Assembly: GCF_004293625.1 (NCBI RefSeq)
Contig: NZ_CP033040.1
Coordinates: forward strand, 1,240,001-1,304,000
Direction: 5' to 3'
DNA: 64,000 nt
DNA from: Thiomicrorhabdus indica
Lineage (GTDB): Bacteria > Pseudomonadota > Gammaproteobacteria > Thiomicrospirales > Thiomicrospiraceae
In this document: positions 1-64,000 of the stretch, piece after piece
Layout: each line of letters starts with the position of its first letter
How positions within the stretch are numbered: position 1 is the first letter of the stretch
Position numbers and translations under genes: made by a program
Notes under the pieces: model-generated
The model's input: the letters and a program-made list of their open reading frames with translations, nothing else
Database searches by the model: none
What the model was told of the DNA's origin: nothing

Positions 1-687
1 ATGAAGAAATTTGTCGAAAAATACCAAGTTTCTGGCTTAAATATGGCGTGTATTGTTAGTGGGGCGAATATTAATTTTGATCGACTTCGTCACATTTCAG
101 AAAGAACAGAGCTTGGTGAAAAGCGGGAAGCGATTTTTGCCGTGACGATTCCTGAGCGGCCGGGAAGTTTCAAACAATTCTGTGAGATTTTAGGTGGGCA
201 TCGGGCGATTACAGAGTTCAATTATCGATTTGCGAATCCAAAAAATGCAGTTGTGTTTGTTGGTGTGCGAACTGAAAGTGGGACTGCGGAGCGTCAAGCA
301 ATTCTAACGAGCTTGCAACAGCAAGGTTATGATGTTGTAGATATGACTGATAATGAAATGGCAAAGTTGCATTTACGCCATATGGTCGGAGGTCATGCGA
401 ATGTTTCTGATTGTGAGCCAGAAACATTTACCGAGCAGTTGTATCGTTTTGAATTTCCTGAACGACCGGGTGCATTACTGAAGTTTTTGTCTCATATGAG
501 TGAGGAATGGAATATTAGTTTATTCCATTACCGAAATCATGGTGCCGCCTATGGCAGAGTTTTGGTGGGGGTTCAGGTTCCCGATAATCAGCAAAATGAT
601 TTTGAGCATTATTTGCAAACTTTGGGTTATCCGTATTTCAATGAGAGTGATAATCTAGGGTATCAGTTGTTTTTGCAGTCACGTTAA
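1..687 (+). CDS. ilvA: Threonine deaminase, C-terminal part (cut by window start)
   Basis: Biosynthetic threonine ammonia-lyase, a PLP enzyme that converts threonine to 2-oxobutanoate as the first step of isoleucine synthesis. Only the last 228 residues are visible: the end of the catalytic domain (VSGANINFDRLRHISER) and two ACT-like regulatory repeats (about residues 45-125 and 145-225), each opening with an F/I-PERPG motif (TIPERPGSF, FEFPERPGALL). In this family these repeats bind the inhibitor isoleucine and the activator valine. The ATG at base 1 is in frame, but I read it as an internal Met because the PLP domain should lie upstream. Two regulatory repeats mark the long biosynthetic form rather than the catabolic TdcB form. 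A paired-palindrome hairpin follows the stop codon. Confidence 0.95.
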   Translation: MKKFVEKYQVSGLNMACIVSGANINFDRLRHISERTELGEKREAIFAVTIPERPGSFKQFCEILGGHRAITEFNYRFANPKNAVVFVGVRTESGTAERQAILTSLQQQGYDVVDMTDNEMAKLHLRHMVGGHANVSDCEPETFTEQLYRFEFPERPGALLKFLSHMSEEWNISLFHYRNHGAAYGRVLVGVQVPDNQQNDFEHYLQTLGYPYFNESDNLGYQLFLQSR

Positions 688-692
688 ATTTA

Positions 693-731
693 TTACCGGC
701 CGGTATCTTTTGAATTTTCACCGGCCGGTAA
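693..731. terminator. Paired ACCGGCCGGT palindromes forming a hairpin after ilvA
   Basis: Two perfect copies of the dispersed palindrome (695-704 and 720-729) with flanking TT/AA give 12-bp inverted arms around a 15-nt loop. The hairpin starts 6 bp after the ilvA stop and is followed by a T-rich but not uninterrupted tract. A terminator role is inferred. Confidence 0.6.
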
Positions 732-806
732 GGAATTTTATTTGTTCCGCCTTACATTTAAAGATTGTTGTTTTAATTCCCAGATTATTCGCTAGTTTGA
801 CTATTT

Positions 807-1850
807 TTAATAGTCATCACTTCTTAGATCGTTTAGGCGTTTCAGCAAAAATTCTAGCTCAGCGCGCTTTTCGTGTTTTTCATTGACTTTTTCTTCTATA
901 AAATCAACCACATTTAAATGAAGTTTGACCTTGTCGAGTTTGTTGATATTGCTAATTCCGCCCGGGTTTAAGACATTCACTTCCAAGATTTTGTCACCAA
1001 TCATATCGACGCCCACAAAATACAAACCATCAGCGGCCAAACGGGGACCAATTTTTCGACAGACTGCCATTTGTGAATCGGTCATTTTATATTTGTGTGC
1101 GGTGCCGCCAATTTGGATGTTGGCGCGAATATCACCTTCAGGTGGTTTACGGTTGTAAGCGCCCAGAAACTTCCCATTCAGCATGAGTACACGAACATCT
1201 CCTTGCTCAGCACCTTCGATGTATTCTTGAATGATGACATAGTTCTCGTTGCCAGTTCCGCTAATGTAGAAATCCAAAATAGAGCTAATATTCGACTGTG
1301 CATTTTTTTCGAGAACGATGACTCCATGGCCACCTGAGCCAACCAAAGGTTTGAGAATAACTTTATCGCCAGGCATCTCTTTAATGGCTTTTCGAATAAA
1401 CTCTTTGTCTTTTGAAACGTGGGTAATCGGTAAGTAACTATTGCTTGGATCGTTGAAAGTCGAAGTGAATAGTTTGTTGTTCGCTTTTCGTATGCCATCA
1501 ACATCATTCATAATCACGCATTCGTTTTTAATGGAATCCAAGAAGTTAAAAATCACTGGATCAATCGGCGGATCTTTTCGAATCATTAAGCTGTCGAGTG
1601 AGTGCAGAGGTGTTAGCACGGGTTTAAAAGTGACTTTTTTATGGAACTGAACAATGTTTTCAGGAATTTTTTCCATCTCTTCAATTCGCATTAAACCTCC
1701 ATAAGCAACATTGTTGCGTACTGTCAGATTTTCTGGATAGAGAATTGAGACCTTATGGCCGCGTTTTAGGCATTCACGGATAACAAGAATCGTAGAATTT
1801 TTGGTAGGAGTTAGAGACTCCCATGGCGCAATCATAAAACCAATATGCAT
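807..1850 (-). CDS. gshB: Glutathione synthetase-like ATP-grasp protein
   Basis: Resembles prokaryotic glutathione synthetase (ATP-dependent joining of gamma-glutamylcysteine and glycine). Visible hallmarks are the N-terminal FMIAPWESLTPTKNST segment, the RKDPPID motif (about residues 90-97), the glycine-rich ATP-grasp loop KPLVGSGGHGV (about 167-177), the EYIEGAEQGDVRVL segment and the metal-binding EVNVLNPGG near residue 290. At 347 residues it is about 30 longer than E. coli GshB; the excess is a charged C-terminal tail rich in Lys/Glu. The ATG at 1850 follows an AAAGG Shine-Dalgarno. It is transcribed alone, between ilvA and dcd. A paralogue acting on a related peptide cannot be excluded, because GshB is usually encoded elsewhere in such genomes. 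Confidence 0.75.
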   Translation of the reverse strand: MHIGFMIAPWESLTPTKNSTILVIRECLKRGHKVSILYPENLTVRNNVAYGGLMRIEEMEKIPENIVQFHKKVTFKPVLTPLHSLDSLMIRKDPPIDPVIFNFLDSIKNECVIMNDVDGIRKANNKLFTSTFNDPSNSYLPITHVSKDKEFIRKAIKEMPGDKVILKPLVGSGGHGVIVLEKNAQSNISSILDFYISGTGNENYVIIQEYIEGAEQGDVRVLMLNGKFLGAYNRKPPEGDIRANIQIGGTAHKYKMTDSQMAVCRKIGPRLAADGLYFVGVDMIGDKILEVNVLNPGGISNINKLDKVKLHLNVVDFIEEKVNEKHEKRAELEFLLKRLNDLRSDDY

Positions 1851-1972
1851 ATCACAAACCTTTACACAGTGTTGCTAAGTGAGGGGAATCATCGCTTTCC
1901 AGCATCTTAAATTTGTTGCGAGATTAAAACGATAATTTGTTCGCAATTATCAGTAATTTTTAAAGGAGTGTA

Positions 1973-2010
1973 AACAAAAAAAGCTGTAATTCATGATGAA
2001 AAACAGCTTT
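1973..2010 (-). terminator. Rho-independent terminator of dcd
   Basis: Arms AAAGCTGT (1980-1987) and ACAGCTTT (2003-2010). Read on the minus strand, the hairpin is followed directly by TTTTTGTTT, 35 bp beyond the dcd stop codon. Confidence 0.8.
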
Positions 2011-2044
2011 GTGTAGTGACGAGTGAATTTAAGCGTGGAGCGGT

Positions 2045-2674
2045 TTAGTCAGGTAATAAATCTAGCTGTTCCTGATTTTCAGCTTCTTGTTTGCTATCTT
2101 GATTGATACGGCTGGCTGTTGGGCCTTGCTGATTGCGGTATTTCGCATCCAAACGTTTGTTGTAGGGTTTTTCCGAAGCGCTCGAAAGTGTTTCAAAATT
2201 AATGGCACAAATGTCCATTCCTGGGCGAAGGGCAAGTGGAAGCTTTCCGCTGTTAAAAATTTCCAACACAATTTGACCATGCCAGCCGGGGTCGATTCGA
2301 TGTGCAGTCACGTGCACCATCAAACCCAAACGCGCTAGGCTAGAACGTCCATCTAGCCAACCTACTAAGTTGTCGGGAATCGTAACGGATTCGTAAGTTG
2401 CAGCAAGTGCCAATTCACCCGGATGCAAGAAAAATGCTTGGTCTTCCTCTATTGTGATTTCTTCACCCATCACCCGATCCATAATTTTTTGAACTTCATC
2501 TTTGGGGCCGCTTAAATCAATATAGGGTGCGGTGTGGTCAGCGAAAACTCGAAAACGGTTATCAAGTCGCAAGTCAACACTGATGCCTTTAATTTTGTCT
2601 GTGCTTGGCATAGGTTCAATGTTAATGTGTCCAGCCTTAAGATGTTGAATAATGTCGCGATCGCTTAGTTTCAT
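2045..2674 (-). CDS. dcd: dCTP deaminase
   Basis: Deaminates dCTP to dUTP, feeding dTMP synthesis through dUTPase. The 209-residue protein carries the trimeric dUTPase-like fold signatures: [16 protein letters not shown] near the N-terminus and [20 protein letters not shown] with [15 protein letters not shown] (about residues 106-140), which contain the nucleotide-binding Arg-Ser-Ser and catalytic residues of the family. The C-terminal tail ([20 protein letters not shown]) is the usual lid, followed by an acidic, low-complexity extension of about 20 residues ending LDLLPD, slightly longer than E. coli Dcd (193 aa). A clear terminator follows; the gene is separated from the DUF3108 gene by 40 bp and may be co-transcribed with it. 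Confidence 0.96.
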
Positions 2675-2714
2675 AGTCGTTTCTGTCTCGTGGTAGATCT
2701 TGTGTATAGAGTAT

Positions 2715-3503
2715 TTAATACTCTAAACGAGGCGCCTTAGCAAGTTCTAAGGTAATGGTTCGGTCTTTATCTTTATTATAAATTTTGATTTTGGCAGGAA
2801 ACCAGTCGTACTCGGCTAAGCACCATAATTCAACATTTATCTTGTCGGTTTGTAGAACGAACTTCTCCGCTTTAAGAGTTGAGTTGGCAAAAGCTAAGCC
2901 AAGAGTTGTCGCTTGACCAAACTCAGTAAAATTAATTGGGAATTGACCTTTTTCTGTTTGAAGAATAAGTTTGTTGAATTTGTCTCTGGGTGCGTTGTTT
3001 AGGCGTAACCATTGAATTACATAAGCAATGCTCATTTGGTCAAATGCTGAATGATTGAGTGGGAAGCTTTGCTGTTTTTCAGTATAGATAATAGCTTGAT
3101 CGGTTTTTTCTAAGGTTTTGACTCGCTCAGATACTTTGCTGCCTTTGTAACGTACATCTTTTCTTTGGTAGCTTTGCCAAAGCAATTGTGAATCCGTTTG
3201 TGTCAGTTCAGTCGTTTCGTAAAGCTCATCCTTAAAAAAATTTCGAATAAACCCACTGGGTTTTGCGTAGCTTTTTAAAGTACAGTTTTGTTCAACACAT
3301 TTAAAGGTATGTGTGCCTTGTCCAATATTAAAACTGGCCACTTGAACCGTAAAGTGTGCTGTGAAATCGTTTAGCGTGAATGCATAGGTATTTGGACTGG
3401 CTAATTGAACGCCGATAAACAGAGTCGATGCCACAAAGTAATGCCTGAGTCTTTCAAAGCCAGAAAGCTTACAAGATAAAGACTTAAGCATTGGAATTAT
3501 CAC
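2715..3503 (-). CDS. DUF3108 family exported protein
   Basis: A 262-residue protein with an N-terminal hydrophobic signal segment ([20 protein letters not shown]), then a beta-rich domain typical of DUF3108, an outer-membrane-associated or periplasmic family of unknown function that often follows purN in gammaproteobacteria. Visible family traits are the opening [21 protein letters not shown] and the late [18 protein letters not shown]. The start is uncertain: the GTG at 3503 overlaps purN by 20 nt, and an ATG at 3491 reduces that overlap; neither has a good Shine-Dalgarno. The overlap argues for translation coupled to purN. No enzyme motif is visible. Confidence 0.75.
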
Positions 3504-4158
3504 TCGTTAAAATAATTGGCGAATTCAGTTCTTTGGCATCGAAATAGACTTTTGACTGTTTGAAAAGCAGGCGGCCTTGTGCAAACCATTCGACAACCGT
3601 TGGATAAGCGGTGTGTTCAAGCGTGTGAATTCGTTGTTGCAATGATTCAGCCGTATCGTCATTTTGAATGTTCGTTTTAGATTGAACAATGACTGGGCCG
3701 CCATCAAGTTCTGGTGTTACAAAGTGAACACTCAATCCATGTTCCTTATCACCTGAATCCAGTGCTCGTTGATGTGTGTTTAGGCCTTGATATTTCGGCA
3801 AAAGTGATGGATGGATGTTCAGCATTCTTCCAAGAAAGTGCTCGGTAAATTCGGCGCTTAAAATTCGCATGAACCCAGCTAAAACAACAAGTTCTACTTC
3901 TGCCTTATCTAATGCAATTTTCATTTGTTCATCAAAAGCTTCCCGGCCGGTAAAGTTTGTATGGTCAATGACCTTGGTCGCAATGCCAGCTTTTTGAGCT
4001 CTTTTGAGGCCAAATGCTTCAGGGCGATTACTAATCACCAAAACAATTTCGTAAAGGTTTTTAGATTGTTGTTGGTGGTCAATAATGGCTTGCAGGTTAG
4101 AGCCATTTCCTGAAATGAGCACAGCGATTTTCATGGGGGATTTTTCAGCGTCAGACAT
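3484..4158 (-). CDS. purN: Phosphoribosylglycinamide formyltransferase
   Basis: GAR transformylase, the folate-dependent third step of purine synthesis. Hallmarks: MKIAVLISGNGSNLQAII at the start, LAGFMRILSAEF, LNIHPSLLPKYQGLNTHQRA (catalytic Asn and His in NIHPSLLP) and the DGGPVIVQ segment with the conserved Asp. The reading frame is open to 4269, but a strong terminator of purM (4211-4252) lies within that extension, so translation most likely starts at the ATG at 4158 (224 aa; E. coli PurN is 212) or at 4134. A near copy of the dispersed palindrome (CCGGCCGG, 3943-3950) encodes part of TNFTGREAF. The 3' end overlaps the DUF3108 gene. Confidence 0.95.
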   Translation of the reverse strand: MSDAEKSPMKIAVLISGNGSNLQAIIDHQQQSKNLYEIVLVISNRPEAFGLKRAQKAGIATKVIDHTNFTGREAFDEQMKIALDKAEVELVVLAGFMRILSAEFTEHFLGRMLNIHPSLLPKYQGLNTHQRALDSGDKEHGLSVHFVTPELDGGPVIVQSKTNIQNDDTAESLQQRIHTLEHTAYPTVVEWFAQGRLLFKQSKVYFDAKELNSPIILTSDNSNA

Positions 4159-4210
4159 AGTAAAAAAAGATGAGTGTTTAAAAATACCGAATGGGCTTAC
4201 TGTTTTTCCT

Positions 4211-4252
4211 AAAAGAAAAACGCCTTGGTTAATCAACTGTTTAACCAAGGCG
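4211..4252 (-). terminator. Rho-independent terminator between purM and purN
   Basis: Twelve-bp perfect arms CGCCTTGGTTAA (4221-4232) and TTAACCAAGGCG (4241-4252) with an 8-nt loop. On the minus strand the hairpin is followed by TTTTTCTTTT. It partly uncouples purN from purM and helps fix the purN start. Confidence 0.9.
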
Positions 4253-4283
4253 AAAGTCTTTAAAACCAAAGCAAGTTGAATGA

Positions 4284-5333
4284 TTAACCTTGTGTTAATG
4301 TCACGCTTGGTTCTTTCGTATCACTGGCTTCGATCTGACCAATGATATAGGCTTTTTCACCGGCTGCCTCAAGAGCTGCCAGTGCCTTATCTTGTTCACT
4401 TTCATCCACTACGATAACCATACCAATACCGCAGTTTAATGTACGATGAAGTTCTTCGTACTCAACATTACCTGCATTTTGCAACCAATCGAAAACAGCA
4501 GGGCGTTTCCAGCTATTCGTATTTACGGTTGCTTTGGTGTTGTCGGGCATGACACGCGGTAGGTTTTCAAGAAGGCCGCCACCAGTAATGTGAGAAATTG
4601 CGTGGATGTCGACCACTTTCATTAGTTCAAGCAATTGCTTTACATAAATACGAGTTGGTGCCATCAGCGCATCAATCAATGGTTGACCATCAATATCTGT
4701 ATTCAGGTCAGCGCCTTTCACATCAATAATTTTACGGATCAATGAGTAACCATTTGAATGAGGTCCGCTCGAAGCTAGACCAATCATAACGTCACCGGCT
4801 TTTACTTTCGTGCCATCAATCAAGTCAGATTTTTCGACAATCCCTACACAGAAACCGGCTAAATCGTAATCACCTTGAGGGTACATTCCCGGCATTTCAG
4901 CGGTTTCACCGCCAATTAGAGCGCAGCCGGCTTGCAAACAACCCTCACCAATACCTTTGACGACATCGGTTGCAACGTCAAGATCAAGCTTTCCAGTGGC
5001 ATAGTAGTCAAGGAAGAATAGAGGCTCTGCGCCTTGAACAATTAGGTCGTTCACACACATTGCGACTAAGTCGATACCGACTTGATCGTGTTTGCCAGAA
5101 TCAATTGCTAGACGCAATTTGGTTCCAACACCATCCGTTCCAGACACCAATAGTGGATTTTTATATTTGGTCATGTCCAATTCGAACAAAGCCCCGAAAC
5201 CGCCGAGTGAAGCAGGAACTTCAGGTCGGGTGGTTGCTTTGGCAATCGGTTTAATTGCTTGAACGAGGGCATTTCCAGCATCAATATCTACGCCGGCGTC
5301 TTTATAGCTAATGGATTGTGTTGTGTCAGTCAT
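4284..5333 (-). CDS. purM: Phosphoribosylformylglycinamidine cyclo-ligase
   Basis: AIR synthetase, the fifth step of purine synthesis: ATP-dependent ring closure of FGAM. The 349 residues match the family length. Signatures include [13 protein letters not shown] near the N-terminus, [16 protein letters not shown] (nucleotide-binding loop), [37 protein letters not shown] and [18 protein letters not shown], and [16 protein letters not shown]. The gene is divergent from the DUF2066 gene across a 135-bp spacer and is followed by purN after a strong terminator, the usual purM-purN pairing. No clear PurR operator was found upstream. Confidence 0.97.
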
Positions 5334-5468
5334 AGTCGGTTAAATCTACTCTTGTCAATCGAAGGGCCATCTGAGCGCGATAACAGAACCCCTATGTTGG
5401 ATTCGTAATTTACGCCCAGAAGACAAAAAAAATATTATGATATTGTAACGAAAATTTTAGGTTGAGAT

Positions 5469-7034
5469 ATGAGAAGTTTTCAAAGGTTAGTCGATTCTGT
5501 GAAATATTTTTTGAATGATAAAAGTACACCGGCCGGTAAAGAATTTGGTTTGTGCAATGTAAACCAAGTAGAGCATTGTGATGCTCCTGAACAAGATATG
5601 GGACAATTCAATCGAAATGCTGAGAAAGTGGAAAGTAGCGTGAATTCATCTCTTCACAGATTGCAGCCGATTATGATTTCGGCAATTTGTCTCTTTTCGT
5701 TCGGCTTTACTTCAACACTCGCTTCTGCTGAGCAAAGTCAGGTTGTTGAGAATGCAAGTCCAGCCTCGCAAAGTGGGGTTGATGAAAATCCGCAATTAAA
5801 GCAAGCGAATCCTGTACTCACTAAATTAGTACGTGATTATGATTTTACCCAATCATTGTATTCTTTGGTGCTATCACAAAAGCTTTCTCAATCTCTATCG
5901 AAAGATTCGCCTTTGAACTCTCAGATGATTTCTCAATCTAATCAGAATCTACTTTTGCGGTTAACTGGTCGACCATCGTATGAAATTACCGAAGAAGGCC
6001 GGCAATTTATCGCTCAGAATAAAAAATGGTTGAAGTCATTTGACTGGGTTCCAGTGATGCAAGAAGGGGTTAGCGTCGGAGAGCAGCTTCGATTAAATTA
6101 TGATCCATCTGCGGTGAATGCTGCTTTTGAGATGAATAATATTAAAGTCTGGCCATCGGTTTTACGCCCTTCGATTTTGGTTATGGGCACTTACGTTCAA
6201 AATGGTAGTCTGATAAAACTCAACCAATCACAAGTCGAATCTCAGGCTGTGGCTCCACTGTTAGAAAAGTCGAAACAGATGGGGTTGAAATTGGCGATTC
6301 CAGAATCAATTGATGATTGGGTATTTCCTGTTGAGCCAGAGCAGAGTCTCAATAAAATCCAAGAATGGTTACTTGCCAGTGAAAAAGACTATTTGTTGAG
6401 TTATAAAATCTCTACACGAAACATCAACTCCAATTTGAACGCGCATCGAATGCCTTCTGAAAATCAGCAGTATGAGCTTAGTTGGCGAGTGTTTACGAGT
6501 AGTGGCAAAGAGATTATTAAAGGGCGCGCATTTAGTGATAACCAAGCTGTGCTGATTGAAAAAATGTTACCAATGGTGACGGCGCGTTTAGTTGATTTTA
6601 CGGAAACTAAATTACAGAAAAAAGCACAACTGTATTTAAACCTGTTACAGGTCACTGATGCAGAAGTACTGATTCATGCGCGAGAATATTTAAACCAAGA
6701 GCTCCCGACCATTGAAAAGTTACAGTTATCGGAGCTAGAAGGGGAATTGGCACAATTTACTCTGAATTTAAAAGGTTCTTATCAAGATTTCCTTGGATGG
6801 ATTATGCAAAACCCGAGTTTTAACGTTGTGAATGAATCGGAAATCTTGCGCCAAATTGATGTTGTCTATAGTATGCCGGTTGAAGTGGATGAATCGCAAT
6901 TAGAAGCGTTGCTGGAATCGGGTATGTCAGAGCAAGCCAAAGATACGACAGAAAATACTCAAACGCAAAACTCACAAATAGCCCCCGTCGGTGAAACAAT
7001 TATGCAAGATAACCGGCGTGAAGTGGTTCAATAG
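5469..7034 (+). CDS. DUF2066 family exported protein
   Basis: A 521-residue protein of the DUF2066 family, which typically sits between purM and hda in gammaproteobacteria; function unknown. A hydrophobic signal core (MISAICLFSFGFTSTLASA) begins only at residue 69. The 68 residues before it are polar and contain a copy of the dispersed palindrome read as PAGK (residues 21-24), so the true start is open: the ATG at 5469 has only a weak AGGTTGAG, and the ATG at 5673 would give a conventional signal peptide. The mature region shows the family pattern: LLLRLTGRPSYEITEEGRQFI (about 159), VWPSVLRPSILVMG (about 225) and EQSLNKIQEWLLASEKDYLL. The C-terminus is Gln/Thr-rich. It is divergent from purM. 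Confidence 0.75.
   Translation: MRSFQRLVDSVKYFLNDKSTPAGKEFGLCNVNQVEHCDAPEQDMGQFNRNAEKVESSVNSSLHRLQPIMISAICLFSFGFTSTLASAEQSQVVENASPASQSGVDENPQLKQANPVLTKLVRDYDFTQSLYSLVLSQKLSQSLSKDSPLNSQMISQSNQNLLLRLTGRPSYEITEEGRQFIAQNKKWLKSFDWVPVMQEGVSVGEQLRLNYDPSAVNAAFEMNNIKVWPSVLRPSILVMGTYVQNGSLIKLNQSQVESQAVAPLLEKSKQMGLKLAIPESIDDWVFPVEPEQSLNKIQEWLLASEKDYLLSYKISTRNINSNLNAHRMPSENQQYELSWRVFTSSGKEIIKGRAFSDNQAVLIEKMLPMVTARLVDFTETKLQKKAQLYLNLLQVTDAEVLIHAREYLNQELPTIEKLQLSELEGELAQFTLNLKGSYQDFLGWIMQNPSFNVVNESEILRQIDVVYSMPVEVDESQLEALLESGMSEQAKDTTENTQTQNSQIAPVGETIMQDNRREVVQ
5528..5537. repeat. ACCGGCCGGT copy in the leader of the DUF2066 gene
   Basis: Perfect copy followed by AAAGAATTTG; read as Pro-Ala-Gly in the polar segment ahead of the signal peptide. 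Confidence 0.9.
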
Positions 7035-7092
7035 TTAGGCTTTAAGTTGGATTCAGACACCTAAAAATTAATGAATAGGAGTACAGCAATTT

Positions 7093-7824
7093 ATGCTGGT
7101 ACAGATGCCACTAAAAATTGGGCTTCGGGATGAAGCAAGTTTTGACACTTTTGTGGCAGAACAGGAATCGGTTGCCTTAGCGCTCAATGCGCTTCAATCC
7201 TCGGTTGAGAAACCGGTCGGTGAGGCATTTTATTTGTGTGGGCACAATGGTGTGGGAAAAACACACCTTCTTCAAGCGGCATGTCGTTTGGTGACGGAAA
7301 AAAATCGAAATAGTGTTTATCTGCCGCTTGCAGACAAAAGCCTGCCATTTATCCCAGACGTTTTGTCGGGGCTTGAGCAGGTATCACTGGTCTGTTTGGA
7401 TGATATTGATCGAATTATTGGCAAGAAAGAGTGGGAAATTGCGCTGGCAAACCTTATCACCAAGTGCAGCGTGCAAGGTAATACTTTATTAATCGCCGGA
7501 ACGCTAAAATTATCAGATTGGAAGTTGGCTTATTCAGAATTGGCAAAGTCATTAATTTCGGTAGTACCTCTCGTTATCGAGCCGGTCAGTGAAAAAGACG
7601 AGCTGATTAATGCATTGCAACGTCACGCCAAATGTATGGGGTTTGAGTTGCCGGAAAAAGTTGGGGAGTTATTACTGAAACACTGCTCAAATGATTTATC
7701 TGAATTGATGAAGGTTTTAAAAATGCTTGAAGAAGCGAGTTTAGTCCAGAAACGTCGGTTAACATTACAGTTTGTAAAAGCCATTCTGGGTGTAGAACCG
7801 GCCGGTAAATTAAATCAGAAGTAA
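7093..7824 (+). CDS. hda: DnaA inactivator Hda
   Basis: AAA+ protein that, bound to the DNA-loaded beta clamp, stimulates ATP hydrolysis by DnaA and prevents re-initiation. The 243 residues include an N-terminal clamp-binding-like motif QMPLKI (residues 4-9), Walker A GHNGVGKTH (about 50-58), Walker B LVCLDDIDR (about 97-105) and the C-terminal helical lid. The clamp motif supports the ATG at 7093, which follows AGGAG at 7077-7081. The extreme C-terminus (EPAGKLNQK) is encoded by a copy of the dispersed palindrome. It is downstream of the DUF2066 gene, the common gammaproteobacterial neighbour, and followed closely by a thioredoxin-family gene. Confidence 0.9.
   Translation: MLVQMPLKIGLRDEASFDTFVAEQESVALALNALQSSVEKPVGEAFYLCGHNGVGKTHLLQAACRLVTEKNRNSVYLPLADKSLPFIPDVLSGLEQVSLVCLDDIDRIIGKKEWEIALANLITKCSVQGNTLLIAGTLKLSDWKLAYSELAKSLISVVPLVIEPVSEKDELINALQRHAKCMGFELPEKVGELLLKHCSNDLSELMKVLKMLEEASLVQKRRLTLQFVKAILGVEPAGKLNQK
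7797..7806. repeat. ACCGGCCGGT copy at the 3' end of hda
   Basis: Perfect copy followed by AAATTAAATC, read as Pro-Ala-Gly six codons before the stop. Confidence 0.9.
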
Positions 7825-7852
7825 GCGAAACTCTCTAGAACACGGGAAAATT

Positions 7853-8368
7853 ATGAAATCTTTGAATATAACCAAATCCATTTTCATGACATTGATTGCA
7901 TTTTGGATGACATTTGCTATCACATTGAGTGTAGCGCAGGCGAATGAGTTCGCTGATGTCAAATTCGTTGATATGGACGGTAATGAGTCTACTTTGGCGG
8001 ATTATAAAGGCAAATGGGTGATTGTGAATCTTTGGGCAACCTGGTGTCCACCCTGTTTGGTGGAAATTCCAGATTTGATTATGTTTCACGAAAAGCACAG
8101 CAAGGTTGATGCGATTGTTTTAGGTGTGAACTACGAAGATATTGAACCTGAAAAGGTAAAAACATTCGCTGAGTCACAAATGATCAACTATCCCGTGGTA
8201 CGTTTCGAAGGTAAACCGGACGGGCGCACCACGCCTTTCGGCCCACTAAAAGGTCTCCCTACAACTTATATGGTGACTCCCGAAGGTAAAGTGGTCGCAG
8301 CTAGAACAGGTTTGATTGATGACAAGATGTTGGAAGAGTTTATTCGCAATTATAATTCAATCAATTAA
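7853..8368 (+). CDS. TlpA/ResA-type exported thioredoxin
   Basis: A 171-residue periplasmic thiol-disulfide oxidoreductase. An N-terminal signal sequence or anchor (IFMTLIAFWMTFAITLSVAQA, split here only by wording) is followed by a thioredoxin fold with the active-site motif ATWCPPC (about residues 62-68), the TlpA-type opening FADVKFVDMDGNESTLADYK, and the cis-proline region GLPTTYMV (about 140). Family members reduce or isomerise disulfides in cytochrome c maturation or sulfur metabolism. It lies 28 bp after hda and is followed by a strong terminator, then by a second thioredoxin-fold gene, so the two may form a periplasmic redox pair; this is inference. Confidence 0.88.
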   Translation: MKSLNITKSIFMTLIAFWMTFAITLSVAQANEFADVKFVDMDGNESTLADYKGKWVIVNLWATWCPPCLVEIPDLIMFHEKHSKVDAIVLGVNYEDIEPEKVKTFAESQMINYPVVRFEGKPDGRTTPFGPLKGLPTTYMVTPEGKVVAARTGLIDDKMLEEFIRNYNSIN

Positions 8369-8461
8369 AGCCTGTTAAAAGTGTATATTTGACTTATGTT
8401 GAATAGAACTTTGGTATGAATTAACAACATGTCTTAATGTGTTCATCTCATTCTATTTCGC

Positions 8462-8492
8462 AAAAAGCCCAGCCAATTAGGTTGGGCTTTTT
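8462..8492. terminator. Rho-independent terminator
   Basis: Arms AAAAAGCCCAGCC and GGTTGGGCTTTTT (one G-T wobble) with a 5-nt loop; T-runs on both sides make it potentially bidirectional. It ends the hda/TlpA-type transcript. Confidence 0.9.
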
Positions 8493-8627
8493 GCGTTTCG
8501 GGCTACATGGAATTAATTATTTTTTTCAACTATAAGAAATATCAATCAACAAGTTTCCAAAACGTTTATGAGTTTCGCTAAATTAGCAGAGACGTTTGTA
8601 TTCAGAGTAGAAAGGAGTCTGAAGTTT

Positions 8628-9212
8628 ATGCAAGTAGTGCAATCAGTATCACATTTCTTACCGGCCGGTAAGAATTTCAAATGGTCTTTAAAAGCCTTGG
8701 CTTTAGTTATTATCACGGGCTTTTTACTTATGATCAACTCGGCCAAAGCGGCAGATCCTTTCTTCGATGAGAGTTTTGGAAATTATCAAGAAGACCTAGA
8801 AACGGCAAAAGACGATGGTAAAAAAGGCATTTTTGTATTTTTTCATATGGAAGAATGTCCTTTTTGTCACAGAATGCGTACAACCATTATGCAAGAGCCG
8901 GACGTTATTCAGTTTTATCGTGAAAATTTTCTAACGTACATGCATGACATCGAGGGCAGTAATGAAGTCGTAACCTTTGATGGAAAATCCATGACTGCGC
9001 AAGATATGGCGGAAAAGGTATTTCGTGTACGCGCAACACCCGTGATGATTATTTTTGATACCGAAGGTAAGCCTGTTGTGCGTTACACGGGGCCGACTCG
9101 AACCAAGCAAGAATTCATGTGGATTGGTGAGTATGTCATGGATGGCAGTTACCAAATACAATCGTTTACTGCCTACAAGCGAGCTAAAAAGCGCGCGCTA
9201 AGAGAACAGTAA
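8628..9212 (+). CDS. SoxW-like exported thioredoxin-fold protein
   Basis: Thioredoxin-like protein of 194 residues with the active-site motif ECPFCHRM (about residues 75-82) and the cis-proline segment VRATPVMIIFD. This resembles SoxW and related periplasmic thioredoxins that act with the Sox thiosulfate oxidation system; no sox gene is present here, so the role is inference. The frame is open from 8568, but AAGGAG at 8612-8616 selects the ATG at 8628. The signal core (LKALALVIITGFLLMINSAKA region) follows a short N-region in which a copy of the dispersed palindrome is read as PAGK. An 85-bp spacer leads to the TolC-type gene. Confidence 0.85.
   Translation: MQVVQSVSHFLPAGKNFKWSLKALALVIITGFLLMINSAKAADPFFDESFGNYQEDLETAKDDGKKGIFVFFHMEECPFCHRMRTTIMQEPDVIQFYRENFLTYMHDIEGSNEVVTFDGKSMTAQDMAEKVFRVRATPVMIIFDTEGKPVVRYTGPTRTKQEFMWIGEYVMDGSYQIQSFTAYKRAKKRALREQ
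8660..8669. repeat. ACCGGCCGGT copy in the signal peptide N-region
   Basis: Perfect copy followed by AAGAATTTC, the best example of the directional AT-rich tail; read as Pro-Ala-Gly in the SoxW-like protein. Confidence 0.9.
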
Positions 9213-9297
9213 ACAAATAAGAGTCGTATGAGGGTTTGTTGAAAACCTGTAGTGAGACTGTGAAAAATCGATGAATTCGCTCGAGAAAAAGGAGCTT

Positions 9298-10845
9298 ATG
9301 TTGAGTCATAATTTTGAAAATACTGTCTTAAAATCTTTCGTAAAAACGGGGAAGGGTGGCAAAAACAATGTGAGAACTGAACCTCAGTTTTTTCGAAAAA
9401 ATACGATGAAAAAAACTTTATTGTCGGTTTTACCTTTCGTGATGTTACCGATGACGCCTACTTTGAGTTTCGCCTCGGATGTAGGCGTTGTTCAAAGTGA
9501 AGATGTCAAACAACAAAGTGCTACAGTTAATCCTGAGTCAGTTTCGCAAAACAATCTAGACTCTCAAACCGTTATAGAGCAGGGAGCGGACAAGAGTATT
9601 CGTCTTTATCCAAAAAGTCCGACCAGCGACTTCCCTAACCCTGTCAGTTTGGACTATCTTTTAAATGAACTTCCTGTGCAGTCTCCTGCGGTATTTTTGC
9701 AAAATGCAAAATTGGCTCAAAAACAAGCGACAGGATTGGGCATAGAATCGATTCAATCATGGAAATTAGATTTAGAAGGACGATTAAGTCGAAGGGAATA
9801 TTCTGAAGAAGCACAGGATTTTCATAGAGGCGCATTACACATTGGAAAGCAGCTCTATGATTTCGGCGTGTCTGATGGATTAACAGAAGCTCAGCAACAA
9901 GAAATACAATCTGAAGCCAGTTTTCAAAATTTTGTTTTGCAAACGCATAAGCTAAATGTGATGCAGGCGTTTTTCAATGTTATTTTGGCCGATTTTCAAT
10001 ACCGCATTGATAATGAGCAGATGGCGATTGAGTATATCGCCTATGATAAATCCAAAGACCGTCATGATGTCGGTCAAATTTCAGATGTGGCGATGATTGA
10101 AGCGGAAAGTAATTACCAGCAAGCATTGCTAAAACGCTCGCAAGCAGAACAGCGGCAATTAAGTTCGCGAGTGAGTTTAGCGAATTCCATCGGCTTTGCC
10201 AAAGTGCGTCCAGATGAAATGAAAATGCCAAGTTTAAAAGCCTTTTCAAAGCGTGATTCAAAAGCGCTAAATCTGGATGACCTTTACCAACAGCTTGAAG
10301 AAAACAATCCGCAACTTAAGCGTTTAAAAGGTCTTTGGCAAGCGCAACAACAACGGGTAGAGGCGTTACGCCATTTAAACTATCCGACCATACGAGCTGA
10401 TGCATGGGCCGGTAAATTATCGAGTCATCCAGAGCTTAGAGAAGGTAATTGGCGTGCAGACTTAAGTATTCATGTTCCGTTGTACGATGGTCAACAGAAC
10501 AAATCTGAATTGATGAGTGCCCAGGCAAAAGCTATTAAATTGTCGGCAGAATATGAGCAACAAGCACAATTGCTCCGCCAACAAATCGCAGATATTTATT
10601 TTCAGTTAAAGCTACTTAAAGCAGAACAAGAGGCGAATCTGGTATTTGGTGACTATGCGGATCTGTATTTAGATTTTAGTCGAGCAGTTTATGAAAATGA
10701 ACGCGCAACCGATTTAGGTACTTCAATGGTGCGCCTATCTGAAGCAAATTACCGAGTGGTTGAATGGCGTTTTAAACAAGCACTATTATGGTCGAAGTTG
10801 GATGTGCTATTGGGAAAAACGGTTAACTTAAGTAAAGATGAGTAG
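9298..10845 (+). CDS. TolC-family outer membrane channel protein
   Basis: A 515-residue outer membrane efflux protein with two internal repeats of long coiled coils rich in Gln/Ala/Glu, as in TolC/OprM. Typical segments are IGKQLYDFGVSDGLTEAQQQE, LNVMQAFFNVILADFQYRI and VPLYDGQQNKSELMSAQAKA. AAGGAG at 9289-9294 places the start at the ATG at 9298, giving a polar 36-residue lead before MKKTLLSVLPFVMLPMT, so the signal peptide has a long N-region or translation starts internally at 9405. It forms a pair with the adaptor-like gene 66 bp downstream. No inner-membrane pump gene is next to it, so the substrate cannot be guessed. Confidence 0.85.
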   Translation: MLSHNFENTVLKSFVKTGKGGKNNVRTEPQFFRKNTMKKTLLSVLPFVMLPMTPTLSFASDVGVVQSEDVKQQSATVNPESVSQNNLDSQTVIEQGADKSIRLYPKSPTSDFPNPVSLDYLLNELPVQSPAVFLQNAKLAQKQATGLGIESIQSWKLDLEGRLSRREYSEEAQDFHRGALHIGKQLYDFGVSDGLTEAQQQEIQSEASFQNFVLQTHKLNVMQAFFNVILADFQYRIDNEQMAIEYIAYDKSKDRHDVGQISDVAMIEAESNYQQALLKRSQAEQRQLSSRVSLANSIGFAKVRPDEMKMPSLKAFSKRDSKALNLDDLYQQLEENNPQLKRLKGLWQAQQQRVEALRHLNYPTIRADAWAGKLSSHPELREGNWRADLSIHVPLYDGQQNKSELMSAQAKAIKLSAEYEQQAQLLRQQIADIYFQLKLLKAEQEANLVFGDYADLYLDFSRAVYENERATDLGTSMVRLSEANYRVVEWRFKQALLWSKLDVLLGKTVNLSKDE

Positions 10846-10911
10846 TGTTAAAGCGTTTTAAAATGGACTTTTCTCAGACAGAAAAGCTAAAAAATTTGAG
10901 AGGAAAAAATA

Positions 10912-11478
10912 GTGTTAACGATTCAATCAATCAAAGATTCAAACTTCAATCAATTTAAAAAAACGTCTGTGGCAAGCTCTTTAACAAAGGCGGTACAGAT
11001 AACGGCTCTGAGTTTGATCGGTTCAGCGGCTTTTGCGCAAAACATTATGATTGGTGCACTGGTTTCCGGTCAGGTAAGCGAAGTGCATGTGGAAGAAGGA
11101 CAATCAGTTAAGGCCGGGCAAAAACTTGTTAATTTGGATGCTCAACGCTATCAAGCCAAGTTAGCAATGCTTCAATCACAGGTGAAATTGCAAGAAGCGC
11201 GCTTTGCTGATGCGCAGATTGATTTAGATACGGAACTGGATTTATTTGATCGAACTGTCACGTCTCGCCGTACGCTGGATGCGGCTAAACTAGCATTTAA
11301 GGTGGTTGAAGCGGAACTAGAAACTGCAAAAGCAGCCTTGAATGCGCATAGAGCATGGCAAAAATACGTTTATATCAAAGCGCCGGTAAATGGTAAGGTT
11401 GTCAAAATTCACGCTCCCAAAGGTGCGACCGTATTTGAAGAGAATCAGCCGATTTTGGAAATGGAAGTTTCAAAATAG
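10912..11478 (+). CDS. Short HlyD-type periplasmic adaptor protein
   Basis: A 188-residue protein with a signal peptide ending near GSAAFA (about residue 42), then a lipoyl half-motif (GQVSEVHVEEGQSVKAGQKL), a helical hairpin (about 75-145, heptad-like Ala/Leu/Glu), and the second lipoyl half (YIKAPVNGKVVKIHAPKGA). It ends right there: the beta-barrel and membrane-proximal domains of normal adaptors (about 350 aa) are missing. No frameshift remnant is seen downstream, so this looks like a minimal adaptor rather than a broken gene. The GTG start at 10912 follows GAGAGG. It probably works with the TolC-type protein just upstream. Confidence 0.8.
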   Translation: MLTIQSIKDSNFNQFKKTSVASSLTKAVQITALSLIGSAAFAQNIMIGALVSGQVSEVHVEEGQSVKAGQKLVNLDAQRYQAKLAMLQSQVKLQEARFADAQIDLDTELDLFDRTVTSRRTLDAAKLAFKVVEAELETAKAALNAHRAWQKYVYIKAPVNGKVVKIHAPKGATVFEENQPILEMEVSK

Positions 11479-11578
11479 ACTGACTGATGTCAAATGTGTG
11501 ATTTGCGACTATGCTTCTGGCATTCGGGCTATTGAGTGCTAGAATACCTACATTAAGTTTCTGATTAGGAAAAGAACG

Positions 11579-11845
11579 ATGTCAGTGTTGAACAATCGCA
11601 TTAAATTTGGTTTGAAGTATTGGAAATTAGCCGTTCACCTTATTTTTAAAACCAAACACTTTGGTGTAAATAATCTTTGGTGGTCAAAACAACCCTCTTC
11701 AATCGGTTGGCACTGGTATCAAATTATTTGGGGTGTGCTGACAGTTATGCCAATCTGGCGTAATTATCAATCATTAAAAGTGCGCAGTTGTTTAGGGTGG
11801 ATTCCTGAAGCTGATTGCATCGCACTTGGTTTTAAAAAGCTGTAA
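11579..11845 (+). CDS. Trp-rich small protein of unknown function
   Basis: An 88-residue basic protein I do not recognise. It holds eight tryptophans (NNLWW, GWHWYQIIW, PIWRN, LGWIP) and one moderately hydrophobic stretch (YQIIWGVLTVMPIW) that could be a membrane segment. The ATG at 11579 has a GGAAAAG upstream, and an extended -10-like TGCTAGAAT (11537-11545) lies 33 bp before the start. It is flanked by the adaptor gene and the PilZ gene on the same strand; the context does not reveal a function. Confidence 0.55.
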   Translation: MSVLNNRIKFGLKYWKLAVHLIFKTKHFGVNNLWWSKQPSSIGWHWYQIIWGVLTVMPIWRNYQSLKVRSCLGWIPEADCIALGFKKL

Positions 11846-11888
11846 CAAGGCTTTAGTGGCTTTCAATTACCAAAAGTGAATACCGCAT

Positions 11889-12755
11889 TTGATGAGTTTT
11901 AAAACAGAAGAACAACGCCAGTCAGTCCGTTTTGGTCGACAGTTTATGGTCACAGACCACGAAGATGAAGGATTTCAAGAACCGTTTGTTGGCTTTGATG
12001 TGAACCTAACAGGTTTAAGTTTTTGGGTCGATAATGCCGATTGGTTTTTGCCTAGCCAGTTGTTGAGTCTGCGAGTCAAAAATCTCGACAATGAAGAAGA
12101 GTATTGCTTGGATGGTGTTGAATTAATTCATATTCAAACCCACGATCAAAAAATTCTTTGTGGATGTCATATCACTCAAGTGACGAGTTCGCAGTTGCTT
12201 GCACATCACCGAATGGTGGTGACGGATGAGCGATCTGCACAACAGATGAATGGCACTACTGAGCTTGAAGATTTTGATTTTGATGAAGAGGGCGCCCCTA
12301 GTTCCGAAAATCTAAGTGATTTTCAAGAATTAGTCATGGCGTCTTTATTGCAATATGAACAGCTAAAAAAAGATTCTATTGCTTGTAAGCGAAGGGTTTC
12401 CGAACTTCAAGCATTCGTTGCTAGCTACGGAGAAAATGAATTAAAACCTGAAGCCTTGTTGAATGAACTGAATAAAATGGATTTTGAGCAAGATAAGGTC
12501 TTCCGTCAGCACCTAGCTTGGAGTCTGTTTGCAAAATTGTTAGCGTTTACACCTTCAGATAAAGCAGACCGACAGAACTGGCAAACGATGATTTCCGACT
12601 TCGAAGCACTCTATTTAACTGATCAGCAGCAAGTCGCATTTGATTTTATTCACCAAGGTATCAGTGCCAGAAAATCACTGGCAATGGCACGAGATTATGT
12701 TCTAGCACAAGAAAGTCCACAATTAGAGCTTGATGAGTTGAGTGAATCTTCATAA
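11889..12755 (+). CDS. PilZ-domain protein (candidate c-di-GMP receptor)
   Basis: A 288-residue protein. The first about 110 residues fit a PilZ domain: the c-di-GMP-binding RxxxR motif is R10-QSV-R14 and the second motif DVNLTGLS matches the [D/N]x[S/N]xxG pattern near residue 38. The rest is a mostly helical, acidic C-terminal region (EDFDFDEEGAPSSENLSDF, then predicted helices) that I do not recognise. PilZ domains sense cyclic di-GMP and pass the signal to motility, adhesion or polysaccharide machinery. Two diguanylate cyclases occur in this window (22080 and 36282), but not adjacent. Confidence 0.75.
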   Translation: MMSFKTEEQRQSVRFGRQFMVTDHEDEGFQEPFVGFDVNLTGLSFWVDNADWFLPSQLLSLRVKNLDNEEEYCLDGVELIHIQTHDQKILCGCHITQVTSSQLLAHHRMVVTDERSAQQMNGTTELEDFDFDEEGAPSSENLSDFQELVMASLLQYEQLKKDSIACKRRVSELQAFVASYGENELKPEALLNELNKMDFEQDKVFRQHLAWSLFAKLLAFTPSDKADRQNWQTMISDFEALYLTDQQQVAFDFIHQGISARKSLAMARDYVLAQESPQLELDELSESS

Positions 12756-12916
12756 TAGGTTCTAGATGTAAATCAAATCATTGTGCAAATTGGTAATCTG
12801 CAAGCTCTTCTCAAGAGCAGCTTTAAAAACATCGATCGTCACGCTTTTCTTTTTTTGCCCTATAAATATTTTGGTAAGGCCTGCTTGATACCCGTCGTTT
12901 GGCTCCAGTTTTGCAC

Positions 12917-13861
12917 TTAGCGTTTATTCTTCTTGTGACGCGCACGACGTTGTTTTTTACGATCCTCTCTTTCCTGTTTTTTCGCGGCCTTTTTCGCTCG
13001 AATTTCTTCGACGAGTTGCCATTCAGATTGCATCATTTCAGGGGTTTCCAGTGTTAAATCACCAAGCTTCTGATCGCGATATTCCATAATAAATAGTCTC
13101 GAAACTTTCTCCAAATCGACCATTCCGCCTGAACGTAGACAACCGCGTTTTCGACCGATTTCGTCGAGCAATTCAATATCACTGTGTGGCAATTCATGTA
13201 AACCAAAGCGTGTTTTTAAACTTTCTGGGTAGGCTTGCAATAAATATTCTGCTGCGTAAGAGGCGATGTCTGGCAGCTCAAATGCGGTTTCTTTAATGCC
13301 TCCGGTAATTGCTAAACGATAGCCACTGTTAGGGTTTTCAATATTTGGCCAAAGCATTCCGGGAGTGTCGATCAGAACAATATTGTCGTCAAGTTTAATT
13401 CGTTGTTGACGTTTTGTGACTGCTGGTTCATTTCCTGTTTTGGCTATGGTTCGACCGCTGATATTGTTAATCAATGTCGATTTCCCAACATTGGGAATGC
13501 CAATAATTAAAGCTTGTATAGTTTTGATGGTATCGGCTTTCTCAGGCACCATTTTTTTAATCAGAGACACCATTTGTTCACGTTTATCGCCTGTCTGAGA
13601 GTTGAAAGCAAGCGTTTGAATGCTACCATCTGTTTCAAAATAACTTTGCCAGATCTCCGTTTTTAATGGGTCTGCCAAATCACTTTTGTTAAGGATTTTA
13701 ATGGTTGGTTTATCCTGACGAATTTCTTCAATCATGGGGTTCTGGCTACTAAAAGGAATTCGAGCATCGAGAACTTCAATGAACACATCTACTTGGTTGA
13801 AAATTTCTTTGACCTCTTTTTGGGCTTTGTGCATGTGTCCTGGGAACCATTGAATATTCAT
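12917..13861 (-). CDS. ylqF: Ribosome biogenesis GTPase YlqF/RbgA
   Basis: A circularly permuted GTPase involved in late 50S assembly in homologues. Motif order is G4 NKSDL (about residue 58) before G1 GIPNVGKST (about 120-128), then G3 DTPGM (about 166), the diagnostic permutation. The N-terminal IQWFPGHMHKAQKE is the family signature; the C-terminus is a very basic tail (KKQEREDRKKQRRARHKKNKR region) suited to rRNA binding. The length of 314 is close to the family's 280-310. The gene runs opposite to its neighbours; its start is only 94 bp from the amidohydrolase start on the other strand. Confidence 0.93.
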   Translation of the reverse strand: MNIQWFPGHMHKAQKEVKEIFNQVDVFIEVLDARIPFSSQNPMIEEIRQDKPTIKILNKSDLADPLKTEIWQSYFETDGSIQTLAFNSQTGDKREQMVSLIKKMVPEKADTIKTIQALIIGIPNVGKSTLINNISGRTIAKTGNEPAVTKRQQRIKLDDNIVLIDTPGMLWPNIENPNSGYRLAITGGIKETAFELPDIASYAAEYLLQAYPESLKTRFGLHELPHSDIELLDEIGRKRGCLRSGGMVDLEKVSRLFIMEYRDQKLGDLTLETPEMMQSEWQLVEEIRAKKAAKKQEREDRKKQRRARHKKNKR

Positions 13862-13955
13862 AAATTGCTCTCATTTGAATCGATTGTTATCTTGTGAAAA
13901 GTTTTATGGCAATTATACTGGTTTTGATTGGATAGATATTGGATGCGGAGGCGTT

Positions 13956-14858
13956 ATGCAAAAAATACCGGCCGGTTGGAAAACAACCTTGTCAAAAACT
14001 ATGCAAATCAAGCAAGCAAATATTTTGGTTGCGTCAGCATTTTTTAGTGCTGGAGTTTTTTATCAAGCAAATGCTTTGGCTCAAAATCCAAATGCATCGC
14101 ATCCCATGATTTGGGATGCGCATTCGCATTATGCAAAAGCTGATACTGAAGCAGTTTCTCATGATGAAGTGATCCAAATCTTGGATAGAAATAATGTGCA
14201 GAAGATTCTTATTACCAGTACACCGAATTCGGGCACTTTAAAACTGGCTAAATTTGCGCCAAACCGAATTATTCCGTTTTTAAGCGTCTATCGAACCAAA
14301 GCGGACAAACGAGACTGGATGCATCGAATTGAAGTGCTTGATGAAGCGAAAAAAGCGATTGCTACCGGCCGGTATGTGGGTATCGGTGAACTGCATATTT
14401 TTGCAAAAGATAAAAAAAGTCCGGTGTTAAAAGGCTTAGTTGAGTTGGCCAAAGAGCATCAAATGCCAATGTTGATTCATGGTGATGCGGAAATTATTGA
14501 TGAGATTTTTAGTATTGATCCGAAGGCTAGGATTCTTTGGGCGCATTTAGGGACGCAGCCGAAGATTTCGCTTTTAAAAACGATGCTGGATAAATATCCG
14601 GATAATCTCTGGATTGATACCTCTGTTCGAGATAAACAACTACTTGCTACCGGCCGGTTAGATTCGCAGTGGCGTGAGTTTTTCATGGATTATGAGACAC
14701 GATTTTTAGTGGCGATTGACACCTTTAGCGTGAATCGCTGGAAAACTTATGATTCAGTGGTAAAAGACATTCATCATTGGTTAGGAGATCTACCAGCCGG
14801 TGTTGCTCAAAAGTTAGCGCATGAAAATGCGAAGACGTTTTTTGCATTGGAGAAATAA
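13956..14858 (+). CDS. Exported amidohydrolase-family protein (TIM-barrel metal hydrolase)
   Basis: A 300-residue protein with a signal peptide (ILVASAFFSAGVFYQANALA) followed by an amidohydrolase-2/TatD-like barrel: the metal-binding HxH in WDAHSHY (about residue 49), the strand GIGELHIF with a conserved Glu (about 139), MLIHGDAEII with His, and ILWAHLGTQPK with His; VAIDTFS carries the terminal Asp. The substrate is unknown. GGAGG at 13947-13951 picks the ATG at 13956 rather than the upstream ATG at 13875. The gene contains three dispersed palindromes: one in the signal-peptide N-region (IPAGW) and two read as ATGR. Confidence 0.8.
   Translation: MQKIPAGWKTTLSKTMQIKQANILVASAFFSAGVFYQANALAQNPNASHPMIWDAHSHYAKADTEAVSHDEVIQILDRNNVQKILITSTPNSGTLKLAKFAPNRIIPFLSVYRTKADKRDWMHRIEVLDEAKKAIATGRYVGIGELHIFAKDKKSPVLKGLVELAKEHQMPMLIHGDAEIIDEIFSIDPKARILWAHLGTQPKISLLKTMLDKYPDNLWIDTSVRDKQLLATGRLDSQWREFFMDYETRFLVAIDTFSVNRWKTYDSVVKDIHHWLGDLPAGVAQKLAHENAKTFFALEK
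13967..13976. repeat. ACCGGCCGGT copy at the amidohydrolase start
   Basis: Perfect copy read as Pro-Ala-Gly at residues 5-7, before the hydrophobic signal core. Confidence 0.9.
14364..14373. repeat. ACCGGCCGGT copy in the amidohydrolase gene
   Basis: Perfect copy preceded by GATTGCT and read as Thr-Gly-Arg, between the barrel strands. Confidence 0.9.
14649..14658. repeat. ACCGGCCGGT copy in the amidohydrolase gene
   Basis: Perfect copy 285 bp after the previous one, again in an Ala-Thr-Gly-Arg context. Confidence 0.9.
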
Positions 14859-14876
14859 GAGTTAAGTAAAAACTAC

Positions 14877-14979
14877 TTTTTGCGAATAGTGAAATAAAAA
14901 GACGCTACAAGATCTTCCATGATCGCTCGATCTCGGTTCATCCATGAACCTCGACGCATTTTATTTTACTATTCAAAAA
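14877..14979. other. Nested inverted repeat between convergent genes
   Basis: Outer arms of about 22 bp (TTTTTG..AATAGT.AAATAAAA at 14877-14899 against its complement at 14959-14979) enclose two smaller perfect hairpins: GATCG/CGATC (14921-14932) and GGTTCAT/ATGAACC (14935-14950). It lies between the convergent amidohydrolase and MYG1 genes. It may be a bidirectional terminator, a small structured RNA or a miniature palindromic element; nothing in it decides which. Confidence 0.6.
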
Positions 14980-15002
14980 CGTTTTAAGCTCAGTCGATGA
15001 AG

Positions 15003-15851
15003 TTAAACGCTTTTAGCCAAAAACAAAGCACTTTCTTTGCTTAGTGTGACCGCCATAAAACCAGATTTATGGCAAAAAACAGTATCTTCCGAACCACTGA
15101 CTTTACTTAGTTCTCCTTCGCGTAAGCCACGAAAACGTTCGGGTAAATGATTTTCTTTGCCGTTACAGTAAACTCCAAATTGTTCTTCATTTCTTGGATA
15201 AACAACACGTTGAATTTCTGGACGGTTTTGAATGAAATCTTTGAATGGTGCTTTGGAATCTAATACCCAGATGCCATTCTCAAGTGTATCGAGTTTCGCT
15301 TCTAATTCAGTGACAACTTGTGCTTGATTGATTGCGGCTTGAATAAAATTTTTCAAAACATCGCTGGCAAAATTGACCGCTTTATCAAAGGCCGCTTGCT
15401 GTTTTTCAGGTTCGCCAGAAGATTCATTCATCATGGCCACTAGTAGAGAAACGGAAGGACGAGGATCATCACTGTAAACGCCATTATCCACGGCATCTAA
15501 ATCTTCAATGAGTTTAGCATCGAGCCATTCAACCGCGAATTGAATTTCATTGTCAGCTTCCAACCCCATTTGTTTGAAAATCGATTCGGCGTAATGACGC
15601 CAAATAATTCCGGCTGTTGCGAAGGGAATTCCGTTGGCACGTTGTTCGGTAAAACTGTTTTGATGGTGGTCGTAGCGTTTTTTCTCATGATTGTAATCGC
15701 CTCCAACATCCAAGACAATTTCAGCTTGTTCAATATCATCTGCCTCGCGAGTTCGCAAAACTTCCTGATCCTTAAATTCAGGTAAAAATTTCAACATGGC
15801 GAGTGCAAATACTTCATCGGCATGAAAACGTCCAGAATGGGTAACAATCAT
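15003..15851 (-). CDS. MYG1/UPF0160 family phosphoesterase-like protein
   Basis: A 282-residue protein of the MYG1 family, which shares metal-binding motifs with DHH phosphoesterases; eukaryotic members are described as 3'-5' exonucleases. Visible motifs are VTHSGRFHADEVFALAML (residues 3-20), VLDVGGDYNHEKKRYDHHQ with the DHH triad (about 48-64), and the mid-protein EDLDAVDNGVY. The C-terminal half contains the family segment LPERFRGLREGEL and the HKSGFMAV strand. The protein has no signal peptide and is presumably cytoplasmic. A perfect copy of the dispersed palindrome lies 17-26 bp upstream of the start, partly where a promoter or leader would be. Confidence 0.88.
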   Translation of the reverse strand: MIVTHSGRFHADEVFALAMLKFLPEFKDQEVLRTREADDIEQAEIVLDVGGDYNHEKKRYDHHQNSFTEQRANGIPFATAGIIWRHYAESIFKQMGLEADNEIQFAVEWLDAKLIEDLDAVDNGVYSDDPRPSVSLLVAMMNESSGEPEKQQAAFDKAVNFASDVLKNFIQAAINQAQVVTELEAKLDTLENGIWVLDSKAPFKDFIQNRPEIQRVVYPRNEEQFGVYCNGKENHLPERFRGLREGELSKVSGSEDTVFCHKSGFMAVTLSKESALFLAKSV

Positions 15852-15867
15852 AAAACCTCCAAATGTG

Positions 15868-15877
15868 ACCGGCCGGT
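15868..15877. repeat. ACCGGCCGGT copy upstream of the MYG1 gene
   Basis: Perfect intergenic copy between the MYG1-type gene and the small membrane protein gene. Confidence 0.9.
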
Positions 15878-15925
15878 AGAAACTGTCATTTTAAGAAACA
15901 ATTTGCGTTGGCTATTATATTGACT

Positions 15926-16165
15926 CTAACGGCTAAAAACTCGCTTGAGAAAACGAAACAGTAAAAAAGCACCTACGGCTAACCAAGGGTAAATAAAAAA
16001 TTGAAGCAGATTGTAAAGCGAAGTGAACTGAGGTTCCAGTTGTTCCAGATTTTCAACCGTCAAAACCCCGTTTTCAGCGGTTGACAAGGCAAACAGTGCG
16101 GCAATTAACATGATTGCACCGAGGAGAGCGCCTCCAAATAAAAAAATTCGAGTAAAAATATCCAT
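15926..16165 (-). CDS. Small two-helix membrane protein
   Basis: A 79-residue protein of unknown function with two hydrophobic helices (about residues 8-28, IFLFGGALLGAIMLIAALFA; and about 56-73, LLQFFIYPWLAVGAFLLF) separated by an acidic loop, and a basic C-terminal tail (RFLKRVFSR). This composition supports an inner-membrane hairpin. The coding call rests on the coherent membrane pattern, a plausible ATG with an AGGC upstream, and the absence of any alternative in the region. It may be co-transcribed with the MYG1 gene (74-bp spacer). Confidence 0.6.
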   Translation of the reverse strand: MDIFTRIFLFGGALLGAIMLIAALFALSTAENGVLTVENLEQLEPQFTSLYNLLQFFIYPWLAVGAFLLFRFLKRVFSR

Positions 16166-16473
16166 AAATTGTAAGCCTATCTAAAATTTTTGCGTGCCAG
16201 AGCCTAATGTTTAATCAGTTGTAATCTATCACAATCAAATGTCTACAGACGTGTTAAAAAGCAAATGGTGGAATAAGCGATAAAGCTGTTATGAGTGTTT
16301 GGTTGCTGATTTTAATGTGTTTGGGACAGAATGTTGACTCAATTCTTAGGGAAAGTGCCAACTTTTTGTACTAAAATATTAGATAATTTACGTATCTATA
16401 AAACTCTACTTCTTGCAACCAGAGTGTAAATTTGTCAAGAATTGTATGTATTCTCCAACTATAGGATGTTGTC
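16166..16473. other. Noncoding spacer upstream of the giant kinase
   Basis: Divergent spacer of 308 bp. It should hold promoters for both flanking genes, but I see no convincing -35/-10 pair. AGGATG about 10 bp before 16474 is the ribosome binding site of the kinase. No repeat or RNA gene was seen. Confidence 0.5.
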
Positions 16474-19400
16474 ATGTCTCCCACTTTTATTAGTGAAAAA
16501 CTTTTTGATAAGGGGCCGGTTGTAGTCTTTGTTTGGCAAAATCAACCTGATTGGCCTGTTGAGTTTGTGTCTCAAAATATTCAGGTCATCTATGGTTATC
16601 ACCCTGATGCCTACCTTTCAGGTGAGCGACGATATGCAGATCAAATTCATCCGGATGATATTGAGAAAACGGGCCAAGAAGTTGCGCTTGCAAGCAAAAA
16701 CTTAGAGTGTGAGTCTTTCACTCATGAACCTTATCGTTATAAGCATCAAGACGGACACTATTGCTGGGTTAAAGACTTTACGCAGATCATTCGAAACCAA
16801 GAGGGTGACATTACCCATTATGTGGGTTACCTGATTGACATCACTCAAGAAGTTAACCTGCAACAAGAATCTAAAAAGCTTCAAGAACGTTTGGATTTGG
16901 CTTGGTCAGCGACCAATGATGGTTTATGGGATTGGAAGCCAATTTCAGATTCAGTGTATTTCTCTCCGCAATGGAAAAAAATCATAGGTTACCGGCCGGA
17001 TGAGTTTGAAAACAAGGTTCAAGGTTTTTTTGATGCTATTCATCCTGATGATCAAGCGGTGGTGGATGCCTGTTTGAAGCGTCATTTTAGTGATCCTGAC
17101 AATATTCCTTATGAAGTAGATTTTCGTATGCGTTGTAAAGATGCGTCCTACAAATGGATTCGTGCGCTCGGTAAAGCTACTTTAGATGAGAGTGGACAGG
17201 TTATTCGCATGACTGGCGCGCATACAGATATTACTGAAACGCATATCGCTCAGACAAAATTGAAAGAGAGTGAAAAACGATGGCGTTTTGCAGTGGATGG
17301 TTCGGGTGATGGTCTTTGGGATTGGAACTTGCAGACAAATGAAGTTTATTTCTCCGACCGTTGGAAAGGTATGCTTGGCTTCGAACCGGAAGAGATTACA
17401 GCCAGTTTGGAAGAGTGGGAAAGACGAGTTCACCCGGATGATTTGAGCAAAACCTATGAGGATATTAACGCTTGCTTAAACCAAGAAGTAGATGTCTATC
17501 GAAATGAACACCGTGTGCTTTGTAAAAACGGTGACTACAAATGGGTTTTGGATCGCGGAGTAGTGATGGAATGGAGTGAGGACAATCACCCCTTAAGAAT
17601 GATTGGTACTCACACTGATATTGATTTAGAAAAAAAACAGTCACAATCCATTTTGCAAATGGAACGTCGTTACAAATCGATGTTTAAGGATCATCACGCA
17701 ATTATGCTGTTGATAGAGCCTGAAACAGGTCAAATTATAGATGCGAATAAAAGTGCCGAAACATTTTATGGCTACTCCCATGAAGAGTTCCAAAGCCTAA
17801 CGATTCATAAAATCAATCAACTGTCGTCACACGAAATTGCTGAAAATCGCCAAAAGGCGATGCTCCAGGCACAGCACAAATTTGTATTTCCTCATCGTTT
17901 AAAAAATGGTGAAATCCGTGATGTAGAGGTCTCTGCTTCACCGATTGATATGGATCAGGGAAAATTGATTTTCGCTATTATTCGAGATATGACTGAAGAA
18001 AAGGCAAATGAAAAGCGCATTACTAAACTTGCGAAACAAGTTGAAGAGGAAAGGTTACGTTACAAAGCTCTGATGGAATATTCTCCTGATGGAATCTTTG
18101 TCATGGATTTTGATGGTTATATACATGAATGTAACCCATCCGCCGCTGAAATGCTGGGTTACTCCATGGATGAAATGTTGGCACTAAATGTTTGCGATTG
18201 GGAGGTGATGGTTAAAAAAGAAGATATTCTCCCAATGATTAGAGAGATTGGTCGAACTCCAGTAAGTTTTGAATCGCAGCATCGACGAAAAGATGGATCA
18301 ATTTATGACACATCAATTATCGCAGTAAGAATTAAGATTGAAGGCCATGATTATTTATACGCATCAGTTCGTGATATTAGCGAACAAAAAACACTCCAAC
18401 ATTTATTGTTAGAAAGCAACAAAAAACTCTCTAATCTAGCTGACAATGTTCCTGGTGTTATCTACACCTTTCTTTACCGGCCGGATGGTTCTAGCTGTTT
18501 CCCTTATGCTTCTGATCATATCTATGACATTTATGGCGTTAGGCCATTGGATGTTAAAGAGGACGCGGCAAAAGTTTTTGCAGTCATTCATCCTGAAGAT
18601 TTAAATACTATCTCAAAAACCATTGCAGATTCGGCTGAAAACTTAACGATGTGGGAAGTTGAATATCGAGTCAATCATCCGACAAAAGGTGAGATTTGGG
18701 TAAAAGAATTGTCTAAACCTGAAAAACAAGCCGATGGTGGGACACTTTGGTATGGATATATTGTTGACATTACGCAAAGCAAAAATGCCCAAATTGAGAT
18801 TGAAAACGCAAAACAATATTTTGAAACTCTACTGGAAAGTGCGTCGGATGGTATTCATATTCTGGATTCTGAGGGGAAATTAATCGCTTGTAGTCAATCT
18901 TTTGCAGAACAGATTGGTTATGAAAAAAATGAACTGAAAGGGATGAGTTTTGCGAAGTGGGATTCTGGAGTTATTTCAGAGGATTCAGAAGTAATTGCAC
19001 ATGCGATGAGTGGTTTACCCAAAACCTTTGAAACGGTTTTTGAACGCAAAGATGGCTCTGTACTGGATGTGGAAATTAACGCGAAATGGGTTGAGCTAGA
19101 CGGTGAAGAATATGTCTATGCATCCTCTAGAGACATTACTGAAGCGAAACAATTGAAGAATGAAATTATTCGCGAGCGAAATTTCATTTCTACAATTGTG
19201 GATAATGCCAATGCGGTAATTGCCGTTATTCAGCCGAATGGCACTATGTCAAAACTGAATTATTTTGGTCAGCAGTTTACCGGTTATAGTGAGAAGGAAA
19301 TTTCTTGTGAACCTTATTTTTGGCTAAGATTTTTGCCTACTGAACTCCTCTCTAAAGTTAAACAAGTTATTGAAAATGCAAGTAATGGCGGATTGTTTAA

Positions 19401-22062
19401 GACCGCGCAAAATGCTTGGATTTCCAAAACGGGTGAAGAGCATATATTTGACTGGTCGAATGCGGTGGTAAAAAAACAAGACGGTTCTGTAGATTACATC
19501 TTCACAATTGGTATTGACATCACTGAAAATGAACGTCAAAAACAAGAAGCGCAAACAATCTTTAATACGACCAATGACGGATTGATTATTTTGGACTCAG
19601 AAGGGCGCTTGATTCATTCAAATGTGGCGTACCTCAATATGTTAAATCTCACTGTTGATGAGCTAATTGGACAGCAGTTTTTAGAAAATGTTGCTGAGAG
19701 TGACCGGGCTCATGTTGAGACAATATTCGTTGAAGTTTATAAAACGGAACATGTTAAAAACGTTGAGTTTACAAGTCTAGTCAATGGTAGCGATTGTGGC
19801 GTTAAACTCGGAGCATCGGTGACTTTGATGCCTGACAAGTCACATTTATTGGTGAGCATGAAAGATATTTCGGAAGAAATTGAGCTGCGAGAAGCTTTAA
19901 TCCAAGCAAAAGTGAATGCAGAAAATGCAGCGCGTTCAAAAAGTGAATTTTTGGCGAATATGAGTCATGAAATTCGTACGCCATTAAATGGAATTATTGG
20001 TTTAAATAATCTGATTCTTGAAACGCATTTGACTGAGCGCCAAAAAGATTATTTGCAAAAATCGCTTCAATCGTCAAAGGCACTACTAGGCGTTATTAAT
20101 GATGTGTTGGATTACTCTAAAATTGAAGCTGGAAAAATGGAGTTGTCAACACACGAATTATCGATTGAACATATGTTGCGTTCGGTGACGGATTTATTTG
20201 AATACGCCGTGCTTGAAAAAAATCTCGAGTTGCATCTATCAATTGATTCAAAACTCCCTAGAAAAGTTATAGGTGACGGGCTTCGTTTGACACAAATATT
20301 GAATAATTTGGTCGGTAATGCTGTGAAGTTTACTGAATCAGGTGATGTGACGATTTATGCAAAATTGATGTCGGAAAACGATGATCAAATTGAATTGTGT
20401 TTTTCGGTTGAGGATACCGGAATAGGAATGGATGAAGAAGAGTGTCGTAAGTTATTTCAAGCATTTTCTCAGACAGATACTTCTAATACACGAAAATATG
20501 GTGGTACCGGTCTAGGTTTGGTCATTACTAAGCAGTTGGTCGAACTGATGGGGGGAGTTATTCAAGTCGACAGTCAAAAAGGGAAGGGAAGCCATTTTTG
20601 GTTCACTGTCATGCTTGAAAAAACGGATTCAACAGAGCTCAAGCCAAGGAATCTTGACGATTATTATCGGGGAAGTTTTTTAGTTGTTGACGATAATGAG
20701 ATTGAGCGTCAAATGATCGGTGATATTCTTAAGTCATGGAAAATACGCCCAATTCTCTGCTCAAACGGTTTTGAAGCCTTGGAGTATGCGAGAAAGCACC
20801 CTGTTGACTATTTATTAGTTGATTGGCAGATGCCGGAAATTGATGGCTTAGATGTAATTCAACAAATGCATTTGGAACATCAAGGAGGCTTCCCAAAGGT
20901 CATTATGATCTCAGCGATGTTGAAAGAAGATTTAACTAAAAAAGCCATTGAACGTGATATTCAACCGGATCAAATTTTACACAAACCGGTCTCCCCCTCG
21001 ACTCTTATGGAAGCTTTGTTTAATGACATTCAACCTAATTTGGTGTCTGATGCTTTAGGCGAAGACAAACTTAAATTCAAGGGTAATATTCTGGTTGCTG
21101 AAGACAATGAGATTAACCAAATTGTGATTCGTGATTTACTTAATTCAATGGGCTTAGAGGTTACGGTGGTCGAAAATGGTGAGCTTGCCACTCAACGAGT
21201 TCAGTCTGAGAACTTTGACCTTGTTTTAATGGATTTGCAAATGCCGGTGATGGATGGCTTTAAGGCAACTAAAATTATTCGTCAAATTAATAGCAGTATA
21301 CCGGTTGTTGCGCTGAGTGCAGCGGTCATGGAGCAAGATCGTTTGCAAACGCAGAGCGCAGGTATGAATGCACATATCGCCAAACCGATTGATTTGCAAG
21401 AGCTACAAACCGTTTTAGCAGACTATTTGCCTTATGAAACTCAAAAAGTCGTCCAAAACCAGCACTCAGATTTTTCGGTTTATGGTATTGATTTAGACCG
21501 GCTCCAGAAAATTTACCCGGATGATCAATCAGTTAAACGAATTCTTAAAATGTTTGAGAAAAACTTGGAGGAATTTGAGCAAAAGGTTCGCTTGGTGAAT
21601 GACGATTTTTCGTTGTTAAAATCGTTGGTTCACTCATTAAAAGGGGTGAGTGGTAATGTTTCTGCAACGGAAATACACCTTTTATCTAAGCAAATCGATT
21701 TGGCGTTAAAAGAGCTTAAAGTTAGTCAAGTTCAGGGTGGCAACTTGCAAATTAAAACCTTGATGGATAGGTTAATGATTGAGATTAAGCAGTGCAAACT
21801 TGCACTGGGTAGGTTAGAGTTTGAAGAGAAGGTTCTGGACAATGCAAGAACGTCCAGTTCGGAGCTGAAGGCTGTCATTGATGCCGTATATGTCAAACTG
21901 GTGGCTAATGAATTTATTGAAGATGAGATAAGAGAACCGCTTTATCAAGGAATAGAGCCTATTGCATCAGAGGTTGAAGTTGCTTCGCTTCGCGAAGCGA
22001 TTGAATTGTTTGACTTCTCGAAAGCAGTTGAAACCCTAGATGATATAAAAAAACGTTTATAG
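16474..22062 (+). CDS. Giant hybrid sensor histidine kinase with nine PAS domains
   Basis: An 1862-residue phosphorelay protein without evident membrane segments, so probably cytoplasmic. By eye there are nine PAS/PAC units at about 10-125, 139-256, 270-386, 406-510, 533-638, 653-768, 783-890, 906-1018 and 1028-1136, many ending in the PAC pattern (G)xxxDITE. Then HisKA with H1165 (NMSHEIRTPLNG), HATPase (NLVGNAVKFTESG, DTGIGMD, GGTGLGL; about 1265-1385), REC1 with D1450, REC2 with D1587 (LMDLQMPVMDG) and HPt with H1720 (HSLKGVSGN). All catalytic residues look intact. PAS2 and PAS3 are close to each other and suggest recent duplication. Two ACCGGCCGGA variants (16991, 18476) lie in PAS domains. 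A diguanylate cyclase gene follows after 17 bp, probably its output. Confidence 0.93.
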   Translation: MSPTFISEKLFDKGPVVVFVWQNQPDWPVEFVSQNIQVIYGYHPDAYLSGERRYADQIHPDDIEKTGQEVALASKNLECESFTHEPYRYKHQDGHYCWVKDFTQIIRNQEGDITHYVGYLIDITQEVNLQQESKKLQERLDLAWSATNDGLWDWKPISDSVYFSPQWKKIIGYRPDEFENKVQGFFDAIHPDDQAVVDACLKRHFSDPDNIPYEVDFRMRCKDASYKWIRALGKATLDESGQVIRMTGAHTDITETHIAQTKLKESEKRWRFAVDGSGDGLWDWNLQTNEVYFSDRWKGMLGFEPEEITASLEEWERRVHPDDLSKTYEDINACLNQEVDVYRNEHRVLCKNGDYKWVLDRGVVMEWSEDNHPLRMIGTHTDIDLEKKQSQSILQMERRYKSMFKDHHAIMLLIEPETGQIIDANKSAETFYGYSHEEFQSLTIHKINQLSSHEIAENRQKAMLQAQHKFVFPHRLKNGEIRDVEVSASPIDMDQGKLIFAIIRDMTEEKANEKRITKLAKQVEEERLRYKALMEYSPDGIFVMDFDGYIHECNPSAAEMLGYSMDEMLALNVCDWEVMVKKEDILPMIREIGRTPVSFESQHRRKDGSIYDTSIIAVRIKIEGHDYLYASVRDISEQKTLQHLLLESNKKLSNLADNVPGVIYTFLYRPDGSSCFPYASDHIYDIYGVRPLDVKEDAAKVFAVIHPEDLNTISKTIADSAENLTMWEVEYRVNHPTKGEIWVKELSKPEKQADGGTLWYGYIVDITQSKNAQIEIENAKQYFETLLESASDGIHILDSEGKLIACSQSFAEQIGYEKNELKGMSFAKWDSGVISEDSEVIAHAMSGLPKTFETVFERKDGSVLDVEINAKWVELDGEEYVYASSRDITEAKQLKNEIIRERNFISTIVDNANAVIAVIQPNGTMSKLNYFGQQFTGYSEKEISCEPYFWLRFLPTELLSKVKQVIENASNGGLFKTAQNAWISKTGEEHIFDWSNAVVKKQDGSVDYIFTIGIDITENERQKQEAQTIFNTTNDGLIILDSEGRLIHSNVAYLNMLNLTVDELIGQQFLENVAESDRAHVETIFVEVYKTEHVKNVEFTSLVNGSDCGVKLGASVTLMPDKSHLLVSMKDISEEIELREALIQAKVNAENAARSKSEFLANMSHEIRTPLNGIIGLNNLILETHLTERQKDYLQKSLQSSKALLGVINDVLDYSKIEAGKMELSTHELSIEHMLRSVTDLFEYAVLEKNLELHLSIDSKLPRKVIGDGLRLTQILNNLVGNAVKFTESGDVTIYAKLMSENDDQIELCFSVEDTGIGMDEEECRKLFQAFSQTDTSNTRKYGGTGLGLVITKQLVELMGGVIQVDSQKGKGSHFWFTVMLEKTDSTELKPRNLDDYYRGSFLVVDDNEIERQMIGDILKSWKIRPILCSNGFEALEYARKHPVDYLLVDWQMPEIDGLDVIQQMHLEHQGGFPKVIMISAMLKEDLTKKAIERDIQPDQILHKPVSPSTLMEALFNDIQPNLVSDALGEDKLKFKGNILVAEDNEINQIVIRDLLNSMGLEVTVVENGELATQRVQSENFDLVLMDLQMPVMDGFKATKIIRQINSSIPVVALSAAVMEQDRLQTQSAGMNAHIAKPIDLQELQTVLADYLPYETQKVVQNQHSDFSVYGIDLDRLQKIYPDDQSVKRILKMFEKNLEEFEQKVRLVNDDFSLLKSLVHSLKGVSGNVSATEIHLLSKQIDLALKELKVSQVQGGNLQIKTLMDRLMIEIKQCKLALGRLEFEEKVLDNARTSSSELKAVIDAVYVKLVANEFIEDEIREPLYQGIEPIASEVEVASLREAIELFDFSKAVETLDDIKKRL

Positions 22063-22079
22063 GAAAGTTTTTGAACGAC

Positions 22080-23351
22080 ATGAATCAACAAAATAGCCGG
22101 CCATCGATTTTGATAGTGGATGATGAACCTATCAATTTACAACGAGCGGCACAAACTTTACACAAACAATATCAATTGCATTTGGCTAAAAGTGGTTTGG
22201 AAGCCTTGGAGTTTTTGGAATTTGGTCAAGTTGACTTAATTCTTCTGGATATCGACATGCCTGAAATGGATGGTTTTGAAGTCGCAACGCGTTTAAAGGA
22301 AAAGAATGCGACGGCCAGTATTCCACTGATTTTTTTAACCGGCGATGATAGCGAAGAGACGATTGAAAAAGCATTTGGTTTAGGGGTTGTCGATTATGTA
22401 ACCAAGCCCTTTCGTGACAAAGAACTAAATGCTCGTATTAAAAATCGAATTGAAACTGAGCTTCTTAAGCAAAAGCTTCATGCAATGAACACTTCTCAGC
22501 AACATCTGCTGGAAATCATTAATGACTATGTTTTTTATTTGAAGACCGATTTAACTGGAATTATCACAAAGGTCAGTTCTGCTTTTGTTGAAACTTTGGG
22601 ATGTGATGAAAAGGCATTACTCAATCAGAGTATTCAAATTTTGAAATCAGGCCATACCCCAAGTTCAGTTTATTCAAAATTATGGGAGACACTTAAGAAA
22701 AACCAGGTTTTTAGTGATGAAATAGAAAACCGAAATTTTAAAGGTGGCACGAACTGGTATCGAGTTTTGATTAAGCCAGATATTGAAGATAATCAATTGG
22801 TAGGATATGTAGCTTTTTATACCAACATTGATAGTGAGGTTGGCTATCAACAGCAAGCCATATCTGATTACTTAACTGGGTTAGTAAATCGTGCGAAATT
22901 TGAGCAGGAAATTACTCAAGAGATTTATCGAGCGAATCGATACGATACGCCATTATCATTATTAATGATTGACATTGATCATTTTAAACGTGTGAATGAC
23001 ACTTATGGTCATGATGTCGGTGATAGTGTATTGGTCGAGTTTAGTCAACTTCTCAAAAAACATACTCGCCAATCGGATATTTGCGCTCGTTGGGGTGGGG
23101 AAGAGTTTGTGATTATGTGCCCGAACACAAATCTGGAATCGGCAATTAGCCTTGCAGAGTTGTTAAGAAAGACTATTTCAACGAATGTGTTTAAAACTGT
23201 CGGTCACTGTACGGCGAGTTTTGGTGTTGTACAACTATTAAAGGATTCCGATTTGAAGACGTTATTCAGTGATGTTGATCAATCTTTGTACAAAGCTAAA
23301 AATCATGGTCGCGATTGCGTGAGATCCATTCAGACCGACGAGTGTTTGTGA
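22080..23351 (+). CDS. Response regulator diguanylate cyclase (REC-PAS-GGDEF)
   Basis: A 423-residue protein that should make cyclic di-GMP in response to phosphorylation. REC domain about 10-125 (ILIVDDEP, phospho-acceptor in LILLDIDMPEMDG, conserved Lys in VTKPF), a PAS domain about 140-260, and a GGDEF domain to the end. The active site is intact: RWGGEEF, and an inhibitory I-site RQSD lies five residues ahead of it. The REC domain and the 17-bp spacing make it the likely target of the upstream nine-PAS hybrid kinase. A TTG at 22071 is possible, but AGGAAAG at 22061-22067 fits the ATG at 22080. Confidence 0.92.
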   Translation: MNQQNSRPSILIVDDEPINLQRAAQTLHKQYQLHLAKSGLEALEFLEFGQVDLILLDIDMPEMDGFEVATRLKEKNATASIPLIFLTGDDSEETIEKAFGLGVVDYVTKPFRDKELNARIKNRIETELLKQKLHAMNTSQQHLLEIINDYVFYLKTDLTGIITKVSSAFVETLGCDEKALLNQSIQILKSGHTPSSVYSKLWETLKKNQVFSDEIENRNFKGGTNWYRVLIKPDIEDNQLVGYVAFYTNIDSEVGYQQQAISDYLTGLVNRAKFEQEITQEIYRANRYDTPLSLLMIDIDHFKRVNDTYGHDVGDSVLVEFSQLLKKHTRQSDICARWGGEEFVIMCPNTNLESAISLAELLRKTISTNVFKTVGHCTASFGVVQLLKDSDLKTLFSDVDQSLYKAKNHGRDCVRSIQTDECL

Positions 23352-23416
23352 AGCAGTTCTTCTAGCAACCACTCGACTAAGTTTTTGCTTTAAAACTTTT
23401 TAGGTTCCATGTCGTT

Positions 23417-24073
23417 TCATTTGCTTATTTTAATCAAATGACTGGTGGTGGCTGCATTTGAATAAAGCACTTTTTCCAAAGTCGTCATTCCATTGGCTTC
23501 ATGAATGTGTCCAAATAAATGTACTTGAAGTTGATGTAATTTTTCAATGCGAGCTAATAGGTAAGGGCAGCCGACAGAAACTTTCCCCGCAGCATTTTGA
23601 ATAGTATCTAAAATACCGTAAGCTGGACCATGAGTAATTAAAACATCAATATTATCGGGCACCTTGCGCCACTTTTCTATAGAGTCTTCAGCACCATATA
23701 ACTGAAAAGCCCAGTTACAAAATTCCGGCGTATAAGGACTTCCATAAAATCGATAACCTTCAAGTGTAATTGATTCATCGACTAATAAATGAACATTATC
23801 TGGAATTTGGTGTCGGCCGGTATTTTTCTCTTCAAACACTTCAAAAGCTCGATCATGATTACCTGGAACGAGAATCTTGTGTTTGACAGGTAAGTTTGAA
23901 AACCAATTCAAAAAATCATGTATTTCTTCCCAATTATCTGACTTAGCGGTGAAATCCCCACTGTGAATAATCACGTCAGAATTAGCCAACTTTTCAGGTT
24001 CATTGAACTTAGGGTGATGATAATTGCCATGCGTGTCAGAAAGGTGTAAAAGATTCAGTGGTTTTGATGACAT
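23417..24073 (-). CDS. Calcineurin-like metallophosphoesterase
   Basis: A 218-residue binuclear-metal phosphoesterase with the complete motif set: DTH (LLHLSDTHGN), GDF (IIHSGDFTA), GNHD (VPGNHDRAF), a His in LITHGPAYGILD and GHIH (HLFGHIHEANG). Such proteins hydrolyse phosphodiesters or phosphoproteins; the substrate cannot be read from sequence. No signal peptide, so cytoplasmic. It is convergent with the diguanylate cyclase gene; a role in nucleotide-signal turnover would be speculation. A near match to the palindrome (CGGCCGGT) falls in the sequence for RHQ. Confidence 0.9.
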   Translation of the reverse strand: MSSKPLNLLHLSDTHGNYHHPKFNEPEKLANSDVIIHSGDFTAKSDNWEEIHDFLNWFSNLPVKHKILVPGNHDRAFEVFEEKNTGRHQIPDNVHLLVDESITLEGYRFYGSPYTPEFCNWAFQLYGAEDSIEKWRKVPDNIDVLITHGPAYGILDTIQNAAGKVSVGCPYLLARIEKLHQLQVHLFGHIHEANGMTTLEKVLYSNAATTSHLIKISK

Positions 24074-24507
24074 TTGAAAAGGCCTTTAACGCAATCCAGA
24101 AAAGTTTTAAATATCAAATTAAGGTGGTATTTGAAGTTATAGGTATTCCTTGTAACCCATTGATTACTATTGAAATGTAAGCACGGATCATGAATGTTAC
24201 CGGCCGGTATTTTATCAAACATTCCGCATATCTAATCTTGATCTGCTAGGGTTTTTACATCGATGCTCCAATTTATTTGTTCCCTTCATTTTTGTTGCTA
24301 TAAATAGCCAGTTAAGTTCAATTATTTATTGACATAAGAGATTGGTTATATTTTAATTCACCCAAATTCGTTATTACTTAAAAGATATATCGAAATTATT
24401 ATTATCTAATTAATAAAAAATATCAGTGAATTTTAGATTGATTTGTTTCTTTACGAATCAATTATTAATAATTTTCGATATGTATATAAATAGATAAAGA
24501 GATGCTT
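24074..24507. promoter_or_regulatory. AT-rich control region upstream of the TonB operon
   Basis: Spacer of about 430 bp between divergent genes. It holds a dispersed palindrome at 24199-24208. Closer to the operon are nested inverted repeats: an imperfect pair with ATATCGAAA cores (24387-24404 and 24462-24481) and, inside, ATTGATT/AATCAAT (24437-24462). I looked for a Fur box and found no good match, so the regulator is unknown. Confidence 0.5.
24199..24208. repeat. ACCGGCCGGT copy upstream of the TonB operon
   Basis: Perfect copy preceded by ATGTT, in the divergent spacer, about 300 bp before the receptor gene. Confidence 0.9.
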
Positions 24508-26535
24508 ATGAAAAATGTTTACCACCGTAAAAAAACTTTACCGGCCGCTATTCAGACAGCTTTTTTGTCATGGGCTGTTCTACAAACGGCATCGGCAGAC
24601 ACGAATGTGTTTACGCTTGGGCAGATTCAAGTCATTGAAGAAAAGCAAGCACCTTACAGCGCAATTGAAGTGATGGAAGTTCAAACTCAAGGCCGCAGTA
24701 ATGTCGGGGAAGCCATTGCCAAAGTACCCGGAGTGACGCTGCAGATCGGTGGAAGACGTGCTGAAACTCGTGCAAATATCCGCGGTTTTGATTCTCGACA
24801 AATTACTCTCAACCTTGATGGGATTCCAATTTATGTACCTTATGATGGCAATATTGATTTAAGTCGTTTTCAGTTAGCGGATTTAAGTCAAATTGAAGTC
24901 AGCAAGTCGCTTGGTTCACTTCTTGAAGGCCCAAATAATATGGGTGGGTCAATCAATTTAGTCACTCGCAAGCCATCGAAGTCGTTTGAAGGTCAAGTCG
25001 ATTTAAGTTTTGAGGGGGGGGATAGCGGTCTTTTTAAACATTCTCAAAATGTGCAAGTGGGTTCTGTTTTAAATGAACACTTTTATTTCCAAGCCGGAGT
25101 TTCAGCATTTGAATCCGATGATTTTCCAATGTCTGATGATTTTACCGCTACCGAAAACAATGGCAAGGTTTACCAAACAAAGGGAAATCGCCTGCGCTCT
25201 GGAAGCGAAAACCAAAGTGCGAATCTTAAATTGGGTTTTACACCCAATAGCACGGATGAGTACAGTTTGAGTTATTACCGAATCAACGGATCAAAAGAGT
25301 CAAGTCCTTACGCTGGAGATGCGGATACCGTGCGTTACTGGGATTGGCCACAGTGGGATAAACAGAGTGTTTATTATGTTGGTTTCACTCAATTGGGCAG
25401 TGGTGAATCCGCAGGCTATCTAAAATCTCGTTTGTATTACGATACTTTTGATAACGCGCTTAACTCTTATGACGATGACAGATATTCATCCGTGACACGA
25501 GGGTATGCCTTTCGTTCTCAATACAATGATTTCAGTACTGGAGGTTCAGTCGAAGCAGGCATGCCGTTTGCCAACCATTTTGTGAAGGCGGCCGCTTTTG
25601 TGAAAAAAGATCAGCATAAAGAACGTGACAATGATACTGACATTCAATCTGTTGATAATCGGTGGCGTACGTTTGAAGGCGAGACATTTGCTCTGGGTCT
25701 AGAAGATAAAATTACACTCTCCGATACCACAAACCTCACGCTTGGTTATCGCTATGACCGTTATGAACTGACCAAAACAGATGATAATGATGTGGCAACA
25801 GCGCCACAAGGGTCTCAAAATGAGCACAACTGGCAGGCTAAAGTTCAACACAAAATAGGTGAACAACAACTGCTAGCCGGTGTCTCGCTAAAATCTCGCT
25901 TCCCAAATATGAAAGATCAAGTGTCTTATCGATTAGGGCGTGCTATTCCAAACCTTGAGCTTCAAGCCGAAAAAGCTTTGCACTATGAAGTCGGTTTAAA
26001 AGGCAAAATCTCGCAGGTTCATTACCAAGCGAATTTATTCTACTCTGACATTAAAGATGCGATAGAAACCATTGCCGTTTCTAGTAATCAATGTGGTGGC
26101 ACGACATGTGACCAGAACCAAAATGTTGGTTCAGCCACATCTAAAGGGCTTGAAATTGAGGCTCATACTTCCCTAACGAACACCCTAGACTTAGGCATGA
26201 GTTATGCACACCTGATTCGTGATTTGGCTGATGACGAGATTGTTGCCACCTATGCACCTAAACAGATTGTGAACCTTAATCTTGACTGGTATCCAAACAA
26301 AGCATGGCAGTTAGGTGTTGATGGTCATTATCAATCGGATAGTCAAACGCGTTTTGATGGTTCTCGACCAACCGATGGGTTTAGTCTTTGGGATTTAAGA
26401 GCACACTATCAAGTGACTAAATCTTTGCAAACTAACTTTATGGTTAAAAATCTGTTCGACAAAAACTATGAAATTGCCGAAGGTGATCCAATGCCAGGTC
26501 GAACTTTGTGGGCCAACCTAAATTATCAATTCTAA
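24508..26535 (+). CDS. TonB-dependent outer membrane receptor (first of two)
   Basis: A 675-residue receptor. Signal peptide about 1-30, then the plug domain (GEAIAKVPGVTLQIGGRR, NIRGFDSRQITLNLDGIPI, SLGSLLEGPNNMGGSINLVTRKP) and a 22-strand barrel ending in an aromatic residue (LWANLNYQF), as required for outer membrane insertion. AAAGAG places the start at the ATG at 24508; an ATG two codons earlier is too close to it. It is the first gene of a six-gene uptake operon. The ligand is unknown; metal chelates, siderophores or corrinoids are typical for the FecBCD-type transporter encoded downstream. Confidence 0.92.
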   Translation: MKNVYHRKKTLPAAIQTAFLSWAVLQTASADTNVFTLGQIQVIEEKQAPYSAIEVMEVQTQGRSNVGEAIAKVPGVTLQIGGRRAETRANIRGFDSRQITLNLDGIPIYVPYDGNIDLSRFQLADLSQIEVSKSLGSLLEGPNNMGGSINLVTRKPSKSFEGQVDLSFEGGDSGLFKHSQNVQVGSVLNEHFYFQAGVSAFESDDFPMSDDFTATENNGKVYQTKGNRLRSGSENQSANLKLGFTPNSTDEYSLSYYRINGSKESSPYAGDADTVRYWDWPQWDKQSVYYVGFTQLGSGESAGYLKSRLYYDTFDNALNSYDDDRYSSVTRGYAFRSQYNDFSTGGSVEAGMPFANHFVKAAAFVKKDQHKERDNDTDIQSVDNRWRTFEGETFALGLEDKITLSDTTNLTLGYRYDRYELTKTDDNDVATAPQGSQNEHNWQAKVQHKIGEQQLLAGVSLKSRFPNMKDQVSYRLGRAIPNLELQAEKALHYEVGLKGKISQVHYQANLFYSDIKDAIETIAVSSNQCGGTTCDQNQNVGSATSKGLEIEAHTSLTNTLDLGMSYAHLIRDLADDEIVATYAPKQIVNLNLDWYPNKAWQLGVDGHYQSDSQTRFDGSRPTDGFSLWDLRAHYQVTKSLQTNFMVKNLFDKNYEIAEGDPMPGRTLWANLNYQF

Positions 26536-26558
26536 GCTTCAATTTAAAAGAATCCTAA

Positions 26559-28514
26559 ATGAAAACACTGCAAACTTCTTTATTTCTCGCTTTTATTGCA
26601 CCAGTGACATTGCCTGTTTATGCAGATCAACTGTTGGATCAAGTGAGTGTAACGACCGGTCAAGGTATTCAGGCAGAAAATGTTTATTCTCAACCTAAAA
26701 GCTTTACAAATAACAGTCAGACGTTTAAACGTGAGGATTTCCAAAAGCTGCCAATTACGAATGCCTATGAAATGCTGGATTATGCAACCGGCGCTTTTAT
26801 TCAAACCCAAGGACGCAAGTCTCCTTACTTTGCTAGCATTCGTGCAGGGTCCAATTTGGGAATTATTATTGATGGGGCTTTTTTGCCACCGCCTGCAGTT
26901 TCGAAAGTTTTAATGCAACTGCCTGTCAGTGCGATTGAGTCGATGAAAATCGTCCGTGATGCGAGTGCCCTGAACTTGGGGCCTTTAACTTCCATTATTG
27001 GCCCAATGACCAGCTCACGAACAGAGGGGTTTATTGTCATTAAAACGTTGAGTGCTTTTAAGCAGCCTAAAAGCGAACTGCATGCAAAAGTTGGAACTTA
27101 TGATCAATTGGAAGTTGATGGCACAACCGCTTATCAATTCAATGACAAAGTTGCCGGCCGGTTAGTTTTAGCTCATCAACAAAAGCAAGGACCGGATGAT
27201 TACTACAACGACTATCAACGCAATGTCGGACTTTGGAAATTAGAAGGCTTTCACGATCAATTTGATTGGCAAATTAATTTCTTTCACAGTGATGGTGAGC
27301 AGTCATTACAACGTGGTTTAGCGACCTCCGGAGTATCGGACGCCAAATGGAATTATGATTCAATGGTGGTTCGAATGATTAATGGGCAAGCGGGTTATTA
27401 CTGGGACAGCAACAACACTACCGCAGTGCGATTTGCACACTCTCAGAGTGATGCTGATTTAAATCAATACAGCCACTCTAACCCGATGGCTTACAAGCTT
27501 GAAGTTACGGAAGAAAACTTTAGTAATTTTGACTTAAGTCATGCGATTCAAAGTGAATGGTTTGAGGGGGAAAATCTTCTACGTTTTGGCTATAACTGGA
27601 TGCATTATGACAATCCTACTGGAATGCTTTATTACCCAGGTTTTGCGCGAGAAGAGCAAATTCATTCTCTATATCTACAAAATGAATTTCAACGCGATGT
27701 GTGGAGTATGGATTTTGGCTTGCGTAGCGATACACGACAGATTGATAAAGGCTATGAGCAAATTGGTAAGCAACGTCGCATTATTGAAAACGTTGAGCTT
27801 GACTCGTTGATAACAGCCGCGTTTGGAGGATCTTATCAATTTTCACAAAATGATTTGCTCAGTTTACGCACGCTTTACACCGAGCAACAGCCTGTCAGTG
27901 TTTACACCAGCAACAACGAGCAGCTTCAGCAGGAACAGCGCATTCGTTCTGAACTGGGTTGGAACCATCAATGGTTTCAAAACTCTACCGGCCGGTTAGA
28001 AACCACCATTACGGCGTTTCATGAAAAACTTAAAAATGGGGCTTATGTCGCCAGTCAAATTCCCGATCCTGAAGAGGCCGATAGTTTCATTAATGTTTAT
28101 GACAATGCAAGTTGGCGCAATCGCGGAGTGGAGCTTGAAATCAAAGGGCGAATGGCTGAGTTTGGCTATGAGTTAGCTTTGAGTAAAGTCAAGCCTGGCG
28201 ACACCCCAAGTGGTGTGATGAATGTCCCCGAACGCTTAATCAAAGCTCGACTGTATTACAACACACCAAGTTGGCAGTTTGATCTCGGTGCACGTTCTAT
28301 GAGTGATTATCTGTCTGCCAATAAAGCTGGTTCTGGTATTGCGGGTGATTTTGTCACCTATGATGCTGCGATTGGCTACAAAACCAAGTCGGATGACTTA
28401 AATCATCATTGGTTATTTTCAATAAAAAACCTGACTGATAAAAAGTACGAGACCATTTACGGTTTTCCAAGTGAAGGTATTAACTATGGGGTCGATTATC
28501 GTGTCCAATTTTAA
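26559..28514 (+). CDS. TonB-dependent outer membrane receptor (second of two)
   Basis: A 651-residue receptor-like protein with a signal peptide (about 1-22), a shorter, divergent plug (PITNAYEMLDYATGAFIQTQGR, AGSNLGIIIDGAFLPP) and a beta-barrel finishing with YRVQF. It is 24 bp after the first receptor gene. The two are clearly different proteins rather than a recent duplication. Two receptors ahead of one ABC importer suggest two ligand forms or two steps of import. A perfect dispersed palindrome (27987-27996) and one variant (27153-27162) lie in the barrel region, read as Thr-Gly-Arg and Ala-Gly-Arg. Confidence 0.88.
   Translation: MKTLQTSLFLAFIAPVTLPVYADQLLDQVSVTTGQGIQAENVYSQPKSFTNNSQTFKREDFQKLPITNAYEMLDYATGAFIQTQGRKSPYFASIRAGSNLGIIIDGAFLPPPAVSKVLMQLPVSAIESMKIVRDASALNLGPLTSIIGPMTSSRTEGFIVIKTLSAFKQPKSELHAKVGTYDQLEVDGTTAYQFNDKVAGRLVLAHQQKQGPDDYYNDYQRNVGLWKLEGFHDQFDWQINFFHSDGEQSLQRGLATSGVSDAKWNYDSMVVRMINGQAGYYWDSNNTTAVRFAHSQSDADLNQYSHSNPMAYKLEVTEENFSNFDLSHAIQSEWFEGENLLRFGYNWMHYDNPTGMLYYPGFAREEQIHSLYLQNEFQRDVWSMDFGLRSDTRQIDKGYEQIGKQRRIIENVELDSLITAAFGGSYQFSQNDLLSLRTLYTEQQPVSVYTSNNEQLQQEQRIRSELGWNHQWFQNSTGRLETTITAFHEKLKNGAYVASQIPDPEEADSFINVYDNASWRNRGVELEIKGRMAEFGYELALSKVKPGDTPSGVMNVPERLIKARLYYNTPSWQFDLGARSMSDYLSANKAGSGIAGDFVTYDAAIGYKTKSDDLNHHWLFSIKNLTDKKYETIYGFPSEGINYGVDYRVQF
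27987..27996. repeat. ACCGGCCGGT copy in the second receptor gene
   Basis: Perfect copy read as Thr-Gly-Arg, in a predicted loop-strand boundary. Confidence 0.85.
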
Positions 28515-28524
28515 GACTTACCGT

Positions 28525-29568
28525 ATGCGAATTTTGCCAAAAAACTGGATGAAAAGTGTTGGGTTAACTGTTTTATTGATGGTTCCAAACTTGAGCTATG
28601 CACAGTCTTGCATGACGAATCATGACCCAGAGAGAGTTTATGGAGCCAATCCGATTGTTACTTATATGTTGGTGGCAATGGCTCCTGAAAAAATGATTGG
28701 TTGGAACTTTCCTGTCTCACCTCAAGCAAAAGAAATTTTCCCGGCCGGTGTTTTTGAGAAACCGGTGATTGGTGGTTGGTTTGGACAAGGTCGAACGCCA
28801 AATATGGAAGTGTTGTTAGCCAATCATCCTGATTTGATTGTGATGTCTGGTGCAATGGTCAATCCAAAACGGCAGGAAATGCTTCAAAAACTGGGAGTAC
28901 CGGTGTGTGATCTTAAGCTTGATACGTTGAATGATTACCCGAGTGATTTTCGTGACTTAGGTAATTGGTTAGGAAAGGCTGAGCGTGGTGAGCTTCTCGC
29001 CACAAAAATGGAGGCCCTTATTGCTCAACAAATGCAACTGAAAGAAGTGTTGGCTAAACGCAAGGTTTCACTTAAAACCGTGTATTACGCCCAAGACCCA
29101 AATGGTTTAGCGACAGAGTGTCGTGGCTCAATTCATGCGGAAACGATTCCTTGGGCTGGCGCTGTTAACCCTCATGTTTGTCCTGCCGATCAAGGAAAGT
29201 ATTCACGTTATGGCAAGGTCGCAATCAATATTGAAACCTTACTTAAATACAATCCCGATGCGATTGTGACTCAGGAAAAGGCTTTTTATGAGAAGTTGGC
29301 GTCCTTGCCAAGCTGGCAAGCTTTAAAAGCGGTAAAGAACAATCAAGTTTTTTTTGCTCCGCAAACGCCATTTCGTTGGCTAGATCGTCCCCCATCTTTT
29401 ATGCGGATTTTAGCTGCACAGTGGTTAATGCAAAAACTTTATCCTAATGTGCCTGAAATCGCTGCTTTAGACACGGTTAAAACGACGCAAGAATTTTTTC
29501 AGGACTTTTTTCAAGTTATTTTGAGCAAACAGCAAGCTGAACAGATTTTACAAGGAGGCACGCTATGA
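28525..29568 (+). CDS. Periplasmic substrate-binding protein of a FecBCD-type importer
   Basis: A 347-residue protein with a signal peptide (KSVGLTVLLMVPNLSYAQS) and the two-lobe helical-backbone architecture of periplasmic metal-chelate binding proteins (PBP family of FecB/BtuF). Segments include PEKMIGWNF, HPDLIVMSGAMVNP, and PFRWLDRPPSFMRILAAQWL, a motif found in several such proteins near the ligand site. The frame overlaps the second receptor gene upstream; the ATG at 28525 lies after that stop and is preferred over 28471, although its Shine-Dalgarno is poor. The stop overlaps the next start (ATGA), so translation is coupled. A CCGGCCGG variant is read as PAG near residue 75. Confidence 0.85.
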   Translation: MRILPKNWMKSVGLTVLLMVPNLSYAQSCMTNHDPERVYGANPIVTYMLVAMAPEKMIGWNFPVSPQAKEIFPAGVFEKPVIGGWFGQGRTPNMEVLLANHPDLIVMSGAMVNPKRQEMLQKLGVPVCDLKLDTLNDYPSDFRDLGNWLGKAERGELLATKMEALIAQQMQLKEVLAKRKVSLKTVYYAQDPNGLATECRGSIHAETIPWAGAVNPHVCPADQGKYSRYGKVAINIETLLKYNPDAIVTQEKAFYEKLASLPSWQALKAVKNNQVFFAPQTPFRWLDRPPSFMRILAAQWLMQKLYPNVPEIAALDTVKTTQEFFQDFFQVILSKQQAEQILQGGTL

Positions 29569-30596
29569 CCACCAATCCGAAACTGGGTGCCATGTTGCAT
29601 ATCACGCCAGAACTAGGGCAAACACCAACGCAAACATATCAAAGTTTTACTCATCTGGTTAAAGAGCTTGATCAAATGGGCTTTGATAATGCTTGGGTCA
29701 CGGAACATCATTTTAATGACATGAGCCTGACGCCTTCGCCTTTACATCTTATGGGGCATTTTTTAGCGAAAACCGAGCAGATTAGTATTGGATCAGCGGC
29801 ACTTTTAGTAGGATTTCATAATCCTATTGAAGTGGCCGAAAGTTTGGCTGTTTTAGACGCTCTTTACCCTGAAAGGGTGTTTTGTGGATTTGCGAAAGGC
29901 GGTCCATTTGAATCACAAAACAGTGCCTTTAAAGCCGATAAAGATTTAAGCCGTGCACGTATGATTGAGGCTGTACCTGCAATGTTGGAGCTGTGGCAAG
30001 ATCAGACTGAGTCAACGCATCATGGTGAGCATTATCAATGGAATAATGTCAATTTACAGCCTAATTGTGGGTTGCAAAACTCACGTTTATTTATTGCCTC
30101 AGGCGATGAACAGACAATTGAAATGGCGGTTAAAAATAACCTCGGTTTAATGGCGGCTCAATTCTGGGATATGGCCAAAATACATCAACAAATTTCGCAT
30201 TATCAAAAAGTGGCACAAACGGTTTTTAAGCAGCCGAAAAAACCGAACATGATGGCGGCTCGCGGTCTGTTTGTTCACCAAAATTCAGCGGTGGCTAAAC
30301 AAAGTGCATTGGAGCATATCCGTAGCTTTCGAGAACAAAAAGCGAAACATTGGGGCAAGACGCCAGGACCTATGGCAAATCTTGATCCAGAAGAAATGTT
30401 GTCCAGAATGCTTTGCGGAACCCCTGAAGAAGTGGCTGAAAAAGTGTACAGCCTTTTACAAAACGGCGTGACGCATTTGGCCTTAAACCCATTGACTCAA
30501 AACCATTCAGTGCGTTGTGATCAATTGCATTGGTTCTATGAGGAGGTTTGGGGGCAGTTTTTAAATAAAGATACCAAACAGAGACAATCCGCTTAA
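29565..30596 (+). CDS. Luciferase-like FMN-dependent monooxygenase (LLM class)
   Basis: A 343-residue TIM-barrel flavin enzyme of the bacterial luciferase family. Visible motifs are AWVTEHHFNDMSL (about residues 43-56), SIGSAALLVGFHNPIEVAE (about 84-102), ERVFCGFAKGGPF and FIASGDEQTIEMA. Known relatives use reduced FMN and oxygen to attack sulfonates, amines, aldehydes and chelators. It is embedded in an uptake operon: its ATG overlaps the binding-protein stop, a strong AAGGAGG precedes it, and its stop overlaps the permease start (TAATG). A role in freeing an imported ligand from its carrier is an attractive inference but unproven. No signal peptide, hence cytoplasmic. Confidence 0.88.
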   Translation: MTTNPKLGAMLHITPELGQTPTQTYQSFTHLVKELDQMGFDNAWVTEHHFNDMSLTPSPLHLMGHFLAKTEQISIGSAALLVGFHNPIEVAESLAVLDALYPERVFCGFAKGGPFESQNSAFKADKDLSRARMIEAVPAMLELWQDQTESTHHGEHYQWNNVNLQPNCGLQNSRLFIASGDEQTIEMAVKNNLGLMAAQFWDMAKIHQQISHYQKVAQTVFKQPKKPNMMAARGLFVHQNSAVAKQSALEHIRSFREQKAKHWGKTPGPMANLDPEEMLSRMLCGTPEEVAEKVYSLLQNGVTHLALNPLTQNHSVRCDQLHWFYEEVWGQFLNKDTKQRQSA

Positions 30597-31633
30597 TGTT
30601 TCGTTTCATGACAAATAGCTTATCGCTTTCTCCAAGCATTGTATTGGTGTTGCTGAGTTTCTTATTGGGCGCGAGTGCTCTTTTTTCATTAAGTCTCGGG
30701 CGTTTTGATTTTGCCCCTTTAGGTAGTATGCAAGAGCTGTTTATTCACTGGGGATGGCTTGAAGGTGAAACTAATCCAATGATGACCAGCATTTTATTGG
30801 ATGTGCGCCTGCCCAGAATTCTGGCTGCTATTCTAATTGGGGCCGCTTTAGCCATCAGTGGTGCCGCTTTCCAAGCACTTTTTATGAACCCTTTAGTTTC
30901 TCCAGGAATTTTAGGGGTGTTATCAGGTGCTGCGTTTGGAGCTTCCTTAGGAATTTTGTTATCCGATGAAATTTGGGTTATGCAGCTGTTGACGTTTGTT
31001 TTTGGGCTTTTAGCTGTTGCGATTGCGTTGTTGTTGGCTAAGGGCGAACTCAAACAAAATATGATCATTTTAGTCTTGGGTGGAATGATAACCGGCGCTT
31101 TGTTTGGTGCTTTTTTATCAATCATTAAATATGTTGCTGATCCATACAGCAAACTGCCAGCGATTACCTATTGGCTAATGGGATCGCTTGCCAATGTGAA
31201 TGGTGAACTGTTGTATTGGTTAGCGCCGTTTGTGCTGACCGGAATTGCCATCTTAACTATGCAAGGGCATGTCTTAAATGCATTGAGTTTAGGTGATGAT
31301 GAGGCTAAAACACTGGGTATTTCGGTAGAGAAAAAAAGAATGCTGGTGATTGTGGTTGCCACATTTTTAAGTGCGGTGACGGTCACGCTTGGTGGAATGA
31401 TTGGTTGGGTCGGGTTGGTGATTCCTCATATTGTTCGTCTGTTGTTTGGGGCTGATAACCGTTTGCTCCTACCTGCTTCGGCGCTATTAGGTGCAATTTA
31501 TTTATTGTGGGTAGATAACCTTGCTCGCATGGTCACCAGTATTGAAATTCCAATTGGTATTCTTACCGCATTAATCGGTTTGCCGGTATTCGCTTGGGCA
31601 CTTAAAAATGCCAAAAAAGGTTGGCATTCATAA
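30596..31633 (+). CDS. FecCD-family ABC transporter permease
   Basis: A 345-residue inner membrane permease with about ten hydrophobic segments and the family motifs RLPRILAAILIGAALAISGAAFQ and GGMIGWVGLVIPHIVRLLFG, close to those of BtuC/FecD/FhuB. It forms the channel of the importer, presumably as a homodimer because only one permease gene is present. Start codon overlaps the stop of the flavin enzyme gene. The ATPase gene follows after 13 bp. Confidence 0.93.
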   Translation: MFRFMTNSLSLSPSIVLVLLSFLLGASALFSLSLGRFDFAPLGSMQELFIHWGWLEGETNPMMTSILLDVRLPRILAAILIGAALAISGAAFQALFMNPLVSPGILGVLSGAAFGASLGILLSDEIWVMQLLTFVFGLLAVAIALLLAKGELKQNMIILVLGGMITGALFGAFLSIIKYVADPYSKLPAITYWLMGSLANVNGELLYWLAPFVLTGIAILTMQGHVLNALSLGDDEAKTLGISVEKKRMLVIVVATFLSAVTVTLGGMIGWVGLVIPHIVRLLFGADNRLLLPASALLGAIYLLWVDNLARMVTSIEIPIGILTALIGLPVFAWALKNAKKGWHS

Positions 31634-31646
31634 TTTGGGAAAAAAT

Positions 31647-32405
31647 ATGAACAAGACAGGTTTGCTAATGACGCAAGGCCTTGCTGCAAAGCATCAAAAC
31701 ACCATGATTTTTAGAGAGGTTGACTTACAGATTTTTTCTGGAGAGGTGATTGCTCTTTTGGGGCAGAATGGTTGTGGTAAAACGACATTATTACGCACGC
31801 TTTTGGGACTGCATCCAAAAGCAGCCGGCGAAGTTTATTTCGATCATATCTCAAGTTCTAAAGTTTCAACAAAAGAGCGAGCAAAGAGGGTCAGTTACGT
31901 TCCTCAGGTGCATAAAATGGCATTTGGTTTTCCGGTGATAGATATGGTGCTTATGGCAACTTATGGAGAGAGGGCTCCGTGGCTAAAAGCGAATGCTGAA
32001 CATTTTGATATGGCTTGGGAAGCGCTGAAATGGATGGGAATTGCCGATTTAGCTCATCGGCCTTATACCGAACTTTCCGGTGGGCAAAGACAAATGGTAC
32101 TAATTGCTCGTGCATTTGCACAAAATACCCCAATGATTTTCATGGATGAACCCACAAATGGCTTGGACTTTGGAAATCAGATCAAGCTTCTTGAAAAAAT
32201 ACATGCACTCAAAGCCTCTGGTAAAACGGTGTTATTTACTACGCATCATCCTGAGCATGCAATTCATACCGCTTGTCGTGCTTTGACAATGAAAAACGGC
32301 TCAATTCTTAGTCAAGGATGTCCGAAAGAAACTTTAGATAAGTCTATGATTCAGAACTTATATCAATTGAATGAACAACAACTCAAAAATCATCACTACG
32401 CATAA
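31647..32405 (+). CDS. ABC transporter ATP-binding protein (FecE/BtuD type)
   Basis: A 252-residue ATPase energising the importer encoded upstream. Walker A LLGQNGCGKTTLL, signature LSGGQRQMV, Walker B IFMDEPTNGLD and the switch His in LFTTHHPEHA are all present. The ORF extends upstream to 31608, overlapping the permease, but the ATG at 31647 gives the normal N-terminus and follows GGGA. A strong terminator follows 100 bp later and ends the six-gene operon. Confidence 0.93.
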   Translation: MNKTGLLMTQGLAAKHQNTMIFREVDLQIFSGEVIALLGQNGCGKTTLLRTLLGLHPKAAGEVYFDHISSSKVSTKERAKRVSYVPQVHKMAFGFPVIDMVLMATYGERAPWLKANAEHFDMAWEALKWMGIADLAHRPYTELSGGQRQMVLIARAFAQNTPMIFMDEPTNGLDFGNQIKLLEKIHALKASGKTVLFTTHHPEHAIHTACRALTMKNGSILSQGCPKETLDKSMIQNLYQLNEQQLKNHHYA

Positions 32406-32507
32406 AACTAGATGTTCTGTGACTGAAAATCGGTATTCTTGGTTACCGTCTATTGAATTGTTAAAGCTTTAGTTGTGCGAATAGTTATTTCCTCTCGCCA
32501 CACAGTA

Positions 32508-32535
32508 AAAAGCCGCAGTCGTAGCTGCGGCTTTT
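32508..32535. terminator. Bidirectional rho-independent terminator
   Basis: Arms AAAAGCCGCAG and CTGCGGCTTTT with a 6-nt loop, between the convergent ABC-ATPase and nuclease genes. Confidence 0.92.
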
Positions 32536-32607
32536 AAACAGTGAGAGCCAAAACTGATTTTTTACCATAGGTTCTACTATGGGTTTTAGCCGCTTACCGG
32601 TTTTATT

Positions 32608-35307
32608 TTAATGACGATTTGCCCATGGTACAAATTTTGAGAACCAAGAATCAGAACCGGGTTTTTCATTGACTTCAATAGATGTGACGCTGCTTTGGTC
32701 ATCGAAGATTAAAACAGAGTGTTCAATACCATTAATGTCAAAAGCATAAGGTTCAGTCTTCTTGCGCGTTTCCAATGTTACTTCACAGATACCTTGATCA
32801 TTGGTTGTACAAGACGCTTGAACTGCATCACGGCGCATTGACCATGAACCTTGAACATTCGCATTTTCAACGACTTCACCCAGATCATTTTCAATTTGGA
32901 ATGTGACAGTAATGAGGCGTTTGCTAAAGCCAGGGCCTATCCATTCAACATCCGTTTCCATATTGGAAACGATAATATTTTTGGCAGAAGGTTCTAGATC
33001 TAAACCGATGATTACTGGATCATGGTCGGACGCACGATATGGATCTGAGTTATAAAAAGTAATGTCTTGATTGTCTGACTTATACTCTAAGTTGTAATCT
33101 AGAGCGCGAGGTTCGTCAGCATTGATATGCCATTCTGTGACACCGCTTACTTGAGACGTTAAGCTTTCAGAAGATAAGGCATGATCTAAATATCCAGCTT
33201 GTCCGTAAAAGACATAGGAGTAGTTCATGTCTGATGTTGACATGCTGTCAATCAAATCCTTATAACCAGCGCCTTTAATTGCTGAGATAGGGTCTTCTTT
33301 CGCATAAGCGTTTAAATCACCAATAATTAAAGTATCAGAATCACCACTTTGTGTTGGATCTGTCGATAACCAATCAGCCAATGCTTGAGCAGCTTTAGTA
33401 CGAGTTTGGTTACAGTTTCCTTGTCCATCATTCATGTCTGGATCACCAAGGTTATCACAGCTTGAACCTTTCGATTTTAGGTGATTGACTGAAACTGTTA
33501 CGATCCCATTAGTTGCTTTTTCTACAAATGTTTGGGCAAGTGCAGGACGGTTTTTATCATCAATAAATTCAGGGTTAACACTGCTATCCAAAATTGCAGA
33601 TTTCCCACTCAATTCAACTTTATCAGTTCTATAGATAAAGCCTACCGCAATTTCATCTGTACCAATTTTAGAGACACCAGGATTTACGAAATCATAAACT
33701 TCGTCCATCATTTCGGCATTCAAAGCTTTTACAAGGCTTGCAATGGCACTGAACTCTCCGTAGCCATCATTTTCAATCTCCATTAGACCGATGATATCCA
33801 CATCCATAGCAAGGATTGCTTTGACGATTTTTTCTTGTTGGCGTTCAAACTCTTCAAAATTGTCTGCGCCTCGGCTCGTAGGGAAGCCACCGCCTTGTCC
33901 ATCACCGTTGAAGTAATTTAAGACATTGAAGCTGGCAATTTTTAAAGAGCCACCAATTGATTCTGGCTGGAGTGTTCGTAGATTCTGACTTTCAGTTTGA
34001 GGTGTCACAGTAGGTTGGATTTGATAATTTCCATAGCTGTAATTTACAACACCTTGAAGGCTTGTCACCATATCGCCGGAACGAAGTGTGTTGTAAGCAG
34101 ATAATTCAGGAGATGGATAAATCACAGGGTCTGGGTTTTGACGACTATTGTTATCATCAACCAAAATACGATTTAAATCATTTGCTTGCTGCATAGCAAG
34201 TGCATCATTTCCAGGGCTGACAACATTGGTTGGTACTTGCAGACGACCACCAGAGGAAAGCCAGAATTGACCGTAACGTGCAAGGTCATAGTTTTCAGTA
34301 ACAGTTAGATCCTGTGCAAAGCTGACCAGCATCCCTTCATATCTTTCCATGAAGTCAGTCGAAGCAAATGGTAAGGTAACCTCTGTAGGTGTTACCTCGT
34401 TTCCACCGTCAACAATGCTGATACTTTCTATATTTTTAAGTTGTGTCAGATCATAGTATTCAGCGACTTGAGCAGTCAGTTGAACTCTATCACCTATCTC
34501 CGGTAGTTCAGACAGGTTCGGTGCATACACAAAAATACCTTCTGAAGACAACTCCGAATCGTCGTAATCAAAAGCTTCTTCCTGAATATTAAAACCGTTC
34601 AGGTCATCCAAACGTGCTGTAACGATAGCTTCTACACTGACAGTCTGGCCACTTAGCGGAGAGTTGCTTCCTTCACCTTGAATCTCGTGAATTTTAACGA
34701 GTTGAGTAGGAGAAGGAGGGGGTTCATTATCGCCATCATTACTTGATCCAAAATTCCCTAGATCTGCAACAGTATCCTGGGCATAACCCGTCCACAGAAA
34801 AGGAGGATCAAACGCATCAAATGGATTTGTGTCAGCAATCAGTTGAGCACGTTGTAAGGTATTATCCTTGGTACTGGTATCACCTGTACCCCATTCAGAA
34901 CCAGGATCAAAACCAACTTGACCAATGGAATCGATAACAATGCCATTGTTTGTTAAAACAATGGCATCATCACCATTAAAGTTAATTGAACTGGTTTCTA
35001 AATCTGTTTGAGCAAGAATGTCTGAGCTTGAACCTGGATTTGCCAAGACGAAAACGGCACCATTAGCCAAGCTACCGTTTAGGTCAATGCTGTAGCTCGG
35101 TGAATGACTTCCATTATGGTAAGCCTCGACTTTATAAGTCGACAAATCAATATCGATTCCTGTGTCGTTATAAATTTCGATAGCCTTGTTAAAGCTGCTA
35201 CCTTCAATATATTCACTGAAAAGTAAATCTGGTACTGCCGAAGCAGTCGTGGATATTGCAGACAGACATAAGGTTGCCAACAATGTTTTCTTAAAATTCG
35301 GGTACAT
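32608..35307 (-). CDS. ExeM/NucH-type extracellular nuclease
   Basis: An 899-residue secreted protein: signal peptide (ends about residue 24, TTASA), a lamin-tail domain (about 26-150, VPDLLFSEYIEGSSFNKAIEI), an OB-like nuclease-associated domain (about 205-300), an endonuclease/exonuclease/phosphatase domain (about 455-775: ASFNVLNYF, GLMEIEND, VNHLKSKG, IGDLNAYAKEDP, SDHDPVI) and a C-terminal immunoglobulin-like region. The catalytic set is complete, so it should degrade extracellular DNA. Unlike many ExeM proteins, no GlyGly-CTERM-like sorting tail is visible; it ends VPWANRH. Oddly, the sequence just before the ATG reads CCTCCTC, anti-Shine-Dalgarno-like. It contains no dispersed palindrome. 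Confidence 0.9.
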   Translation of the reverse strand: MYPNFKKTLLATLCLSAISTTASAVPDLLFSEYIEGSSFNKAIEIYNDTGIDIDLSTYKVEAYHNGSHSPSYSIDLNGSLANGAVFVLANPGSSSDILAQTDLETSSINFNGDDAIVLTNNGIVIDSIGQVGFDPGSEWGTGDTSTKDNTLQRAQLIADTNPFDAFDPPFLWTGYAQDTVADLGNFGSSNDGDNEPPPSPTQLVKIHEIQGEGSNSPLSGQTVSVEAIVTARLDDLNGFNIQEEAFDYDDSELSSEGIFVYAPNLSELPEIGDRVQLTAQVAEYYDLTQLKNIESISIVDGGNEVTPTEVTLPFASTDFMERYEGMLVSFAQDLTVTENYDLARYGQFWLSSGGRLQVPTNVVSPGNDALAMQQANDLNRILVDDNNSRQNPDPVIYPSPELSAYNTLRSGDMVTSLQGVVNYSYGNYQIQPTVTPQTESQNLRTLQPESIGGSLKIASFNVLNYFNGDGQGGGFPTSRGADNFEEFERQQEKIVKAILAMDVDIIGLMEIENDGYGEFSAIASLVKALNAEMMDEVYDFVNPGVSKIGTDEIAVGFIYRTDKVELSGKSAILDSSVNPEFIDDKNRPALAQTFVEKATNGIVTVSVNHLKSKGSSCDNLGDPDMNDGQGNCNQTRTKAAQALADWLSTDPTQSGDSDTLIIGDLNAYAKEDPISAIKGAGYKDLIDSMSTSDMNYSYVFYGQAGYLDHALSSESLTSQVSGVTEWHINADEPRALDYNLEYKSDNQDITFYNSDPYRASDHDPVIIGLDLEPSAKNIIVSNMETDVEWIGPGFSKRLITVTFQIENDLGEVVENANVQGSWSMRRDAVQASCTTNDQGICEVTLETRKKTEPYAFDINGIEHSVLIFDDQSSVTSIEVNEKPGSDSWFSKFVPWANRH

Positions 35308-35633
35308 GAGGAGGGTCTCTCTTTATAGATAAAAACGTCAAACGTATCCCAACGTTTGAGCCGTAATAACTTAAAGAAGTAACGTGAAACCCTTATGAAC
35401 CAAATATTAAGTGTGATTTAAATTTATATTAAACGAAGCAATTTAGTGGCTTATTTACGAATTCGTGGGAAGCTGAAGAGAGGTAGGCTGCTGTAGTGAT
35501 TTCATTAAAAATGAAGCATAACGGCAACAGTCGTAGAATAAATACTCAAAAACATGTTGAAAAGTTCGCATATTTAACTGAATGAAACAGGTGAAAAATC
35601 TTAAAACCTGTTAAATATATTGTTTTTTGGCAT
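35308..35633. promoter_or_regulatory. Spacer between the nuclease gene and ssrA
   Basis: Contains the nuclease leader with a perfect 8-bp inverted repeat TCAAACGT / ACGTTTGA (35338-35359, 6-nt loop), a candidate operator or leader hairpin. The rest is AT-rich; no further gene was seen. Confidence 0.45.
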
Positions 35634-35658
35634 AAAAAAACCGGTATGAAACCGGTTT
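35634..35658 (-). terminator. Terminator of ssrA
   Basis: On the minus strand, AAACCGG and CCGGTTT arms with a 7-nt loop are followed by TTTT, 12 bp after the tmRNA 3' end. Confidence 0.85.
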
Positions 35659-35669
35659 AATTATGAAAG

Positions 35670-36029
35670 TGGTGGAGCTGGGGGGAGTCGAACCCCCGTC
35701 CGCAAAGCCGCCATCTAAAACTCTACATGTTTATTTGGTCTATTGGTTTAACCGAAATGCTGCCCGACCAGCAGGGATCACATCAGGCGAGTTTGTTAGC
35801 TTTAGTGACAACGTACCCAAACACGCACGCGCCACGATTCTGTGTAAATGATACAGCGTTAGGGGCCACAGACAGCTGAACCCTAGGCTGCACCAGCGGG
35901 ATTAAGCCGCTAGAGCGTAGTTATCGTCGTTTGCAACTATAACAAAATTGAAATAAAGATTTACGTGCATCATTCAGGCACGACATGCATCTTAAACTTT
36001 GTACTCCCCGTCGAAACCAGTACAGCCCC
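35670..36029 (-). ncRNA. ssrA: tmRNA (ssrA)
   Basis: Transfer-messenger RNA of about 360 nt that rescues stalled ribosomes with SmpB. The 5' end (GGGGCTGTACTGGTTTCGAC) and the 3' end (GTTCGACTCCCCCCAGC, then TCCACCA) pair as the acceptor stem with one G-U wobble, and the T-arm is canonical. The tag reading frame at 35902-35934 encodes resume codon Ala then NDDNYALAA and TAA, so the tag is ANDDNYALAA, close to E. coli ANDENYALAA. Upstream, TTGACA (36062-36067, minus strand) with 17 bp to TTGGAT gives a plausible promoter starting at the mature 5' end. smpB lies nearby, as in most gammaproteobacteria. Confidence 0.97.
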
Positions 36030-36281
36030 AGATAGGTGATCCAATTGTTTTATTTCACAACTGTCAAAATTAAGAGAGTCGGATTATAAAGGATTTACCG
36101 GCCGGTTGGTATATATATAAGGGTAATTCTTAAGAATTCAATGTTTAAACTTCGGTTAGCTTTTCACTTTTTTCATTATTGACGTTTTGGAAGGGGGTGC
36201 TAAATCTTTGAGAATTTTAAAACAAGCTTAAGAACAAAGGTGAGTGAGACTAGTCGTTATTGATAATTAAAGAGAATGGCT
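36030..36281. promoter_or_regulatory. Promoter spacer of ssrA
   Basis: Holds the ssrA promoter candidate (TTGACA, 17 bp, TTGGAT on the minus strand at 36067-36039), an upstream TATAAT-like box (36082-36087) and a dispersed palindrome at 36097-36106. No gene is seen between the palindrome and the GGDEF gene stop. Confidence 0.6.
36097..36106. repeat. ACCGGCCGGT copy upstream of ssrA
   Basis: Perfect intergenic copy, about 30 bp upstream of the -35 element of ssrA. Confidence 0.9.
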
Positions 36282-37265
36282 TCAGTAAATTGAAATAATG
36301 GAGTTTTTCCCTTGTTTTTTTGCCGAGTACATCGCTTTATCTGCGCGTACGATTATGGAGTGCACAGTATCGTGTTTTTTGAATAGAGTCACGCCGATGC
36401 TTGAGGCTAATCTCGCAAAATCATTCGATTGTTTGGATGCGAGTTCTTTTTTTAAAGCTTGGGCCAGTGTCATCATTGCTTCAGGTGTGCTGTTGGGGAT
36501 AATCAACAAAAATTCATCCCCTCCCCAGCGGCCGACGATGTCTGTTTTTCGAATAGATGCCTTTAAAATACTGGCGAATTCAATTAAAGCTCGATCGCCG
36601 ATATGATGTCCGTTGGAATCGTTGATTTCTTTAAAGTTATCGATATCCATTAAGATCAAACCAAAACTATTGCCGTAACGTCTCGCTAATTCAAGCTGGT
36701 TTTCAAGTTCTTCATCTAGTTTGTAACGGTTGAAAACTTTGGTGAGCTTGTCGTATTTAGAAATTTTCTCCATTTCTTGAAGGGCAGTTGTGAGCTCTCT
36801 GGCTCTTTGTTCTATTTGTTGCTCAAGTTTTTCATTATAAGTGACAAGCTGCTGTTCAATACGTTTAAGCTTGGTTACATCTCGGGAAATACCAAAAATT
36901 CGCTCTTCTCCGGTATCAGAATCAATTACAGGTATAATTTTGGTTAGCCAGAACTGTGGTATGCCTGTTGAGTCAATAATATGAGACTCTTCGTAGTCTA
37001 TCGGGATGTTTTTATCCAGACAGTCAGTGTATCGTGCAACAATGGCGTTATAAGCATCCGACGGCATGAGCTTTTTTAACGAGCAGCCTGTAGCTTGTTC
37101 TTCAGAAAAGTTAAAGAGATTGACCAAGGATGGATTCGTGCGTTCCGTAATAAAATCACCATCTTGTGTTTTTCGCACGACAAACAAATTATCTTCCGAA
37201 TGATCCCACACGGCTCTGAAAAGTTTGAGTTCACCTTGGTCAATTATGGATTGCTTGTTGTTCAT
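36282..37265 (-). CDS. PAS-GGDEF diguanylate cyclase
   Basis: A 327-residue protein with a PAS/PAC domain (about 14-135, ending [15 protein letters not shown]), a coiled-coil linker ([20 protein letters not shown]) and a GGDEF domain (about 165-325). The active-site motif RWGGDEF is intact, and an inhibitory I-site RKTD precedes it by five residues, so it should synthesise cyclic di-GMP under product inhibition. No signal peptide or membrane segment. Its ATG overlaps the smpB stop by 4 nt, so it is translated with smpB, and ssrA follows 250 bp downstream. A signalling gene placed inside the smpB-ssrA pair is unusual. Confidence 0.93.
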
Positions 37266-37741
37266 CGAGTCATTTTCATAATGCGTTGTTTATCACGATT
37301 CCAATCACGTTCTTTTTCAGTCGCACGTTTGTCGTGCATTTTTTTACCTTTTGCCAAACCAATTTTAAGTTTTACTCGACCTTTTGACCAATAAAGATTA
37401 AGTGGAATAACTGAGTAGCCTTTTTGATCGACTTGACCCATTAAGCGATCAATTTCCTTTCGGTGCATCAGTAACTTTCTCAGACGCAGTGAATCAGTTT
37501 TCGTGTGGGTTGATGTCTGAATAAGAGGAGTAATTAATGCCCCAAACAGCCAAGCTTCGTTATTCTTTAGCAGAATATAACTTTCATTGATTTGAACTTT
37601 CCCTTGGCGAAGACTTTTAACTTCCCAGCCCTCTAGTGCTAAACCAGCTTCAATTTCCTCTTCAATAAAATAATCGAATCGCGCTTTTTTGTTTTGTGCA
37701 ATGTTATTAGCGGGCACTTTCTTTTTCGATTTTTTTGCCAT
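37262..37741 (-). CDS. smpB: tmRNA-binding protein SmpB
   Basis: A 159-residue beta-barrel protein that delivers tmRNA to stalled ribosomes. Family sequence is plain: [29 protein letters not shown] near the N-terminus, [16 protein letters not shown]..., [21 protein letters not shown] and the basic [18 protein letters not shown] tail that folds into the mRNA channel. It overlaps the following GGDEF gene by ATGA and diverges from ratA. The encoded length is normal (E. coli 160). Confidence 0.97.
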
Positions 37742-38070
37742 TTTGGCCTCATAAAACTAATGGATTGGACAGTATTTTGTCGTTCTTGCCGGTTATTATA
37801 ACGGCTGATACTCGCGTTTCGAGTTCGAATATTGAGTAAGCTCAGTTTGCAAGGCAATGAATGGCTCAAAATTGTCACAATTCTCCTGAACTTTGTCCAG
37901 AATCTTTCGATTATCTCGCTGTTCCCTGTAATTTTTGTTGTGACCAGCAAAGTTTTGACTAAGTTTTCAACTTATCTGTTAATCGTGCTTTTCCCCTTTG
38001 GGTGTAAAGCTCTCTGAGAGAATCTGTATAATGTGCCGCGAACCGTTTGAAATGGATTTTTGTTAATTTT
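37742..38070. promoter_or_regulatory. Divergent spacer between smpB and ratA
   Basis: About 330 bp with a good -10-like TATAAT at 38027-38032 facing ratA (its -35 is unclear). I found no RNA gene or repeat in it, and the open frames here look like chance. Confidence 0.5.
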
Positions 38071-38499
38071 ATGAAAAAAATTACTCGTTCGGCATTATTG
38101 CCTTATTCCGCCAAGCAGATGTATGACCTAGTGAATGCAGTTGAGCGTTACCCAGATTTTTTGCCTTGGTGCGGGGGAGCCAACATTAGTGAATCGACAG
38201 AGAATTTTATGCGAGCGTCAGTGACGATTGCTAAAGCTGGCATTTCTCAGACTTTTACGACAGAAAATCACTTAACGCCCAACCAGCGTATTGAAATGAC
38301 TTTGTTGGATGGACCTTTTAAAAGTCTGCACGGCGAGTGGCATTTTAAAGCCTTGGATGAAAATGCTTGCAAAATTTTATTTGAAGTCGAATTCGAGATG
38401 AAAAGCGGTTTGTTGAATATGGCGATTGGTCCCATTTTTGAACAAATTTCCAGTACCTTTGTGGATTCGTTTGTTGAACGTGCTAAGCATGTCTATTAA
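38071..38499 (+). CDS. ratA: RatA/COQ10-type START-domain protein
   Basis: A 142-residue protein of the polyketide cyclase/START fold, homologous to E. coli RatA (reported to block 70S association) and to coenzyme-Q-binding COQ10. Conserved stretches: SALLPYSAKQMYDLVNAVERYP, FLPWCGG, KAGISQTFTTENHL, LLDGPFKSLHGEWHF and FVERAKHVY. The ORF begins at a TTG at 38047, but the ATG at 38071 matches the family N-terminus. The next gene, rnfH, begins 21 bp after the stop. It is divergent from smpB, the usual gammaproteobacterial layout. Confidence 0.92.
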   Translation: MKKITRSALLPYSAKQMYDLVNAVERYPDFLPWCGGANISESTENFMRASVTIAKAGISQTFTTENHLTPNQRIEMTLLDGPFKSLHGEWHFKALDENACKILFEVEFEMKSGLLNMAIGPIFEQISSTFVDSFVERAKHVY

Positions 38500-38520
38500 T
38501 TAAAAAAACTAGGGTGAATC

Positions 38521-38799
38521 ATGCAAATTGAAATCGCTTACGCGCTCTATGAAGAGCAGTTTTTAGATGTTGAAGATGTCAATGAGCCCTGCACGGTTGA
38601 ACAGGCATTGGCGCAATCAAAAATGTTACAGCGCTTTCCTGATCTGAATACGGAAAAAGTTGGTATTTTTGGAAAAATGGTGAAGCATGATTACGTTTTA
38701 AGGGAAGGGGATCGAATTGAGATTTACCGACCTTTGAAAGCCGACCCGAAAGATCGTCGTCGAGAAAAGGTGGCAAAAGAGCGCCAGAGTCAAAGCTAA
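38521..38799 (+). CDS. rnfH: RnfH family protein (UPF0125)
   Basis: A 92-residue ubiquitin-fold protein (RnfH/RatB family) of uncertain function, almost always encoded after ratA. Typical segments: IEIAYALYEEQFL at the N-terminus, VEQALAQSKMLQRFPDLN, KVGIFGKMV and REGDRIEIYRPLKADPKDRRR near the C-terminus. It is in the same transcript as ratA. A pair of dispersed palindromes lies 56-94 bp downstream, where a terminator would be expected. Confidence 0.9.
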   Translation: MQIEIAYALYEEQFLDVEDVNEPCTVEQALAQSKMLQRFPDLNTEKVGIFGKMVKHDYVLREGDRIEIYRPLKADPKDRRREKVAKERQSQS

Positions 38800-38854
38800 A
38801 AAGAGTTAATAGCTATAATCGCTAGTTATTAATTAGATGTTTAAACGATTGTTT

Positions 38855-38893
38855 ACCGGCCGGTAGCTTTCTGTGCAATCTCTACCGGCCGGT
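38855..38893. terminator. Paired ACCGGCCGGT palindromes forming a hairpin
   Basis: Perfect copies at 38855-38864 and 38884-38893, extended to 12-bp arms (ACCGGCCGGTAG / CTACCGGCCGGT) around a 15-nt loop, in the convergent gap between rnfH and bamE. The arms and loop have the same size as the ilvA pair. A terminator role is inferred. Confidence 0.6.
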
Positions 38894-38944
38894 CAAGAAT
38901 TCAAGGCGAGTGAATCGATTTGTGATTAGGTTTTTTCGATTAAT

Positions 38945-39337
38945 TTAGAAAATTCCTAAGAATTTATCTTCTTTTTTGTATTGAATCTCAATTGATTTTT
39001 TCTGCCAGCTTGTTAGCATTCCGTCATCACCAAATGTAATAACTAAGTGTTGGTCAACTTCCGATAGGTTGTCATTATCACCTGTAGTAAAAAACACATA
39101 TTCCCAATGATTTGGATTAAAAGGATTTTCACCAAGCGGTGGCCCTATGAGTTGTCGAACTTGTCCTTTAGTTAGGCCTTCTTGCAATAAATCAACGCTT
39201 TCTTGAGTCAAAATGTTGCCTTGTGCAATCCCTGATTTATAAGGTTCAAGGTAAGAGCACCCAGTTTGTAAAACAGCTAAAGTTGAAAGGGAAAGGCTAA
39301 TCGTGAGCGTTTTAATCAAACGTGAAGTCGATGACAT
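38945..39337 (-). CDS. bamE: Outer membrane assembly lipoprotein BamE
   Basis: A 130-residue lipoprotein subunit of the BAM complex. The signal peptide ends in the lipobox LQTGC, then YLEPYKSGIAQGNILTQESVD, TKGQVRQLIGPPLGENPFNPNHWEYVFF and a C-terminal region ending FLGIF. These are the SmpA/OmlA family patterns. The frame runs to 39388, but GAGAAG upstream supports the ATG at 39337. It diverges from fur across a 221-bp spacer that contains a 25-bp palindrome. Confidence 0.93.
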   Translation of the reverse strand: MSSTSRLIKTLTISLSLSTLAVLQTGCSYLEPYKSGIAQGNILTQESVDLLQEGLTKGQVRQLIGPPLGENPFNPNHWEYVFFTTGDNDNLSEVDQHLVITFGDDGMLTSWQKKSIEIQYKKEDKFLGIF

Positions 39338-39380
39338 AATGCGGTTCTTCTCTTGTCTGGTTTGGCAGGTTGTAATGATG

Positions 39381-39405
39381 AATTTCATTCAATTTGAATG
39401 AAATT
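39381..39405. promoter_or_regulatory. 25-bp palindrome between bamE and fur
   Basis: AATTTCATTCAA (39381-39392), one central T, TTGAATGAAATT (39394-39405): a perfect 12-1-12 palindrome 44 bp upstream of bamE and 154 bp upstream of fur, just before a TATTATAC -10-like box facing fur. This is the geometry of a dimeric repressor site. It does not match the Fur consensus. Confidence 0.6.
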
Positions 39406-39558
39406 TTCAGGTATTATACACGGTAAATTTTTTTTCAATAGCCGCCATTAAATTTTATGGAAGGATGTTGAAACTTTCGATCGATATTCAGCTTTCTTTG
39501 CTATGCCTGCATTACACGCCGGTATTCAGAGTTGATAAAAATAAAAATTGAGGTTTCC

Positions 39559-39963
39559 ATGAGTGGAGCGGAACTTAAAAAAGTTGGTTTAAAGGTCACT
39601 TTGCCAAGACTTAAAATTCTTGAGATTCTTGAGCAAGCGGGCGAAGATCATCATCTCTCTGCAGAGGATGTTTACAAAATTCTGTTGGAGCAGGGGGAAG
39701 AAGTCGGACTTGCAACGGTTTATCGTGTTTTAACGCAATTCGAACAAGCGGGCATTGTTCGTCGTTTGAATTTTGAAAACAATATTTCAATTTTTGAGTT
39801 AGACACGGGTGACAATCATGACCATATTGTCTGTATGAAGAGTGGCCATGTTCGAGAATTTGTTGATCCAGTGATTGAAGAGCGTATTGTTGAGATCTCG
39901 AAAGAATTAGGCTATGAACTTTCGAGTCATAACCTCGTGATTTATGGAACTTACAAAGAGTAA
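39559..39963 (+). CDS. fur: Ferric uptake regulator Fur
   Basis: Metal-sensing winged-helix repressor of iron uptake. The 134 residues from the ATG at 39559 (GAGG at 39550-39553) match the short pseudomonad-type Fur in length. DNA-binding helix: EEVGLATVYRVLTQFEQAGIVRR; metal-site segment HDHIVCMKSGHVREF. The first structural CxxC found in E. coli-type Fur is absent (only one Cys), as in other short Fur proteins. The frame is open upstream to 39532, but the family starts later. Located between bamE and recN as in many gammaproteobacteria. Confidence 0.93.
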   Translation: MSGAELKKVGLKVTLPRLKILEILEQAGEDHHLSAEDVYKILLEQGEEVGLATVYRVLTQFEQAGIVRRLNFENNISIFELDTGDNHDHIVCMKSGHVREFVDPVIEERIVEISKELGYELSSHNLVIYGTYKE

Positions 39964-39992
39964 TTGTAAGTTTACGAGTTCAGTAACGTTTT

Positions 39993-40036
39993 AACCGGCC
40001 GGCCACAAACATAATGTGACCGGCCGGTTTTGTTTT
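39993..40036. terminator. Palindrome-pair terminator between fur and recN
   Basis: A variant copy (ACCGGCCGGC, 39994-40003) and a perfect copy (40019-40028) create a long hairpin, AACCGGCCGGCCACA against TGTGACCGGCCGGTT (one wobble), followed by TTTTGTTTT. This is the clearest case of the repeat serving as a terminator for fur and, on the other strand, for recN. Confidence 0.85.
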
Positions 40037-40048
40037 GAGGTTCTGAAA

Positions 40049-41713
40049 TTAAAGATGTGCTTGTTCAAGCATTTCGGAAGCATGTTGTAGGGTATTTTGA
40101 GTGACTTTCATGCCACCGAGCATACGAGCAATTTCTTCAACACGTTGCTGTGTTTGCAAGTTACTCACTTGGGTAAAGGTCAAATCATTTTCGGTGTATT
40201 TTTGAATTTGTAGATGTTGATGCCCGTGACTTGCGACTTGAGGCAAGTGAGTGATCGACAAAATTTGTTTATGTTTGCCTAGTGTTTGTAACTTTTTACC
40301 AACCATTTCAGCTACTGCGCCACCAATACCAACATCCACCTCGTCAAAAATCAATGTTGGCAGTTGCGTCACTTCAGCCGTTGCAACCTGAATGGCTAGG
40401 CTAATTCGTGACAATTCACCGCCAGATGCTACTTTTGACAATGCTTGAAGTGGCAGACCTTTATTAGCTGATACTAGAAACTCTACTTTGTCAACGCCTT
40501 CAGCAGACGCTTGAGTTTTTGGTGTTAGGTGAATTTGGAACTCACCGTTTGGCATTCCAAGTTCTTGCATGCCTTGAGTGATGGTTTTGGCAAGTTTTTT
40601 GGCTGAAGCTTTACGACTTTTACTGAGAGCTTCAGCCGCTTTTTGATAGTTTTTTTCGTTTTCTTCAACACGTTGTTCTAAGCTGGCCATTGACGTTTTA
40701 GGGTTGGTGATTTCATCAATACTTTGTTCAATTTCCTGCCATTTAAGATGGAGTGAATTCGGTTCGATTTGATACTTTTTTGCCAATGAGAAAAATTCTG
40801 ATAATCGAACATCAACTCTTTCAAGTTCTTGTGGGTCAAGTTCTACTTGATTGGCTTGATTTTCAAGCTCAGATGCTGCTTCCTGAATATCAATCAATGA
40901 ACTGTTAAGTTGTTCAAGCGTAGGTTGCAGTTTAGGGCGAACGGCCACGACATTTTCTAGCGCATGAATGGCCATTTGCAATTGATCACTTGTGCTACCT
41001 TCAGCATCCAATAATTGTGAGGCTTGATAGCAAGCATTTTGAATTTCATTGGCATGCGACAAAGTTTGCTGTTGTTCAGACAGAGTCTCATACTCATCAG
41101 CTGCTGGAGAAAGGTCGGCAAACTCTTTAGATTGAAATTGCAGAAGTTCCAAACGATGTTGACGTTCAGCTTGTTGGTTTTGTAATGCTTGTAGGTCTTT
41201 TAACGCCTGTTGCCATTCTTGAAATGTTTTACGTGTTTTAGAAACCAGTTTGGGGTGGTTTGCAAATGCGTCTAGGAGCTCAGGCTGTTTTTTTGCATGA
41301 ACGAGGCTTTGATGTTCATGTTGGCCATGAATATCAATCAGTTGATTGCCAAGTTCTTTGAGCAGTGTGGCTGGGACTGGAATGCTGTTGATGTATGCTT
41401 TTGAACCACCTTTAGCATTGACGGTTCGACGCAAAAGACAGTGTTTTTCTTCGGTCTCTAATTCGTTCTGTTGCAACCAGTTTTCGATGTGAGGCAGGGA
41501 GCTTAAATCGAACGTTGCAGTGACATCGGCGCGACTTTTTCCATGGCGAACTAGGCTCGTATCTGAGCGTTCGCCTAAGCTGAGCCCTAATGCATCCAGA
41601 AGAATGGATTTACCCGCACCTGTTTCACCGGTCAAGCAGCTAAACCCTTGATGAAAGTTCAATCTAAGTTGTTCAATCAGAGCAAGGTTTTGAATAGAAA
41701 GTTCCAAAAGCAT
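40049..41713 (-). CDS. recN: DNA repair protein RecN
   Basis: SMC-like ATPase that acts in recombinational repair of double-strand breaks. The 554 residues have the RecN architecture: N-terminal LLELSIQNLALIEQL and Walker A CLTGETGAGKSILLDAL; LIDIHGQHEHQSL (about 141); coiled coils in the centre (QQAERQHRLELLQFQSKEF and onwards); C-terminal signature ASGGELSRISLAIQ and Walker B LIFDEVDVGIGG, then SITHLPQVA. nadK lies 63 bp upstream on the same strand and is probably in the same transcript. No LexA-type operator was recognised upstream. Confidence 0.97.
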   Translation of the reverse strand: MLLELSIQNLALIEQLRLNFHQGFSCLTGETGAGKSILLDALGLSLGERSDTSLVRHGKSRADVTATFDLSSLPHIENWLQQNELETEEKHCLLRRTVNAKGGSKAYINSIPVPATLLKELGNQLIDIHGQHEHQSLVHAKKQPELLDAFANHPKLVSKTRKTFQEWQQALKDLQALQNQQAERQHRLELLQFQSKEFADLSPAADEYETLSEQQQTLSHANEIQNACYQASQLLDAEGSTSDQLQMAIHALENVVAVRPKLQPTLEQLNSSLIDIQEAASELENQANQVELDPQELERVDVRLSEFFSLAKKYQIEPNSLHLKWQEIEQSIDEITNPKTSMASLEQRVEENEKNYQKAAEALSKSRKASAKKLAKTITQGMQELGMPNGEFQIHLTPKTQASAEGVDKVEFLVSANKGLPLQALSKVASGGELSRISLAIQVATAEVTQLPTLIFDEVDVGIGGAVAEMVGKKLQTLGKHKQILSITHLPQVASHGHQHLQIQKYTENDLTFTQVSNLQTQQRVEEIARMLGGMKVTQNTLQHASEMLEQAHL

Positions 41714-41776
41714 AGTAATGCCTCAAATAGTCCAGTTTGGAGAAAGAAAGGTTTGCATCATGTCTTTTATTCAAAA

Positions 41777-42655
41777 TTAAGACAGTTTGTCACCCCAGCG
41801 TAGTTTGGCTCGTAACAGTTCAAAGTGATCGTGACCTTTAGGGTGTAACAATTTAATAAAATGCTTGTGGCGTGTTATGCAAGTTTGGTGATTTACGCCA
41901 ATATGATGGGTGATTTGACCATCACAAATAATTTGCGCCAATCCATTGCAGTTTTCGTGAGGTTTAATCATGACTTTACTGTTTCCTGGAATGACATAAG
42001 GACGCGTGCTCATGGTGTGTGGATTGATTGAAACCAAACTCATTACATCCAAACGAGGATCTAAAATGGGACCACCTGCGGAGAGTGCATAAGCAGTTGA
42101 GCCTGTAGGGGTTGAGACAATCATGCCGTCGGAACGTTGTGAATTTAAAAAGCGCTCATCAACAAAGGTTTCAAATTCAATCATGCGAGGGGAGTCGGTT
42201 TTATGAATCACCACGTCGTTGAGAGCTAAGCCTTCAAATTCAATTTGGCCGTCTTTTTCGATGGTAACTTTAATCAGGTTTCGTTCTTCAAATTGGAAGT
42301 TATCCGCCATGACCTCATCAACGGTATTGAGCATTTCTTTTGGTGAAATATCGGTCAAAAATCCGAGACGGCCAAGGTTTACACCTAAAATTGGAATGTT
42401 TTGGTCAACAATCGAACGTGCAACATCCAAAAATGTACCATCACCACCGACGACTATCGCAATGTCAATGCATTCAGCCAAGCTATCTCGTTCAATGACT
42501 TCAACCCCATAGCGTTGATGGGGAAATTCAGCACAGGAAGCCGAATCTAAAAAAACTGTCTTTTTTTGTTGAATTAAATGTTGCAGCAAGGTGTCGATGG
42601 TTTCCCAACACTGAATACCATTGTATTTTCCAAAAATTCCGATGCGTTCAAACAT
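41777..42655 (-). CDS. nadK: NAD kinase
   Basis: Phosphorylates NAD to NADP. A 292-residue ATP-NAD kinase with the hallmark VVGGDGTFLDVA (about residue 70), NLGRLGFLTD, LNDVVIHK, and SDGMIVSTPTGSTAYALSAGGP motifs that shape the active site and tetramer. The genomic order nadK-recN beside grpE repeats the classic arrangement. The start at 42655 gives the normal N-terminus (FERIGIFGKYNG). Confidence 0.97.
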   Translation of the reverse strand: MFERIGIFGKYNGIQCWETIDTLLQHLIQQKKTVFLDSASCAEFPHQRYGVEVIERDSLAECIDIAIVVGGDGTFLDVARSIVDQNIPILGVNLGRLGFLTDISPKEMLNTVDEVMADNFQFEERNLIKVTIEKDGQIEFEGLALNDVVIHKTDSPRMIEFETFVDERFLNSQRSDGMIVSTPTGSTAYALSAGGPILDPRLDVMSLVSINPHTMSTRPYVIPGNSKVMIKPHENCNGLAQIICDGQITHHIGVNHQTCITRHKHFIKLLHPKGHDHFELLRAKLRWGDKLS

Positions 42656-42970
42656 AGTTTTTTCCTGATAATCACCAAATTAAAGCCAATACAGCTTGAA
42701 CCAAAAATGGGTGAAACTTGAAAGCCGTTACAAAAATAATTTACCTCATTGTACGCCCAAATTATTCTTGGTCTAGTGTTTTATAACAGAAATATTTAAA
42801 ACCTTACCCGAGAACAGAAATACCGGCCGGTAAGAAATGGCATGCTGTCCATGTATTCAAATAAAATAAAAAATATTAGGTTTTACACTTGAAAAAACTT
42901 TGCATGACTATAGTTATTAGCCAACTTCAAAATTTATGTCATAAATCTCAAAAATTTAAAGGAATGCATC
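42656..42970. promoter_or_regulatory. Divergent spacer between nadK and grpE
   Basis: About 315 bp that must promote grpE. Two exact heat-shock -35-like CTTGAAA elements occur (42717-42723 and 42888-42894), but neither has a convincing -10 at the right distance, so sigma-32 control remains a guess. A dispersed palindrome lies at 42822-42831. Confidence 0.45.
42822..42831. repeat. ACCGGCCGGT copy upstream of grpE
   Basis: Perfect copy followed by AAGAAATGG, intergenic. Confidence 0.9.
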
Positions 42971-43549
42971 GTGGCGGAGAAACAAAACAACGAAACCATT
43001 CAGAACGAAGAGTTGAATGAAGCGACACAACAAAATGAAGCGTCTCAGAATGAAGAAACTTTGCAAGACGCGCAAGATGCGGTTTCAGATGATATTGAAG
43101 CAATGTTAAAGGATGCCCAATCGGAAGCAGCCAAACATAAGGATTTGGCGTTACGTCTTCAAGCTGATATGGAAAACCTTCGTCGTCGTACACGTTTGGA
43201 TTTAGAAGAGGCCCACAAGTTTGCACTGAAGAAATTTGTTGATGCACTGATTCCGGCAATGGATTCAATGGAAATGGGAATGGAAGCAGCCTCGAAAGAA
43301 GAAGCTACTAAAGAAAATATTCGTGAAGGTGTTGAAATGACATTTAAGCAAATGCTGGATGTCTTAGGTGAATTCAGTGTCGAGCGCTTAGATCCAAAAG
43401 GTGAAAAGTTCAATCCACAAGAGCATGAGGCGATGACGATGATTCCATCGCCAGAGCACGAATCGCAAACGGTAGTTGATGTTATTCAAAAGGGCTACAA
43501 GCTTAATGAACGTTTGGTGCGTCCTGCTCGTGTCATTGTTGCGCAATAA
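42971..43549 (+). CDS. grpE: Nucleotide exchange factor GrpE
   Basis: Nucleotide exchange factor for DnaK. 192 residues: an acidic Gln/Glu-rich N-terminal region, a long helix (about 45-110, with RLQADMENLRRRTRLD) for dimerisation, and the C-terminal beta domain that touches DnaK (PKGEKFNPQEHEAMTMIP, GYKLNERLVRPARVIVA). The start codon is GTG at 42971, with AAAGGA at 42958-42963. It is 129 bp upstream of dnaK and likely co-transcribed with it. Confidence 0.96.
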   Translation: MAEKQNNETIQNEELNEATQQNEASQNEETLQDAQDAVSDDIEAMLKDAQSEAAKHKDLALRLQADMENLRRRTRLDLEEAHKFALKKFVDALIPAMDSMEMGMEAASKEEATKENIREGVEMTFKQMLDVLGEFSVERLDPKGEKFNPQEHEAMTMIPSPEHESQTVVDVIQKGYKLNERLVRPARVIVAQ

Positions 43550-43678
43550 TTTGAAAAAAAAGCATCCTGAGGGTTGAAAATTTATTCCTCACCCCTACAT
43601 ATGAATTAACAAATTATTAACCGTATTTAAATTTAAGAAATTAACTGCCTAAGGGCAGAAAAGAATGGGAGAAATTTC

Positions 43679-45598
43679 ATGGGAAAAATTATCGGTATTG
43701 ACTTGGGGACAACGAACTCTTGTGTTTCAGTCATGGAAGGTAAAGAGGTAAAAGTTATTCCAAACGCTGAAGGTGCGCGTACTACGCCATCGATTGTTGC
43801 TTACACGGATGACGAAATTTTGGTAGGTGATTCTGCAAAACGTCAGGCGGTGACAAATCCAGAGAACACGTTGTTTGCAATCAAACGTTTGATTGGTCGT
43901 CGTGCTGACGACAAGGTGGTTGCAAAAGATAAGGATATGGTTCCTTACGAAATCATTGCGGCCGATAACGGTGACGCTTGGGTTTCTGTGAAAGATAAAA
44001 AACTTTCACCACAAGAAGTTTCTGCGCGTACGCTAATGAAAATGAAAAAAACCGCTGAAGATTATCTAGGTCATGAAGTGACTGAGGCGGTAATCACGGT
44101 TCCTGCTTACTTTAACGATGCACAGCGTCAAGCAACCAAAGATGCCGGTAAAATCGCTGGTCTTGAAGTTAAGCGTATTATCAATGAGCCAACTGCCGCT
44201 GCACTTGCATATGGTATGGATAAAGTCAAAGATGATAGCAAAATTGCAGTTTACGATTTAGGTGGTGGTACTTTTGATATCTCTATTATTGAAGTAGCTG
44301 ACTTAGACGGTGAAAAACAAGTAGAAGTACTGTCGACTAACGGTGATACATTCCTTGGTGGTGAAGATTTCGATAATGTGATTGTTGAGTACATCGCTGA
44401 TGAGTTCAAAAAAGACCAAAACGTTGATCTAAAACTAGACAAACTAGCGTTGCAACGTGTGCGTGAAGCGGCTGAAAAAGCGAAAATCGAATTGTCTTCA
44501 CGTGAGCAAACGGACATCAATTTGCCATACGTAACTGCGGATGCGACAGGTCCTAAGCACTTGAATATGAAAATTACGCGTGCCAAGTTTGAATCGCTAA
44601 TTGACGATCTAGTTGCACGTTCAATCGAGCCTTGCCGTATTGCACTGAAAGATGCAGGTCTTTCTGCATCTGAAATTGATGACGTTATCCTAGTGGGTGG
44701 TTCAACACGTGTACCAATGGTTCAAGCGAAAGTAAAAGAGTTCTTCGGTAAAGAGCCTCGTAAAGACGTAAACCCTGATGAAGCGGTAGCAATGGGTGCA
44801 GCGATTCAAGGTGGTGTTCTTTCTGGTGATGTCAATGACGTTCTTCTTCTAGACGTTACGCCTCTATCTCTGGGTATTGAGACAATGGGTGGAGTGATGA
44901 CCAAGCTGATTGAGAAAAATACCACGATTCCGACTCGTAAGTCGCAAGTGTTCTCTACAGCGGAAGACAATCAGTCTGCGGTAACGATCCACGTGCTTCA
45001 GGGTGAACGTGAAATTTCCACTGGCAACAAGTCTCTAGGACAATTCAACCTAGATGAAATTCCTGCGGCACCACGTGGTGTTCCACAAATCGAAGTAACT
45101 TTTGATATCGATGCTAACGGTATCTTGAATGTTTCTGCGAAAGATAAGAACACTGGTAAAGAGCAACACATCACTATCCAAGCGTCTTCAGGTTTGTCAG
45201 ATGATGAAATTGAAGCGATGGTAAAAGATGCGGAAGCGCATGCTGAAGAAGATAAGAAAATGAAAGAGTTGGTTGAAGCTCGTAACCAAGCGGATGCGAT
45301 GGTTCACGCAACCAATAAAATGATTAAAGATGGTGGTGACTCCATTACGGCTGAAGAAAAAGCACCGGTCGAAGAAGCAATCAAAGCGGTTGAAGATGCC
45401 ATTAAAGGGGATGACAAAGCTGCCATTGAAGCATCTGTTCAGAAGCTAGCGGAAGCGAGCCAGGGTATTGCTCAAAAAGCGCAAGCACAACAGCAAGCCG
45501 GTGGTGCCGATGACGCAGCTCAAAAACAAGGCTCAAAAAACAATGACGATGATGACATTGTAGATGCTGAGTTTGAAGAAGTTGACGACAAAAAGTAA
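43679..45598 (+). CDS. dnaK: Chaperone DnaK (Hsp70)
   Basis: Hsp70 chaperone of 639 residues, the normal length. N-terminal ATPase with phosphate loops ([39 protein letters not shown]), the conserved interdomain linker ([13 protein letters not shown]) and the substrate-binding domain, then the helical lid and acidic C-terminus ending EEVDDKK, which matches the EEVD-like tail of proteobacterial DnaK. Codon use looks GTT/CGT-rich, as in highly expressed genes. The AGGGCAG/GGGAG region supplies the ribosome binding site. A 338-bp structured spacer precedes dnaJ. Confidence 0.99.
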
Positions 45599-45763
45599 TT
45601 TGATAACTTTCTAGCACCTTGCTGATTTGTGATTTCATTGTTGGTCAATGGTCAGCTACTAAATGTAGCCTCACATTGACCGCCTAGAAATCTCTCAATA
45701 ATCAAGGCACTTTAAAGCATCAAATGACACAATTTAGCTTGTCACTTTGAATTTATACACATG

Positions 45764-45826
45764 GCACGAAGGTGTGATTTTTCAACTTCAGTTTGGAATT
45801 TTCGCGAACTTCGTGCTTTTGTGTTT
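45764..45826 (+). terminator. Possible dnaK terminator or attenuator
   Basis: Eight-bp arms GCACGAAG (45764-45771) and CTTCGTGC (45809-45816) with a 37-nt loop, followed by TTTTGTGTTT. The long loop lowers confidence. Confidence 0.45.
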
Positions 45827-45857
45827 AAATACCGCGCATTCAATTTAACCCTTTAAG

Positions 45858-45908
45858 TTAATAAACCTAAGCTGTTGCACAGTTTATATAATGGTTTAGG
45901 TTTATTAA
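45858..45908. repeat. 13-bp perfect inverted repeat in the dnaJ leader
   Basis: TTAATAAACCTAA (45858-45870) and TTAGGTTTATTAA (45896-45908) separated by 25 bp that include TATATAAT. It could be an operator pair or a leader hairpin just ahead of the dnaJ start. Confidence 0.65.
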
Positions 45909-45936
45909 TTTCTATAAAAAACGAAACCATAAAACT

Positions 45937-47109
45937 ATGTCGAAAAGAGATTATTACGAAGTTCTCGGTGTTTCAAAATCCGCTTCAGAAGGTGAAATTA
46001 AAAAAGCTTATCGTAAGTTGGCCATGAAATATCACCCGGATCGAAATCCTGATAACACAGAAGCCGAAGATAAATTTAAAGAAGCGTCTGAAGCCTATGA
46101 AGTACTATCAGATGCGCAGAAACGTGCAGCCTATGACCAGTTTGGTCACGCAGGTCTTGAGGGAGGCGGCGGTGGTCGCGGTGGATTCTCAGGTGGCGGA
46201 TTTGGTGGCTTCGGAGACATCTTTGAAGATCTATTCGGCGGCGGTGGTGGATTTGGCGGTGGACGTCGTGGTCCACAACCCGGAAGTGATCTCCAATATG
46301 AGTTGAACATTACTTTAGAAGAAGCCGTTGCTGGCACAACCGTAGATATTCGCATTCCTACCAAAGAGGTGTGTGATGCCTGTGATGGAACTGGGGCGCA
46401 ATCTTCAAGTGATATTGAAACTTGTGATACCTGTGGCGGTGTTGGTCAGGTTCGTATGCAACAAGGTTTCTTTGCTGTCAATACAACCTGCCCAACCTGT
46501 CATGGAACGGGTAAGAAAATCAAAAATCCTTGTAAGAAGTGTCATGGCGAAGGTTATGTGCATGACAACAAAACCCTATCCGTCAAGATACCGGCCGGTG
46601 TCGATACTGGCGATCGTATCCGTCTTCAGGGAGAAGGTGAAGCGGGTGAGCCCGGAGCACCAAAAGGTGACTTGTATGTTCGCGTACATGTTAAAGAGCA
46701 TAAAGTTTTCCAGCGCGATGGAAATACCTTGTATTGTGAAGTCCCTTTAAGTTTTGCCAAAGCCGCACTGGGTGGTGAAATTGATGTGCCAACGCTTGGT
46801 GGTAAAGCAAGTTTGAAAATACCGGCCGGTACTCAGTCTGGGCAAAGATTTAAGTTGTCGGGTAAAGGTGTGAAGTCAGTTCGTTCGTCACAAACAGGCG
46901 ATATGGTCGTTCGAGTTCATATTGAAACCCCTGTGAAATTAACCGGGCGTCAAAAAGAGCTGTTGGAAGAGTTTGAAGAAAGTTTGCAAGGCAAACACCA
47001 TAAGCAACACTCGCCAAAAGAACATGGTTGGTTCGACTCAGTAAAATCTTTTTTCACAGGCGATGATGATAAAGATAGTAAAGATACTAAAGATGGTCCT
47101 TGGAATTAA
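45937..47109 (+). CDS. dnaJ: Co-chaperone DnaJ (Hsp40)
   Basis: Type I J-protein of 390 residues that delivers substrates to DnaK and stimulates its ATPase. J domain (about 1-70) with the HPD motif in [10 protein letters not shown], a Gly/Phe region (about 75-120), a zinc domain with four CxxCxGxG repeats ([32 protein letters not shown]; about 145-215) and the C-terminal peptide-binding domains. The tail after residue 350 is charged and low complexity ([12 protein letters not shown]). Two perfect dispersed palindromes are each read as IPAG in equivalent positions of the two C-terminal beta domains ([10 protein letters not shown] and [10 protein letters not shown]), a place where PAG is natural. 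Confidence 0.98.
46590..46599. repeat. ACCGGCCGGT copy in dnaJ
   Basis: Perfect copy encoding Pro-Ala-Gly of the conserved IPAGVD motif of the first C-terminal domain. Confidence 0.9.
46821..46830. repeat. ACCGGCCGGT copy in dnaJ
   Basis: Perfect copy encoding Pro-Ala-Gly of the conserved IPAGTQ motif, 231 bp after the previous copy. Confidence 0.9.
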
Positions 47110-47121
47110 CGGAGTTAGTAA

Positions 47122-47922
<801 letters not shown>

Positions 47923-47951
47923 ATTTCTTAAATCACTTTATGAAGAAATAA

Positions 47952-47975
47952 ACGCCTCCTTTTGGAGGTGTTTTT
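47952..47975 (+). terminator. Rho-independent terminator after dapB
   Basis: CGCCTCC, a TTTT loop, GGAGGTG (one wobble), then TTTTTG. Confidence 0.9.
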
Positions 47976-47997
47976 GTTTTAACTAGATTGAATTGAT

Positions 47998-48007
47998 ACC
48001 GGCCGGT
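47998..48007. repeat. ACCGGCCGGT copy after dapB
   Basis: Perfect copy followed by AAGCTTCTG, intergenic, about 25 bp after the dapB terminator. Confidence 0.9.
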
Positions 48008-48092
48008 AAGCTTCTGTTAAGTTTCAGTCCTCACTTGGCACGATGTTTGTTATTTACTCAGCAAGTTTGTCTATTTGTGCAGGTAAGTGTCA

Positions 48093-48653
48093 ATGAATTG
48101 TCGGTTAAAAGCAGTAGTGATTTCGATCGGAGTAATTTTAGGTGCTCAATTAACAGGGTGCTCGGTTTCACCCAAAGACCCTAGAAGCCCTTATTACACA
48201 ACACAAATCGGCAAGGATATTAAGCAAACATATTCTTCAAAATACGTATCTAAACGTCAATCACCGATTAGTAGCCTGGATGGGAGTTTAGAGTCTCGTT
48301 TATGGAAGCATTTTGAACATTGGCGTGGTACACCTTATGCATATGGTGGGACTGGCCGTAACGGGATTGATTGCTCTGCCTTTGTTAAGATAACGATGCA
48401 AAGTGTTGCAAACATCCCTTTACCTAGAACCACGCGAACACAAATTCATGTTGGCAATCCGATTTCTCGAAACCAGTTAAAACCAGGTGATGTCGTGTTT
48501 TTTCAAACAGGAGCAAACCAAATGCATAATGGCATCTACATGGGGCAGGGGAAATTCATGCATGCTTCAAGTAGTGTCGGTGTGACGGTTTCTGAATTGA
48601 ATAACCCGTATTGGAATCCAAGATATTTAAAATCGATTCGTGTTTTGTCTTAG
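48093..48653 (+). CDS. NlpC/P60 family lipoprotein (cell-wall peptidase)
   Basis: A 186-residue lipoprotein: signal peptide with lipobox LTGC (about 22-25), a short linker, and an NlpC/P60 cysteine peptidase domain (about 75-185). The catalytic Cys is in GIDCSAFVK, the His in HNGIYMG, and a further polar residue in FMHASSS. Family members (Spr/MepS-like) cleave peptidoglycan peptide cross-bridges. The ATG at 48093 is preferred to a GTG at 48087; AGGTAA lies upstream. The gene sits alone between dapB and carA. Confidence 0.9.
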   Translation: MNCRLKAVVISIGVILGAQLTGCSVSPKDPRSPYYTTQIGKDIKQTYSSKYVSKRQSPISSLDGSLESRLWKHFEHWRGTPYAYGGTGRNGIDCSAFVKITMQSVANIPLPRTTRTQIHVGNPISRNQLKPGDVVFFQTGANQMHNGIYMGQGKFMHASSSVGVTVSELNNPYWNPRYLKSIRVLS

Positions 48654-48972
48654 CTAAACTAATGAGCAATTGACGAAGTATTTAGTTTTAAAAATAAACA
48701 GCGTCAACGCCTGATTCAACAGAAAACTCTCATAGACATAAAACCGCAAATCAAGTAAAATCCGCCTAACAAAAATTTTGCGACAGAATTCGGTAGAGTT
48801 GCACTAATGGAGTATCAGGCGCTAATGGCATTTGATCATTAAAATTCTTAAAAACGGAGTGAGCTCTGATGGGGGCTGGCTCCGTTTTTTTATATGCGGA
48901 TTTTATGAATGCTAAGTTTGAATTTCATTGTTGACGACAGAACGGATTCTTCTAATTGGGGTGGTAAATTAG
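48654..48972. promoter_or_regulatory. carAB leader region with attenuator
   Basis: A promoter-like TAGACA, 17 bp, TAAAAT (48733-48761) could start a leader of about 200 nt. It contains a possible 11-codon leader peptide MEYQALMAFDH (48807-48842) and, 8 bp after its stop, a hairpin with a T-run (48851-48892). The hairpin ends about 80 bp before carA, so it should stop transcription unless anti-terminated. Confidence 0.55.
48851..48892 (+). terminator. Attenuator hairpin upstream of carA
   Basis: AAAACGGAG (48851-48859) pairs with CTCCGTTTT (48880-48888); additional AGC/GGCT pairing is possible, and the hairpin is followed by TTTTTTT. Confidence 0.75.
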
Positions 48973-50106
48973 ATGACACAGGCGTTGCTTGCATTAGCCG
49001 ATGGAACTCTCTTCTGGGGGACATCACTTGGAGCAGAAGGCGAAACTGTTGGGGAAGTAGTATTCAATACTTCGTTAACAGGCTATCAAGAAATCTTGAC
49101 AGATCCTTCATATTACAAACAGATTGTAACTTTAACCTATCCGCATATCGGAAATGTTGGGGTTAATGATGAAGATGAAGAGTCATCAGCTATTATGGCG
49201 CAAGGCTTGATTGTTAAAGATTGCCCACCACGCATGAGTAACTTCCGTGCACAGAAAACTTTACCCGACTACCTGAAAGAACAGAATGTTGTTGCGATTG
49301 CTGATATCGACACTCGTAAACTGACGCGAATTTTGCGCGACAAGGGTGCGCAGGCCGGTGTGATTATTGCGGGTGAAAATATTGATTCAGAGCAAGCTGT
49401 TGCAAAAGCTCAAGCCTTTTCAGGTTTAAAAGGTCTGGATCTCGCCAAAGAAGTCACAACTGCTGAAACGTACACTTGGACAGAAGGTTCATGGCAGTTG
49501 GGTGTTGGGCATTCGGATAAAGCGGATGACGCTCAATTTCATGTTGTGGCTTATGATTATGGTGTTAAACGTAATATTTTACGTATGCTTGCTGATCGTG
49601 GTTGTAAGTTGACTGTCGTGCCAGCAAAAACACCGGCCGGTGAAGTTTTAGCAATGAATCCTGATGGTGTTTTCCTGTCCAATGGCCCAGGAGACCCAGA
49701 ACCTTGTGATTATGCAATTGATGCAATTTCTGAAGTGTTAAAAACTGATATTCCTGTATTCGGTATTTGTTTAGGGCATCAATTATTGGCGCTGGCTTCG
49801 GGTGCGAAAACCATAAAAATGAAATTTGGTCATCACGGTGGTAACCACCCAGTTCAAGATTTGGACAGTTCTCAAGTGATGATTACCGCACAGAATCACG
49901 GTTTTGCAGTGGATGAGGCATCACTTCCAGACAACCTTAAAGCAACTCATAAATCATTGTTTGATGGGACGCTGCAAGGCATTTCTCGCACAGATTGTTC
50001 AGCGTTTAGTTTTCAGGGGCACCCTGAAGCTAGCCCTGGTCCGCATGATGTTGCGCCTTTATTTGATCAGTTTATTGAAAACATGCAACAAGCAAAAAAC
50101 GCTTAA
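48973..50106 (+). CDS. carA: Carbamoyl-phosphate synthase small (glutaminase) subunit
   Basis: Glutamine amidotransferase subunit that supplies ammonia to CarB for carbamoyl phosphate (arginine and pyrimidines). 377 residues with the N-terminal CPSase domain ([18 protein letters not shown]) and the class-I glutaminase: catalytic Cys in [13 protein letters not shown] and the His-Glu pair in [13 protein letters not shown]. The ATG at 48973 follows GGGGTGG. It is followed by carB after 24 bp. The leader upstream carries an attenuator-like hairpin. A palindrome at 49632 is read as TPAGE. Confidence 0.98.
49632..49641. repeat. ACCGGCCGGT copy in carA
   Basis: Perfect copy followed by GAAGTTTTA, read as Pro-Ala-Gly in the linker between the two CarA domains. 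Confidence 0.9.
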
Positions 50107-50130
50107 TACGAAATAATAGGAAAGAAATCG

Positions 50131-53100
50131 ATGCCAAAGAGAAGTGATTTACAAAGCATTATGATTATTGGTGCTGGACCTATTATTATCGGTCAAGCCT
50201 GCGAATTTGATTACTCGGGTGTTCAAGCCTGTAAAGCGCTGAAGGAAGAGGGTTATCGTGTTATTTTGGTGAACTCCAACCCAGCAACCATCATGACCGA
50301 TCCAGATCTTGCGGATGCAACATACATTGAGCCAATTGAATGGCAAACCGTTGCTCGCATTATTGAAGAAGAAAAGCCTGATGCAATTTTGCCAACCATG
50401 GGTGGGCAAACCGCACTTAACTGTGCGCTTGAGTTGCATGAGAAGGGGGTGTTGCAAAAGCATGGTGTTGAACTGATTGGTGCAGATGCTGATGCCATTG
50501 ATAAAGCAGAAAACCGTGATCGTTTCCGTCAAGCTATGGTAAAAATCGGTTTGGATATGCCGGTTTCTGATGTTGCACATAACATGGAAGAAGCTTGGGC
50601 GATTCAAGAAAAGGTGGGTTATCCAACGATTATTCGTCCATCTTTTACTCTTGGAGGCTCTGGTGGCGGTATTGCCTATAATAAAGCTGAATTTGAAGAG
50701 ATTTGTAAGTTCGGTTTAGACCTTTCTCCAACCAAGGAACTGTTGATTGAAGAATCGATTGTCGGTTGGAAAGAATATGAAATGGAAGTTATCCGCGATA
50801 AAAAAGATAACGCCATTATCATCTGTTCGATTGAAAACTTAGACCCGATGGGTGTGCATACAGGGGATTCGATTACCGTAGCACCCGCGCAAACTTTGAC
50901 CGATAAAGAATATCAAATTATGCGTAATGCCTCTTTGGCAGTCTTACGTGAAATCGGTGTTGAAACCGGTGGTTCAAACGTTCAGTTTTCAGTGAATCCT
51001 GATACTGGCCGAATGATTATTATCGAGATGAATCCACGTGTTTCTCGTTCATCGGCGTTAGCTTCCAAAGCAACGGGCTTCCCTATCGCCAAGGTTGCGG
51101 CAAAGCTTGCAGTGGGTTATACCCTAGATGAGTTGCAAAACGATATTACTGGTGGGGCGACTCCGGCTTCTTTTGAACCAACAATTGATTACGTTGTCAC
51201 GAAGATTCCTCGTTTCACATTTGAGAAATTCCCTCAGGCACAACAACGTCTATCGACTCAAATGAAGTCGGTGGGTGAAGTTATGGCAATGGGGCGTAAC
51301 TTCCAGGAGTCTTTGCAAAAAGCGCTTCGTGGTTTGGAAACTGATAAAGCCGGCTTTGATGAAATCCTCGATTTGGTGACAATGGATGAGCGAGAAGTTC
51401 GCGATACTCTGCGCCAAGAATTGCGTAACCCAGGCCCTGAGCGTATCTGGTATGTCGCAGATGCTTTCCGTGCAGGTTGGACACTTGAAGAAGTATTTGA
51501 AGCTTCAAAAATTGATCCATGGTTCCTAGCTCAAATTGAAGAGTTGATGGATCTTGAAGATGATTTAAAGCAACGCGGGTTAGATGCGTTGAATGAAACC
51601 TATTTGCGTGGACTTAAACGTAAAGGTTTCTCTGATGCACGCATTGCAAGCTTATTAGACACAGATGCGGCATTTATTCGTAAATTTCGTCATACGCTTA
51701 ATATTCGTCCTGTGTTTAAACGTGTCGACACTTGTGCGGCCGAATTTGAAACTTCTACAGCTTATTTGTATTCGTCTTATGATGAAGAGTGTGAAGCGAA
51801 GCCGACAGATCGCGATAAGATCATTGTGTTAGGCGGTGGACCGAACCGTATCGGTCAGGGTATTGAGTTTGACTACTGTTGTGTTCACGCAGCAATGGCA
51901 ATGCGTGAAGATGGTTATGAAGCCATTATGGTTAACTGTAACCCTGAAACGGTTTCGACAGATTACGACACATCTGATCGTCTATATTTTGAACCATTGA
52001 CGCTTGAAGATGTACTTGAAATTGTTGAAGTTGAACAGCCAAAAGGGGTGATTGTTCAATATGGTGGTCAAACACCATTGAAATTAGCTGAAGATTTGGA
52101 AGAAGCGGGTGTGCCAATTATCGGTACATCTCCAGAGTCAATTGATTTAGCTGAAGACCGTGAGCGCTTCCAACAAATCTTAAACGAAGAAGGTTTGTTG
52201 CAACCACCTAACCGCACAGCAACTTCGACAGAGCAAGCCGTTATCTTAGCGAATGAAATCGGTTATCCATTGGTTGTTCGTCCATCTTATGTATTGGGTG
52301 GTCGTGGGATGGAAATCGTCTATGATGAAACCAATCTTCGTCGTTATATGACTGAAGCTGTTAAGGTTTCTAATGACTCACCTGTTTTGTTAGATCGCTT
52401 CTTGGATGATGCGGTTGAGCTAGATGTTGATGCAGTTTGTGACGGTGAAAATGTTGTAATTGGCGGTATTATGGAGCACATTGAGCAGGCAGGGATTCAC
52501 TCAGGTGACTCAGCTTGTTCTATTCCTCCATATAGTATTTCGGATGAAATTCAGGACGAGATTCGTGTTCAGGTTGCCAAGATGGCGAAAGCGCTGGGCG
52601 TTGTCGGTTTAATGAATACCCAGTTTGCTGTTAAAGGCAATGATATCTATGTACTTGAGGTGAACCCGCGTGCATCTCGTACAGTACCTTTTGTCTCAAA
52701 AGCAATTGGACAACCTTTAGCGAAAATTGCTGCTCGATGTATGGTCGGACAGAAATTGAACGATCAAGGCTTTACAACTGAGATCAAACCGACACATTAT
52801 TCGGTAAAAGAAGCAGTTTTCCCATTTATTAAGTTCTTGGGGGTTGACCCGATTCTTGGGCCGGAAATGAAGTCTACCGGTGAAGTTATGGGTATTGGTG
52901 AAAGCTTTGCACAGGCGTATTCTAAAGCGCAATTGGCTGCTGGTACCGTATTACCTCGTTCTGGAACCGCATTTTTAAGTGTGCGTAAAGCAGATCGTGA
53001 GCGTGTGTTAGATTTAGCGAAACAGCTAATTTCTCGTGATTTTAAAATCTTGGCAACACGTGGTACTGCTTCAGCCTTAACTGAAGCAGGGATTGCTTGC

Positions 53101-53346
53101 GAAACGGTGAATAAGGTCACGGAAGGTCGTCCAAACATTGTGGATTCAATTGTGAATGAAGAAGTAGATTTGATTGTTAATACTTCTGATGGTTCAACGA
53201 GTATCCAAGACTCATCGAGTATTCGTCGTGAAGCGTTAATGCACAAAACATGTTATACGACGACCATTGCAGGAGCTTTTGCAACGGTTGCGGCAATGGA
53301 ATTCCTCGATGATCAGCCTGTGAATCGTTTACAAAATATTGTTTAA
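50131..53346 (+). CDS. carB: Carbamoyl-phosphate synthase large subunit
   Basis: ATP-dependent synthase of carbamoyl phosphate, 1071 residues, equal to the family length. Two homologous ATP-grasp halves are visible ([24 protein letters not shown] and [20 protein letters not shown]), each with the [14 protein letters not shown] / [14 protein letters not shown] loop, and a C-terminal allosteric MGS-like domain (about 940-1071, [48 protein letters not shown]) that binds UMP and ornithine in homologues. AGGAAAG precedes the ATG at 50131. No palindrome copy occurs in its 3.2 kb. Confidence 0.99.
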
Positions 53347-53392
53347 ACTTTAAAAACTTAAGGTCATCCAGTAAATAGTTGGCCTTTCTACT

Positions 53393-53424
53393 AACGCTGG
53401 CGCTTTAGGGTGTCAGCGTTTTTG
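53393..53424 (+). terminator. Terminator between carB and greA
   Basis: AACGCTG (53393-53399) pairs with CAGCGTT (53414-53420), followed by TTTTGTTTT; the inner bases can extend the stem. Confidence 0.8.
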
Positions 53425-53452
53425 TTTTCAAAAGAGAAAAAAGGAAAGCAAA

Positions 53453-53929
53453 ATGAATAAACACCCAATGACAAAAGAAGGTGCAGACGCGCTACAAGAA
53501 GAATTAAATCATTTAAAAAAAGTTGAGCGTCCACGTATTACTGATGCTATCGCAGAAGCTCGTGAGCATGGAGATTTGAAAGAAAATGCAGAGTATCACG
53601 CTGCGCGAGAACAACAGGGTTTGACAGAAGCCCGTATTAAACAGATTGAAGGTCTGTTATCGAATGCTCAAGTAATTGATGTCACCAAATTGCCTCAAAC
53701 AGGTAAAGTTGTATTTGGTGTTACTGTTCAGTTATTGAATTTAGATACGGACGAAGAAGTTACTTATAAGATTGTGGGTAACGAAGAAGCGGATCTAAAA
53801 CATAATAAAGTTTCTGTAAACTCTCCAATTGCGCGTGCGCTAATCGGTAAAGAAGCCGGGGAAGAGGTTGTAGTGCAAGCACCGAGTGGTAATATTGACT
53901 ATGAAATCCTTGAGGTGGAATACCTGTAA
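53453..53929 (+). CDS. greA: Transcription elongation factor GreA
   Basis: Stimulates RNA polymerase to cleave backtracked transcripts. 158 residues: coiled-coil N-terminal arm (about 1-75) with the catalytic acidic tip in [21 protein letters not shown] (Asp and Glu in DLKENAE), then the C-terminal FKBP-like domain ([42 protein letters not shown]). AAAGGAAAG precedes the ATG at 53453. It follows carB as in many gammaproteobacteria, after a terminator. Confidence 0.98.
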
Positions 53930-54098
53930 TTTTCGGGTAATTCGTTTCACTTTGTCACAGCTATTAAATTTCATGTAATTTGCATTAAAAAGCTTTATAA
54001 GTATTTGCTTATTTTCTCAGGTTTGTCAGTTGCAATTTTTGAAAAAACCGTTCAGAATGACCAACGTTTAAGCGAAACCTAAACCTCGGAGTTTATGA

Positions 54099-54452
54099 AT
54101 GAAACACTTAACTTTAAAAGCATTGTTTGTTTCTGCAGTAGCAGCAATGTCTTTGAATGTACAAGCCGCTGATGTTTATTCACAGTGCTTGGCAGATGCA
54201 GAAAAAGTGATCACGACTGCTAAGGCAGAAGGTGGTCCAGCAGCTCGTGATATCGAGCAAGCAACAACTGTTGAACAGTGTTTTGCTGAGCTAAACGCGA
54301 TCGAAGCGAAATATGGTGACAAAACTAAAGGTGTTAACCCATCTTCAGTAATGACTCCAGAAGATCGTAAAAAGTGGGCACAGTTATTCGAAGCAATTGA
54401 TGCTAAGAAATTTACTGGTACTCGCTACAACATGGCTGCTTACTACCGTTAA
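54099..54452 (+). CDS. Small exported protein of unknown function
   Basis: A 117-residue protein with a clear Sec signal peptide (MKHLTLKALFVSAVAAMSLNVQA, cleaved around VQAADV) and two cysteines in the mature part (YSQCLAD, EQCFAEL) that could form a disulfide. Mature sequence is helical, Ala/Glu/Lys-rich, ending YNMAAYYR. I do not recognise the family. CTCGGAG provides a ribosome binding site, and a strong terminator follows, so it is a monocistronic gene with clean signals, which supports it being real and well expressed. Confidence 0.75.
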   Translation: MKHLTLKALFVSAVAAMSLNVQAADVYSQCLADAEKVITTAKAEGGPAARDIEQATTVEQCFAELNAIEAKYGDKTKGVNPSSVMTPEDRKKWAQLFEAIDAKKFTGTRYNMAAYYR

Positions 54453-54515
54453 TTAGCCTTGTATCGCTTTTTTATCAGTCTCAAGTTAGGCGGGGTCTGA
54501 TAGCAAAGTTTTCGG

Positions 54516-54541
54516 AAAACCGGCTTTATTGCCGGTTTTTT
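54516..54541 (+). terminator. Rho-independent terminator
   Basis: AAAACCGGC, a TTTATT loop, GCCGGTTTT, then TT. It ends the small exported protein gene and rules out the DUF455 start at 54540. Confidence 0.9.
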
Positions 54542-54563
54542 GTGTTTAAATTCCGAGAAAATT

Positions 54564-55379
54564 ATGTCTGAAATTCAACACCACTCCAACCTTTTTCAAC
54601 GGGTTTATGATTGTTTGATGCAATCAGATGTCGATCAAAAAATGCAACAACTTCAGTCGATTATTATTGATTGGACAGAGAGTAAACTTTCCCTCGATGT
54701 AAAGCCTGAAATTATTCAACGTGTTCCCGATCCTGGGCGACCTATAAAACCCGATTTGGTTCCACCACGAGAACTACCAAAACGTGGTTTGGGTTCCAAG
54801 GAAGGACATGCGGGGCTCATGCATGCCATTGCGCATATCGAATTCAATGCCGTGAACTTGGCTTTGGATGCTATTTATCGTTTCCAAGAGATGCCTCCTC
54901 AGTATTACGGCGATTGGTTAGGGGTTGCGACAGAGGAGTCTTATCACTTCCAAATGGTGCGCGAGCATTTAGAAAGTTTAGGTTTTGAGTATGGTGATTT
55001 TCCAGCACATGATGGTTTATGGATGACCACACATCAAACCGATCATGATCCATTGGTACGAATGGCCTTAGTGCCAAGAACACTTGAAGCGCGAGGATTG
55101 GATGTGACACCACCGATGATTCAAAAACTGCGGGCAATTGGCGACAAACGAGGGGTGGAAATTTTAAAGATTCTCTTACGTGATGAAATCGGTCATGTTG
55201 AAGTCGGCACGCGTTGGTTCCGCCACTTATGTGATCAGAGAAACTTGAATCCATTTAATAGCTTCCAGAAAATCATCGAAGAATATTTTCATGGCGATTT
55301 ACGTGGTCCGTTTAACTATGAAGCGCGCGAACAAGCTGGGTTTAGTACTGAGGAAATTGCTTGGTTAAAAACCTTGTAA
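54564..55379 (+). CDS. DUF455 ferritin-like protein
   Basis: A 271-residue protein of the DUF455 family, predicted to have a ferritin-like four-helix bundle. Candidate di-iron ligands are the Glu/His pairs in AIAHIEFNAVNLALD (about 90-105), EESYHFQMVREHL (about 125-137) and LLRDEIGHVEVGTRWF (about 215-230). Family substrate is unknown; oxidase or hydroxylase activity is plausible. The frame opens at 54540 inside the preceding terminator, so the ATG at 54564 is chosen. It is followed by a ROK kinase after a spacer with a dispersed palindrome. Confidence 0.85.
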   Translation: MSEIQHHSNLFQRVYDCLMQSDVDQKMQQLQSIIIDWTESKLSLDVKPEIIQRVPDPGRPIKPDLVPPRELPKRGLGSKEGHAGLMHAIAHIEFNAVNLALDAIYRFQEMPPQYYGDWLGVATEESYHFQMVREHLESLGFEYGDFPAHDGLWMTTHQTDHDPLVRMALVPRTLEARGLDVTPPMIQKLRAIGDKRGVEILKILLRDEIGHVEVGTRWFRHLCDQRNLNPFNSFQKIIEEYFHGDLRGPFNYEAREQAGFSTEEIAWLKTL

Positions 55380-55389
55380 ATAATTATTT

Positions 55390-55399
55390 ACCGGCCGGT
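55390..55399. repeat. ACCGGCCGGT copy between DUF455 and ROK genes
   Basis: Perfect copy preceded by TTATTT, 24 bp before the ROK kinase start. Confidence 0.9.
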
Positions 55400-55422
55400 G
55401 GGAAATTAAAAAGATATCCGTT

Positions 55423-56370
55423 ATGAACTATCGACTTGGAATTGATTTGGGTGGCACCAAAATTGAAATCATAGTGTTAGATGAGCAAGGTCAATCCGTT
55501 TTTAATCAACGTATTGCAACGCCAAAAGGGGATTATCAAGCCACATTAGATGCCATTGTTGCATTAGTCGAATTAGCTGAAAACTTCCTAAAAAAGCATG
55601 TTCTTGAGGGTTCTTTGCATACATCCAGTATTGGAATAGGGATTCCGGGGTCTATTTCTGCGAAAACTGGTTTGGTTCGAAATGCTAACTCAGTCGTCTT
55701 GATTGGTAAGGATTTAAAAGCAGACTTAGAAGAAAAACTTTACCGGCCGGTATTTATTGATAATGATGCGAACTGTTTCGCCTTGTCAGAAGCAGTGGAC
55801 GGTGCAGCTCAGGATTACAAATCTGTATTTGGTGTGATTATCGGTACTGGTTGTGGTGGCGCGTTGGTTGTCAATAAATCCATTATTCAAGGTTCAAACG
55901 GGATTGCTGGAGAGTGGGGGCATAATCCATTGCCTTGGCTAAATTATGATGCAGAATCAACCGGCCGGTCATTTAAAAACCTTTCTTGTTATTGTGGTTT
56001 ATCTGGCTGTCAGGAAACGTTTCTCTCTGGTTCAGGTATAGAACGACATTTTTTGGAAAGAACCGGACAAACACTCAGTGCTAGGCAGATTGTAGAACTC
56101 AGCAGACAAAATCATCATGAAGCAAAACAATTGATGCAGGACTATTATGTCTGGTTGGCTAAAGGTTTGGCTTCGATTATTAATATCTTTGATCCAGATG
56201 CCATTGTATTGGGTGGTGGCCTGTCGAATGTTGACGAAATTTATCAAGAAGTGCCAGCTATTTGGGATCAATGGATTTTTAATAATGAGAATGTGAATAC
56301 TATTTTGACTCGACCAAAGTTTGGTGATTCAAGCGGTGTTCGAGGCGCTGCTTGGTTAGCGACTTCTTGA
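55423..56370 (+). CDS. ROK-family sugar kinase
   Basis: A 315-residue kinase of the ROK family, close to fructokinase/glucokinase types (Mak/NagK-like). Hallmarks: nucleotide-binding GIDLGGTKIEIIVLD, catalytic base region FIDNDANCFAL, GTGCGGALVV, GIAGEWGHNPLP and the zinc-site CYCGLSGCQETFLSGSG (His plus three Cys), and VLGGGLSNVDEIY near the C-terminus. Sugar specificity cannot be read from sequence. It carries two perfect palindromes, read as YRPV (55742) and STGRS (55960). Not clearly in an operon with neighbours; a thioredoxin-like gene follows 57 bp later. Confidence 0.9.
   Translation: MNYRLGIDLGGTKIEIIVLDEQGQSVFNQRIATPKGDYQATLDAIVALVELAENFLKKHVLEGSLHTSSIGIGIPGSISAKTGLVRNANSVVLIGKDLKADLEEKLYRPVFIDNDANCFALSEAVDGAAQDYKSVFGVIIGTGCGGALVVNKSIIQGSNGIAGEWGHNPLPWLNYDAESTGRSFKNLSCYCGLSGCQETFLSGSGIERHFLERTGQTLSARQIVELSRQNHHEAKQLMQDYYVWLAKGLASIINIFDPDAIVLGGGLSNVDEIYQEVPAIWDQWIFNNENVNTILTRPKFGDSSGVRGAAWLATS
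55742..55751. repeat. ACCGGCCGGT copy in the ROK kinase gene
   Basis: Perfect copy preceded by AACTTT, the only one read in the third frame (Tyr-Arg-Pro-Val). Confidence 0.9.
55960..55969. repeat. ACCGGCCGGT copy in the ROK kinase gene
   Basis: Perfect copy read as Thr-Gly-Arg just ahead of the zinc-binding segment. Confidence 0.9.
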
Positions 56371-56427
56371 GAGCGCTGGGCGAAAATCCATTATTAATTA
56401 AGCAGTAAGTAAGTAAGAAGAGATAAG

Positions 56428-56763
56428 ATGCAAACGATTTCAAGTTTAGAAGAACTCGACCAATTTAAACAAACCTCTGAGGCACTATTGGTGATGTATG
56501 GTGGAACGAACTGTGGTGTGTGCCATTCTATAAAACCAAAGCTGGAAGCGATGGTTGCTGAACAATTTCCTAAAATGCAGCAAGTATATGTCAATTGTCA
56601 TGAAACAACCGACATCTGTTCGCAAAATCAAATCTTTACGTTGCCGGTTGTACAGGTATATTTTACCGGACAGAAATTTATTGAAGAGGTAAGAAGCTTT
56701 GGTTTATCCGTTTTAATGGATGAAATCCGTCGCCCTTATGGCATGTTGTTTTCGGAAGTATGA
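56428..56763 (+). CDS. Cytoplasmic thioredoxin-like protein (CGVC)
   Basis: A 111-residue thioredoxin-fold protein without signal peptide. The active-site motif is GGTNCGVCHSIKPKLEAM (about residues 26-43), and the cis-proline segment is FTLPVVQVYFTGQ (about 70-82). Such proteins act as cytoplasmic disulfide reductases; a partner is not evident. Upstream, a TAAGTAAGTAAG tract precedes AAGAG, an odd but usable ribosome-binding region. The gene is convergent with the SDR gene. Confidence 0.8.
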   Translation: MQTISSLEELDQFKQTSEALLVMYGGTNCGVCHSIKPKLEAMVAEQFPKMQQVYVNCHETTDICSQNQIFTLPVVQVYFTGQKFIEEVRSFGLSVLMDEIRRPYGMLFSEV

Positions 56764-56805
56764 TTTCAAATAACAACAAATTATTCACTTGATAAAGAAG
56801 CAATA

Positions 56806-57654
56806 TTACCGTTTTCCATCCCCACCAGCTTTCATCAGTAATTTATCTAAAAGGCTTGTGGGTAATAAACGTTTTAAGATGGCAAACACTTTGGTTGGTG
56901 TGGTGATTCGATAACGAATTTTTGGTTTTTTGCGTTGAATAATATCAAAAACCGCATCGGTTACCGCTTCTGGACCCAAAGTAAAAGGTGCGCTAGGACC
57001 TTCTGTTTCAAGGCGTGCAATCATTGCCTGATACTGTGCGTGGTGCGCACTTGGTTTATCAGCGACCCAATATTTAAATTGTTCGAAGGCGTTTTTGCGG
57101 AAATTCGACAAAATCGGCCCTGGTTCAATCAAGCTGACATGAATCCCTTCTTTTTTGAGTTCTAGGCGTAAAGTATCGGCAAAACCTTCAATTGCAAACT
57201 TACTTGCATTGTAAGCGCCGCGGTATTGCATGGCTGCAAAGCCTAAAATTGAGCTGTTATAGATGATTTTTCCACAACCATTTTGGCGCATTACGGTAAC
57301 CATTTTATTGGTTAGCTCTTGTGTGCCGAAAACATTGGTTTCAAATTGGAAACGCATCGCTTCACGACTTAAGTCCTCAACCGCTCCAGGTAGCCCAAAC
57401 GCAGCGTTGTTAAACAGCACATCAATCTTGCCATTGCTCAGTTCAAGAGCCTTCTTCAGTCCTGTTTCAATAGAATTACTGCAACTTAAATCCAACTCAA
57501 TTGATTGCAAGCCTTCGGATTGGAGACGTTCAACGTCTTCGGGTTTACGGCATGTTGTGATGACAGTAAATCCTTTTTGATGCAGAAAGTGCGCGCAGTG
57601 ATAGCCTATTCCGGTTGAACAGCCAGTAATTAAAATCGATGTTTGCGAATGCAT
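56806..57654 (-). CDS. Short-chain dehydrogenase/reductase
   Basis: A 282-residue classical SDR with the cofactor motif TGCSTGIG (about residues 9-16), the NNAAFG motif (about 88), the catalytic Ser in IIYNSSILG and the YxxxK pair in YRGAYNASKFAIEGF. Substrate unknown; many relatives act on lipids, steroids or fatty acyl groups. It is a cytoplasmic enzyme, with a basic C-terminus (KAGGDGKR). The thioredoxin gene lies 126 bp upstream of its start, on the same strand. Confidence 0.88.
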   Translation of the reverse strand: MHSQTSILITGCSTGIGYHCAHFLHQKGFTVITTCRKPEDVERLQSEGLQSIELDLSCSNSIETGLKKALELSNGKIDVLFNNAAFGLPGAVEDLSREAMRFQFETNVFGTQELTNKMVTVMRQNGCGKIIYNSSILGFAAMQYRGAYNASKFAIEGFADTLRLELKKEGIHVSLIEPGPILSNFRKNAFEQFKYWVADKPSAHHAQYQAMIARLETEGPSAPFTLGPEAVTDAVFDIIQRKKPKIRYRITTPTKVFAILKRLLPTSLLDKLLMKAGGDGKR

Positions 57655-57766
57655 TTTGATACCTCAGACACAATAGCGTTGTTGAGAGGGAAAGCTTAGG
57701 GAAATGGGAGAAGAATTGGTTTGAATGTTGTGAGCACAAGCATTCAAACCTGTCTATGGCCGTTTT

Positions 57767-57776
57767 ACCGGCCGGT
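57767..57776. repeat. ACCGGCCGGT copy downstream of the thioredoxin gene
   Basis: Perfect copy preceded by CGTTTT, just after the thioredoxin stop codon. Confidence 0.9.
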
Positions 57777-57780
57777 AGAT

Positions 57781-58155
57781 TTATGCGTTTTGTTCCGCTT
57801 GAGCGGCTTCAACGTCTTTACGAACTTGTTCCATGTCTAAGTCTTTTAGCTGTTTAATCCCTTCTTCAAGTGCGTTACCAGGAATGGCACCCGGGTTTGA
57901 GAAAACTACGATTTTTTCACGCATGAAAACTAATGTCGGAATTGAACGAACTTGGAACATTCCAGCTAATTGCTCTTCTTCTTCAACATTGACCTTGCAA
58001 AAGGCGATGTCAGGATGTTTTTCGGAAATTTCTTCAAAAACAGGTCCAAATTGTTTACAAGGTCCACACCATTCAGCCCAAAAATCAAAAATGACAATGT
58101 CATTGTTTTGAATGGTTTCTTCGAACTGCTCTGTTTTTAGATTGATAACCGACAT
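57781..58155 (-). CDS. Thioredoxin
   Basis: A 124-residue cytoplasmic thioredoxin. The active site is FWAEWCGPCKQFGPVFEEI (canonical WCGPC, about 28-32), with the cis-proline motif VRSIPTLVFM (about 70). The C-terminal extension (DLDMEQVRKDVEAAQAEQNA) is slightly longer than classic TrxA. The ORF opens at 58179, but AAGGA 6 nt before the ATG at 58155 selects that start. It lies between the SDR gene and fumC on the minus strand. Confidence 0.9.
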   Translation of the reverse strand: MSVINLKTEQFEETIQNNDIVIFDFWAEWCGPCKQFGPVFEEISEKHPDIAFCKVNVEEEEQLAGMFQVRSIPTLVFMREKIVVFSNPGAIPGNALEEGIKQLKDLDMEQVRKDVEAAQAEQNA

Positions 58156-58322
58156 AAAAAATCCTTCGGGGTTTGACAAAAAAATATTTTAAGTGCGCCA
58201 TTGTAACAAGGCCAAACTTAACGTGGAAAAAACTTCCAGCCAAAGTGATTAGAATTGGTGGTGGAGTATAGAGGTCATGAGCACAATATAAAGGCGATTG
58301 AAAGCAAAGTTCTTAGGAATCT

Positions 58323-58349
58323 TCCGGCCGGTAAAGTTTACCGGCCGGT
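58323..58349. terminator. Near-perfect palindrome pair downstream of fumC
   Basis: A TCCGGCCGGT variant (58323-58332) and a perfect copy (58340-58349) form CCGGCCGGTAAA-G-TTTACCGGCCGG, a perfect 12-bp inverted repeat with a 1-nt centre; TCTT and GAAGA flanks extend it. It can fold into a strong hairpin or cruciform at the end of fumC, though without a U-run. Confidence 0.65.
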
Positions 58350-58383
58350 AGAAGAACTATTGACACTTAAATGTAGACATAAT

Positions 58384-59775
58384 TTAAATGCTTGGGTTAC
58401 CACCAAGAGTCAAAAGATGTGGGTCAAGGTATTTTTTTAGAGTGACTTCATCCATGTCAGTCATTTCTAAGGCAACCTCTAGTACTGGACGATTCGACGC
58501 ATAGGCTTCTTTGGCAATGGCTGCACCTTTTTCATAACCAACAACTGTATTCAACGCGGTAACTAAGATTGGGTTTGCTTCCAACGCGCGTTTAAGATTC
58601 GCTTCATTCACAGTAAAACCTTCAATTGCTAAGTCTGCTAATTGCGTGCAAGCCGTTGCAGAAATTTCCAAACTTTGTAGTAGGTTGAGTGCAATCATTG
58701 GCAACATCACATTTAATTGGAAGTTACCTGCTTGAGCGCCGACTGTAATGGCTGTGTGATTTCCCATGATTTGAGCGGCAACCATGCAAACCGATTCAGG
58801 AATGACTGGGTTCACTTTTCCAGGCATAATTGAGCTGCCAGGCTGTAAGGCTGGCAACTGAATCTCACCCAGTCCGGCCAGTGGGCCTGAATTCATCCAG
58901 CGTAAATCGTTGGCAATCTTCATTAGACTTGCCGCCAAAACATTTAATTGACCACTCAGTTCAAGTGCAGAATCTTGGGCATTCAATCCCATAAATAGAT
59001 TATCCATTGGTTCAAAATGCATAGCGGTAATGGTTGCTAAATTGGCGGTCGTTAGGCGCCCAAATTCTGGATCGGCATTGACGCCCGTGCCAACCGCTGT
59101 ACCACCAATAACCAGTTTTTGAATACGTTTTTGAGTATCTTTTAAGCGTTCAATATTATCTTCGATTTGTGCACGCCATGCGCTGAGCTCTTGACTCATA
59201 CGAACCGGCATGGCATCCATTAAGTGAGTGCGTCCAGTTTTAACGACGCTATCTAATTCCACTTCACGTTTCTGAATGGTTTGCGCCAATTTTTGCATAG
59301 CTGGAAGTAGTTTTTCTTCAAGTGCAATTGAGGCTGCTACGTGAATCGCAGTTGGTATCACATCATTCGAGCTTTGGCTCATGTTTAAATCATCGTTTGG
59401 ATGAATATCGACACCGGTTAATTGATTTCCTAAAGTGGCCAGTACTTCATTGGCATTCATATTGGAACTGGTACCAGAACCTGTTTGGAAGACATCAATT
59501 GGAAAATGCTCATAATAGCCACCATCAATCACAGCTTTAGCGGCCGTTTGAATTGCATTTGCTTTCTCTTTACTCATCAATCCTAGCTCAAGGTTTGCTT
59601 CCGAGCAGGCGAACTTTACATAGCAGATTGCGTCAATAAAACTGTGAGGCATAGGAATGCCGCTGATAGGAAAATTATTAATTGCGCGTTGGGTCTGAGC
59701 GCCATAAAGTGCATTTTCAGGAACCTGTAAAGTTCCCATGCTGTCTTTAACGATACGAGTGTTTTCTGACTTCAT
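58384..59775 (-). CDS. fumC: Class II fumarate hydratase
   Basis: Iron-independent fumarase of the TCA cycle (fumarate to malate), 463 residues, the usual length. Family signature GSSIMPGKVNP (about 315-325) with the catalytic serine, plus NFPISG, DVFQTGSGTSSNMNANEV, HPNDDLNMSQSSNDV and the KTGRTHLMDAMP region. The homotetrameric family needs no cluster. The start at 59775 gives the standard N-terminus. It is divergent from the second hybrid kinase and followed, 35 bp after its stop, by a palindrome-pair hairpin. Confidence 0.97.
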   Translation of the reverse strand: MKSENTRIVKDSMGTLQVPENALYGAQTQRAINNFPISGIPMPHSFIDAICYVKFACSEANLELGLMSKEKANAIQTAAKAVIDGGYYEHFPIDVFQTGSGTSSNMNANEVLATLGNQLTGVDIHPNDDLNMSQSSNDVIPTAIHVAASIALEEKLLPAMQKLAQTIQKREVELDSVVKTGRTHLMDAMPVRMSQELSAWRAQIEDNIERLKDTQKRIQKLVIGGTAVGTGVNADPEFGRLTTANLATITAMHFEPMDNLFMGLNAQDSALELSGQLNVLAASLMKIANDLRWMNSGPLAGLGEIQLPALQPGSSIMPGKVNPVIPESVCMVAAQIMGNHTAITVGAQAGNFQLNVMLPMIALNLLQSLEISATACTQLADLAIEGFTVNEANLKRALEANPILVTALNTVVGYEKGAAIAKEAYASNRPVLEVALEMTDMDEVTLKKYLDPHLLTLGGNPSI

Positions 59776-60082
59776 AAGATTTTGCCTAAAATTTAAAAGT
59801 TTTGTTGAACAGTAGTTTATTGACCACCGTTAATTGAATTGCGACTATTTTACAAAGTTGTCAGAAAGTTTAAACAAATTCACAAAGATTCATTATGATA
59901 ACTGGTTAAATTGACTAAGAATGTTTACTTAGTCTTTCTTGATTAGCCAATAAGAAGCTCTGTTAGTTATTCAAGGGTGACTGTTAAAATTCCAAAAGGC
60001 AGGTGAATTATTGTTATTGCGTCAATGATTAAATTTCAATTTTTGCATGAAATGTTTCAATCGTGTTTGAACTCAATAAAGG
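59776..60082. promoter_or_regulatory. Divergent spacer between fumC and the hybrid kinase
   Basis: About 307 bp. It contains a 7-bp inverted repeat GACTAAG/CTTAGTC (59913-59934) followed by TTTCTT, either an operator or a weak terminator on the plus strand. No other feature was recognised. Confidence 0.4.
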
Positions 60083-62638
60083 ATGTCGTTAAATTTTATG
60101 AGAAAAAAGCAAAATAATACTCATAAAAATTCAATGAATTCTCGCGACGTAGAGGCTGAGGAGAGTTCAACTCGTCCAGAGAAAAACGCATCAGCACATT
60201 ATAGCCCTATCGAATCTGCATTATTGGAACAGCTGCTTTGGTGGCAGCTAAAAGTCCCTATTGAAGTGGTGGAAATGCTTAGCGTTGCGCCAAGAGTCGT
60301 TCGCAGCGAAGACAGCAGCTCAAACCATCAATTACTTAAGTGGCTAACGAATCCTCAAAACTCCCAGAAAGTTGAATTATCAAGTGCTTGGAAGCAATGG
60401 TTTGATCAACCACCCAAGAGTTTCTTTGATCGAATAGACGGTAAGCAGCTGGTGGCATTGAGCGCCAAAGTTGAATCAGTTCTTATGACGCCCCAAGAAG
60501 TCATTGGCTTAACGCAAGAAATCAAAACTGATTTTGGGAAACGCAAATTTTATACGCAGCTTCATTGCTTAATTGAGCCAGATGAAATTAGAGTTTGGGC
60601 AAATTTAGTTGATGCAAATAGTTTTTTACCTAGCACCAGTGATTTGAATAAAGATAATAATTCGTTAGAGTTTTTCTATGAACGACAAGTATTGATGGAA
60701 GAACAGAACAAAGTCATTAAAAGCTCTTTTCAAAAACAATCCCGTTTTTTAGCCATGCTCAGCCATGAATTACGTTCACCATTGCTTGGCTTGCAAGCTA
60801 TGGCAAAGCGTCTTGCACAAAAATATCATCAAGAAGAGGAGCTAAACAATAGCTTTGAATCCATGTCGAGTACCGTTGAGTATTTAAGTTACTTGATCAA
60901 CGATATTCTAACCTACTCTCAAACTGAGTTTAATTCGGTTCAGCTTTACCCTCATGAGTTCGATTTGGAGTCGTTACTCAAGGATGTAGAAATGTTGACC
61001 AAAGACATTGCTAAACAGAAGAAGCTTGATGTCACAGTGGTCTACAAAGGTGAAAAACAGACGCTGTTTGGCGATAGGGTTCGTCTCAAACAAGTGTTTT
61101 TGAACCTAATCGTGAATGCTATCAAGTTTACGGAAACGGGTGGGGTGATTCTTGAAGCCGAGAAGATCAGACGACATGAATTTTTATTTAAAGTCAAAGA
61201 TTCCGGCGAAGGGATTGCTGAAGATCGATTGAATCGAATTTTTGAACCTTTTATGCAGCTAGAATCAAGTCGAGCGAATAATCAATTTGGAGCGGTTTTA
61301 GGTTTATTTGTTGTTAAACAGTTAATTGAATTAATGGGAGGGACAATTGAGGTGACAAGTCAGCCAGGTGTTGGAACGGAATTTAGTTTCCGTTTAAACC
61401 TGTCTGAACATGCTTTCCAGTCTCAACAATTGTTGGGAGCAAATCGTTCCAAACGACAAAATGCTCCTTCAGTCAGTGTCAATAACAAAGAGAAATTGGC
61501 TTTTCAAAAGTCAAATCAAATCGATTCTAAGACTCGCCCAGATAATGAAAAAGATATTTTGGATTTTTTCGAAGACCATAAGATGGTTCCTTTCGATGAG
61601 ACAACTTCACAAGTTCCAAAAGAAACTCGTCACGAAGTGAGTCAAACGCTCTCTAATGAATTGCTGGATGGTGACTCTAATCCAAGTGAATTAGATGAAC
61701 TTGACGCATTAATGGAGACCTACTCGTCTATAGACGAACCATCACAATTTTCTAAACCATCAGAAATTCTGCCAGATGAAATTATTCACACAAAATCTAA
61801 TAACACGACTTCTTACCGGCCGATCAATGTTTTGATTGCCGATGACTCCGATTTAAATTTGTGGGTATTGGCCGATTTACTGAAAGAGTTTGATTGTGTG
61901 GTAACTGAAACAGCAGATGGTGCAGAGGCTTGGGAAGCATTTCAAAAAGAAAAGTTTGATTTGGTTATCTTGGATATACAAATGCCATTTATGAGTGGTA
62001 TTGAAGTGGCCCAAAATATCCGAGCTAGTGGGGAACAATCTGAAAAGCTTCCACCGATTGTTGCAGTTACTGCTGGAGGGGATGAATTTGTTTTTCAAAA
62101 TGAACAGCGTTCTTTAGAAGGGGTTTTTGATGACTGGATACTGAAACCTATTGATCTAGCACTGATAAAAAAGATTTTAGAGCGCCATTTACTGCTGGTA
62201 CCTGAATCTATAGATGAAAGCCATGATGAGCCGTTGATTCAACCGAGTGACAGCGCAGAAAAGATTGCTGGTCATGTTGAAAAAGACGCTTGCGAAAATG
62301 ACTTGTCGAATATCAACGATTCTTATGACGAAATTCCAAAACACCTCATTGCTTTGTTTGACGATTTTGTTGCTCAAACCACTGAATTATTAGCTTTGAT
62401 AGAGTCTTCTGTGGACGCTAAAAATTGGGAAGATGCTGCAGGACATGCTCATAAGTTAAAAGGAAATATGATGCTATTTCAGCTAAATGACGCAGTGGTT
62501 GCTCTAAAAAACTTAGAGCTTACGGTGAAATCCGGTGAAAATCCTGATCTTAAACAAGAAAATTGTCATCAAATATGTCAAACTTTGCGCACTTTGTTAA
62601 AAGCGCTTGAGAAGTCTCATTCAATCAAAGATAATTAA
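60083..62638 (+). CDS. Hybrid histidine kinase with REC and HPt domains
   Basis: An 851-residue cytoplasmic phosphorelay protein. The N-terminal about 215 residues resemble no sensory domain I recognise. HisKA with H228 (MLSHELRSPLLG), HATPase about 330-445 (NLIVNAIKFTETG, DSGEGIA), a low-complexity linker about 450-570 rich in Ser/Asp/Glu, REC about 578-705 with D631 (VILDIQMPFMSG), and HPt about 755-840 with H790 (HAHKLKGN). The G2 box reads AVLGLFVV where GTGLGLAIV is typical, so ATP binding may be altered. A NarL-type regulator gene follows 87 bp later and is the likely partner. The ATG at 60083 is close to AAAGG; an ATG at 60098 is an alternative. Confidence 0.9.
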   Translation: MSLNFMRKKQNNTHKNSMNSRDVEAEESSTRPEKNASAHYSPIESALLEQLLWWQLKVPIEVVEMLSVAPRVVRSEDSSSNHQLLKWLTNPQNSQKVELSSAWKQWFDQPPKSFFDRIDGKQLVALSAKVESVLMTPQEVIGLTQEIKTDFGKRKFYTQLHCLIEPDEIRVWANLVDANSFLPSTSDLNKDNNSLEFFYERQVLMEEQNKVIKSSFQKQSRFLAMLSHELRSPLLGLQAMAKRLAQKYHQEEELNNSFESMSSTVEYLSYLINDILTYSQTEFNSVQLYPHEFDLESLLKDVEMLTKDIAKQKKLDVTVVYKGEKQTLFGDRVRLKQVFLNLIVNAIKFTETGGVILEAEKIRRHEFLFKVKDSGEGIAEDRLNRIFEPFMQLESSRANNQFGAVLGLFVVKQLIELMGGTIEVTSQPGVGTEFSFRLNLSEHAFQSQQLLGANRSKRQNAPSVSVNNKEKLAFQKSNQIDSKTRPDNEKDILDFFEDHKMVPFDETTSQVPKETRHEVSQTLSNELLDGDSNPSELDELDALMETYSSIDEPSQFSKPSEILPDEIIHTKSNNTTSYRPINVLIADDSDLNLWVLADLLKEFDCVVTETADGAEAWEAFQKEKFDLVILDIQMPFMSGIEVAQNIRASGEQSEKLPPIVAVTAGGDEFVFQNEQRSLEGVFDDWILKPIDLALIKKILERHLLLVPESIDESHDEPLIQPSDSAEKIAGHVEKDACENDLSNINDSYDEIPKHLIALFDDFVAQTTELLALIESSVDAKNWEDAAGHAHKLKGNMMLFQLNDAVVALKNLELTVKSGENPDLKQENCHQICQTLRTLLKALEKSHSIKDN

Positions 62639-62725
62639 TACATATTTTTACGTAAGCTGTATATTCAGTGCTTGAATGGTTTATAAAGCATTCCAATGTC
62701 GGCAAAAACATAAGGTTGGTTTAAA

Positions 62726-63373
62726 ATGTCAGAAAAAATTACAGTCGTTCTTGCTGAAGACCATGCACTCGTTCGAGCTGGTTTTAAGGCAATTATTAAT
62801 GCTACCGAAGATATTGAAGTTGTTGGTGAAGCTGAAGATGGTTTGGAATGTCTTGAATTGATTCGTAGTTTGTCTCCACAAATTTTACTACTAGATTTGT
62901 CCATGCCTAAGTTGAGTGGTGTTAATGTCATCGGTCATATCAACAAACGTTATTCCGATACCAAAGTTATTGTTTTAACCGCTGCAGAAACCTTAAGTGT
63001 TTGGCGTGAGGTTTTAGATTTGGGTGTGCAAGGTCTGGCCATGAAATCAATTCATCCAAAAGAGCTAAATAATGGAATTCGTTCTGTATTAAAAGGTGAG
63101 CAGTTTATTCATTCTGAAATATTGCCAACGATTGAAGCGTCAGAAGGTTTGAAAAATAAATCGCTTTCTGTTCGTGAAAAGCAAGTGGTTAAACTGGTTG
63201 CAGAGGGATATAAGACAAAAGAAATTGCTGAAGCTTTGGAAATTTCTGATCGAACCGTCTCTAAACATCGTGAAAACCTCATGACCAAGATGGGAGTGAC
63301 TTCGACGGCTGAGTTGACGAATTATGCAAATCAATCAGGTTTGACGAAAGTTGGTTTAGAAGAAATAGAATAA
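62726..63373 (+). CDS. NarL/LuxR-family response regulator
   Basis: A 215-residue transcription regulator. REC domain (about 1-125) with acidic pocket VVLAEDHALVRAGF and phospho-acceptor LLLDLSMPKLSG; a linker; and a LuxR-type HTH (about 145-205: SVREKQVVKLVAEGYKTKEIAEALEISDRTVSKHRENLMTK split by position). The switch Lys is in MKSIHP. It follows the hybrid kinase and is likely activated by its HPt. A terminator follows. Confidence 0.92.
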   Translation: MSEKITVVLAEDHALVRAGFKAIINATEDIEVVGEAEDGLECLELIRSLSPQILLLDLSMPKLSGVNVIGHINKRYSDTKVIVLTAAETLSVWREVLDLGVQGLAMKSIHPKELNNGIRSVLKGEQFIHSEILPTIEASEGLKNKSLSVREKQVVKLVAEGYKTKEIAEALEISDRTVSKHRENLMTKMGVTSTAELTNYANQSGLTKVGLEEIE

Positions 63374-63390
63374 GTTTCTCTAAACGTTAC

Positions 63391-63420
63391 AAAAAACCGG
63401 CTGAATGGCCGGTTTTTTAT
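63391..63420. terminator. Rho-independent terminator after the regulator
   Basis: AAAAAACCGGC, a loop, and GCCGGTTTTTT: stable stem with T-runs on both strands, ending the kinase-regulator operon. Confidence 0.92.
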
Positions 63421-63476
63421 TGTAAATATCATGTTAATCGCTGATTACTTAAACGGCATTAGTTTCTTAATTAAAC

Positions 63477-63486
63477 ACCGGCCGGT
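63477..63486. repeat. ACCGGCCGGT copy before the DUF5610 gene end
   Basis: Perfect copy followed by AAGAATTA, intergenic between the regulator and the DUF5610 gene. Confidence 0.9.
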
Positions 63487-63504
63487 AAGAATTAACAATC
63501 TCAA

Positions 63505-64000
63505 CTACTCAGCCTTTTCTGAGTCCGTTGCAGGTGCCTCATCAACAATGCCTAAGAAATCTTTACGAAACTGTTCCATTCCTTTTTGAACTAAGTCAAA
63601 TGTTGCGTTGTAGTTTTCTTCCACGGTATCTTCAAAGACATTCAAATCGCCAAGAAATCCTTTGGCTTGTTCAAACCCTTGAATCAGCCCACCACCGACT
63701 ACGTCCATGAATTTATCCATTAAAGCTTCGCCTTCAAGTTCAGGGTGAGCATTTTGAAACCCAGATAAAAACCCGGTTGCACCATCGACAATACGTTTGG
63801 CCGTATTTTCAGATGACCAATATTCCATGCCACCTTGTTCTTCAAGTTTTTGCTGGCTCACTGGATCTGCAGCTTCACTGTCAAGACCTAAATCAATGCG
63901 CAATTTCTCATTGATTGCTTCAATAGCCGACTGATAGCTGACTTTCATTGAGAAAAGTTCAATGTCTTGTTTTGAACCTTGATTGAAAAGGTGAGTGATA
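63505..64000 (-). CDS. DUF5610-type protein (5' end outside window)
   Basis: Visible C-terminal part of an acidic, helical protein that resembles the DUF5610 family: AIEAINEKLRIDLGL, YWSSENTAKRIVDGATGFLSGF, HPELEGEALMDKFMDVVGGGLIQGFEQAKGFLG and YNATFDLVQKGMEQF. Function is unknown. The ATG at 63948 is only a candidate start: the frame stays open up to base 64000 with no stop (upstream codons read THLFNQGSKQDIELFS), so the gene most likely continues past the window. The stop at 63505 is followed by a dispersed palindrome. Confidence 0.7.
   Translation of the reverse strand, partial: ITHLFNQGSKQDIELFSMKVSYQSAIEAINEKLRIDLGLDSEAADPVSQQKLEEQGGMEYWSSENTAKRIVDGATGFLSGFQNAHPELEGEALMDKFMDVVGGGLIQGFEQAKGFLGDLNVFEDTVEENYNATFDLVQKGMEQFRKDFLGIVDEAPATDSEKAE

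Follow-up and report, generated by a model that had tools for sequence, protein, structure and literature searches.

Gene content and architecture of the locus

The window, i.e. the whole 64-kb stretch of DNA that was analyzed, stems from a Thiomicrorhabdus-type sulfur oxidizer and harbors an operon of six plus-strand genes, each product of which gave a Pfam domain match: a TonB-dependent outer-membrane receptor (R1, 24502..26535; barrel PF00593 and Plug PF07715; a second ATG at 24508 is an alternative start and was used in the preliminary description), a second, accessory TonB-dependent receptor (R2, 26559..28514; Plug PF07715 only), a periplasmic binding protein of the TroA/FecB type (SBP, about 28525..29568; Peripla_BP_2, PF01497), a luciferase-type flavin enzyme (LLM, 29565..30596; Bac_luciferase, PF00296, 181.8 bits at a cut-off of 27.9), a single FecCD-family permease (30596..31633; PF01032, 273.1 bits) and an ABC transporter ATPase (about 31647..32405, alternative ATG at 31608; ABC_tran, PF00005). 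This order, computed directly, agrees with the preliminary description, and the overlaps given there were exact: LLM overlaps both neighbors, with ATGA at the SBP/LLM and TAATG at the LLM/permease junction. The presence of TonB receptors, SBP, FecCD permease and ATPase in one operon represents, by the Pfam assignments, a chelate-uptake architecture; no flavin reductase gene was found by Pfam among the operon products. An inverted repeat flanked by A and T stretches (32507..32535), recognized by eye and missing from the computed list, is a probable two-way terminator and separates the ATPase end of the operon from a convergent nuclease gene.

R1 and R2 are highly divergent and not duplicates, as had been claimed: their best BLASTP piece comprised 29/98 identities (28.9 bits). 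The top family scores of R1 were those of haemoglobin/transferrin and siderophore receptors, all below cut-off, as were its scores against the BtuB models (104.2 of 599.7 and 94.6 of 836 bits). The closest solved relatives of the SBP by sequence were 4pag, a Sulfurospirillum protein, 4ovk and MolA (3psa) with profile scores of 255.2, 75.2 and 52.4 bits, respectively, the MolA match being weak and third-best. In the fold search, MolA was the third distinct protein (rank 5 in the list, 17% identity in the fold alignment), and chelate-binding proteins were also among the matches; the structure models, shallow ones built from 3 sequences (pTM 0.67 and 0.63, mean pLDDT 64.8 and 58.3), were sufficient for the fold family, not for the pocket. 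By these comparisons, the SBP appears to be distantly related to MolA.

For LLM, the nearest solved chains were 8cbb, 4us5, 7bip and 1brl, and an EHHF stretch is common to LLM, 8cbb and 1brl. The enzyme has fold and sequence in common with the MsnO8/bacterial luciferase group, but its score against the MsnO8 model (TIGR03558, 118.4 bits) is below the cut-off of 166.95 and its gene is tied to a metal importer. No export signal was visible on LLM.

Promoter region and predicted ModE boxes

Upstream of R1, a sigma-70-like promoter (TTGACA-N17-TTTAAT, 24329..24357, plus strand; 11/12 consensus bases) was read directly in the sequence; the automatic scan skipped it because it accepts only an A as the second base of the downstream hexamer. 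Two ModE boxes were predicted by a matrix: box 1 (24369..24392, 20.4 bits) is the top matrix site of the whole window, and box 2 (24476..24499, 14.6 bits), positioned directly 5' of the R1 start codon, is the second; no other site in the window exceeded 10 bits. Box 1 lies just downstream of the promoter, a usual position for a repressor.

The matrix was trained on the modA promoters of 20 operon-negative relatives, 15 of which contained a site above 11 bits and five no convincing box; the training stretches comprised 105 upstream bases, since with longer ones the motif search settled on a conserved terminal part of the modE coding region. One of these training genomes, G049, possesses ModD without the operon. 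Scans covered the window and chosen promoter stretches. The R1 promoters of all 12 orthologous operons (see below) scored 12.9 to 21.8 bits, and in each case none of 300 shuffles of the 380-base stretches reached the score; at the other TonB-receptor loci of the host genome (7 scored of 11), the peaks did not exceed 12.1 bits, six of them being at or below 7.2 bits. Sites above 10 bits were present in three of six modE promoters. In G025, no box was found by the matrix upstream of modA; this gap and the five box-less training promoters count against the explanation favored below. In Escherichia coli K-12, the best matrix site in 3.5 kb stands just before modA, at only 4.2 bits; we take it to be the ModE operator of that gene. 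A strict box pattern had zero matches in the host genome. A second pattern, built from four known sites of that genome and hence circular for those four, gave three extra one-mismatch matches versus one in the reversed control, and one of the three is a soxA promoter. The host modE gene (product of 267 aa with HTH_1 and TOBE domains) is located upstream of modABC. As far as can be judged from the sequence, the operon is predicted to belong to the ModE regulon and to be repressed by ModE.

Conservation of the operon and its molybdenum gene neighborhood

Among 62 genomes of the family, 12 orthologous operons were found, that of the window included (a contig-level scan with a single protein query yielded two loci only). 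R1 was detected by tblastn in all 12. As to the six-gene order of the preliminary description, the placement of LLM between SBP and permease was kept in 12/12, while R2 was not a constant member, being present in only 6/12. Each of the 12 operon genomes contained exactly one PF00296 match at 1e-10; such a match was present in one of the 50 operon-negative family genomes and absent from the other 49. Among 369 genomes drawn from the class, an LLM profile at 1e-45 recovered G000, G042 and G206 only. From this fixed placement, the near-restriction of PF00296 to operon genomes and the class-wide rarity it follows that LLM is tightly linked to the importer and not a fortuitous neighbor. The earlier proposal, an uptake operon whose built-in flavin enzyme works on what is taken up, passed one of the refuting checks named with it, since LLM was present in every orthologous operon found; a release of the ligand by LLM is inferred. 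A plasmid search for LLM at 1e-30 gave zero matches, and a Bartonella LLM beside a homologous importer was ruled out as an orthologue by its similarity (26% over 196 residues).

Several of the operons contain or adjoin molybdenum genes, be it molbindin, modD or an additional modABDC set: in G055 and G015, permease and ATPase are separated by a molbindin gene (TIGR00638, over cut-off), and in G015 also by modD; in G040, a TOBE gene precedes the separated ATPase; in T. marina, modA-modB-modD-modC lies directly upstream of R1 (ModA and ModD over cut-off; ModB with 179.1 of 182.6 and ModC with 143.8 of 285.05 bits, both below). Among the 62 genomes, ModD and operon co-occurred in 10 and were both absent from 48; ModD without the operon was found in two (Fisher 3.8e-8, uncorrected for phylogeny). 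The co-occurrence extends over three genera. The two genomes with the operon and without ModD speak against the explanation favored below. ModD resembles quinolinate phosphoribosyltransferase (nadC model, 172 bits). ModB was over cut-off in 60/62 family genomes (G016 and G020 had weak matches only), including all 12 with the operon. A replacement of ModABC by the operon is thereby ruled out, and the need for the latter must stem from scarcity or from another form of molybdenum. ModABC with ModE has the predicted regulator and the metal in common with the operon, but its permease and binding protein belong to other families and it has no TonB receptor.

Outside the family, the sulfur oxidizer G206 contains within 18 kb modBC, LLM, permease, ATPase, R2, SBP, R1, modD and a molbindin-like gene with two TOBE domains. 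ModD is over cut-off there with 211.6 bits, and LLM adjoins the permease. In six of the 11 homologous loci outside the family, no molybdenum gene was found in the stretch examined by the references used, so that the wider SBP family may have other cargoes; 10/11 had no LLM (tblastn, 1e-5), so that import itself does not need this enzyme. Some homologous operons carry a methyltransferase gene. The L105 permease, considered as a tungstate-type TupB, was below the cut-off for the latter (169.6 of 320).

Seven of 90 plasmid records were inspected: two regions (E. coli, Shinella) contained molybdenum transport or cofactor genes, one (Azospirillum) lay beside the molybdoenzyme gene msrP, three had no molybdenum genes and one was unannotated. 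The E. coli plasmid operon, presumably Eit, has a homologous SBP in the order SBP-permease-ATPase-methyltransferase-modD-TonB receptor; it differs in the inserted methyltransferase, in the lack of LLM and in an SBP only 28.6% identical to that of the window. In Zymomonas, ModD and TonB receptors are both up under N2 fixation, and in the parts of the reports covered, no tie between the modD-containing nif clusters and a TonB/LLM operon is described (PMC4999443, PMC8600466, PMC3916325).

Nature of the cargo and role of the flavin enzyme

The preliminary description had regarded the ligand as not predictable, with a metal chelate, a corrinoid or an organosulfur compound as options. This was too cautious: the ModE boxes, molbindin, ModD, the ModABC neighbors and the MolA-related SBP point to molybdenum or tungsten, and with high confidence one of these two is the metal carried. 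A metal chelate is one form in which molybdenum may be transported; organosulfur compounds are unsupported as cargo. Corrinoid uptake is disfavored by the scores against the B12 models, which are far below their cut-offs (BtuC 208.9 of 334, BtuF 24.5 of 234, BtuD 108.2 of 281 bits), and by the one further SBP match in the family (L035), which is weak and stands at a separate locus beside a gene resembling CobO by eye. At the gathering score, the window contained no cobalamin riboswitch; some B12 operons have none.

According to the explanation that we favor, ModE would bind the boxes at 24369 and 24476 when molybdate is ample and switch the operon off. Under molybdenum starvation, R1 (and R2) would move a molybdenum compound across the outer membrane, i.e. 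not free molybdate but a form too large or chemically too different for porins and ModABC; the MolA-related SBP would pass it on to the FecCD-type importer. LLM, co-produced with the importer, would attack the ligand shell in the cytoplasm using reduced flavin, putatively FMN, and oxygen, such that oxygenation would be the release step, and the freed molybdate would be delivered to molbindin and to cofactor synthesis. LLM probably frees the metal from its imported form, and the operon very probably serves molybdenum, not iron or vitamin B12. The whole statement, a ModE-regulated, TonB-dependent scavenging operon for molybdenum (or tungsten) with LLM freeing the metal, is given a probability of roughly 0.6.

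Known systems resemble parts of this arrangement. HI1470/71 of Haemophilus influenzae is a FecCD-type importer and forms, in MolABC (HI1470-HI1472), a unit with a molybdate-tied TroA-fold binding protein; the operon of the window additionally has one or two TonB receptors, the embedded LLM and the ModE boxes, and its SBP has low identity to MolA. EDTA and NTA monooxygenases are members of the same fold family as LLM, break chelators oxidatively and work with a chelate importer, as LLM would if the cargo were a chelate; in contrast to the present operon, those importers represent a different ABC type and have neither TonB receptors nor a connection to ModE.

The imported compound could be molybdate bound by a catecholate, hydroxamate or pyridine carboxylate that the cell itself or another organism has made, and LLM would break this organic chelator oxidatively. 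This tentative reading, which we consider a reasonable candidate, is in line with the TonB receptors and the FecCD importer, with the chelate-binding proteins in the fold-match list of the SBP, and with ModD and, in some homologous operons, the methyltransferase as further small-molecule enzymes tied to the importer; however, no chelator-synthesis gene was recognized by eye among the translations inspected, and MolA-type importers can transport bare molybdate, as far as the title of 3psa and the covered part of PMC7759655 indicate.

As a special case of the favored explanation, the cargo could be thiomolybdate (MoO4-nSn), into which molybdate is converted in sulfidic water; it would be taken up by the receptors and the MolA-related importer and oxidatively stripped of its sulfur by LLM, together with SoxAX, DsrE and rhodanese from the same predicted regulon, to give molybdate. 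This is rather doubtful. A cluster of the type sigma-54 activator-soxA-soxX-MBL-dsrE(-rhodanese) adjoins molybdenum genes in G000, G040, G050, G025 and G015 (that of G000 comes after the second mod set and lies at a great distance from the operon of the window), and all five soxA promoters contain ModE-like boxes (0/300 shuffles each); moreover, the genomes in which this LLM was found belong to the Thiomicrorhabdus family or are G206, and G000 and G206 were SoxB positive in a search of 12 genomes. Yet such a cluster is found beside molybdenum genes in only 5/12 operon genomes, ModE control of sox genes could have other reasons, so small an anion would be an unusual TonB cargo, and G283 is SoxB positive although its homologous locus has no LLM; to our knowledge, no LLM acts on metal-bound sulfide. 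Very little is known about the bioavailability of thiomolybdates, and as yet unknown mechanisms are considered possible in the part of PMC3440940 covered. If true, this reading would mean new luciferase-fold chemistry and a new nutrient form, neither of which was found described in the portion of the literature searched.

It is unlikely that LLM is unconnected with the ligand and is instead a flavin-dependent, molybdenum-sparing substitute for a molybdenum-dependent oxidoreductase, induced with the importer at molybdenum shortage. Control by ModE would equally suit a molybdenum-free substitute, and soxAX in the same predicted regulon could mean a shift of sulfur metabolism under such shortage; but a plain regulon member would not need the fixed position of LLM, which is kept between SBP and permease in all 12 operons, with overlaps on both sides in the window, and is beside the permease in G206. 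In addition, PF00296 is missing at 1e-10 from 49 of the 50 operon-negative relatives. It is highly improbable that the locus is a common uptake operon for iron-siderophores or cobalamin in which the flavin gene stands by chance: homologous plasmid genes are annotated as iron ABC transport and the top listed family scores were those of haemoglobin/transferrin and siderophore receptors (R1), BtuC (permease), FecE (ATPase) and IsdE (SBP), but all of these are below the curated cut-offs, and the ModE boxes, the molybdenum neighbors, the LLM linkage and the lack of a cobalamin riboswitch in the window argue against it.

Known cargoes of TonB-dependent uptake are iron, B12, nickel, copper and lanthanides; a molybdenum system that combines a TonB receptor with a flavin enzyme was not found in the literature searched, which included few subscription papers. 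The result suggests that some FecCD/TonB operons labeled as iron transport, e.g. the modD-bearing one on the E. coli plasmid, may merit testing for molybdenum. With its defined set of genes, the putative scavenging operon offers a titratable binding protein and an assayable enzyme, molybdenum shortage being the predicted inducer, and it may explain how such microbes acquire molybdenum in sulfide-rich water.

Operon architecture and the constancy of the flavin enzyme

The operon (24502-32405, + strand) encodes two TonB-dependent receptors (R1, R2), a binding protein, a luciferase-type flavin enzyme (LLM, PF00296), a FecCD permease and an ATPase; gene content, gene order and the ATGA and TAATG overlaps agree with the preliminary description. 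It has a promoter-like sequence of its own (TTGACA, 17 bases, TTTAAT; 24329-24357), and a convergent gene for an ExeM/NucH-family extracellular nuclease follows its end (32608-35307, - strand). The host genome (2.83 Mb; nearest named relatives: Thiomicrorhabdus marina and a Thiotrichales MAG) is that of a Thiomicrorhabdus-type sulfur oxidiser, since SoxB is present. Upstream, translations inspected by eye (16474-23351) resembled a 1862-residue sensor-kinase-like protein with many PAS-type repeats, then a receiver-GGDEF-type protein. The palindrome ACCGGCCGGT occurred 26 times in the 64 kb (0.03 expected; e.g. 24199-24208, 27987-27996, 38855-38864), once inside the R2 gene, and elsewhere in the genome also near modA and near a porin gene.

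With the binding protein as query, a search of 62 genomes of the family yielded 12 strong orthologues, among them that of the window (all at E 1.7e-121 or better), and one weak match. Absence of the LLM from orthologous operons, one of two findings that by the preliminary description would refute its proposal, was checked: the enzyme lay between binding protein and permease in 12/12, and R1 preceded this trio in all of them; R2 was found in six. Permease and ATPase were close neighbours in most of the operons, but between the two lie a molbindin gene in G055, modD as well as molbindin in G015, and molbindin together with a sulfur cluster in G040. The weak match (G041, L035) adjoined a receptor-like gene and, by eye, a CobO-looking gene; this is probably a vitamin B12 locus, and its top ModE-box score within 14 kb was 6.8. 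R1, R2 and modD of G050 (L030, L091) and modD of G042 (L093) were each broken across at least two frames, through decay or assembly error. A small single-domain Oxidored_molyb protein was encoded inside the operon in G013 and just upstream in G055 (L034:6339-6935, L033:9735-10307).

At 1e-10, PF00296 was detected in 13 of the 62 family genomes: each of the 12 operon genomes carried a single copy, at the operon, and G027 a partial match away from this type of locus. When the 12 operons were compared in pairs, LLM identity and binding-protein identity correlated at 0.95, as expected of co-inherited genes. In a sample of 369 genomes of the class, the window's genome (G000), G042 and G206 were the only ones matched by the LLM profile at 1e-45; G206 is a SoxB-positive member of another family and the sole further LLM carrier found. 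There, LLM, permease, ATPase, R2, binding protein and R1 stand in a row; its LLM is 33% identical to that of the window and retains stretches missing from the Bartonella LLM. The LLM belongs to this operon. Its matches were luciferases, MsnO8 and RslO1; those of the binding protein were headed by 4pag (Sulfurospirillum), with MolA (HI_1472) third by sequence and at rank 5 by fold, the predicted structure models of both proteins being of modest quality.

ModE-like boxes and linkage to molybdenum genes

A symmetric 24-base matrix for the molybdate-responsive regulator ModE, trained on the 105-base modA upstream stretches of 20 operon-negative relatives, converged on CGATATGTACTTAAGTACATATCG, with a site above 11 bits in 15 of the 20 promoters. 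In 3.5 kb of E. coli K-12 its best site, though only 4.2 bits, lay just before modA, at what we take to be the ModE operator. The matrix resembles the consensus ATCGCTATATA-N6-TATATAACGAT printed in PMC2700814. All 12 R1 promoters scored 12.9 to 21.8, reached by 0/300 shuffles of each; in the window only two sites exceeded 10 bits (24369-24392 and 24476-24499). Controls were 108 promoters at 11 of the loci; six of these scored 12 or more: those of the system's own ATPase genes in G055 and G040, of porin-modA, of modD in G015, of a SUOX-like gene in G055, and of a G013 gene transcribed away from R1 out of a common intergenic region. Seven of the 11 other TonB-receptor loci of the window's genome were scanned and peaked at 12.1 or below.

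In T. marina, R1 directly follows an outer-membrane porin gene and modA-modB-modD-modC (ModB and ModC scoring below curated cut-offs); this second mod set also occurs in the window's genome, away from the operon and likewise behind a ModE box. The porin gene heading that set (L087:2044-3393; G000:C1 about 2220.5-2221.9 kb), whose T. marina homologue matches Alginate_exp, possibly encodes a molybdate porin. Second-type ModB genes (174 to 179 bits) occurred in five genomes, all operon-positive, among listed matches that extend far below this score. Twelve genomes carried ModD (at 176 bits or above, counting also the frame-broken G050 copy), 10 of them with the operon, an overlap spanning three genera of the family (Fisher's test 3.8e-8, relatedness of genomes ignored).

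Samples outside the family comprised 369 genomes of the class and 398 of the phylum, of which 11 encoded a homologue of the binding protein (1e-20 or better). Molybdenum genes lay nearby in five: modBC, modD and a two-TOBE molbindin-like gene in G206; ModE adjoining R1 in G225; MOT1, a TupB-like permease (below the TupB cut-off) and a ModE-like piece in G722; no more than ModE-like pieces, one of them matching HTH_1, in G561; and ModD (389.6 bits) in G575. None were found near the homologue in the other six. At L084:11233-14521 the G206 island also contains another binding-protein gene of this family and, by eye, a further large ORF resembling a TonB receptor. The Eit operon of E. coli plasmid pMS20655A (L122:5872-12298), whose annotation is in part iron ABC transport, includes methyltransferase, modD and TonB receptor genes, and its true cargo may be molybdenum. 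A Shinella plasmid carries a homologous operon amid moeA, a TOBE gene and modA.

Sulfur genes, cargo and the role of the flavin enzyme

In five operon genomes (G000, G040, G050, G025, G015) a cluster of a sigma-54 activator, SoxA, SoxX, a SoxH-like metallohydrolase, a DsrE-like protein and a rhodanese (the last not seen in G040) adjoins molybdenum genes (L161:2680-6766; relatives L164, L165, L163, L091); in the window's genome (G000) the neighbour is the second mod set rather than the operon. All five soxA promoters contained ModE-like palindromes (11.1 to 22.7 bits; 0/300 shuffles each). The sigma-54 gene had a ModE-like box in G000 and none in the other three genomes tested. These sulfur genes are thus predicted members of a molybdenum regulon. 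G206 (L119) also showed, by eye, open reading frames resembling RuBisCO genes.

Computation reveals ModE-like boxes, molybdenum-gene linkage and tight LLM linkage. The operon would take up, in a TonB-dependent way, a molybdenum compound distinct from free molybdate, because the genomes possess ModABC-type genes in any case and because receptors combined with a FecCD importer typically serve larger ligands. The LLM, presumed cytosolic since no signal peptide was seen, would then release molybdenum from the imported compound. Thiomolybdate is a natural but unproved candidate: sulfide converts molybdate to thiomolybdate (PMC10390477), which fits the sulfur-gene links, and very little is known of thiomolybdate bioavailability according to PMC3440940. 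Its main rivals are a molybdophore as the cargo and a molybdenum-sparing role for the LLM. Free molybdate itself is a conceivable cargo, as MolA-type importers can carry it (PMC7759655), the ModABC-type genes already present speaking for another compound.

The operon is real, conserved and specialised, and very probably serves molybdenum starvation. Its parts belong to known families; what is new is how they are joined, with TonB receptors, a MolA-related importer and a constant flavin enzyme under a predicted ModE switch.
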